In this document: in pieces, positions 1 to 39,360 of the stretch
How positions within the stretch are numbered: position 1 is the first letter of the stretch
Layout: every line of letters starts with the position of its first letter
Assembly (NCBI GenBank): GCA_025058515.1
Contig: JANXDW010000030.1
Coordinates: 1 to 39,360 of the forward strand
DNA: 39,360 bases
Reading direction: 5' to 3'
From: Aigarchaeota archaeon
GTDB lineage: Archaea > Thermoproteota > Nitrososphaeria_A > Caldarchaeales > Wolframiiraptoraceae
The notes under the pieces: generated by a model
Database searches by the model: none
Seen by the model: only the letters and a program-made list of their open reading frames with translations
What the model was told of the DNA's origin: nothing
Made by a program: the position numbers and the translations under genes

Positions 1-849
1 ATTGCTCGTTGGAAGAATGTAGTTAAACCTGTCTGGGATATTATGAGAAGAGAAGGTTACCAATTTATACAGCTTCCATGTCCTGAAGCATTCTACCTTG
101 GTTTAAGGAGGTGGTGGTTTGTTAAAGAACAATACTCTAATGCTCTTTTTAAAGATCTTTGTAAAAAGATGAGTATCGGTTGTTCAGAGATACTTTTAGA
201 AAACAAGATTAAGAGATTTAAATTACTTTGTTTAGGGATAAGTCCAAGTTGTGGTTATAGAGAGACTCAGAGCGATCCATCTTGGGGTGGAAGTCCAAGA
301 GAGGTCGATATAGAAAGTAATATCACTACTGGACCAGGAGTATTAATAGAAACAATGGATAAAATATTTAGAGATTATGGGTTTTCTTATGAGATATATG
401 ATCTCCCACCTTCAATAATCTATCCAAGAGAAAGAGTAGGAGTTAAGAAGTATCCTAGAAACTTTAAAGACTCAGTTAGAGAGCTATCTGAGTTTCTAGG
501 ATTTAATTATAAACTACTCAACCTAGACGAGTATGATGAATACGTAGATTCAGATATTAGATCTCGAAAAATCTTAGTATGTCCATACGAAGCCATTGAA
601 AAAGATATTGAAACTATAGAAAAATATATTGATGAGTGGTATGGATTGATGATAGTACCAAAGTCTAATAATTTAACTTTAGAGAAAGAAGAGATTGCAT
701 TCATGTTCGCCCTACAAGTAGAGAATCATCTAGAGATTGGACATCAAATCACGTTATATAATTATAATGAATACTCTCTCCTCTTTCAGAAGTTCATAAA
801 ATTCTTAAGAGAACGTGATTTGTTAGAGAAAATCTCTGTATTAAGATGA
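1..849 (+). CDS. Conserved protein resembling the DUF523/2-thiouracil-desulfurase-like ('predicted secreted protein') group; 5' truncated by window edge
   Basis: Frame is open from base 1 (IARWKNVVKPVWDIMRREGYQFIQLPCPEAFYLGLRRWW...), upstream of the listed ATG at 43; QLPCPE and GISPSCGYRETQSDPSWGG motifs. Confidence 0.6.
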   Translation: MARWKNVVKPVWDIMRREGYQFIQLPCPEAFYLGLRRWWFVKEQYSNALFKDLCKKMSIGCSEILLENKIKRFKLLCLGISPSCGYRETQSDPSWGGSPREVDIESNITTGPGVLIETMDKIFRDYGFSYEIYDLPPSIIYPRERVGVKKYPRNFKDSVRELSEFLGFNYKLLNLDEYDEYVDSDIRSRKILVCPYEAIEKDIETIEKYIDEWYGLMIVPKSNNLTLEKEEIAFMFALQVENHLEIGHQITLYNYNEYSLLFQKFIKFLRERDLLEKISVLR

Positions 850-1007
850 AGATACCGCTCTTAGATCTTATCTCAATCTATTGAGTACATCGGTTTTTAG
901 ATTTACTTATTAAATTGAATGTAAGAAGCAATAGAAGTCAAAGCAATTATCTGTAGATTTCTTCAATAGTATTTTAGAAAATATAGATAGAATGGAGATT
1001 TAAAAGA

Positions 1008-1823
1008 TTATTTTTCATTAGCGAATGCTACTATTCTCGCGAAGGCTGATTCACCATCTTGGAATTTGAATGGGAAGGCTCCAATAATGCATCTTCTATT
1101 GACTACTTTGCTTATTTCTCCTCCCATGTTTTCAGCGTGTAGTATCATGTGGGGAAAGAGTTTGAGATGCATTAGCTGATAGTTCTGCGGCCATGGCATA
1201 AGCTCTTCTATCTTTCTACCCCACTTCTTCTCTGCTTCAGCAACTAAGTCTGGTCTAGCTCTTCTAATTACAGTATTGAGTGGGTGGTCTGCTGACATAG
1301 CGTCAACACCTATCCATTTTATCTTCATATCTATACACCATTTTGCAAAGCTTTCATTTGGACCAGGATGCTTTACCATGTATCTAACTTCATCAGGTTC
1401 AGTTCCACACCAAGCGTATTTATGGTATCCAGTGTGTAGTATGAGTATGTCTCCTTTCTTAATCTCAACACCGCCATTTTTAGCTGCTTTCTCCACGGTC
1501 TCTGCAGTATAGATATCGTAGTCTCCGACATATGGAGAGATATCTACTATTACTCCTTCACCAACTAGGTATTCTTCTAATGGTAGGCTAGCTACGTCTT
1601 TTCCACCTGTTACAAAGTGCAGTTGGCTATCGAAGTGAGTTCCGAAATGGAGTGAGGTCTCTATGTATTGAGCGTTTACACCATGTTCTCCAAGAGTCTT
1701 GATCCAGTAGACTTTCATAGGTGGATACCACATAAAAGGCGGTTGCTTCCAACTAGTCGGTTGAGATAAGTCATAGATCTTAACTCTACTCCAATCTACT
1801 ATCTTACTCCAATCCATCACCAT
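1008..1823 (-). CDS. Cyclase-family (PF04199-type) metal-dependent hydrolase, kynurenine formamidase/isatin hydrolase-like
   Basis: HFGTHFDSQLHF matches the HGTHxDxxxHF metal motif; start set to MVMDWSKIVDW at 1823 because the upstream extension in the track ORF (to 1910) looks non-coding. Confidence 0.8.
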   Translation of the reverse strand: MVMDWSKIVDWSRVKIYDLSQPTSWKQPPFMWYPPMKVYWIKTLGEHGVNAQYIETSLHFGTHFDSQLHFVTGGKDVASLPLEEYLVGEGVIVDISPYVGDYDIYTAETVEKAAKNGGVEIKKGDILILHTGYHKYAWCGTEPDEVRYMVKHPGPNESFAKWCIDMKIKWIGVDAMSADHPLNTVIRRARPDLVAEAEKKWGRKIEELMPWPQNYQLMHLKLFPHMILHAENMGGEISKVVNRRCIIGAFPFKFQDGESAFARIVAFANEK

Positions 1824-1967
1824 ATTAGACCACGTAAATATTTTCCTTCTATACAATATAAGTTTATTTTCTATACTGTAAAGCGGGTAGATATCAATGA
1901 AAGAAAACAATTATGTATAATTCTTAACTCGATGAGATGCTGAATAATATTTATAATCTAGGAGTAG

Positions 1968-2429
1968 GTGAAACAATATGTGAAGTTTGAAGGTAAGATG
2001 GTTTTGAATTCTCGTAGAGAAGATGTCTGGAACTTTATATCTGAACCTTCTAAGGTTATCGAGTGTGTGCCTGGTCTTGAAGAGTACTCTGTAGAAGAGG
2101 GGAAAAGAGTTACAGCTAAAGTTAAGGTAAGCATAGGGTTCATAAAAGGAACATTCCGTGCATCAAGTAGTGTGGTAAAAGAAGATCATCAAAATTATAC
2201 TGCTAAACTGAAATTGAGCGGTTCTGGTGTTGGAAGCGGTTTCGATGCACTCGTAGATTTAAAGTTAAACGAGCTAGAATATGGTACTGAGTTTATATGG
2301 TTAGCAGATGTAAATGTCTCTGGTCCTCTCGGTAGTCTAGCTAAACCAATGCTAGAAGGATATGTAAGAAAGATCGTCGACCAGCTTTTTGATTGCATTA
2401 AGCGTAAACTTACAAATTCAACTATTTAA
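1968..2429 (+). CDS. CoxG-like SRPBCC-family protein (carbon monoxide dehydrogenase subunit G family)
   Basis: MVLNSRREDVWNFISEPSKVIECVPGLEEYSVEE and central glycine-rich strand region typical of CoxG; directly upstream of XDH large subunit. Confidence 0.8.
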   Translation: MKQYVKFEGKMVLNSRREDVWNFISEPSKVIECVPGLEEYSVEEGKRVTAKVKVSIGFIKGTFRASSSVVKEDHQNYTAKLKLSGSGVGSGFDALVDLKLNELEYGTEFIWLADVNVSGPLGSLAKPMLEGYVRKIVDQLFDCIKRKLTNSTI

Positions 2430-2484
2430 GAGATAAATTTAAGTAGGGTAATGATATTGTGACTTTGATTAGGAGGTATGGGAA

Positions 2485-4881
2485 TTGACCTTTAAGTATA
2501 TTGGAAGACCTGTACCACCTCAGGATGGATTCTACAAAGTTACGGGAACCGCTCAGTACACTCTAGATGTCGAGCTTCCTGGAATGCTATATGCTAAACT
2601 AGTCACTAGCACAGTACCTCATGCTAAGATTAAGAAGATCGATGTAAGTAAAGCATTACAAGTTCCCGGAGTAGTTAAGGTCGTAGTTGGTAAAGATTTT
2701 CCATATAGAGTTGGAATGTATGCTGGAGATAGAGACCTTCTAGCTATAGATAAGGTGAGGTGGGTTGGACACCCAGTTGCAGCAGTTCTTGCAGAAAGCT
2801 TAGAAGCAGCTGAAAAAGCTATAGACCTCGTTGATGTAGAGTATGAAGAACTACCTACGGTTTTTGATCCTTTAGAAGCTCTCTCACCAGATGCTCCATT
2901 AATACATGAAAAGATGGAGGAATATCGGCACTCACCTGCATTTAGGCCTATACCTGGAACAAATATTGCTAATAAGTTTACTCTAGTTAAAGGTGATGTA
3001 GAGAAAGGGTTTAGAGAAGCTGATGTAATCATAGAAGAGAAGTTTTACATACCTCACGTAAGCCACTGCTTCATGGAAGTGCACAACGTCGTAGCCCACT
3101 ACCATCTAGATGGTACTGTTGAGATATGGACGAGTTGGCAGAACGTTGCTCCCATCAGGCAGATCATGGCACTATCTCTCGGAATACCTCACAATAAGAT
3201 TATTGTGAAGATTCCGTATGTTGGAGGAGGATTCGGTGGGAAGGCAGGTTTAGGATGGGAGGCACTAGTTGCTATTCTTTCTAAAGAAGCAGGATACCGC
3301 CCAGTGAAACTAGTATTATCGAGGAAAGAACAATTCACTTCAGCTGCAGTTAGAGAAGGATTCTATGGTTTCGCTAAAGCGGGATTTAAGAAAGATGGTA
3401 GATTCATCGCATATGATGTTAAGTTTATTCTAGATGCTGGAGCATATGCAGACTACACCGTGAACGTTGGTAGAGCAGTCGGCTATTCTGCAGACGGTTG
3501 CTACGAGATACCCAACATAAGAGTAGAATCTCTAACTGTTTATACTAACAAGATTCCTACAACTGCTCTAAGAGGTTTCGGATACCCGGAAAGCCATTGG
3601 GTTCTAGAACAGATAATGGATAAGGCAGCTGAAAAACTAGGGATCGACCCTGCAGAACTTAGGAAGATTAATTTAGTTAAGCCTGGGATATCCGAGACAT
3701 GTACAGGTGAGAGATTGAGAGAAGACGCTGGAAACCCTCAGAAGGTATTAGAGGTATTACTGGAAGAGATTGGATGGGGTAAACCTTCTGAAAAACCTAG
3801 AGAACCTTGGAAGATAAGATCTAAAGGTTTAGCTTTATTCGTTAAAGGTCCAGCTCAACCTCCTAATGCTTCTGCATCAGCTATTTTGAAGTTTAACGAA
3901 GATGCAAGTATAGACCTCTTGATCGCTACTGGGAATTTCGGTCAAGGGACTGTGACAGCATTGATGCAGATCGTAGCTGAAGAATTCGGACTACCATTAG
4001 AGAAGATAAGAGTAGACTATATTCGAGATACTCATAAATCAGCTTACACGTGGCAGACAGTTGGAAGTAGAGGTTTATTCACAGATGGTATAGCAATACT
4101 TAATGCTATAGAAGATGCGAAGAAGCAGATATTCAAGATTGCATCAGAGGTTTTAAGATGTCCGGAAGACCATCTAGAGCTAGTAGATGGAGAGGTAAGA
4201 GTGAAAGGTAAGCCTTGGGAGAAGATACCTCTTCAAGATATAGTTATGGGCTATACTTACCCCAACGGCAATTCTATTGGAGGACCTGTGATCGGTAGAG
4301 GTGTATTCATGTCTACCCATACAACATATCTCGACCCTGAGACGGGTCAAGGAAATCCTACAATATTCCATACTTTTGGTGGAACGGCAGTAGAAATTGA
4401 GGTAAATCTTCTTACAGGTGAAGTCGAGGTCTTGAAAGGTGTACAAGTACTTGATTTAGGAAAAGTGATAAATCCACTACTGGTAGAGCAACAAGTGAAC
4501 GGAGGCTTCTTAATGGGTTTAAGTATAGGGTTATACGAACAGATAAAGTTTGATGAGAGAGGATGGGTTGTGAACCCCAACTTTACAAACTACTACTTAA
4601 TTAGAATAAAAGATATTCCTAAACAGATTATTTGGAAAACGGTTGAGACTCCTCAATCTGATGGACCCTATGGTGCGAGAGGTGTAGGTGAACTAACTAT
4701 GATAGGTGTAGCGCCAGCGATAGCTAATGCAATCTATAGAGCATTGAGAGTCAAGTTGAACGAGCTTCCAATGAGTCCTGAAAATATCTGGAAGGCTTTA
4801 AGAGAGCAGAGACCTGAGATTGTTGATGAAGCATTAAAGAAGTTTCTAGAATTTAAGAAGATGGTGGAGGTGAAAAAATGA
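2485..4881 (+). CDS. Xanthine dehydrogenase-family molybdopterin-binding large subunit (locus 1)
   Basis: KIPYVGGGFGGKAG, TALRGFGYPESHW, GNFGQGTVTALMQI, GPYGARGVGELTMI motifs; TTG start preceded by AGGAGG. Confidence 0.92.
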   Translation: MTFKYIGRPVPPQDGFYKVTGTAQYTLDVELPGMLYAKLVTSTVPHAKIKKIDVSKALQVPGVVKVVVGKDFPYRVGMYAGDRDLLAIDKVRWVGHPVAAVLAESLEAAEKAIDLVDVEYEELPTVFDPLEALSPDAPLIHEKMEEYRHSPAFRPIPGTNIANKFTLVKGDVEKGFREADVIIEEKFYIPHVSHCFMEVHNVVAHYHLDGTVEIWTSWQNVAPIRQIMALSLGIPHNKIIVKIPYVGGGFGGKAGLGWEALVAILSKEAGYRPVKLVLSRKEQFTSAAVREGFYGFAKAGFKKDGRFIAYDVKFILDAGAYADYTVNVGRAVGYSADGCYEIPNIRVESLTVYTNKIPTTALRGFGYPESHWVLEQIMDKAAEKLGIDPAELRKINLVKPGISETCTGERLREDAGNPQKVLEVLLEEIGWGKPSEKPREPWKIRSKGLALFVKGPAQPPNASASAILKFNEDASIDLLIATGNFGQGTVTALMQIVAEEFGLPLEKIRVDYIRDTHKSAYTWQTVGSRGLFTDGIAILNAIEDAKKQIFKIASEVLRCPEDHLELVDGEVRVKGKPWEKIPLQDIVMGYTYPNGNSIGGPVIGRGVFMSTHTTYLDPETGQGNPTIFHTFGGTAVEIEVNLLTGEVEVLKGVQVLDLGKVINPLLVEQQVNGGFLMGLSIGLYEQIKFDERGWVVNPNFTNYYLIRIKDIPKQIIWKTVETPQSDGPYGARGVGELTMIGVAPAIANAIYRALRVKLNELPMSPENIWKALREQRPEIVDEALKKFLEFKKMVEVKK

Positions 4882-5756
4882 GTTTTGGGTCTCCGTACTT
4901 CACTCTCCCGGAGTTCACTTACCATAAACCAAAGACATTGAGAGAAGCTTTAGAGCTCTTGGAAAAGTATGGAGATGAGGCAAAGGTAATGGCTGGTGGA
5001 GTAGGTTTAATCCCATTCATGAAGGAGAGGCTTATCTCACCAACTCATGTAATAGATATCAAGGAGATAGCAGAGCTGAAAAAGCTTGAATACAAGAAAG
5101 GTGAAGGATTGACTATTGGAGCTACTATAACCTTCTCAGAGTTAGAGAAATACCAATTACTAAAGGAGAAGTATAGAGCATTATACCAAGCAGTAAAGTT
5201 AGCTTCAGACAATATAATAAGAAATAGAGCTACATTGATAGGTAATATCTGTGAAGCAATACCTTGGGTTGATGGTCCAATACCATTGATCGCCTATGGT
5301 GCAGAAGTCGAGATAAAGAGTTTAGATGAAGTTAGAAGAACACCTGTCGCCGATTTTATTAAAGGACCTGTTGAGATCGACCTCAAACCTGGAGAGATCG
5401 TTACCTCGATCCACTTACCAGATATTCCTGAAGAAGCAAAAAGTGGATTCTTAAAATTTAACACAGGCTCTGAGTTCGCTCTACTCAATATCGCAGCCTA
5501 CCTCTTAATTACAGCAAAGAAGAAAGATGTGAGATTAGTATATGGAGCAATCTCCTCAAAGCCTGCAAGAGCACTTGAAGCTGAAAAGATCCTCTTAAGA
5601 GATGGAGATTTAAATGCTCTTATATCTATGGCAGCGATAAAAGCTTCTGAAGAACTTGAAGTTATCTCAGACGTTCTCGCTTCTGAAGATTATAGAAGAC
5701 ACCTCATTAAAATACTTACTATGAAGCTTTTGAAAGAGCTAGTAGAGGAGGTGTAA
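4878..5756 (+). CDS. XDH-family FAD-binding medium subunit (locus 1)
   Basis: AKVMAGGVGLIPFMKERL; NRATLIGNICEAIPWVDG; overlaps the end of the L-subunit gene by 4 nt. Confidence 0.9.
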   Translation: MSFGSPYFTLPEFTYHKPKTLREALELLEKYGDEAKVMAGGVGLIPFMKERLISPTHVIDIKEIAELKKLEYKKGEGLTIGATITFSELEKYQLLKEKYRALYQAVKLASDNIIRNRATLIGNICEAIPWVDGPIPLIAYGAEVEIKSLDEVRRTPVADFIKGPVEIDLKPGEIVTSIHLPDIPEEAKSGFLKFNTGSEFALLNIAAYLLITAKKKDVRLVYGAISSKPARALEAEKILLRDGDLNALISMAAIKASEELEVISDVLASEDYRRHLIKILTMKLLKELVEEV

Positions 5757-5758
5757 AT

Positions 5759-6232
5759 ATGGTTCACAAGTTGAGTTTGATAGTAAATGGAATTAAGAGA
5801 ACGGTTGAAGTTAAAGATAATGAAATTCTATTAGATGTATTGAGAGATAAGTTAAAGATAAAGAGTTTAAAGGCAGCATGTTGGCGTGGAGAATGTGGTC
5901 TATGTACAGTTCTATTGAATGGAAAACTGGTGAAGTCTTGTCTTGTTCTCGCTGTTGAGGTTGATGGTTCTGAGATTATAACTGTCGAAGGCTTGGTTAA
6001 AGATGGTGAATTATCACCGATCCAGAGAGCATTCATAGAACATGGAGCATTTCAATGTGGATTCTGTACACCTGCTTTTGTTCTCGCATCCCATCAACTA
6101 TTAATTGAGAACCCTAATCCATCAGAAGAAGAAATAAAAGAAAAGTTGGGCGGTATAATCTGCAGATGTGGTACTTACCTCGAGATCATAAAGGCGATCA
6201 AGAGCGCATCAAGGTTTTATCAAAAGAAGTGA
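5759..6232 (+). CDS. XDH-family [2Fe-2S] small subunit (locus 1)
   Basis: CWRGECGLCTVLLNG ... QCGFCTPAF ... CRCGTYLEI cysteine pattern. Confidence 0.92.
   Translation: MVHKLSLIVNGIKRTVEVKDNEILLDVLRDKLKIKSLKAACWRGECGLCTVLLNGKLVKSCLVLAVEVDGSEIITVEGLVKDGELSPIQRAFIEHGAFQCGFCTPAFVLASHQLLIENPNPSEEEIKEKLGGIICRCGTYLEIIKAIKSASRFYQKK
5930..5994 (+). repeat. 65-bp tract identical to the complement of 18740-18804
   Basis: gtgaagtcttgtcttgttctcgctgttgaggttgatggttctgagattataactgtcgaaggctt, read in both small-subunit genes. Confidence 0.95.
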
Positions 6233-6238
6233 AAGATC

Positions 6239-6412
6239 TTATAGTATTTTATCTAGCTTCTCTTTCAATCTTTTCTCTATGCTCGGTGGAGGTTGCCAGT
6301 TTACCTGTACTACCTCTATTCCTTGATCTTTAAGAGAACTGTAAAATATCTCTAAACCAATATTTACTATCTTCGGCTCTTCTCTAAAAAGCTTCTTAAC
6401 TTTATCACTCAT
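6239..6412 (-). CDS. Small 57-aa protein at the 3' end of the fdrA operon (absent from the supplied ORF track)
   Basis: Translation MSDKVKKLFREEPKIVNIGLEIFYSSLKDQGIEVVQVNWQPPPSIEKRLKEKLDKIL; AGGAGGGG Shine-Dalgarno overlaps the fdrA stop region just upstream. Confidence 0.75.
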   Translation of the reverse strand: MSDKVKKLFREEPKIVNIGLEIFYSSLKDQGIEVVQVNWQPPPSIEKRLKEKLDKIL

Positions 6413-6423
6413 CTGTACCCCTC

Positions 6424-8055
6424 CTAAACATCCAAGAATACTTTATACGCTTTTTTCAATTTCTCATCTGATATCTTACATCGTTTAGCCACTAAAGCTG
6501 ATGCAAAAGCCATTAATGCATTCGTTGGAAAGATTGTAACTCCTAAACTCTTCAACTTCTCTTCCTGTATTGAAGAATTCTGAGGGTCTGCTTCTGTTCC
6601 ACATACGTGACCCATTATAATTATATTTCTAGAATCTTTTTCAGCCAATCTTTTAGCTTCAATTATCGCTTCCTGCATAGCTCCAACTGGATCTGGATGA
6701 GCCCCATAACCTAGAACAAAGTCCATGGTTATTACTGCTACTTCAGGATCTTTAGCTTCTTCTATTAATCTTATCTTTCTGATCGTTGGATCTATCATTG
6801 GATGAGCTCTACCAGCTGTAAACTCTTCTTCCCCAAGGTCTATTACCGAGTGCATATAGCTTTTATAAGAATCTTCTAGCTTATACCTTGGATCGAGTGG
6901 TGCATTGCTGTAAACATCTTTACCTATTATTTCACGATATATCAAGAGGGATTCATACATTAATGTTCCACCCGTATAAAGAGCTCTAAGATATCTTTGA
7001 TTAGGTTTTAAATTCTTTGAAAGCATGTTGCAGAGCTTCTTCAGCTCAGAGAGTTTTAGAGAGATCTTCGCTTTAGAATCTTTAAATCTCTCCGGGTCGG
7101 TGAGCTTGATCATATCTAGTACGGCTGAGTGGAGGGTTCTAAATGAATGTATCCGCTTAGCTAATCTCTTCGGAGGAGTATACTTCTTAACACCTAGAAA
7201 ACATAAGACATATGGTTTCCTAGTCTCTTCTTCAATAAATCTTATAATCTTCTTTAATACAGACTCATCAGGAGGTTTCGAGATAACCATTATAGATTTT
7301 GTTTCTTCATCTTCTTCAAGATATTTAATACAGTCTAAAGTCATAATGCCTCCTACACTCTCTTTTACATCATTCCCCCCTACACCGAGACCTTGCGATA
7401 CTCCTAAACCAACTCTATCTAGAATTACGCTAACCTCTTGTAAACCTGTACCAGCTGCTGCAACTATCCCGATAGGACCTCTCCTTACCTTATTGGCAAA
7501 AGCTATAGCTTTACCGTTAATTATCGATGTTCCAGCTCCTGGTCCTAGAACAAGGAGACCACGCTCACTCGCATACTTCTTCAATTCTACTTCATCTTCT
7601 ATTGGTACGTGATCACTGAATAGATGAATATGTATTCCTCTCTCTAGAATTTTCAAAGCTACTTCTTTAACATACTGTCCCGGTATCGAGATAACTGCTA
7701 GATTTGTATCGGGTAAAGCTTCTAATGCGGATTCGATAGTGTAGTATGCTCTATCTAGAGAAGGTTGAAGACTTGTTAAAGGCTTCATCAACATATCTTC
7801 TACTGTTGAGATTATTTTCGGAAGTAGGCTTTCATCTCTAGTTCTTATAGCTAAGATTAAGTCATTTGAAGTTGCTTTTTTCCCTTCATCTGTTAAGAGA
7901 TTAAGCTTCTCTAAGATCTCTTTATTAGTAGCAGTACCCATCACTATAGCAGCATCCAATACACCATCCATTTTTTTGACTTCTTCAGATAACTGCATAA
8001 GCTGTAATGAATCTCTAAAGAAGTTAACCTTCACTATATTCTTAACGATATCCAT
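6424..8055 (-). CDS. fdrA: FdrA-like protein (succinyl-CoA synthetase-alpha-like fold; oxamate carbamoyltransferase-type subunit)
   Basis: IGIVAAAGTGLQEVSVILDRVGLGVSQGLGVGGNDVKESVGGIMT and MDFVLGYGAHPDPVGAMQEAIIEAK blocks; neighbours DUF2877 and DUF1116. Confidence 0.85.
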   Translation of the reverse strand: MDIVKNIVKVNFFRDSLQLMQLSEEVKKMDGVLDAAIVMGTATNKEILEKLNLLTDEGKKATSNDLILAIRTRDESLLPKIISTVEDMLMKPLTSLQPSLDRAYYTIESALEALPDTNLAVISIPGQYVKEVALKILERGIHIHLFSDHVPIEDEVELKKYASERGLLVLGPGAGTSIINGKAIAFANKVRRGPIGIVAAAGTGLQEVSVILDRVGLGVSQGLGVGGNDVKESVGGIMTLDCIKYLEEDEETKSIMVISKPPDESVLKKIIRFIEEETRKPYVLCFLGVKKYTPPKRLAKRIHSFRTLHSAVLDMIKLTDPERFKDSKAKISLKLSELKKLCNMLSKNLKPNQRYLRALYTGGTLMYESLLIYREIIGKDVYSNAPLDPRYKLEDSYKSYMHSVIDLGEEEFTAGRAHPMIDPTIRKIRLIEEAKDPEVAVITMDFVLGYGAHPDPVGAMQEAIIEAKRLAEKDSRNIIIMGHVCGTEADPQNSSIQEEKLKSLGVTIFPTNALMAFASALVAKRCKISDEKLKKAYKVFLDV

Positions 8056-8175
8056 AACTCTTCATTCTAGATTGGTTAATTCTATATCATAAACATTTCC
8101 AGATCATGATCTATCTTCTTAATCAATTATTACTAGCAAGGTAAATAATGTGCTTGATGGAGTATAGTTGAATCT

Positions 8176-8469
8176 TCATCCTCCTCCAATAATCTCTACC
8201 AAATCTATTACATCGATTGATATATTATCGGTCTCTGTTAGCGGGGTCTCCAACCCCTTTAAGAGCTTAATACTATGACCATTTACTAATATCATCAGAT
8301 TATCTCTTAATCTATTATCTTGGTAAACTATCTTTTTAAAATCTTCTCCAAATATCTTCGAGATATCTTCTATAAGCTCTCCAACATTCTTTGGTGTCTG
8401 ATCTAATATTATCTCATCTCTTCCGACAGCCTCTTTTAACCTTGAGTATAATCTAACCCTTATACCCAT
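8176..8469 (-). CDS. MoaD/ThiS-like beta-grasp protein
   Basis: 97 aa; MGIRVRLYSRLKEAVGRDEI start, ILVNGHSIKLLKGLETPLTETDNISIDVIDLVEIIGGG end with terminal GG. Confidence 0.82.
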   Translation of the reverse strand: MGIRVRLYSRLKEAVGRDEIILDQTPKNVGELIEDISKIFGEDFKKIVYQDNRLRDNLMILVNGHSIKLLKGLETPLTETDNISIDVIDLVEIIGGG

Positions 8470-8513
8470 ACCGTTAATGTAGATCTGATGTCCTCCATAA
8501 ATATTTTCTATCT

Positions 8514-9428
8514 TTACAGAGAAATATTTAGAACATCTTTTATCAACTTCTCCGTCAAGCCCCTACTCTTCAAGATATCTATAATTGATGCTAATCCAGT
8601 TACGACTCCTAGAGAAATATCTAAACCAGAAGTATGACCTCTCCTTACAAGCTGGAGAAGAGAATCTGTGAAGATCTCTTCATCTCTCAAGCTTAAAGAT
8701 GTTAGTAATTGATGAAGGTGTTCATCGTATAAACCATGCTGTGCATACTTTAAGAACATTCCACTAACCCAGTTAGTATAGTTAAATAAGACGTCCTCAT
8801 CCAATACTATCTTCGGTACTTGAAGTTCTTCATCTACTAAGTTTACAATACTTATAAATCCTAACAAGAAGTCATCTCCTGAAGGTGTGAACCCTCCACC
8901 TAATCCGAGTAGTGCTCTATATTCCTCAATCCTCTTAACAGCTTCTACATTCCTTCTTGAAAATGGGTAGACCACGTTTTTCAAGAACTCTCTAAACCCA
9001 TCCAATTCTAGTATCGATATACAACTCGATGAAATAGAATAGAGTATCATTATACTGTTTAACCCCTTCCAAAATAATTTTTCAAGTGAATCATCTACAT
9101 CTCTGATCTTAACTATCTCTATCGGTGTATAGATTTCAGCATCCCTTAACTCTATCTCCAGCTCTCCAACCCGGATATAAGAATCATCTACTTCTACTTT
9201 ATCTCTTACTTTAACATAAGATTGGAAAGAGCGGTTTAAACTATCTTGAGAAGTGTTTATAGTATGAGGTGAACGATTATCTTTCCTGGTTACTATTATC
9301 ATCTCTCCATCCGCTTCGAGATATAATGTATTGGGAAATACATGGTGGATTACGGGTTCATAAATGAGATCATCTAAGATCTCCTTAGATCTTTTCCCAA
9401 TTGTAGAGGCATTGAGTCTATATACCAT
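8514..9428 (-). CDS. DUF2877-family protein (YlbF/AllH-like)
   Basis: LLGLGGGFTPSGDDFLLGFISIVN signature; start chosen at ATG 9428 overlapping the DUF1116 stop. Confidence 0.8.
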   Translation of the reverse strand: MVYRLNASTIGKRSKEILDDLIYEPVIHHVFPNTLYLEADGEMIIVTRKDNRSPHTINTSQDSLNRSFQSYVKVRDKVEVDDSYIRVGELEIELRDAEIYTPIEIVKIRDVDDSLEKLFWKGLNSIMILYSISSSCISILELDGFREFLKNVVYPFSRRNVEAVKRIEEYRALLGLGGGFTPSGDDFLLGFISIVNLVDEELQVPKIVLDEDVLFNYTNWVSGMFLKYAQHGLYDEHLHQLLTSLSLRDEEIFTDSLLQLVRRGHTSGLDISLGVVTGLASIIDILKSRGLTEKLIKDVLNISL

Positions 9429-10686
9429 ACTCTTCAACAAATGATTCGAAAGCTTTCTTGAATACTTCGAATGGGAAAGATACTATACCTGCACCTATCT
9501 GACCTATACCTGGTTCTTTATGAGCAATACCTGTGTTTATCGTTGGAACGATACCTGTCTTTAGTATCTTTCTAATATCTATCCCTGTAGGTGTTCCTTG
9601 AAAGTTCAGATAAGGTATCGTGAAATACTTATGCTTCGTATACGTTATCTCATACATCTTGGTGGTTATCTCAATCGCTATCTGAACGCTTCCACCTACC
9701 CATGAAACTATAGCTGGAGCTGCGGCCATAGCGAAGCCACCGAACCCAGCGGTCTCTGTGATCGAGCTATCTCCTAAGTCTGGGTTAGCATCTGCTTCAG
9801 AAAATCCTGGAAACCATACGCCTTTAGGAGTTGGAGCAGGAGCTGTAAACCATCTATCTCCTAACCCGCTAACCCATATTCCAGTCTCAGTACCATTTCT
9901 AGACATAACAGTTACGATCGTACTATACTTAATGTTGTGAGAAGCCAATGTCATCGCTTTGGCAGACGCCATCCCTAAGTTTAATGTTGTAAAATTGTTT
10001 CCAGCTAGAAAGTTATATACTTCTCTTATCGTCTGTATACTGAACCCTGTATCCATCATGTATGGTGTAATCTCTTTTAAGAGAAGACTTGTAGCAGCAT
10101 TATACCTATTGTGGCAATCGTCGCCCATCTGTAGTGCTTGAGCGATAATACTCTTAAAAGATACTCCACCCTTATCTTTTACTATCTCTCTAATCACTGC
10201 TTGGAGTAGCGGAGCGACCGTCGACTCGATCCATCTAAGTCTATCTATTACCTCTTTACTATATGCTCCATATCGTAAGACTTTCCCTATCCCTTCATTA
10301 AAATTCGTATATGTTCTATTACCATATCTTTTATCATATATTTCATATACAGGCATTCTCGGAGAGATTATCCCAGCCATGGGTCCGACGGCATTATGGA
10401 TATGGGTAGGTTCTAAGACAACTTTACCAGATGTAACAAGTTTCTCAGCTTCTTCAGGAGTATCCGCCCATTCTTCATATATTATAGCACCTATTATCGC
10501 ACCTTTCATAGGTCCCGCAGCTTTCTCCCATGTTAGAGGAGGCCCTGCATGAAGCAGTAAGTAATCCTTCATTCCAGGTATCTTTTCTTTAGCGATACCT
10601 ACATCAACCCATATAGGATCAGACTCCATCATTCTTTCAACAGCTTCTCTATTAGCTTTCTCAATCTCATCTTTTATCGAAGACAT
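9418..10686 (-). CDS. DUF1116-family protein (YlbE/AllG-like)
   Basis: HAGPPLTWEKAAGPMKGAIIGA; MGDDCHNRYNAATSLLLKE; MSRNGTETGIWVSGLGDRWFTAPAP. Confidence 0.85.
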   Translation of the reverse strand: MSSIKDEIEKANREAVERMMESDPIWVDVGIAKEKIPGMKDYLLLHAGPPLTWEKAAGPMKGAIIGAIIYEEWADTPEEAEKLVTSGKVVLEPTHIHNAVGPMAGIISPRMPVYEIYDKRYGNRTYTNFNEGIGKVLRYGAYSKEVIDRLRWIESTVAPLLQAVIREIVKDKGGVSFKSIIAQALQMGDDCHNRYNAATSLLLKEITPYMMDTGFSIQTIREVYNFLAGNNFTTLNLGMASAKAMTLASHNIKYSTIVTVMSRNGTETGIWVSGLGDRWFTAPAPTPKGVWFPGFSEADANPDLGDSSITETAGFGGFAMAAAPAIVSWVGGSVQIAIEITTKMYEITYTKHKYFTIPYLNFQGTPTGIDIRKILKTGIVPTINTGIAHKEPGIGQIGAGIVSFPFEVFKKAFESFVEEYGI

Positions 10687-10848
10687 ACTCGATCATCTTT
10701 TAGAATCTCCAGCTATCTAAAATACTTTGACTACATTACTATGATTTAATGGATTGACCTAGACAATACCCAAAGTACTCAGCATTGTACAATATTTTTA
10801 CCAAAGTTTTCGATTTTCTATCATGTAGATATTCTTATCCAAATAATA

Positions 10849-10889
10849 ATTTTTCTTCAAGAGGTTATTATGATCTTCTTAAGAAAAAT
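10849..10889. repeat. 9-bp perfect inverted repeat (ATTTTTCTT...AAGAAAAAT) in the divergent fdrA-operon/prpB-like intergenic region
   Basis: Read directly from sequence; arms 10849-10857 and 10881-10889. Confidence 0.5.
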
Positions 10890-10998
10890 GAATCTATGTA
10901 CATATTGTAGTAACAAATCAGTAAAGAAGCTAATAACTTCTTACTATATTAAAAACGTTTAAGGGTTTCTTTAAAATCATATGTTGAGGTGAGAGATA

Positions 10999-11925
10999 GT
11001 GGGAGGACCTGTTACGATAAAGAAGAGAGTTGATACTGTTAATCTTCTACGTGAAGAGTTGAAAAAGAGTGAGATCATTATTGCACCTGGAGTTTTCAAT
11101 CCATTATCTGCAATGTTAGTTGAGAGGATGGGGTTTAAGGCTGTATACGTTTCTGGGGCAGCTGTAACAGCTTCTCTTGGATTACCAGATATTGGGTTGA
11201 TAACAATGGATGAGATGGTTAGAGTGGTTAAGTATATTGTAGACTCTATAGATATTCCAGTTATCGTGGATGCAGATACTGGTTATGGAGAAGCGTTAAA
11301 TGTGGTTAGAGCGGTTAGAGAGTTCGAGAAAGTGGGAGCATCAGCTATCCAGATAGAAGATCAAGTGCTCCCGAAGAAGTGCGGACACTTATCTGGTAAG
11401 AAGCTTATCGAGCCACTTGAGATGGCGAGGAAGATTAAAGCTGCTGTAGAAGCTAGAGTAAACCCTGATCTTATAATAATTGCTAGAACAGATGCTAGAG
11501 GGGTTAATGGTTTTCAAGATGCTGTAGAGAGAGCGACGCTATACATAGAGGCTGGTGCAGACGTAATCTTTCCAGAGGCTTTAGAATCTGAAGAAGAGTT
11601 CATAGAGTTTGCAAAGAAGGTTAAAGCTCCATTACTAGCTAATATGACTGAGTTCGGAAGATCTCCAATCCTATCCTTCAAGAGATTAGAAGAGATAGGG
11701 TATAAGCTTGTTATATATCCCGTGACGTTGTTGAGGTTGGCGATGAACGCTATGAGAGAAGGATTGATAAATTTGATGAAAGATGGGTCTCAAGAAAAGA
11801 TGCTCTCTAAAATGTTTACCAGAAAAGAGCTGTACGATCTAATATATTACGATGAGTATGAAAGCTTTGATAGAAGGATTGCTGAAGAAGTTGAGAAGAA
11901 GGTGAGTAGAACATGGATAAGATAA
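10999..11925 (+). CDS. Isocitrate lyase/PEP mutase superfamily lyase (methylisocitrate lyase/dimethylmalate lyase-like)
   Basis: VDADTGYGEALNVVRAVREFEKVGASAIQIEDQVLPKKCGHLSGK, with KKCGH active-site motif. Confidence 0.87.
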   Translation: MGGPVTIKKRVDTVNLLREELKKSEIIIAPGVFNPLSAMLVERMGFKAVYVSGAAVTASLGLPDIGLITMDEMVRVVKYIVDSIDIPVIVDADTGYGEALNVVRAVREFEKVGASAIQIEDQVLPKKCGHLSGKKLIEPLEMARKIKAAVEARVNPDLIIIARTDARGVNGFQDAVERATLYIEAGADVIFPEALESEEEFIEFAKKVKAPLLANMTEFGRSPILSFKRLEEIGYKLVIYPVTLLRLAMNAMREGLINLMKDGSQEKMLSKMFTRKELYDLIYYDEYESFDRRIAEEVEKKVSRTWIR

Positions 11926-13274
11926 CCCGCATCTTAGCAGAATATACTCTTGACATTGATTACAACAAGCTTCCACACGAGACTATACATGAAGTAAAGA
12001 GGAGGATAATAGACTCGATTGCGGTAGCCTTTGCAGCTTACTATGCTGACCCAGTTATTAAAAGCCGTCGAGTTGCTTCACTGTATACTAGTAGTAGTGG
12101 TGGAAGAATAATCGGCACAAGGTATAAGATCTCACCTGACTGGGCTTCATTTATAAATGGAATAATGATTAGATACCATGATTACAACGATACATATCTC
12201 TCTAAAGAACCTCTACACCCTAGCGATATGATAGCTGCAGCCTTCGGCCTCGGAGACTCATTAAACTCTTCAGGAAAAGATATTATTACGAGCATAGCTA
12301 TTGGTTATGAAGCATCAGTAACATTCTGCGATGGCGGTAGCTTAAGAAAGAGAGGATGGGACCACGTAAACTTTCTAGGTATAGGTAGTACTGTTCTCTC
12401 CTGTAAGCTTTTAAGATTAGACTTAGAGAAGATACAACACTCTCTCTCAATCTACACTGTTCCCCATGCTTCTATGAGACAGACAAGAGTTGGAGAACTA
12501 AGTATGTGGAAGGGTGCTGCAGCAGCGAACTCTACGAGAAACGCTGTCTTTGCTTCACTACTTGCAAAAGAAGGGTTTACTGGACCTTTCAAACCATTTG
12601 AAGGTGAGATGGCTTTTATAAAACAGCTCTTACAAGGAGATTTCGATACAAGTGTATTAACATCGATGGAGGATAAGAAGCCTCCGAGGAGAATTCTTGA
12701 TACATACATAAAAAAGTATCCTGTAGAATATCATGCTCAGACTGCTGTTGAGGCTGTCTTGAAGTTAAGAGAACAAGTCCACTTAAATGATGTAGAGAAG
12801 ATCTTGATTGAAACCTTCCAAGCAGCTTATGATATAATTGGTCCAAAAGATCTTGAGAAATGGGATCCCCATACTAAAGAGACAGCAGACCATTCTTTAA
12901 TGTGGATAGTCGCTGCTGCTCTAGTCTGGGGAAATATAACTATCGAGCATTATCATGATATTAGAAATCAGCATGTACTCTCTTTGATGAGGCGTATGGA
13001 GGTAAGGGTTGACCCAGAAATCAATGAAAAATATCCAAGATCTTTCTCAAATAGAATAACTATAGTAACTAAAGATGGGAGGAGGTTTTCAGAAGAAGTA
13101 GAGTATGCTAGAGGTCATCCTAAGAATCCTATGACCGATGAAGAAGTAGAGAAGAAGTTTGATGAATTAACGAGATACTTGATCCCAAGAGACCAGAGAA
13201 ATAGATTAGTACAGAAGATCTGGAGGTTGGAAGACTACACTATAGAAGAAATAATTGAAGAGACTGTAATCTAA
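11913..13274 (+). CDS. MmgE/PrpD-family protein (2-methylcitrate dehydratase-like)
   Basis: RRIIDSIAVAFAAY, NGIMIRYHDYNDTYL, HPSDMIAAAFGLGDSL; start overlaps the lyase gene by 13 nt. Confidence 0.87.
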   Translation: MDKITRILAEYTLDIDYNKLPHETIHEVKRRIIDSIAVAFAAYYADPVIKSRRVASLYTSSSGGRIIGTRYKISPDWASFINGIMIRYHDYNDTYLSKEPLHPSDMIAAAFGLGDSLNSSGKDIITSIAIGYEASVTFCDGGSLRKRGWDHVNFLGIGSTVLSCKLLRLDLEKIQHSLSIYTVPHASMRQTRVGELSMWKGAAAANSTRNAVFASLLAKEGFTGPFKPFEGEMAFIKQLLQGDFDTSVLTSMEDKKPPRRILDTYIKKYPVEYHAQTAVEAVLKLREQVHLNDVEKILIETFQAAYDIIGPKDLEKWDPHTKETADHSLMWIVAAALVWGNITIEHYHDIRNQHVLSLMRRMEVRVDPEINEKYPRSFSNRITIVTKDGRRFSEEVEYARGHPKNPMTDEEVEKKFDELTRYLIPRDQRNRLVQKIWRLEDYTIEEIIEETVI

Positions 13275-13471
13275 CAGACTAGACATAACATAAATTTAGA
13301 GTATTACTTAAAAACTAATTGAAGATTCTAAGCATTACATTCTCTCGACCTATTATTTAATTGTTATATGAAGATAAATATAGTGTAGTCTTTATCGATG
13401 TTTATAGTTATTGTCGATTTACAGTGTATCCTTAAATATCTCTCATTTCGCTAACTTATCTGTGAAGATTA

Positions 13472-15055
13472 ATGAGTGAGAAGTTGTTTAAGTCTACTGA
13501 AGAATTAGTAAATGAGTTGTATGAGATGCGGAAGAAGTCTCAACTAGGCGGTGGGGTAGAAGCTATAGAGAAACAACATCAAGGGGGAAAGTTAACGGCA
13601 AGAGAGAGGATCGACTTGTTACTAGATAAAGATAGCTTCATGGAGCTAGATTCATTCATGGTACATCGATCTACTGAATTCGGGATGGATAAGAGGAAAG
13701 TACTAGGTGATGGAATAGTTACAGGTTTAGGGAGGATAGATGGTAGATTGGTCGCTGTATTCGCTCAAGACGCTACATTCATGGGAGGATCTATAGGAGA
13801 GATCCACGCTAACAAGATCACTAGGATTCTAGACCGTGCGATGGAGCTGGGTGTCCCGATAATAGGGTTGAATGATTCAGGAGGTGCACGGATTCAAGAA
13901 GGAGTTGCATCTCTACATGCTATAGGAGAATATTTTGCAAGAAATGTTAGAGCATCAGGTGTAATCCCACAGATCACTGTTATAATGGGACCGTGTGCAG
14001 GAGGCGCAGTGTACTCTCCTGCTCTAGGAGACTTTATAATAATGGTGGATAAGACAAGCTATATGTTCATCACTGGTCCTCGTGTCGTTAAAGCTGTGAT
14101 GGGAGAAGACGTCTCTTTCGAAGATCTAGGCGGATCCCATATCCATTCGAGGATCTCGGGTGTAGCCGATTTTACCGCACCTAATGATGTTGAAGCATTA
14201 AATCTCGTTAGAAGATTGATATCTTATCTACCATCTAACTGTCTTGAAGATCCACCATTTATCGAGACTGGAGATCCAGCAGATAGGGTAAATGAAGAAT
14301 TAAACTATATAGTACCTGCTGATCCGAGGAAGAGTTACGATATAAGAGATTTAATCAACATAATCTTCGATAGAAACTCTTTTCTAGAAGTTAAGAAGGA
14401 TTTTGCACCTAATGCTGTGGTAGGGTTTGCGAGGTTAGCTGGAGTTTCAGTAGGGGTTGTCGCAAATCAGCCGGCTTCACTAGCTGGTGTATTAGATATA
14501 GATTCATCAGATAAGATTGCTAGGTTCGTTAGATTCTGTGATTGCTTCAACATACCGCTTATAACTTTCGTAGATGTTCCTGGATATCTACCTGGGACGA
14601 AGCAAGAGCATGGAGGTGTAATAAGACATGGAGCAAAAGTAATCTATGCATATGTTGAAGCAACCGTTCCGAAGATCTCTATTGTTGTTAGGAAAGCATA
14701 TGGTGGAGCTTACATAGCTATGTGTAGTAAGAGTCTAGGAGCTGACGTCGTCTTCGCTTATCCGACAGCTGAGATAGCGGTTATGGGACCTGAAGGTGCA
14801 GTAGAGATAATATATAGGAAGGAGATAGATTCTGCTGAACCATCTAAGAGAGATGAGGTTATATCTAATTTAATTAAAGAGTATAGATTCAAGTTTGCTA
14901 ACCCTTATGTTGCTGCAGGTCTAGGATATATCAATGCAGTAATAGAGCCTAAAGAGACTAGACCGATGCTTGTCAAAGCTTTAAAGATGTATATGAAAGG
15001 TAAGAGGAGCTTAGTGTCTAGGCTTCCGAAGAAACATGGGAACATGCCATTATAG
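13472..15055 (+). CDS. mmdA: Acyl-CoA carboxyltransferase subunit (methylmalonyl-CoA decarboxylase alpha/propionyl-CoA carboxylase beta-like)
   Basis: GGKLTARERIDLLLDKDSF, GGARIQEGVASLHAIGEYF, GPCAGGAVYSPALGDF, VDVPGYLPGTKQEHGGVIRHGAK. Confidence 0.9.
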   Translation: MSEKLFKSTEELVNELYEMRKKSQLGGGVEAIEKQHQGGKLTARERIDLLLDKDSFMELDSFMVHRSTEFGMDKRKVLGDGIVTGLGRIDGRLVAVFAQDATFMGGSIGEIHANKITRILDRAMELGVPIIGLNDSGGARIQEGVASLHAIGEYFARNVRASGVIPQITVIMGPCAGGAVYSPALGDFIIMVDKTSYMFITGPRVVKAVMGEDVSFEDLGGSHIHSRISGVADFTAPNDVEALNLVRRLISYLPSNCLEDPPFIETGDPADRVNEELNYIVPADPRKSYDIRDLINIIFDRNSFLEVKKDFAPNAVVGFARLAGVSVGVVANQPASLAGVLDIDSSDKIARFVRFCDCFNIPLITFVDVPGYLPGTKQEHGGVIRHGAKVIYAYVEATVPKISIVVRKAYGGAYIAMCSKSLGADVVFAYPTAEIAVMGPEGAVEIIYRKEIDSAEPSKRDEVISNLIKEYRFKFANPYVAAGLGYINAVIEPKETRPMLVKALKMYMKGKRSLVSRLPKKHGNMPL

Positions 15056-16150
15056 ACCGAGATATTGTGGGATGAGAGATAGTACGACGGCTCCAGCGAT
15101 GACGGATGCTATCTGACCTCCAGTATTTGTAGCTATAGTATGCATCAGTATCCAGTTGTCTGGATCTTCTTGACGGGCAATTAGGTGAGCTGTTCTCGCA
15201 GCCATTGGAAAAGCTGAGATACCGGTAGCTCCAAGCAATGGGTTTATCTTTCCTCTAGTTAGATAGTATGCTATCTTTCCTGCAATAAGCCCGAACGATA
15301 TGTCTGTGATGAAAGCGATGACTCCAAGTCCGAAGACCATTAAAGTTGAGAGATTTATGAATTTCTCTGCAACCATAGTTCCACCAATACTTAAACCTAG
15401 TAGAAGAGTTACTATATTTGATAATTCATTTTGTGCAGATTTTGACAACCTTTCAACTACACCACACTCTTTTAAGAAGTTTCCAAACATTAATGCTCCT
15501 ATCAGAGGCAAACCTTTTGGAGCTAGCAACCCTATTACGATCGTTACAATTATTGGAAATATGATCTTTAGTATTCTTGAGTAAGTTCCCTGCTTATAAG
15601 GCATTCGTGCTAGCCTCTCTTTCTTACTTAAAAGTAGTCTTGAGAGTGGTACTATCAGGAGTGGAGCTATTGATATGTACATGTAGGCTGAGACAGCGAT
15701 TGGACCAAGCAGGTCTTCTGCATATAGTGATGCTACGTAAATGGCTGTGGGGCCATCCATGGCGCCGATTATACCTATGCTAGCGGCTCTCTCAGGTGTG
15801 AACCCCAATGTCAAAGCTAGGATCATTGTTAAAGGTATCCCAACTTGTGCGGGTATGGTCAATAGTAGTACCCACGGCATCCCAAAGAGAGGACCGAAGT
15901 CTATCATGGCCCCTATACCGATGAAGATTAGTATCGGGAACAGCTCTGTAAGTATTCCGTATTCGTATAGGTACCTGATGAATCCGCCTACTTCCATCAA
16001 TTCACCGTGGGGAATGTTTACTAAGATTGCTCCAAACCCGATAGGTATCAAAAGTAGCGGTTCATACCCTTTCTTGATCGCTAAGTAAATGAGTATAAAC
16101 CCGACGGTAATCATGATTATATTGCCAGCATATGCTGTCAAAAACTCCAT
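15050..16150 (-). CDS. OadB/MmdB-like membrane subunit of a Na+-transporting decarboxylase
   Basis: Multiple hydrophobic segments; FIGIGAMIDFGPLF, GAMDGPTAIYVASLYAEDLLGPIAVSAYMYISIAP, NPLLGATGISAFPMAAR. Confidence 0.88.
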   Translation of the reverse strand: MEFLTAYAGNIIMITVGFILIYLAIKKGYEPLLLIPIGFGAILVNIPHGELMEVGGFIRYLYEYGILTELFPILIFIGIGAMIDFGPLFGMPWVLLLTIPAQVGIPLTMILALTLGFTPERAASIGIIGAMDGPTAIYVASLYAEDLLGPIAVSAYMYISIAPLLIVPLSRLLLSKKERLARMPYKQGTYSRILKIIFPIIVTIVIGLLAPKGLPLIGALMFGNFLKECGVVERLSKSAQNELSNIVTLLLGLSIGGTMVAEKFINLSTLMVFGLGVIAFITDISFGLIAGKIAYYLTRGKINPLLGATGISAFPMAARTAHLIARQEDPDNWILMHTIATNTGGQIASVIAGAVVLSLIPQYLGL

Positions 16151-16162
16151 CGACGACCCACC

Positions 16163-16579
16163 TTACTCAATCTCAATTAACATATCTTCTGCATTAACAG
16201 AAACCCCTTCTTGAACATAGATCCGCTTTACCCTACCAGATATAGGAGAATATATCATATTCTCCATCTTCATACTTTCTAAGACTAAGATGGGATCTCC
16301 AGCTTTAACTGAATCACCTTCTTTACATTTTATCGATACGATGGTTCCAGGGATCGGTGCTCTCACTATACCTCGTGCTTTAACTGTCTCAACTTTAGCT
16401 TCTTGAATAGGAGTGGGAGCTGCTCTCCGTTCCTCTCTATGTGTTGGAGTGGTTGGAATAGGTGTAGGCGGAGGCATAGTAACTACTTCTTCTACACCGA
16501 CTTCTTCAACCTCAACTTCAAATACCTTACCACCTACTGTTACTCGGAACCTTCTCTTCAACTCAATCCACCCCTCCAT
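16163..16579 (-). CDS. Biotin carboxyl carrier protein/domain
   Basis: VRAPIPGTIVSIKCKEGDSVKAGDPILVLESMKMENMIYSPISGRVKRIYVQEGVSV; ESMKM biotinylation motif after a Pro/Thr-rich linker. Confidence 0.92.
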   Translation of the reverse strand: MEGWIELKRRFRVTVGGKVFEVEVEEVGVEEVVTMPPPTPIPTTPTHREERRAAPTPIQEAKVETVKARGIVRAPIPGTIVSIKCKEGDSVKAGDPILVLESMKMENMIYSPISGRVKRIYVQEGVSVNAEDMLIEIE

Positions 16580-16895
16580 ATCGTGAAGAATGTAGTATGC
16601 TTGAAATCTTCCATGGTGACATAGAAGGTTCCAAGCTCTCTTTTACGTATACAGTTTTCATAGGTTGAGATAGCGATGCAACTACAGCACTAATACCTGC
16701 GATTAATTCAAGTTCTTCTTCAACAGTCTTCTCTTCCTTAAGTTCAGTTTTCTCTTTAATCTCTACTGGTTTAGGAGATGTAGATCGGCGGAGTAGATAG
16801 ATCAGTATTAGTAGGGCGACGATTCCTCCTGTTACGAATAGAAGCCAGTTCAACGTGAAAATTATTCCTAATTCTATATAGTTAGTTAAGGCCAT
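16563..16895 (-). CDS. OadG/MmdD-like small membrane subunit
   Basis: Single N-terminal TM segment (GIIFTLNWLLFVTGGIVALLILIYLL), acidic linker, and position upstream of BCCP and OadB genes. Confidence 0.65.
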   Translation of the reverse strand: MALTNYIELGIIFTLNWLLFVTGGIVALLILIYLLRRSTSPKPVEIKEKTELKEEKTVEEELELIAGISAVVASLSQPMKTVYVKESLEPSMSPWKISSILHSSRYGGVD

Positions 16896-17084
16896 GTTAT
16901 GAAAATAAAAAACGATCTATTTTAGTATTACTTCTATTGTGATCTACTCAAGTATTGATGGAATGTGTTGATAGAGACTTTTATCAAGTGTTCAATTCTA
17001 CTCTACTCTCGAAGATATAGATTTAACGATATTGAATTCATCCTCGATTGAATATTAATTAGCAGATCTTATTTTTAAGAGATT

Positions 17085-17840
17085 ATGATGGAAGAGGTTG
17101 GACCGAGAGACTTAAAGATTTATTTTTATGATGTTGTAGATTCTACTCAAGACTTAGCGAGGAGTCTTGGAGCAGTTGAAGAATTTACTGTTGTAGTAGC
17201 TAGAGAACAGATTAAAGGTAGGGGGAGGTTGGGGAGAGGATGGTATTCTCCTCCAGGTGGATTGTGGTTTACGATCATCCTATACCCTAAAACTCCAATC
17301 TCAACATACGCTATCCTTTGCTTACTATGTTCACTATCGATTGTTAAAGCAATTGAAGACGTTACTGGGCTTAAAGCTCATATTAAATGGCCAAACGATG
17401 TATACTTAAAGAATAAGAAGATCGCAGGGATACTTGTAGAGTCAGATGTTATTGATGAATTGATATCGAGAGCACTTGTAGGGATCGGGGTGAACCTAAA
17501 TTTTCAAATAGAGTCTTTACCTGAAGAACTAAGAGATAAGGCTACAACATTACTCGAAGAATATGGTGAGACAATAGATAGAGAGGTATTTCTAATAAAG
17601 ATACTGAAAGAATTAAAAAAGTATTATGAAGAGTATAGAGCAGGGGCTTACCAAAAGTTGGTTGAAGTTATTAAGAGTAGGATGGAGATGATTGGGAGAA
17701 CAGTATCCGTCTCCCTAGACCAGGAAGATGTAACAGGTTTAGTAAAAGATCTTGAAATTACTGGAAACCTAATCATCGAGTCTACAAGAGGAGAGATCGT
17801 TCTAAATCCTTCAAAGATCAAAAAGCTGGAACTTATCTAA
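17085..17840 (+). CDS. birA: Biotin--protein ligase (no N-terminal DNA-binding domain apparent)
   Basis: VVAREQIKGRGRLGRGWYSPPGGLWFTIIL; KWPNDVYLKNKKIAGILVES. Confidence 0.92.
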   Translation: MMEEVGPRDLKIYFYDVVDSTQDLARSLGAVEEFTVVVAREQIKGRGRLGRGWYSPPGGLWFTIILYPKTPISTYAILCLLCSLSIVKAIEDVTGLKAHIKWPNDVYLKNKKIAGILVESDVIDELISRALVGIGVNLNFQIESLPEELRDKATTLLEEYGETIDREVFLIKILKELKKYYEEYRAGAYQKLVEVIKSRMEMIGRTVSVSLDQEDVTGLVKDLEITGNLIIESTRGEIVLNPSKIKKLELI

Positions 17841-18400
17841 GCTCTTGCTTTAATTATTATTTGTGAGAAATCTTTCCTTTTCAGAAGATATATTATAATT
17901 GCTATCTTCAATCCATCTCCTGGAAGGAATACTAGCGATCCCATTACCACTCCTCTATAGATCGCTTCAGATAATGCTAGTCCAGAGAAATTGGAGAACC
18001 AGAAGATTAACCAAGGAACACCTAGACCGTAGATAATCAACTCAGCTGAGATACATGCTAATAATGCGCTAATCATCTGTCTACTGTTTGTAGGTTTGTA
18101 GATTAAGCCTGCGATAGCCGCTGCTATTGGAAAGGATATTAGATAACCGGCTGTAGGACCGAGGAGGGTTGCGAACCCACTTTTAAAACCTGCGAAAACT
18201 GGTAGACCTGCCAATCCTAGAGCTAAATATATCAGTTGTGAGAGGAGACCTACACTGTATCCTCCTACTATACCTGAAAGTATGACGAAGAGAGATTGTA
18301 AAGTTATAGGTACTGGTCCGATATAGAATGAGAGCTGTGCACCGAGGGATGTAAAGACTGCGAAGATACTTGATAGAGCAATCTTACGTGCTTTAGACAT
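17837..18400 (-). CDS. bioY: BioY-family biotin transporter substrate-binding component
   Basis: GAQLSFYIGPVPITLQSLFVILSGIVGGYSVGLLSQLIYLALGLAGLPVFAG. Confidence 0.92.
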   Translation of the reverse strand: MSKARKIALSSIFAVFTSLGAQLSFYIGPVPITLQSLFVILSGIVGGYSVGLLSQLIYLALGLAGLPVFAGFKSGFATLLGPTAGYLISFPIAAAIAGLIYKPTNSRQMISALLACISAELIIYGLGVPWLIFWFSNFSGLALSEAIYRGVVMGSLVFLPGDGLKIAIIIYLLKRKDFSQIIIKARA

Positions 18401-18507
18401 GGTTAATTAAGGATAAAGAAGGTAAATTTAAGTTTTAAGTTTAAAAGATAGAAATGAGTACTAGATGGTTTTCTAATAAAAAAGAATTAAGAAGTAAGTT
18501 TAGAGGA

Positions 18508-18978
18508 TTACTTCTCAGTTTTGGTAACACTTAGTATTGCATCTATTATTGATCTATAGCCTGTACATCTACAGAGAACTCCATTCAATGCTTCTATTAC
18601 TTCTTCTCTTGAAGGTCTTGGATTTCGGTTGATTAACCAGTGACCAACGATTAAAAATGCTGGTGTGCAGAATCCACATTGTAGTGCTCCATGTTCTATG
18701 AATGCTCTCTGCAATGGTGTAAGTTCACCGTTTCTAGCTAAGCCTTCGACAGTTATAATCTCAGAACCATCAACCTCAACAGCGAGAACAAGACAAGACT
18801 TCACAGGTTCTCCATTTAATAAAACTGTACATAATCCACAGTCTCCTCTTTCACATGCTCTCTTCGTCCCCTTCAGTTTAAGCTCTTCTCTAATAAGCCA
18901 TAGAAGTGTTTTATTTGGCTCTACCTCAAGAGTTTTCTCTTCCCCGTTTATCTTAAAAGTTATCTTCTTTCTCTCCAA
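18508..18978 (-). CDS. XDH-family [2Fe-2S] small subunit (locus 2)
   Basis: CERGDCGLCTVLLNG ... QCGFCTPAF ... CRCTGYRSI. Confidence 0.93.
   Translation of the reverse strand: MERKKITFKINGEEKTLEVEPNKTLLWLIREELKLKGTKRACERGDCGLCTVLLNGEPVKSCLVLAVEVDGSEIITVEGLARNGELTPLQRAFIEHGALQCGFCTPAFLIVGHWLINRNPRPSREEVIEALNGVLCRCTGYRSIIDAILSVTKTEK
18740..18804 (-). repeat. Inverted partner of the 65-bp tract at 5930-5994
   Basis: Reverse complement identical over 65 bp; flanking bases differ. Confidence 0.95.
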
Positions 18979-19848
18979 CTAGACCACCTCCACCAATTGT
19001 TTCAGTAATCTTCTAGTTAAGACCCTCACTAGATTTAATCTATATTCTGCACTACCTCTTACATCTGAGATAGGTGAGACTTTTTCTACAGCAACTTGAA
19101 CTGCTCTCTCTATCTTTTCTTCAATAGGTCCAGGTTTTGCAAATGCTTCTTCTGCTTCCTTAACCCTTAGAGGTGTTGGAGCAACACTGGAGAAAGCAAG
19201 CCTAATCTTTATCTCTCCTCCTTCTCTATATCCTAATCCAGCAACTCCAACGACTGAGAGATCTTCACTTCGAACTCTCATCATCTTTAGATATCTTCCA
19301 AAAGACTTCTTTGGAGGTTCAGGGACTAGTACTTCCTTCACCATCTCCCATGGTTTTAATACAGTCTTCTTCACACCGGTAAAGAAATTCTCTAAAGGTA
19401 TCTCTCGAGAACCTTCTTTACTTACAATCTTCACTCTAGCATTTAAGACTAGTAGAGCGGGTGAACTATCACCAGCAGGGCTTGCAGTACATATATTTCC
19501 TACGAGGGTTGCTCTATTTCTTAAAACCATATCTCCAATGGTCTTTACTGCTTCCCACAATACAGAATATCTATCTTTGATAACTGGATTTTCTAGAATG
19601 TTCTTGAAAGTTACGGTTGCACCAATGGTTAATCCTTCTCCTTCTCTATACTCAAGCTTACCAAGTTCTGGGATCTTTTTGATATCGATGATGTACTTTG
19701 GCTTCTCCAACTTCTCTCTTAGCGATACTATCAAGTCTGTTCCTCCAGCAAGAATCTTAGCTTGATCTTTGTATCTATCTAGAAGCTCAAGCAGTTCTCC
19801 AAGAGTTCTAGGAGATGAATAATCAAGTTTTGGAAGCATCTTCTTCAC
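18979..19848 (-). CDS. XDH-family FAD-binding medium subunit (locus 2)
   Basis: AKILAGGTDLIVSLRE; NRATLVGNICTASPAGDSSPALL. Confidence 0.92.
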   Translation of the reverse strand: MKKMLPKLDYSSPRTLGELLELLDRYKDQAKILAGGTDLIVSLREKLEKPKYIIDIKKIPELGKLEYREGEGLTIGATVTFKNILENPVIKDRYSVLWEAVKTIGDMVLRNRATLVGNICTASPAGDSSPALLVLNARVKIVSKEGSREIPLENFFTGVKKTVLKPWEMVKEVLVPEPPKKSFGRYLKMMRVRSEDLSVVGVAGLGYREGGEIKIRLAFSSVAPTPLRVKEAEEAFAKPGPIEEKIERAVQVAVEKVSPISDVRGSAEYRLNLVRVLTRRLLKQLVEVV

Positions 19849-22163
19849 CTCTTCTTACTTATAGCTTTCCAAATATTTTCAAAAGATATTGGTAAGTCGT
19901 TTATATTTACTCCTACAGCGTGGAAGATTGCATTAGCGATGGCGGGTGGAACAGATAACATAGATAGCTCTCCTACACCTCTAGCTCCATATGGACCATC
20001 CTTCTGAGGATTCTCTATCACTACTACTACATGCTCTTCAGGGATATCTCCTGCTCTAGCTATCTTGTAATCAGTTAGATTTGGATTAAGCATTCTCCCA
20101 TTTCCATCGTATCTATATTCTTCCCACATGCCTAGACTTAGAGATTGGAGTACTCCTCCAACTATCTGTCCTTCAACAAGCTGTGGGTTTATAGCTTTTC
20201 CCACATCGAACGCTGAAACAAGTTTCAAGACCTTTACTTCACCTGTCTCAATATCTAGCTCGATCTCAACAGCTTGAGCTCCAAAAGTCCACTTTAAAGC
20301 AGGATATCCTTGACCGGTCTCTGGATCGAGATAAGATAACCTGCTTCCTACATAGTACCCGCGTCCAATTATCGGTCCTCCAACAGTATTCCCATTTGGA
20401 TATACATATCCAGCGGCAATATCTTTAAAGTGTATACTCCATTCAGGTCTTCCTTTTACATATACCTTCTCATCTTCTATGACGAGGTCATCTTTAGGAG
20501 CTCTCAAAACTTGTGAAGCTACTTCTAGTATCTGTTCTTTAATATCTCTTGCAGCTCTTATAACCGCTCTCCCCTCCATGAATAGATTCCTACTTGCAAC
20601 AGTCTGCCAAGAATATGGAGTTAAATCAGTATGCCTAAAAGGTACTACTCTTATCTTCTCTACTGGTACGCCAAGTTCTTCTGCAGCTATCTGAGCTAAT
20701 GCAGTAACGGTCCCTTGACCTATCTCTGTTACTCCCACAGACAACAAGAAAGTTCCATCTTCATTCATCTTTATTATTGCTGAAGATGCAGCGTTTGGAG
20801 GCATAGCTGGAGCTTTCCAAAGAGCTGCAATCCCCTTTGCTCTATATCTATTCAGACCAACTGCTTGAGGTGGGGTACCCCAACCGATCTTTTCTGCTAC
20901 AGCCCTAATACATTGGTCTATCCTACCTGCATCTTCTCTTAACTTCTCACCTGTAGGTGTAATGAGACCGGGTAGAAGAGCATTCTTCAATCTAAATTCA
21001 ACAGGATCCATCCCTAGTTCTGCAGCCATCATCTCCATCTGTCTCTCTATAGCCCATAGAAATTCAAAGTGTCCGAATCCTCTAAAAGCCGTTCCCCATG
21101 GATGGTTAGTATAAACTGTTAAGGATTCAGCTTCTAGATTTGGAACATAGTATGGTCCAGTGCAAGAGTATCCAGCGGCTCGACCAATGTTTACTCCGTA
21201 GTCTGCGTATGCTCCAGCATCAAATGCGTAGAATATCTTCTCAGCTAAAAGTTTACCATCTCTCGTTGCACCTGTCTTTATCTTACCGTAGAATCCTTGC
21301 CTAACAGGAGCCGTCATAAACTGTTCTTCACGAGTTAACTCTAACCTCACAGGTCTATATCCTGCTTTCTTAGATAGAAGAACCACTAGTGGTTCAAAGT
21401 TTATCCCTGCTTTTCCTCCAAAACCTCCTCCAATATATGGAACATACACAGAGATCTTGTGCAAAGGAATTCCAAGTGAGTACCCTAATATGTATCTGAT
21501 AGCGAATGGACTCTGAGCAGAGGTCCATATCTTGATGCTTCCATCTATCAGATATTGTCCAATACACGTGTAAGGCTCCATTGGAACATGTGAGACTTGA
21601 GGCATCCAGAATTCATTCTCTAATACTACATTGCTCTTCTTGAAACCTTCTTCAATATCTCCTCTCTTAACAACGAATCTATTAGCGATATTAGTTCCTG
21701 GAATTGGGTTGAATGCTGGAGAATGAGCATATTCTCCAAGTTCTTCATGAACTAAAGGTGCATCGGGTTTTAATGCTTCTCTAACATCAAGTACAGGAGG
21801 CAAAGGATCGTATTCTACTCTTATCTGCTCTAATGCTTCCTCAGCAGTTTCCAGGTCTTCTGCAACTACTGCGGCAACAGGTTCTCCAACCCACCTAACC
21901 TTTTTCCTTGCTAAGATATTTCTATCATTTACGTATAATCCTACTCTAAAAGAGAAGTCTTCTCCTATTGCTATAGTTACGACTTTTGGAATCTTTAATG
22001 CATTGCTAAAATCAATTGATTTTATTTTTGCATGAGCGTGGGGGCTTAAGAGTAGTTTTGCATACAGCATCCCAGGGAGCTCTATATCTCCTGCATATTC
22101 AGCTGATCCCGTTACTTTCTCAATTGCATCAACTCTCTGAATAGACTTACCTACATACTTCAT
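19845..22163 (-). CDS. XDH-family molybdopterin-binding large subunit (locus 2)
   Basis: VPYIGGGFGGKAG, GTAFRGFGHFEF, GVTEIGQGTVTALAQI, GPYGARGVGELSML. Confidence 0.93.
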   Translation of the reverse strand: MKYVGKSIQRVDAIEKVTGSAEYAGDIELPGMLYAKLLLSPHAHAKIKSIDFSNALKIPKVVTIAIGEDFSFRVGLYVNDRNILARKKVRWVGEPVAAVVAEDLETAEEALEQIRVEYDPLPPVLDVREALKPDAPLVHEELGEYAHSPAFNPIPGTNIANRFVVKRGDIEEGFKKSNVVLENEFWMPQVSHVPMEPYTCIGQYLIDGSIKIWTSAQSPFAIRYILGYSLGIPLHKISVYVPYIGGGFGGKAGINFEPLVVLLSKKAGYRPVRLELTREEQFMTAPVRQGFYGKIKTGATRDGKLLAEKIFYAFDAGAYADYGVNIGRAAGYSCTGPYYVPNLEAESLTVYTNHPWGTAFRGFGHFEFLWAIERQMEMMAAELGMDPVEFRLKNALLPGLITPTGEKLREDAGRIDQCIRAVAEKIGWGTPPQAVGLNRYRAKGIAALWKAPAMPPNAASSAIIKMNEDGTFLLSVGVTEIGQGTVTALAQIAAEELGVPVEKIRVVPFRHTDLTPYSWQTVASRNLFMEGRAVIRAARDIKEQILEVASQVLRAPKDDLVIEDEKVYVKGRPEWSIHFKDIAAGYVYPNGNTVGGPIIGRGYYVGSRLSYLDPETGQGYPALKWTFGAQAVEIELDIETGEVKVLKLVSAFDVGKAINPQLVEGQIVGGVLQSLSLGMWEEYRYDGNGRMLNPNLTDYKIARAGDIPEEHVVVVIENPQKDGPYGARGVGELSMLSVPPAIANAIFHAVGVNINDLPISFENIWKAISKKR

Positions 22164-22212
22164 CTATAACCACTTCCATTTTTAACTCATACATCTCTGA
22201 GTCATTAATCCA

Positions 22213-22223
22213 CTATATATATT
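22213..22223 (-). promoter_or_regulatory. Candidate TATA box for the locus-2 XDH operon
   Basis: Minus-strand ATATATATAG run about 50 nt upstream of the large-subunit ATG; not experimentally supported. Confidence 0.35.
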
Positions 22224-22275
22224 TCTTTCCATAATGCATATTTGAAAAATAAAAAATAGGAGATGAAGTAGTCTT

Positions 22276-23016
22276 CTAAAACTCTATCTCAAGTTTTGAA
22301 GTCGGTTTTAGCGGTATGGTCTTCTTTAACATGTCTTCTGGAACAGGCCTCTCGCCCATCAAGCCTGCTGCTTGTAGATATGGCTTCACTGTCTTATTCC
22401 ACTGTTCTCTCGTTATGTAGTATACCCTTGCTCCTCCGAGTTCATGTTGAACCTCGGGCCATGGCTTAGTTGTATGTTGAAGTCTGAAACCAATTCTAAA
22501 TCCGAATGGACTTTCAAAGGTTGCCCACCATTCGTTTACACCTACTACGTCAAGAGCATGTTCAACTTTTGCAGCGTAGAGGAATATTCCAAGTCTCTCA
22601 GCACGTTTGAAGACTATCGTGTGTAGACTGATGCATACATTCTCATTGAAGAATCTATGGTTAACAATACCCATCAATTCTCCTTCCTTATCGGTAGCCA
22701 CGATTACATATCCATCTTTCAATCTATTCTGTGCCCAAGCTAGAATCTCAGAATATGTTCGAACGGCGACAAGATGGTAATAATCCTTATCATATTTAGA
22801 GTCTATGAGCAGCTTCAATGTTTGAAGCATAGCTGGCGCCTCATCTTTAGTTGCAGGTCGAACTATTATCGGCTCTCCACTCTTTAATCTATAGATTTTC
22901 GGTGGGAAAGGCTTCTGGAATCTTTCATCAGGTGGAGCACCTCTAAGAAACTCTTCAATCTCATCAACAGAGAATTTAAACTCTTCAAAAGATACGGGGA
23001 CCGCGGGCTTAACCAT
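22276..23016 (-). CDS. GNAT-fold-like protein
   Basis: IIVRPATKDEAPAMLQTL ... GYVIVATDKEGELMGIVNHRFFNENVCISLHTIVF layout; only 112 nt upstream of the XDH locus-2 start. Confidence 0.5.
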   Translation of the reverse strand: MVKPAVPVSFEEFKFSVDEIEEFLRGAPPDERFQKPFPPKIYRLKSGEPIIVRPATKDEAPAMLQTLKLLIDSKYDKDYYHLVAVRTYSEILAWAQNRLKDGYVIVATDKEGELMGIVNHRFFNENVCISLHTIVFKRAERLGIFLYAAKVEHALDVVGVNEWWATFESPFGFRIGFRLQHTTKPWPEVQHELGGARVYYITREQWNKTVKPYLQAAGLMGERPVPEDMLKKTIPLKPTSKLEIEF

Positions 23017-23140
23017 GACTTAAATCAATCTTAGTGGAAAATAAATACCTTCCCTATACACGATCACTCTTAATAAAAATTTTATCATTATTGTTTTTTC
23101 AAGATGCTTATATGCATCCGTTAACATTATCTTTCGTGGA

Positions 23141-24304
23141 ATGAGGATATTTAAAGATGAAGAGAAGCTTTCTCCAGAGTATGTCCCGCAGGAACTCCCA
23201 CATCGTGAGAATGAATTAAATATGTTGAAGACCTTCTTTAGCAGCATCCTCTCAGGCAGTCCATCTATCTCTACTAGAGTCATCATAACAGGTTCTGTAG
23301 GCACGGGGAAGAGTGCACTAGCCAAGTTATTCTGTCAGAAGGCAGTATCTGAAGCATCAAGAAAAGGATTAGACTTGAAAACCCTCTACGTAAATAGTAG
23401 GATTAGTAAGACTACCTTCTCAGTCTTAAGAAAGCTAATAGAACAATTGAGAGCTAGATTACCTGAGAGAGGATTATCTAATGAAGAACTATTCCATAGA
23501 TTTCTAGACTACTTAGATTACAAAGGATCCTATGCTATAATTGTATTGGATGAGGTTGAAGTACTTTTAAGAGAAGAAGGTTCTGAACCATTCTATCTCT
23601 TCACTAGAGTTGGAGAAGAGAGAATGAAGATCCCGAGGATCTCGATAATATTCATACTGAGAAACCTTGAGATACTTGATATGCTTGACCAGAGTACGAG
23701 AAGCAGCCTCTTGGGAAACATAATATATCTAAAAGAGTATGACTTTAACCAGCTTTACGATATTGTGAAGTATAGAGCGAGTCTAGCTTTTAGACCTGAT
23801 GCTCTAGAAGAAGACTCGATAAGTATGATCGCAGACCTAGCGAGTGAGAGAGGTGATGCTAGGTATGCTTTAGACATATTGTGGAGAGCTGGAAAATATG
23901 CTGAAGCCGAGAGCTCCAATAAAGTGACCCCTGAACATGTGAGAAAAGCTGCTGCAAGCGTCTACCCTACAATTAGGAGAGAACACTTAGAGTATCTTGA
24001 GTATGATTCAAAGCTCATATTATTTGCATTAGCCAAGGCATTAGAGTTAGAGAAGTCTGCATATGTTACATCTAGTAAATTGAATGAGTATTATAGAATG
24101 GTATGTGAAGAATTTGAGATAGAGCCGAAGTCTTATACAAGTTTCTGGGGAGCCCTACAACGACTTGACGATCTAGGAATAATTAGGATTAAAGTAATTA
24201 GTGAAGGATCTAGAGGTAGGAAGACTTACATCTCTCTACCTGGTATACCGACCGCTATATTGAGGAAGGAGCTCGAGCCCCTCCTACATAATAGGCAGTT
24301 ATAG
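23141..24304 (+). CDS. cdc6: Orc1/Cdc6-type AAA+ replication initiator
   Basis: LPHRENELNMLKTFF; ITGSVGTGKSALAKLF Walker A; YAIIVLDEVEVLL Walker B; GDARYALDILWRAGKYAE sensor 2; C-terminal winged-helix-like region. Confidence 0.88.
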   Translation: MRIFKDEEKLSPEYVPQELPHRENELNMLKTFFSSILSGSPSISTRVIITGSVGTGKSALAKLFCQKAVSEASRKGLDLKTLYVNSRISKTTFSVLRKLIEQLRARLPERGLSNEELFHRFLDYLDYKGSYAIIVLDEVEVLLREEGSEPFYLFTRVGEERMKIPRISIIFILRNLEILDMLDQSTRSSLLGNIIYLKEYDFNQLYDIVKYRASLAFRPDALEEDSISMIADLASERGDARYALDILWRAGKYAEAESSNKVTPEHVRKAAASVYPTIRREHLEYLEYDSKLILFALAKALELEKSAYVTSSKLNEYYRMVCEEFEIEPKSYTSFWGALQRLDDLGIIRIKVISEGSRGRKTYISLPGIPTAILRKELEPLLHNRQL

Positions 24305-24373
24305 AGCCATCTACAACTATAATCAATCGTTAGAAGATAAATGTACTTAGGTTTAAGTATTGATCTGATATCA

Positions 24374-25687
24374 CTATTTTTTAGATGTTTTCTTCTTCAT
24401 TCTCTTCGTCGTTACTTCTTCTTGCTTCTTTTCTTCTACCTCTTCTCTCTCATTTACAGTTGCATAAATCTTCTCTAAATAACTTATCTCTTCATCTGTA
24501 AATTCAAAATATTCAGCTAATCTTGATTTATACTTTTTTGCATATGAGATTATGAACCCAATATAGGGCAGCATTTCCTTATTTGCTTTATAGGATGATA
24601 GATGTAGTTTTGATGATATCTTTAACGCTATCCTTTCTCTGATCTCTCTTTCTTCTCTATATTTTTGGAGAAGTCTAATCTTCTGTGGAAAAGAGAATTT
24701 CTGGAAACCTTTAGGAGCGGATTTCTTAGCTACAACGACCCCACCTGTCATCAATGGTATAGCATATCTCATCAACTTCCAATTTTGAAGTCTATTTATA
24801 CGTGCAAAGTATATGTCAGCTTTTGCAAGTATATCATATGCTTCAGCTAATTCATCTAATTCCGTTATCTGTATAGGAACATTATCAAGTATCCAAGTAT
24901 AGAGCGTCTCGGGATCGATCTCTAGACCTTCCAGAGCTGCTCTAGCCCCTCTTATAGACTTTGAATAGAAGATTATTCTTAATGCTTCGAAGATCTCTCT
25001 CACTCTATCCCTATCTCCCAAGACTTTTAGGTCATCTTCTGTTACAATTTTTTTACCTGCAGCTACTGCTTGTAGATCCATTATAGCTGATCTAAGGTCT
25101 CCCTTAGACCTTTCAGCTATCTTACCCAGTAGATCATCTGAAACTTCTATTCCTTCTTTTTCACATATTTCTTTCAATCTTCTAGTAATCGAGGTCTTAC
25201 TTAATCTCTTGAACTCAATCATAAGCGATAACTCTCTTACGGGTGCTAGCTTCTGATCCCATGGATTATTAGCAACCATTACTATCGGGACTCTACTCTC
25301 ACTTATTATCTTCTTTAGTGCAGATATTCCCCCGGCATCTTCTCTACCAGCAATACCATCTACCTCATCGACTAATATTATCTTTTTAGTAGAGCCATTT
25401 AGAGTAGCATTATGAGAAGATTCGCCGACTATAGACTTCATCTTCTCTTCATTTCTCCAATCGCTTGCATTTACCTCAACTATATCGTATCCATGTTCTC
25501 TTCCATATGCTAAAACTAAGCTAGTCTTTCCAACGCCTGCTGGACCATATAAGAGTACAGCCTTTTTAGTAGGTTTATTACTCTCCCAACTTTCCATCCA
25601 TTCCAAGAATGTTTTTACAGATTCTTCATTACCAACTACTTCACTTACTTTTTTAGGCCTATATTTCTCAACCCATAGATGGGTCAT
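24374..25687 (-). CDS. rfcL: Replication factor C large subunit
   Basis: MTHLWVEKYRPKKVSEVVGNEE; LYGPAGVGKTSLVLAYG; IILVDEVDGIAGREDAGG; start set at 25687 instead of the track's 25729, which overlaps rfcS. Confidence 0.92.
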   Translation of the reverse strand: MTHLWVEKYRPKKVSEVVGNEESVKTFLEWMESWESNKPTKKAVLLYGPAGVGKTSLVLAYGREHGYDIVEVNASDWRNEEKMKSIVGESSHNATLNGSTKKIILVDEVDGIAGREDAGGISALKKIISESRVPIVMVANNPWDQKLAPVRELSLMIEFKRLSKTSITRRLKEICEKEGIEVSDDLLGKIAERSKGDLRSAIMDLQAVAAGKKIVTEDDLKVLGDRDRVREIFEALRIIFYSKSIRGARAALEGLEIDPETLYTWILDNVPIQITELDELAEAYDILAKADIYFARINRLQNWKLMRYAIPLMTGGVVVAKKSAPKGFQKFSFPQKIRLLQKYREEREIRERIALKISSKLHLSSYKANKEMLPYIGFIISYAKKYKSRLAEYFEFTDEEISYLEKIYATVNEREEVEEKKQEEVTTKRMKKKTSKK

Positions 25688-25700
25688 CTTCTTTGACCCG

Positions 25701-26711
25701 CTACTTTTTCTTCTTAGATTTAACTGCAAGTCTTGCTAGAAAGGCCATAAGCTGTACTTCTTCTGTACCACCTTCAGAAATTCTATAATCTATCTCTCCT
25801 AGTAAGTCTAGAAGTTCTAGCTTATCTTCTTCACTTAAGTCTAGGTAGAAGAGTTCTCTGTATATGGCTGAGACTATGTCTGAACCGGATAATCCTTGTA
25901 CGTAGATTAGTTTCCTCAACTCATCTCTAGCTTGTAAAAAGTTTCCACCTATAGCTAACTCAATAATCTTCCTTATCTCTCCTCTACTAATATATCCCAG
26001 TATATAGTAGACTGACTTCTCATCGATCTTACTTGAGATCGAGGCTGCTGCTTGTAGAGTGTTTATAGCTTTCCTCATATCTCCTTCAGAGAATTCATAG
26101 ATGGCTTCTAAAGCCGCATCATCTACTTCAAGCTTCTCTTGCTCAGCTATCCATTTAATTCTACGTATTATATCGTTCTTCATTAAAGGTCTAAATCTGA
26201 AAACAGCGCATCTACTCTGAATAGGTTCGATTATCCTATTGCTATAGTTGGCGGCTAAAACAAATCTACAAGTAGAAGAGTATTGCTCCATTACTCTTCT
26301 AAAAGCGTGCTGTGCATCATCCGTCAGCTGATCGCTCTCATCCAATAGAAGTATCTTGAAACCGATCTCTCCACCCATAGGGATCTGCCTAGCAAACATC
26401 TTAACCTTATCTCTAATAGTCTGTATCCCTCTCTCATCTGAAGCATTGATCTCAACGAACCACCCATCTTCAATATAGTTGGGACCGTATAGATCTCTTG
26501 CAAATGCATGGGCTGTAGCTGTTTTGCCTGTCCCAGGGGGTCCGGTGAAGAGCATGTGGGGAACAGTCTTAGTCTTCAAGATATTTATTAAACTCGTTAT
26601 CACTTCTTCCTGGTTTATTATTTCTGTTAGAGTTTTAGGTCTGTACTTCTCTACCCATGGAAGTGTTGTGATCGCTTCAAGGCTCATCGATCCCACCCTA
26701 CTATTATCCAT
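25701..26711 (-). CDS. rfcS: Replication factor C small subunit
   Basis: LPWVEKYRPKTLTEIINQEEV; FTGPPGTGKTATAHAFARDLYG; LLLDESDQLTDDAQHAFRRVMEQYS; true start may be 26687. Confidence 0.95.
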   Translation of the reverse strand: MDNSRVGSMSLEAITTLPWVEKYRPKTLTEIINQEEVITSLINILKTKTVPHMLFTGPPGTGKTATAHAFARDLYGPNYIEDGWFVEINASDERGIQTIRDKVKMFARQIPMGGEIGFKILLLDESDQLTDDAQHAFRRVMEQYSSTCRFVLAANYSNRIIEPIQSRCAVFRFRPLMKNDIIRRIKWIAEQEKLEVDDAALEAIYEFSEGDMRKAINTLQAAASISSKIDEKSVYYILGYISRGEIRKIIELAIGGNFLQARDELRKLIYVQGLSGSDIVSAIYRELFYLDLSEEDKLELLDLLGEIDYRISEGGTEEVQLMAFLARLAVKSKKKK

Positions 26712-26746
26712 AACCCTAAGCTATTACTCTTTCGACGCTCTCTACG

Positions 26747-27493
26747 TCATACTCTCCTCAACCTTAGGATCTTAAATGCATTCTCCGAAGTAATCTCTTC
26801 AACCCTCTCTATCGTTATCTCTTTCAATCTACTTATCCACATAACGGAGACTCTTGCATTAGATGGTGTATTCACTTCTCCCAGTGTAGGAGAGAGGGCG
26901 GGTGAATCAGATTCGATCAATATGTTTTCTAGTGGTAGCTTTTTTACAAGCTTCTGCTTCTGATTACTCCTAGCTATTGATGGGGGGATGCTGAAGAAGA
27001 AGCCTCTCTTTACAGGTTCTTCAATATGGGAGGATGAGCCATCGAATGCATGCATTATCACTTTCTCAGCCTTGTTATTCAAGAGCATCTCTAGAGCGTA
27101 TTTACCTGCACTTCGAGAATGCACGATCAGAGGTAAGTCTAGGCTTTTAGAAAGTTCGATAAATTCTAAGAATACCTTTTTCTGCAATTCTCTATCAACA
27201 GTAACATTTATGTGATAATCTAATCCCACCTCTCCTATTGCTACTATCTTATCCGCATTTTCTTCAATCAGGTCTATTACATCTCTATAACCTTCTATAT
27301 CATAAGGCATTATACCTAATGAAGGATAGACTGTAACATAATCAGATATCTTTAAAACTTTAACTGAATCTTCAAAACCTAGTCCAGATGTAACGAGTAT
27401 TTTAACCCCAGCTCTTCTCGCATCTTCTAATACTTCTTCTAATCTTCCTTCAAAAACCCTATCGGTGAGATGACAGTGAACATCAACGATCAT
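26747..27493 (-). CDS. TatD-family metal-dependent hydrolase
   Basis: MIVDVHCHLTDRVF; AIGEVGLDYH; LPLIVHSRSAG; ILIESDSPAL. Confidence 0.9.
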   Translation of the reverse strand: MIVDVHCHLTDRVFEGRLEEVLEDARRAGVKILVTSGLGFEDSVKVLKISDYVTVYPSLGIMPYDIEGYRDVIDLIEENADKIVAIGEVGLDYHINVTVDRELQKKVFLEFIELSKSLDLPLIVHSRSAGKYALEMLLNNKAEKVIMHAFDGSSSHIEEPVKRGFFFSIPPSIARSNQKQKLVKKLPLENILIESDSPALSPTLGEVNTPSNARVSVMWISRLKEITIERVEEITSENAFKILRLRRV

Positions 27494-27591
27494 GCAATCG
27501 AAAATAGTAGTGCCTGATATTTTAGTTCATTAAAGAACTCAAGATACAATTGTTAGAGAACTTTTTAAGAAAGCTAGAAGTAGTATATTGT

Positions 27592-28248
27592 ATGCCATAT
27601 GTGTATGGAGGTCTAGAGATCAGCTGGCTTGGACATGATTCTTTTTATGTTAAATATTCTGATAAAAGATTGTACTTTGATCCATATAAGATCAAACCTA
27701 AGGATAAAGCATCCCACGTATTCGTATCTCATGATCATTTCGACCATCTTAGCTTAGAAGATCTAAGAAAGATAGTTGCTCCGAACACGAATATAATAGC
27801 TCCAGAATCGTGTAGAAAGATACTCTCATCTCTAAAAATTGGGATAATGAATTATGTTAAAGTAGATGATGAATTAAAGATCTCAGAAGTAGGAGTAAAA
27901 GTAGTTCCAGCGTACAACTTAACGAAATTCAGAGAGCCTGGCGTAGTATATCATCCTAAAGCTGCAGGGGGTGTAGGATACATAGTTGATGTAGGTGGGG
28001 TTAAAATCTATCATATGGGTGATACTGATTTTGTACCTGAGATGAAGAATTTAACAGCCGACATAGTTTTCGTTCCTATTAGTGGTACTTTCGTAATGAC
28101 GGCTGAAGAGGCAGCTCAAGCTGTAAACGAGATTAAGCCCAAGGTCGCCATACCTATGCATTATGGTGCAATAGTTGGAAGTAGTAGAGATGTTGAAGAA
28201 TTTAAGAAGAGAGCAAAGGTTGAAGTAGTGGTTCTGGAGAAAGAGTAG
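27592..28248 (+). CDS. MBL-fold metal-dependent hydrolase (UPF0173-like)
   Basis: ISWLGHDSFYVK; HVFVSHDHFDHLSLEDL; IYHMGDTDFVPEM; PMHYGAI; start placed at MPYVYGG. Confidence 0.88.
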   Translation: MPYVYGGLEISWLGHDSFYVKYSDKRLYFDPYKIKPKDKASHVFVSHDHFDHLSLEDLRKIVAPNTNIIAPESCRKILSSLKIGIMNYVKVDDELKISEVGVKVVPAYNLTKFREPGVVYHPKAAGGVGYIVDVGGVKIYHMGDTDFVPEMKNLTADIVFVPISGTFVMTAEEAAQAVNEIKPKVAIPMHYGAIVGSSRDVEEFKKRAKVEVVVLEKE

Positions 28249-28256
28249 GAGAAGAT

Positions 28257-28691
28257 ATGAGTGGATGTTTACATAATTATGTTTATGGAGGTCTCCTAAA
28301 CATCTTCGATAAAGATAGATTATTGAAAGTGATTGAATATTGGAAGTGTAGTAAGTGTGGGTTAGTGAAAGCTAGTTTTAGAAACATAGATACAACTTCA
28401 CCTACCTATGGATTACTCCCAGATCCGAGATCAAATGAAGAAAGATGGGTTGTCTTGGTATGTGGTTACAGGAAAGATGTAGAGCTTTTCTTAGTTAGAG
28501 TAGGAGAATATATCGTGCATACATGTGAAAATGATGAAGTAAAGCTCTACGTTGATAAAGCATTTAAACTCAAGAGCGTGGATAGAGAAGAACTTGAGAA
28601 CCATTACAGTCTTCTTTTAGAAGAAATATCTCCTGGATACATAGATCTTTCAAGTAATCCAGTAAAGATTGTGAAGAGCATCTCCACATAA
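28257..28691 (+). CDS. Hypothetical protein with a zinc-ribbon-like CxxC (YWKCSKCGLV)
   Basis: ORF immediately downstream of the MBL gene on the same strand; no family recognised. Confidence 0.65.
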   Translation: MSGCLHNYVYGGLLNIFDKDRLLKVIEYWKCSKCGLVKASFRNIDTTSPTYGLLPDPRSNEERWVVLVCGYRKDVELFLVRVGEYIVHTCENDEVKLYVDKAFKLKSVDREELENHYSLLLEEISPGYIDLSSNPVKIVKSIST

Positions 28692-28718
28692 CCAGAGCCA
28701 CATCTTTAATAAGAAAAC

Positions 28719-29903
28719 CTACAGAATTTCATTCTTCATCTTATCTAGTTCAAATAGAATACGCTCTAAATCATCTTCATTATTATAGAAATCTACTGAG
28801 ATCCTGATTACACTCGGTCTAGCAGAAACTATTATCTTCTTCTTTGACAATTCTTCTGCAACCTTGTACGGATTTTTCACATATATACTGACTATGCCAC
28901 TCCGCTTATCTTCTCTGATGGGAGAATAAAGCTTGAAACCTTTATCGATCAATTCATCAACGAGTCTTGATGTAAGATTTCTTATCCTTCTCCAACTCAA
29001 CTCAATGTCGATTCTACTGAAGTAGCGGAGAGATTCAGCTAACCCTACTATAGTAGGTCCAGCCCAGCTACCCCACTCATACCTTGATACAGAACTAGAA
29101 GGTTTTGCATTTAGTAGAGGAAGTGGTCTTTCAAATAATTTATACTCACCTTTAAACATCCTCTCTACTACAGAGTCTTCTACACCTATCCAACCTATGT
29201 AGCATTTCTTAAAAAAGGTGTCTAGTAATTTTTTATCTATGTAGAGGAATGCAGCTCCACTTGGTGCGAGAAGCCACTTATACGATCCACAGACAGCTGC
29301 ATCAACTCCAAGTTCTTTCAAGTTTAGTGGTAAAACTCCTACTGCATGGAATATATCGCTTACTAGTATAGCTCCTTTTTCATGAGCTATTCTAGAGACT
29401 TCTCTTAAATCTTCCCTATAACCTGATAACCATCCAACCATATCCACAGATACTAGAACTGTATTATCATCTATGAGCTTCTCATATTCTTCAAGAGCTA
29501 TCTCCCCTCTGTGAAATCTCGCTATTCTTACTTCCTTTAATAATCCATTCCTTATCAAGGAGGAGAATACGTTGAAGTTTGTCGGAAAGTTATGTTCAGC
29601 CAACACTACATTTGAATTGCTTCTCCACTCTATTGATGTAACTATAGCGATTAAACCTGTAGATGTATTCGGTACGACGGCAACTTCATCATCGTAGACA
29701 TTAACCATCTTCGAGAATAATTTACGAGATTCTAGCACATCTCTAATTACCCTATCCCAGTCCTCACCATCTTCAAGCCAACTATCTATAAACTCTACGA
29801 TAGCTTTATGGACAGGTTTAGAGATGGCCCCACTAGATGCAGTATCGAGATACGTGTACTTAGAGAGGAGGGGGAAATCATTTCTTATACTATCATAATC
29901 CAT
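28719..29903 (-). CDS. Class-V aminotransferase/cysteine desulfurase-like PLP enzyme
   Basis: FPLLSKYTYLDTASSGAISKPV; VLVSVDMVGWLSGYREDL; DAAVCGSYKWLLAPSGAAFLYI with PLP lysine. Confidence 0.88.
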   Translation of the reverse strand: MDYDSIRNDFPLLSKYTYLDTASSGAISKPVHKAIVEFIDSWLEDGEDWDRVIRDVLESRKLFSKMVNVYDDEVAVVPNTSTGLIAIVTSIEWRSNSNVVLAEHNFPTNFNVFSSLIRNGLLKEVRIARFHRGEIALEEYEKLIDDNTVLVSVDMVGWLSGYREDLREVSRIAHEKGAILVSDIFHAVGVLPLNLKELGVDAAVCGSYKWLLAPSGAAFLYIDKKLLDTFFKKCYIGWIGVEDSVVERMFKGEYKLFERPLPLLNAKPSSSVSRYEWGSWAGPTIVGLAESLRYFSRIDIELSWRRIRNLTSRLVDELIDKGFKLYSPIREDKRSGIVSIYVKNPYKVAEELSKKKIIVSARPSVIRISVDFYNNEDDLERILFELDKMKNEIL

Positions 29904-29956
29904 AGAAGATTAATTCTAGAACTAGCAAATAAACTGTGTGTTCTGTAAGACTGATG

Positions 29957-31108
29957 CTAGGAAACCGGTTCATAGATTATTCCAAGCTGTTTCGCATAGT
30001 TGTATGCTTCTAAAATCTCTTCTCCTCGAGGTCTCCTAGAAATATCTTGATAGAGGTTGGGCTTCAAGACAACTTGGTACTCTGGTCTATACTGCTCCAT
30101 TATATTTACCAAGACTTTGTCACCTATATTATCCGCTATCCATTTCAATATAGGCTTCGTATCACATTCAATATGGTTTGGTAATACTAGATGTCTTATT
30201 ATCATATCTCCATTCTCTGATGCAAGTAGATGATTCCTAGTCACGACTTCTCTATAACTCTTCTTTCCACCAACTTTTGATAATCTTCTCGCACACTCAT
30301 TACTCCAATACTTAAAGTCAGGTAACCATATATCGATAACATCTACCAGTAGCTTCATGGTATCCTCGCTCATATACATATTGCTATTCCACAGTATAGG
30401 TACATTTACATCAAGATACTTAAGAGATTCTAATATTATGTGGAGATTCGGTGTAGGCTCTCCTCCTACATAATTTATATTTCCAGCTCCATCTAATCTA
30501 AGCCTCTTAGCTATAGCTGCAAGTTTTCTTGCATCAGATTCAACTCCAGCTTCTTGTACACCTCCTCTAGGTTGAGAGATATCCCAGTTTTGACAGAATA
30601 CGCAGTGGAAAGTACATGAAGTAAAGAATATCGTACCTGAACCTCCTTTACCTTCTGTACCTATTAGTGGTGCTTCTTCACCATAGTGGTGGAAGAAGCT
30701 TGAAATATATGCTTTAGAATCGAGCTTACATACACCTCTCTCTCCATTTAACCTATCTACACCACATCTCCATTCACAGAAATAGCATCTCTTTATCATT
30801 CTATAAGCCAACTCGATCTTCAAATCTAGGAAAGATGTCTCAGCTAACTTTAACTCGATATCTTTAAGATTTTTCTCAAAATATTCATCGAACAATTTAA
30901 GCGATTCTCTATGTAGTTCATCGTTTAATCTCCACAATTCTTCTTCAGAAGCTCTTCTTAAATCGATGTCTACTGGGATAGTTTTCAGTATCATGAACTT
31001 AGCGGGGGTCTTATTGAGCATTACCGACCTATACCATCTCAACCTCTTCTTTACTTCTTCATTATTCCAAACCATTACTGCATCAGGTCTAAAGAGCAGT
31101 ATGCTCAA
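29957..31108 (-). CDS. Radical SAM protein, PflA-like (COG1313-type)
   Basis: SCTFHCVFCQNWDIS CX3CX2C motif; upstream CYFCEWRCGVDRLNGERGVC; TTG start with GGAGG. Confidence 0.88.
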   Translation of the reverse strand: MSILLFRPDAVMVWNNEEVKKRLRWYRSVMLNKTPAKFMILKTIPVDIDLRRASEEELWRLNDELHRESLKLFDEYFEKNLKDIELKLAETSFLDLKIELAYRMIKRCYFCEWRCGVDRLNGERGVCKLDSKAYISSFFHHYGEEAPLIGTEGKGGSGTIFFTSCTFHCVFCQNWDISQPRGGVQEAGVESDARKLAAIAKRLRLDGAGNINYVGGEPTPNLHIILESLKYLDVNVPILWNSNMYMSEDTMKLLVDVIDIWLPDFKYWSNECARRLSKVGGKKSYREVVTRNHLLASENGDMIIRHLVLPNHIECDTKPILKWIADNIGDKVLVNIMEQYRPEYQVVLKPNLYQDISRRPRGEEILEAYNYAKQLGIIYEPVS

Positions 31109-31186
31109 AGCCTCCTATTCCCTAAATAATGAATATCCAGACGTATTATTATAATGTTTTTCTTTAAGCGGATATATGTAGGAGTC

Positions 31187-31576
31187 ATGGTTGGCGAGAG
31201 ACATAGTCAAACTGCTTTAAAGTATTTTGCGAAACTATCTGATATAGAGCATGCTATCTTCGAAGCTGGGATAGCTCTGGGAGCTATCTTCCATCAACTT
31301 ATAGGATTGCCTATAAATGTGGAGAAGATTGAAGAATTAGAAAAGACTTTAAATGATGCATTTTTAAATCAACCGTTTAGAAGAATAGTTGATATAAAGA
31401 TTAAGAGAGAATACGTTAAAAGAGGATTTGAGAAACCATATAGTTATGGAGTTATCTCACCAGAATCTCTTGAAGCAAAGATTGTAGTTGAGTATGGAGA
31501 AGCGAAGGTAGTAGCTAAACTAAGATGGATAGATGAGTTAAGATATCCATTAATGTTTATAGAAGAGATCTTCTAA
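31187..31576 (+). CDS. mptD: Archaeal dihydroneopterin aldolase (MptD, DUF372-like)
   Basis: LSDIEHAIFEAGIALGAIFHQLIGLPINVEKIEELE; VVAKLRWIDELRYPLMFIEE; start set at ATG 31187, preceded by TAGGAG. Confidence 0.75.
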   Translation: MVGERHSQTALKYFAKLSDIEHAIFEAGIALGAIFHQLIGLPINVEKIEELEKTLNDAFLNQPFRRIVDIKIKREYVKRGFEKPYSYGVISPESLEAKIVVEYGEAKVVAKLRWIDELRYPLMFIEEIF

Positions 31577-31684
31577 TAGCAGCTCTTAATTCAAGAACTT
31601 AAGCGAAAACATAGATGTAGAGAAGTTTAGTTCTCTAAGCTATAAATGCCTACATATGTGGAGAATATAGATTGAAATGAGATG

Positions 31685-32206
31685 TTATTTAAAAGACGGT
31701 AGTGTAACCCCTCTCTGACCTTGATACCTCCCCTTGTACGGTTTCTCAACAACAGATGAGAGTTTTGCGAATACTACATGGAGAAACCTATCCCCAGCAT
31801 AGAGTTTTACAGGGAATTCTCCTCCTACCAATTCTATGGTTAGCTCTCCTTCAAAGTTTGCATCGATGATCGTTGGAGGAATACTTAATCCAATCCTCGC
31901 ATAGCTACTTCTAAGATTTACGAACCCCATCAAGTCTACTGGAAGCTTAACATACTCAAGAGTATGTAATAGTACGTGTTCTCTAGGCCATATTATAAAG
32001 CTATCAGCCACCTCAACACTATAATATTCTTCAATATCTGTAGAATCTCTAGTATCTAGAGGCTTCTCTAAATTTTTCATTCTAGCTATAGCTCTACCAA
32101 TTCTAAGGTCTACACCGTTCTCTCTTACTATAGATTCATCGAAAGGCTCGATAACAAGCCTTCCACTCTTAATATATGCCCATAGATCGAAGTCACTTAA
32201 GATCAA
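31685..32206 (-). CDS. dcd: dCTP deaminase
   Basis: MILSDFDLWAYIKSGRLVIEPFDES; GFVNLRSSYARIGLSIPPTIIDANFEGELTIELV. Confidence 0.9.
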   Translation of the reverse strand: MILSDFDLWAYIKSGRLVIEPFDESIVRENGVDLRIGRAIARMKNLEKPLDTRDSTDIEEYYSVEVADSFIIWPREHVLLHTLEYVKLPVDLMGFVNLRSSYARIGLSIPPTIIDANFEGELTIELVGGEFPVKLYAGDRFLHVVFAKLSSVVEKPYKGRYQGQRGVTLPSFK

Positions 32207-32293
32207 GTTCTCACATCAACCTCCTCTCTACATCTTACCTTTAAAAATATCTTTCCCTTAAAACATCCAGATTCTCCCCAGGTAGTTCTAGGG

Positions 32294-33076
32294 TTAGACT
32301 TCAAGAATATCCATATCTTTCACTACGTATACTCTACACCCAGTCTCTCTTCTAAGCTTCTCTTCAAGCTGTCCTTCTCTACCCTCCCAAGCAGGATATA
32401 GATGAGTCACCAGCAATATCTTTGGCTGAGCACTCTTTACAACTTTTATCAATTCTTCATCAGATGTATGCTTGCCTAATAGAAGTTCTTTAGGGAACGA
32501 GCATTCATGGATAAGTATATCGACATTTTCTGCAAGTTTAATCATCCTCTCATCGTAAACGGTATCACCTGAATATGCTAAACTGTAGCCATCAATCTCA
32601 AATCGATATGCAACACTATCATAGTGTTCAACATGAGAAGAGTAAACTCGTAGATTTACCGATTCTTCTACTAATCCTTCCCCGACCTCGCGTATTCTCA
32701 GATAACTATAATACTTCATCATCTCTGAAAGATAACTGTACACACCTTCTGGAGAGATCATCTTATATAGAAAGTTTCTTAATCCAACTGGACCGTATAC
32801 ATCTAGATTTGGTGGAGCTGGATTAGGTCCTCCAACTTCATCGAATAGTCTAATCTTAATGATGGCGGGTAGGTCTAGTACGTGGTCTAGGTGGAGATGT
32901 GTAATAAATATCCTACTTATCGTGTTTGGGTTTACATTCCTCCTCCTCAACTTTTCTATTGTTCCAGGTCCTATATCTAGTAGAACATTTCCTTGAGAGT
33001 ACTCTATCAAGAAGGATGAAGAAAATCTAGACTTTGTTGGAATAATAGAGCCTGAGCCTAAGACTATTATCCTCAG
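32294..33076 (-). CDS. MBL-fold hydrolase (RNase Z/arylsulfatase-like)
   Basis: IFITHLHLDHVLDLPAI; LAYSGDTVYDERM; frame extends upstream of the listed TTG to include LRIIVLGSGSIIPTKSRFSSSFLIEY, a normal MBL N-terminus; exact start uncertain. Confidence 0.82.
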   Translation of the reverse strand: MRIIVLGSGSIIPTKSRFSSSFLIEYSQGNVLLDIGPGTIEKLRRRNVNPNTISRIFITHLHLDHVLDLPAIIKIRLFDEVGGPNPAPPNLDVYGPVGLRNFLYKMISPEGVYSYLSEMMKYYSYLRIREVGEGLVEESVNLRVYSSHVEHYDSVAYRFEIDGYSLAYSGDTVYDERMIKLAENVDILIHECSFPKELLLGKHTSDEELIKVVKSAQPKILLVTHLYPAWEGREGQLEEKLRRETGCRVYVVKDMDILEV

Positions 33077-33082
33077 ATCAAC

Positions 33083-33760
33083 TTACACCTTTTTTGATAG
33101 AATCTCTACCCAAGGGTTATCCTTTAGGAAGGAGGGCAGACTATCATCTACTTGGTGAGTAAAAGATGATTTCTTACTCTCTTCTACCTTCTTAATCTCA
33201 ATCTCACGAGAGAACATCATCTTTTCAATCTCACTCATCTTGATCGAAATCATCTTCTGCTCTCTCTCAAGTCTATCAAGTCTAGCCTCAAACTCTTCAA
33301 GTATCTTCATTATCTTCGAAACCTCCGTTCTCAATAAGAGAATCTCATTCAATCTTACATCGTTTTCAGAGAGTTTCATCTCTTCTATCCTCTGTTTCTT
33401 CTCAGTGATCTTTGGAGGGAGCAACTCTTCTGCACCCATCGTATCATAGATAATTAAGCCTATCCCATGTCTAGCTAACACTCCTTCATCTATCGTTTTT
33501 GAGAACTTTCTCGGGATTGCTAATACTACACCATTAAACTTTGTCATTAGTTTCTCTACCTCGATTAAAACTTCATGAATTACTGATTTTGAACTGCATG
33601 AATCTTCATTGAGAATGTTAACGATAATTTCTTGCTTACCATTAGAGAATACTAGCTGACTATCTATACCTATAGATTCATAGATTCTACCTACTTCATA
33701 GAAGCCTTCATCTAGGAATAGTGTAGAGATTATATCTTCAGAGGTTAATCTTCTACGCAT
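33083..33760 (-). CDS. Coiled-coil protein encoded directly downstream of crenactin
   Basis: N-terminal globular part, then a helical stretch (VSKIMKILEEFEARLDRLEREQKMISIKMSEIEKMM), then a short C-terminal motif LPSFLKDNPWVEIL; overlaps the crenactin gene by 8 nt. Confidence 0.75.
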   Translation of the reverse strand: MRRRLTSEDIISTLFLDEGFYEVGRIYESIGIDSQLVFSNGKQEIIVNILNEDSCSSKSVIHEVLIEVEKLMTKFNGVVLAIPRKFSKTIDEGVLARHGIGLIIYDTMGAEELLPPKITEKKQRIEEMKLSENDVRLNEILLLRTEVSKIMKILEEFEARLDRLEREQKMISIKMSEIEKMMFSREIEIKKVEESKKSSFTHQVDDSLPSFLKDNPWVEILSKKV

Positions 33761-35021
33761 AGTTCATCCAGCCCTCCATCTTCTCCCATCTCCATTTAAA
33801 ATCATGTGGAACAGCATAACCATAGACTATACATCCTCTCCAAACAGAGAAAGTGGGATCTTTAGTAACCACTACTTGGATATTCTCAATTCCCTTCTCC
33901 TTCATCATAAGCTTGACCTTCTCATCTGATGTAACCGCAACTCCTTCAAGAGTTTTGGGAGACCTCCAGTTAAAGTTTCCACCTGAGAGGATTATTTTAG
34001 AGAAGAGGTGAGGTTGAAGTTCTACTGAGCATTTCTCTACAGCCTCTATTATCGATTCAGCTATATCTGTCATTCCATAAAAATATGTATCGCCTATCTT
34101 TACATCACTCGGTTTAGGCATACCCCTCTTGAAATAGCTTTGAAAGATTTCATGTCCTGGATTGAATACGTATTCGCCTATCAGGAACCTAGTCCAACTC
34201 TGCTCTCCAAGGTCTATCTTGATCCTAGTTCCCTCAATTCTTAATTCTGCTCTAACTTTATCAGGATTTTTCTTAGCAAAATCGATTGCCTCTTCAAGTC
34301 TTTTGGGAAGAAGACCTATCTGCTCTTTCACCTTTCTCACTAACCCCTCCTCTTTAGCTAGATCTCCATATCCAGAATCTTTCAAGATCTCTGAAGTTAA
34401 GATATTTGCAGCTGCTCCACCTCTATTCAATGCTACTACAGCATTTCTTATAGGATACATAGAGATTGGGCAAACTTGTGTATTTCCATGACCGCTCTCA
34501 ACAACGACACATGTAGGAATCTTTTGAGAGATCGCTACAGCTAGAGGTTGAGAAATTATGGTAGCAGCTCTTACCAGCATCTTATCAGAATTTAACTCTC
34601 CAAAAATCTCAAATAATCTTTCATACATATATCGTGGAGCGGTTACAGCAAGACTTGCAACAATATAGAATCCTCTAAAATCTGGATCATTTAGAGTAAA
34701 GCTCTCAACCGCGAAGTTTGTCAGCTCTTTTATTACTTGCCAAGCTCTTACATCATTCTTCTCTACTATCCCGTGCTTCACTGGATATACAAGTCTTTCA
34801 GATAGATCTTCTCTTGATTCAAAGAATGCTGGAAGCTCTCTACCTACTACGATGTCTTTATTTACCCCCATAATTCTAGACATTATCGAGCTTTTATCGA
34901 TGAAGTATCCTCTATTCTCAACTACCTCAGGCACCTCTCCTATTGTTATAGGTCCATACTTAAAATCACTTGTACCATAGTCGATGGCGAATACATGTGA
35001 ACGTTTATACTCTTCACTCAC
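33753..35021 (-). CDS. Crenactin (archaeal actin homologue)
   Basis: FAIDYGTSDFKYGPITIGEVPEVVENRGYF; CVVVESGHGNTQVCPISMYPIRNAVVALNRGGAAANILTSEILKDSGY; IILSGGNFNWRSP; FSVWRGCIVYGYAVP, all closely resembling Thermoproteales crenactin. Confidence 0.93.
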   Translation of the reverse strand: MSEEYKRSHVFAIDYGTSDFKYGPITIGEVPEVVENRGYFIDKSSIMSRIMGVNKDIVVGRELPAFFESREDLSERLVYPVKHGIVEKNDVRAWQVIKELTNFAVESFTLNDPDFRGFYIVASLAVTAPRYMYERLFEIFGELNSDKMLVRAATIISQPLAVAISQKIPTCVVVESGHGNTQVCPISMYPIRNAVVALNRGGAAANILTSEILKDSGYGDLAKEEGLVRKVKEQIGLLPKRLEEAIDFAKKNPDKVRAELRIEGTRIKIDLGEQSWTRFLIGEYVFNPGHEIFQSYFKRGMPKPSDVKIGDTYFYGMTDIAESIIEAVEKCSVELQPHLFSKIILSGGNFNWRSPKTLEGVAVTSDEKVKLMMKEKGIENIQVVVTKDPTFSVWRGCIVYGYAVPHDFKWRWEKMEGWMNYA

Positions 35022-35023
35022 TT

Positions 35024-35539
35024 CTACATCACCTTCTCCATCAATATTTGACCTAAAAGTTTTGGATGGATCTTCTTAACAGCCTCAAGTTCTCTTATGC
35101 TTACTCTATACGAGAAGATAATCTTCTTAAGAGATGGATAACTCTCTAACACAACTTCTACACCATTAATCTTTATTCTCTTTAACTCATTTATCTTGAG
35201 GTCTAGATTAAATTGTTTCCCGATTCTTTCAAAGTCAATGTTTCTAAAACAATAGTATACGTCAGCATACCAACAATTACTAATAATTGGTTCTAATAGT
35301 TCTCTAAGGTCTCTTGGATCTATGTATTTATCTCTACTTTTTAGAGAGATGAAGACTTCATATTTATCCTCACTCTCTGCTATGAGCTGTATCTCAAACT
35401 TCTCCTTCTCTATCTTATTTCCTATTGTTCTCCATCCTCTATTGAGTAAACTTGTGAGTAGAACTTCCCATCCTTTAGGCTCATGATAGAATCTGCAGAA
35501 AAGCCTAATATCGAAGTCAATCACGCTCAAGCTACTCAA
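35024..35539 (-). CDS. Uncharacterised protein, first gene of the crenactin operon
   Basis: ORF ending 2 nt before the crenactin GTG start; no family recognised. Confidence 0.7.
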   Translation of the reverse strand: MSSLSVIDFDIRLFCRFYHEPKGWEVLLTSLLNRGWRTIGNKIEKEKFEIQLIAESEDKYEVFISLKSRDKYIDPRDLRELLEPIISNCWYADVYYCFRNIDFERIGKQFNLDLKINELKRIKINGVEVVLESYPSLKKIIFSYRVSIRELEAVKKIHPKLLGQILMEKVM

Positions 35540-35628
35540 TAAAATCTAAATTCTCCTAGAATATATTTCTATGAGAGATATCTGAAAGTGGAGTAAAATA
35601 TAATATTTGATTGCTTACTTTATATCTC

Positions 35629-35979
35629 ATGGTCAAGGTCTGGAAAAAAGGATCTTGGATCAATTTTAGAGAAGGTATCTCTATGAGAACTTTAAGCTAT
35701 TCTGAGAACTGTCTCTTAGTACTATTCAAGATAGATTCCGGTAAACTCATCCCACTACATAATCATCCGCAGGCGCAGTATGGGTTAGTCATAAGTGGTA
35801 GAGGCTTCTTTACTTCTAGGAATAGAGAAGTTGAAGTATCTGAAGGAGATTCTTACTATATTCCTCCAAATGAAGAACACGGATTCCGTGCAGTAGAAGA
35901 TGTAACCGTGGTGGATATATTTATACCTCCTAGAACTGATTACTTAAACTTTGCGAGAAGACCGGATATAGATTCTTGA
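35629..35979 (+). CDS. Small cupin-domain protein
   Basis: IPLHNHPQAQYGLVISGRGFF ... VSEGDSYYIPPNEEHGF cupin motifs; start set at MVKVWKKG. Confidence 0.88.
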   Translation: MVKVWKKGSWINFREGISMRTLSYSENCLLVLFKIDSGKLIPLHNHPQAQYGLVISGRGFFTSRNREVEVSEGDSYYIPPNEEHGFRAVEDVTVVDIFIPPRTDYLNFARRPDIDS

Positions 35980-36105
35980 AGACTGAGATACCTCATCAAG
36001 TCCACAAGGTAGGATATTGATTATCAGTAAATTTAACCCTTCTCCAATAACTAGAGTAGCGTTAAATAGGTCGGATACAATCACTAGAGAAGGAGAAGAG
36101 AGAAG

Positions 36106-38292
36106 ATGCCTAGAGTAAAGAAGATCTCAGAAGTAGTTGATATACTTCATCAAAAAGATCAGATAAGAAATATCGGTATAATAGCCCATGTCGACCACGG
36201 TAAAACTACTACTACGGATAGCTTGTTGGCTGCCGCTGGTCTCCTCTCTCCAACGCTTGCTGGTAAAGCTCTTGCACTAGATTACCTTGAAGAAGAACAG
36301 CAGAGACAGATGACGATCAAAGCTGCCAACATCTCTCTCTACTACGAAATGAATGGTAATCCATACATCATTAACATGATAGATACTCCAGGTCACGTAG
36401 ATTTTAGCGGTAGAGTTACAAGAGCTCTGAGAGCTATAGATGGAGCAGTAGTAGTTGTAGATGCAGTTGAGGGGGTTATGACTCAGACAGAGACAGTTAT
36501 ACGACAAGCTGTTCAAGAAAGAGTAAAACCAGTACTGTATATAAACAAGATAGATAGGTTAATTAAAGAACTTAGATTAACGCCTGAGAAGATACAAGAG
36601 ACACTGGCTAGAATTGTATTAGATGTAAATAGATTGATAGAGATGTACGCTGAGCCAGAGTATAGAGAGAAGTGGAAGGTAAGCTTTCAAAGTGGGAACG
36701 TTGCGATCGGGAGTGCAAAAGATAGGTGGGGCTTCACTCTACATCAAGCTCAGAAGAAGGGGATAAAGTTTTCAGATGTTTTAAAAGCCTTCAGCAATAA
36801 CGATGTAGACTGGCTTAGAGAGAACACTCCACTCCATGAAGCCATATTGGAGATGGTCATCACTCATCATCCACCTCCACATATAGCTCAAAGATACAGG
36901 ATACCTAAGATATGGAAAGGAGATATAGAGAATGAAGTTGGACAAGCGATGTTGAAATGCGATGAGAAAGGTCCAGCTGTAATGGTGGTCACAGATGTAA
37001 AAGTAGATCCTCAAGCTGGTGTAGTAGCAACTGGAAGACTATTCAGCGGTACAGTAAGTGAAGGAGATAACATACTTATTGTTGGGAGAAACATAAAGAG
37101 GAGAATACAGCAGGTAACAGTATACATGGGACCGAGTAGAGAGATAGTTGGATCTCTCCCAGCTGGAAACATCCCAGCCCTCCTCGGAGTAGAAGAAGCA
37201 AGAGCTGGAGATACACTAGCAACTTACGAAGTCGTTCCATTCGAATCTCTAAAGTATGTATCTGAACCTGTTGTAACAATCTCAGTTGAGCCAAAGCATA
37301 GTAGAGATCTTCCAAAGCTCGTAGACTTCTTAAACAAGCTTAGTATTGAAGACCCAACTCTCGTGACCACTGTTAGACCTGAGACAGGTGAATACTTGAT
37401 AAGCGGTATGGGTACGCTTCATCTAGAGATAGCTCTTACATGGATTAGTAAGGCTGGGTTGGAGATTTTAGCCAGTAAGCCTATCATCCTCTATAGAGAA
37501 ACCATAAGTGAGAAGGGAAAAGTATTCGAGGGCAAATCACCGAATAGACATAATAAGATATACATCCAAGTTGAACCTCTCGAAGAAGAGATTATCGATT
37601 TGATTAGAAGAGGAGAGTTGTTCGATGAGATGGATAAGAAGCAGATGGCGAAGATACTGAGAGAACATGGATGGGATGCGGATATGGCTAGAGGAGTATG
37701 GGCGATCGATCCGAGAGGAAACATACTTGTAGATATGACGAAGGGAGCTCAATATCTTCAAGAGAGTAAGATGATGATTATAGGAGGATTCCAGAGAGTA
37801 GTGCAGGAAGGACCACTTGCAGGAGAGAATATGCGTGGAGTAAAAGCAATCCTCACTCAAGTTGAACTTCATGAAGACCCTGTTCACAGAGGGTATGCTC
37901 AGATAGCTCCAGCCACATGGAGAAGCATGTATGCAAGTATCTTGAGCGCTAACCCAGTCTTGTTAGAGCCTGTACTAAAGATTGAGGCCAAGGTTCCACC
38001 TGACCTTATGGGAGCAGTTACAAGCGTCATAACGTCTAAGAGAGGTAGGATAATTGAGGTAGCTCAACAAGAATACATCACTGTTGTTACTGGAGAGATA
38101 CCTGCAGCTGAAACATTTGACTTAAGTGAAGTAATGCGTGGGGCTACTGTTGGTAAAGCATTCTGGGCAACAGAATTCTATGCATGGAGACAAGTCCCAG
38201 CATCAATAAGAGATAAAGTAATAGAAGAGATCAGGAAGAGGAAAGGGCTTCCACCGAACATACCGAAGATATCAGACTTCGTAGAAGAATAG
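36106..38292 (+). CDS. fusA: Translation elongation factor 2 (aEF-2)
   Basis: NIGIIAHVDHGKTTTTDSLLAAAGLLSP; DTPGHVDFSGRVTRALRAIDGAVVVVDAVEGVMTQTE; HEDPVHRGYAQIAPATWR. Confidence 0.97.
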   Translation: MPRVKKISEVVDILHQKDQIRNIGIIAHVDHGKTTTTDSLLAAAGLLSPTLAGKALALDYLEEEQQRQMTIKAANISLYYEMNGNPYIINMIDTPGHVDFSGRVTRALRAIDGAVVVVDAVEGVMTQTETVIRQAVQERVKPVLYINKIDRLIKELRLTPEKIQETLARIVLDVNRLIEMYAEPEYREKWKVSFQSGNVAIGSAKDRWGFTLHQAQKKGIKFSDVLKAFSNNDVDWLRENTPLHEAILEMVITHHPPPHIAQRYRIPKIWKGDIENEVGQAMLKCDEKGPAVMVVTDVKVDPQAGVVATGRLFSGTVSEGDNILIVGRNIKRRIQQVTVYMGPSREIVGSLPAGNIPALLGVEEARAGDTLATYEVVPFESLKYVSEPVVTISVEPKHSRDLPKLVDFLNKLSIEDPTLVTTVRPETGEYLISGMGTLHLEIALTWISKAGLEILASKPIILYRETISEKGKVFEGKSPNRHNKIYIQVEPLEEEIIDLIRRGELFDEMDKKQMAKILREHGWDADMARGVWAIDPRGNILVDMTKGAQYLQESKMMIIGGFQRVVQEGPLAGENMRGVKAILTQVELHEDPVHRGYAQIAPATWRSMYASILSANPVLLEPVLKIEAKVPPDLMGAVTSVITSKRGRIIEVAQQEYITVVTGEIPAAETFDLSEVMRGATVGKAFWATEFYAWRQVPASIRDKVIEEIRKRKGLPPNIPKISDFVEE

Positions 38293-38392
38293 AATTACAA
38301 AATGAAGTTTAAAGACTGAACGAGTATCTCAAGACTTTTGATAAGATTTTATCTATGTAAAATATTAAGGTAGAAGGTAATATATAGTTAAG

Positions 38393-39360
38393 GTGCTCGT
38401 TCTAGGCTACGGTCGAGTAGGCTCTACAATAGTTGACGACCTCATCTCTTCAAACATAGTATCGTTCATCGGTGTCTGCGATAAAAACTGGGAGAACATT
38501 AAAAATCTATCTTTCGAGAAGATCCAAGTATACAACTTTGACTTAAATGATGAGATCACGTTGGTTAATTTAATGAAAGAATACGATGTGGTAATATGTG
38601 CTTTACCAAGTTATCTTGGATTCAAAGTTGAAGAAGCAGCGATTAAAGCTGGAGTTGATCTAGTTGATGTCTCGTACACACTTGAAGATCCTTTCATACT
38701 GGATTCGAGAGCTAGAGATGCTAACGTAACGATCGTTCCCGACTGTGGTGTGGCTCCAGGTTTAAGCAATATGCTTGTTGGTTATGGATATAGTGAGTTT
38801 GATGAAGTTAAATCTGTAAAGATACTAGTTGGCGGTCTGCCTCAGAACCCTATACCACCACTAGATTACATCATGACATGGTCATCTGAAGATCTAATAG
38901 AAGAATATAGTCGCCCAGTAAGAATTATTGAAGAAGGTGTTCTCAAGTATGTTGAACCTCTTACAGGAATTGAATTAGTTAACTTTGAAGGTTTAGGTAT
39001 TTTCGAGGCATTCTATACCGATGGGTTACGTACATTGTTAACCACTTTAAGCAGTAAGATTTTAGAGATGTGTGAAAAAACTTTAAGATATCCTGGACAT
39101 GCTGAGAAGATCATGTTCCTCAAGAAGTTAGGAATGTTTGATGATGAGCCTTTGATCATTGATGATTTAAAGATTGAGCCAAGAAAATTTTTAGCAAAAC
39201 TTCTAGATAAAAAATTGAGAATCAATCTACCAGATATGCTCTTATTGAGAATTGTCTTAAAAGGTGTTAAAGGAGGTTTAGAATTCTCTAAGATATTTCA
39301 AGTTATTGATCTATATGATGAAGAGAAAAATATAACTGCATTATCTAGAACTACTGGGTA
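38393..39360 (+). CDS. Saccharopine dehydrogenase-family protein, 3' truncated by window edge (absent from the supplied ORF track)
   Basis: GTG start then VLVLGYGRVGSTIVDDLISSNIVSFIGVCDKN...VVICALPSYLGFKVEEAAIKAGVDLVDVSYTLEDPFILDSRARDANVTIVPDCGVAPGLSNMLVGYG; open to the end of the window. Confidence 0.87.
   Translation, partial: MLVLGYGRVGSTIVDDLISSNIVSFIGVCDKNWENIKNLSFEKIQVYNFDLNDEITLVNLMKEYDVVICALPSYLGFKVEEAAIKAGVDLVDVSYTLEDPFILDSRARDANVTIVPDCGVAPGLSNMLVGYGYSEFDEVKSVKILVGGLPQNPIPPLDYIMTWSSEDLIEEYSRPVRIIEEGVLKYVEPLTGIELVNFEGLGIFEAFYTDGLRTLLTTLSSKILEMCEKTLRYPGHAEKIMFLKKLGMFDDEPLIIDDLKIEPRKFLAKLLDKKLRINLPDMLLLRIVLKGVKGGLEFSKIFQVIDLYDEEKNITALSRTTG

Follow-up and report, generated by a model that had tools for sequence, protein, structure and literature searches.

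Which compound an AllFGH-type carbamoyltransferase would act upon away from allantoin genes is the question raised by a locus of a Candidatus Geocrenenecus MAG (Caldarchaeales), the genome of a heat-loving uncultured archaeon. The window analysed here, a stretch of 39,360 nucleotides, holds five consecutive minus-strand genes (6239-10686) coding for AllG, AllH, a MoaD-like protein, FdrA/AllF and a 57-aa ORF, and profile matches bore out this arrangement, which the original prediction had read from the sequence alone. The activity of E. coli AllFGH is the reversible conversion of oxamate and carbamoyl phosphate (CP) into oxalurate and Pi (PMC11326118).

An AllFGH gene set with a divided AllF

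All five genes are kept in three other Geocrenenecus genomes, with identities of 57-92% for four of them and 40-60% for AllH, which excludes a chance arrangement. The family assignments proposed originally (PF06545, PF11392 and FdrA) held in profile searches. AllG (YlbE/DUF1116; 9418..10686, minus strand) matched PF06545 (E=1.6e-86) and PDB 3clq (E=4e-121), and AllH (YlbF/DUF2877; 8514..9440, minus strand, likely ATG at 9428) matched PF11392 (E=4e-22) and overlaps the AllG stop, as had been predicted. The AlphaFold model of AllH had a pLDDT of 94.9, and a fold search with it against the PDB gave no match at E<=0.001. The AllF body (6424..8055, minus strand), with CoA-binding and ligase-CoA domains (PF02629, PF00549), matched PDB 3dmy (E. 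coli FdrA, E=3.6e-67) and positions 2-501 of the FdrA model NF004760, with 419 bits, slightly under the 433 cut-off. Because ~120 bp separate the MoaD-like gene from AllF, the latter may have its own promoter.

The 57-aa ORF (6239..6412, minus strand), whose Shine-Dalgarno sequence AGGAGGGG overlaps the AllF stop as previously claimed, matched NF004760 positions 504-553 (E=8.9e-7) and thus corresponds to the C-terminus of the FdrA model missing from the AllF match. Judged by this alignment, the ORF, whose presence but not identity had been recognized, is the detached C-terminal module of an AllF split in two (AllFc). The module was free-standing in ~31 loci, fused to AllF in E. coli, fused to AllG in three loci and located inside AllF-AllG fusions in two; the predicted fold of a natural AllFc-AllG fusion (pLDDT 93.0) renders it as a small beta-alpha-beta-alpha unit. 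The window encodes no carbamate kinase, as stated in the original prediction, and the search elsewhere in the genome that it had proposed located one on another contig (G000:C46:45089-46024, 416 bits vs a 358 cut-off). All components of an AllFGH-type complex are consequently present, namely AllF, its C-terminal segment as a separate ORF, AllG, AllH and a genomic carbamate kinase, and the family matches identify AllG, AllH, AllF and AllFc as a putative AllFGH-type carbamoyltransferase, in agreement with the homology to E. coli FdrA/YlbE/YlbF put forward originally. The archaeal set and the E. coli AllFGH OXTCase with AllK share their subunit families, the C-terminal module of AllF, the invariant core residues of AllG and the presence of a genomic carbamate kinase. 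They differ in that the archaeal AllF is split, the kinase is unlinked, allantoin genes are missing, XDH-type hydroxylases and a PF04199 hydrolase are linked, and AllG belongs to a separate clade.

A linked cyclase, molybdenum hydroxylases and the AllG tree

The PF04199 hydrolase and two XDH-type Mo-hydroxylases had been overlooked in the original interpretation. The former, a metal-dependent 'cyclase' that we propose to be a ring-opening imidase (1008..1823, minus strand; PF04199 E=3.8e-35), was given a start set by homologs, the ORF itself extending to 1910. Its residues H59, H63, D65, H69, H219 and E231 correspond to the six metal ligands of kynurenine formamidase and were invariant in 18 rows of a sequence alignment in which H219 and E231 were weakly aligned. 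The HxxxHxDxxxH motif and the later His and Glu ligands are common to kynurenine formamidase and isatin hydrolase, from which the window protein differs as a member of its own subfamily (~270 aa, members 46-95% identical to it) that occurred with AllF/AllG or a carbamate kinase at the loci covered here. Among 61 relatives sampled, the cyclase occurred in 12/12 AllG-positive genomes, comprising every AllG-bearing Caldarchaeales genome sampled (Fisher p=5e-11 by genome and 5e-6 by genus, kinship ignored). Two further matches were found among these relatives, one in a genome (G001) with AllF, AllFc, XDH and cyclase, whose contig ends at AllF with the usual place of AllG beyond the contig end, and the other (G038) a distant cyclase in a different gene context.

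Both hydroxylases have the three subunits and the catalytic Glu near the C-terminus typical of the XDH type. Hydroxylase A (2485-6232, plus strand) comprises a large subunit (2485..4881; PF02738/PF20256/PF01315), a FAD subunit (4878..5756; PF00941 E=4e-47) and a 2Fe-2S subunit (5759..6232; PF01799 E=2.6e-28), and is adjoined by a gene for a CoxG-like protein (1968..2429, plus strand; PF06240 E=1.8e-27). Hydroxylase B (18508-22163, minus strand) comprises a large subunit (19845..22163) of the same subfamily as that of A and of Clostridial uracil-permease clusters, a FAD subunit (18979..19848; NF041019/NF043083 matches) and a 2Fe-2S subunit (18508..18978; PF01799 E=1.3e-28). The archaeal and Clostridial large subunits, A being assigned by both tree and signature, formed one subfamily (support 98). 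Its members retain the catalytic Glu, and the positions of bovine E802 and R880 are occupied by Ala and by Arg/Lys, respectively.

In the AllG tree, the window protein grouped with cyclase/XDH-linked homologs, outside the separate clade (support 100) of allantoin-linked AllG from E. coli and loci L100, L104 and L105, which is marked off by fixed differences in sequence, N193/Q188 of the MGDxxH motif among them. Allantoin genes accompanied only that clade in the loci examined and none were found near any archaeal AllG locus examined; a role of the archaeal AllFGH in allantoin breakdown is disfavoured by both gene context and tree. In Clostridia, the cyclase adjoins AllFG in clusters that also contain this XDH subfamily, PucR and genes for a UraA-type uracil permease, a nitrilase, a CoA-transferase and a carbamate kinase above cut-off. 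This permease scored 375 bits with the uracil model vs 236 with the xanthine model, and matched UraA in the PDB at 5e-87 vs 1e-16 to 1e-19 for uric acid-xanthine permease. Archaeal loci included a cytosine deaminase above cut-off (L056), weaker CodA homologs (L025, L026) and PnrA-type nucleoside ABC, NCS1 or NCS2 transporters. The gene context suggests nucleobase, probably pyrimidine, catabolism and not allantoin degradation.

A proposed oxidative pyrimidine pathway and its alternatives

The known oxidative pyrimidine pathway consists of uracil dehydrogenase, barbiturase and ureidomalonase, with barbiturate and ureidomalonate as intermediates. We propose, at about even chances, that the genes across ~1.0-22.2 kb specify an oxidative, ATP-yielding variant with AllFGH as third step, whose substrates, reaction order and direction we infer; the observations themselves are the gene identities, the AllF split, linkage conserved across archaea and Clostridia, the genomic carbamate kinase, the conserved cyclase ligands and the XDH-subfamily residues. 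An XDH-type Mo-hydroxylase would oxidise uracil to barbiturate, its paralog perhaps converting thymine to 5-methylbarbiturate, and the PF04199 hydrolase would open the cyclic imide to ureidomalonate. AllFGH, running in the catabolic direction (acylurea and phosphate to amide and carbamoyl phosphate), would then phosphorolyse ureidomalonate to malonamate and carbamoyl phosphate, in keeping with the acylurea phosphorolysis inferred in the original prediction, and the unlinked carbamate kinase would turn carbamoyl phosphate into ATP, NH3 and CO2. Malonate or methylmalonate would be processed in other loci by an amidase or nitrilase plus a CoA-transferase and, in the window, possibly by a Na+-pumping biotin decarboxylase, for which a biotin-dependent, MmdA-like carboxyltransferase (13472..15055, plus strand; TIGR01117 790 bits, cut-off 999), a Na+-translocating decarboxylase beta subunit (15050..16150, minus strand; TIGR01109 381 bits, cut-off 191) and a biotin carrier protein (16163..16579, minus strand; PF00364 E=3.4e-24) are encoded. 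The proposal and the known pathway have both intermediates and a Mo-hydroxylase-type first step in common; they differ in the ring-opener, which would belong to PF04199 and not to the AtzD/TrzD barbiturase family, and in the last step, which would yield carbamoyl phosphate by phosphorolysis where the known pathway releases urea by hydrolysis. More tentatively, and with somewhat less than even confidence, this may be an undescribed pathway common to thermophilic archaea and Clostridia, in which PF04199 would be a new barbiturase, AllFGH a ureidomalonate (or methylureidomalonate) carbamoyltransferase, and uracil or thymine breakdown would yield ATP via carbamoyl phosphate. A literature search of an open library retrieved nothing on point tying barbiturase, ureidomalonate or uracil dehydrogenase to carbamoyl phosphate or AllFGH.

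Several observations count against a pyrimidine substrate. Genome searches matched neither NCS1 or NCS2 permeases nor AMP phosphorylase, so that the source of uracil is not evident, and we know of no PF04199 enzyme acting as a barbiturase. AllFGH occurs without a nearby cyclase in two loci (L056, L053), and linkage to PrpB, PrpD and the decarboxylase is limited to Geocrenenecus and a few others. Xanthine permease models outscored uracil permease models for the NCS2 proteins of archaea and for one type from Clostridia, and the linked CoA-transferase scored best, under cut-off, as CoA:oxalate CoA-transferase, which would fit oxamate or oxalate. These last two points also favour a true oxamate (oxalurate) carbamoyltransferase releasing oxamate and carbamoyl phosphate, in which case the cyclase would open a cyclic oxalyl urea such as parabanate, or else other organisms would supply oxalurate by breaking down purines or allantoin. 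A relative within PF04199, isatin hydrolase, opens an alpha-keto cyclic amide, which would suit such a role, and the E. coli complex performs this very reaction (PMC11326118). Nitrososphaeria-related archaea were also reported to carry AllFGH, one of these sets sharing its contig with a bmpA-nupABC transporter, and the allFGHK genes of nitrifier-related archaea and comammox were interpreted as serving oxalurate use, unlike our reading; the main text of that report mentions no cyclase, and the passages covered here do not describe the XDH/cyclase module or a split AllF (PMC12625717). We nevertheless consider the oxamate alternative unlikely, if the strongest competitor: it leaves the linkage to UraA-type permease and cytosine deaminase unexplained, the genome has no match to the AllD family PF02615, and the distribution of allantoin-pathway genes and the separate allantoin-linked AllG clade speak against it.

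A purine branch, with the XDHs acting on xanthine or hypoxanthine and AllFGH decarbamoylating a not-yet-named purine-derived ureide, would agree with the XDH family matches, the pbuX-like permeases of several loci and the E. coli uric-acid cluster, in which an XDH homolog accompanies YgeW and carbamate kinase (PMC12507026). The XDH subfamily is, however, distant from E. coli XdhA (<=35% identical) and XdhD, and purine-ring-opening genes were not seen adjoining the loci, making this branch quite improbable. The old annotation of FdrA as an acyl-CoA ligase, by which the set would activate an acid with CoA, draws on the CoA-binding and ligase-CoA domains of AllF and its similarity to SCS-alpha. 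It is disfavoured to the point of being very improbable by the carbamoyltransferase activity of the purified E. coli complex (PMC11326118) and by a lack of conservation next to a putative SCS-like phosphohistidine site (placed by motif and not by structure), where a comparison of 40 AllF sequences gave H, S, Y, A, R and other residues.

If the pyrimidine reading is true, these would be genes for anaerobic oxidative pyrimidine catabolism, providing nucleobase-derived ATP by substrate-level phosphorylation, and the carbamoyltransferase whose genes were assigned only in 2024 would gain a second substrate class, correcting the automatic labelling of archaeal allFGH as allantoin enzymes. The Clostridial copies, as in the cultured Lutispora saccharofermentans, make this reading testable in an ordinary laboratory.

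Further genes of the window

The MoaD-like ubiquitin-fold protein (8176..8469, minus strand; TIGR01687, 67 bits vs a 49.5 cut-off), one of seven encoded in the genome, ends in GGG and has homologs near XDH/AllFGH in four other loci (L018, L048, L054, L055). Its candidacy as a carbamoyltransferase subunit was rejected because it is missing from most AllFGH loci and accompanies XDH, XdhC and MocA genes; it probably serves molybdenum-cofactor supply for the linked Mo-hydroxylases, outside AllFGH. Methylisocitrate lyase PrpB (10999..11925, plus strand; TIGR02317 408 bits, cut-off 354), linked in 2/3 sister genomes, could possibly belong to a downstream propionyl-CoA branch and is followed by a MmgE/PrpD protein of the 2-methylcitrate dehydratase family (11913..13274, plus strand; PF03972 E=5.8e-72). 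A conserved protein (22276..23016, minus strand), GNAT-like by eye only, matched no Pfam or NCBIfam model and is 45% identical to a protein of another locus (L048:17338-18087); its homologs adjoin AllFGH in many archaeal loci.

Gene set and division of AllF

The original prediction of five minus-strand genes at 6239-10686 holds, and profile matches identify them as encoding AllG (PF06545), AllH (PF11392), a MoaD-like protein, AllF/FdrA and a 57-aa ORF. The window is the entire contig C30 of a 1.47-Mb MAG, and its AllG shares 88-92% identity with those of two genomes of the same genus (G002 and G003). The FdrA model NF004760 (NCBIfam) is matched at positions 2-501 by AllF and at 504-553 by the 57-aa ORF, so FdrA is split in the window. 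Searches with a profile of this C-terminal module (AllFc), built from the small proteins and carrying the motif N-[IV]-G-x4-F...Q...V-x-W-x-P, found it free-standing in about 31 loci. E. coli, L105 and L108 have it as the C-terminal end of AllF; L049, L050 and L107 have it as the N-terminal end of AllG; and in the single-chain fusions of L100 and L104 (999 and 1003 aa) it is the segment joining AllF to AllG. These placements suggest that, within the complex, AllFc is positioned between the AllF and AllG subunits. AlphaFold predicted AllFc to be a compact beta-alpha-beta-alpha unit in a natural AllFc-AllG fusion. Judged from homology, it is nearly certain that an AllFGH-type carbamoyltransferase with a split AllF is encoded here. 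AllH (8514-9440), predicted with a pLDDT of 94.9, matched no PDB fold at E≤0.001 and DUF2877 may thus be a fold with no solved structure so far.

MoaD-like genes number seven in the window genome. Placement between AllH and AllF is limited to Geocrenenecus, and in other loci MoaD adjoins XDH, XdhC and MocA genes; molybdenum-cofactor supply is the simplest reading of the window MoaD.

Cyclase and Mo-hydroxylase neighbours

The original prediction did not include two upstream neighbours, a hydrolase of the PF04199 "cyclase" family at 1008-1823 and an XDH-type Mo-hydroxylase at 2485-6232, or a second such hydroxylase (18508-22163). Kynurenine formamidase and isatin hydrolase are also PF04199 members, and the ligand residues of the former are unchanged across 18 relatives. 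AllG was present in 12 of 61 sampled relatives, and each of these 12 also encodes a cyclase matching at E≤1e-30 (Fisher p=5e-11 when counted by genome, 5e-6 when counted by genus, uncorrected for descent). Only two other genomes had cyclase hits: G001, with AllF, AllFc, XDH and cyclase on one contig that stops at AllF and hence does not cover the usual AllG position, and G038, with a distant cyclase alone in a different gene context. The cyclase adjoins carbamate kinase in G008; in G035 it has AllF on one side and a PnrA-type nucleoside ABC transporter on the other.

Both window hydroxylases fall with other archaeal and Clostridial large subunits in one subfamily (support 98), featuring GGFGxKAG, the catalytic Glu and a basic residue at the site of bovine R880. 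In a midpoint-rooted AllG tree from a quick search, allantoin-linked rows including E. coli formed a single clade (support 100) and the window row lay within an archaeal clade of cyclase/XDH-linked rows (support 97). Five positions were fixed differently between the two sets, with only four allantoin rows; one lies in the MGDxxH[N/Q]R motif.

A TudS-related protein (43-849; NF045597, 65 bits, under cut-off) adjoins the cyclase and is kept in Geocrenenecus. A conserved minus-strand protein (22276-23016), GNAT acyltransferase-like by eye, had no Pfam or NCBIfam match; its homologs adjoin AllFGH in L017, L018, L023, L025, L048, L050, L052, L054 and L055. The right-hand limit of the catabolic cluster is marked by the genes immediately after it (23141-26711), which encode Orc1/Cdc6 and the two replication factor C proteins.

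Candidate pathway and related loci

E. coli AllFGH interconverts oxamate plus carbamoyl phosphate (CP) and oxalurate plus Pi (PMC11326118), and AllK converts CP to ATP (PMC9843812). By analogy, the archaeal complex would catalyse the equivalent reaction with an acylurea substrate, R-CO-NH-CO-NH2, as originally predicted; that it acts on an acylurea is very probable, and the carbamate kinase sought elsewhere in the genome was found on a different contig. Hydroxylase and cyclic-amide hydrolase would yield an acylurea from a pyrimidine, in a putative route from uracil through barbiturate and ureidomalonate to malonamate and CP. Malonamate could then give malonyl-CoA via an amidase or nitrilase and a CoA-transferase, encoded in sister loci. 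Most tentatively, the MmdA-like carboxyltransferase, Na+-decarboxylase beta subunit and PrpB/PrpD of the window could process malonyl- or methylmalonyl-CoA.

We consider membership of an oxidative pyrimidine pathway about evenly balanced. Oxalurate or purine breakdown is retained as a rival, because several locus permeases score as xanthine permeases and an oxalate enzyme is the best-scoring assignment for the locus CoA-transferase; moreover, NCS1 and NCS2 permeases and AMP phosphorylase were searched for in the window genome and not found. Archaeal allFGHK in nitrifier-related MAGs had already been noticed and interpreted as oxalurate use (PMC12625717). The pyrimidine route is consistent with the Clostridial UraA-type permease, so assigned because it scored 375 bits against the uracil permease model versus 236 against the xanthine model and matched UraA in the PDB at ~5e-87 versus ~1e-16 to 1e-19 for uric acid-xanthine permease.

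Among archaeal loci, L048 combines carbamate kinase, cyclase, NCS2 permease, AllG-AllFc-AllF, XDH, MoaD, AllH, XdhC and MocA; L051 combines CoA-transferase, amidase, XDH, cyclase, AllF-Fc-G-H, NCS2 and NCS1 permeases and carbamate kinase; and L056 holds a cytosine deaminase (above cut-off), NCS1 permease and XDH. The cyclase occurs in 15 of about 24 Clostridial AllG loci examined; several of those 15 add the same XDH subfamily along with a UraA-type permease, PucR, CaiB-type CoA-transferase, nitrilase and carbamate kinase. The three Clostridial loci with allantoin genes (L100, L104 and L105) have neither cyclase nor XDH.

Another acylurea is perhaps the substrate of the archaeal AllFGH at L053:9323-15962, which lacks cyclase and XDH; its neighbours there are an NCS1 protein resembling cytosine permeases and an isochorismatase resembling biuret hydrolase. 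A divergent third AllF/AllG class, without cyclase, XDH or allantoin genes, occurs in Clostridia (L108:6975-10124, L109:8636-11630 and L110:8808-11815), with acetate-kinase-like, SDR and IlvD-like genes nearby, by eye, in L108 and L109.
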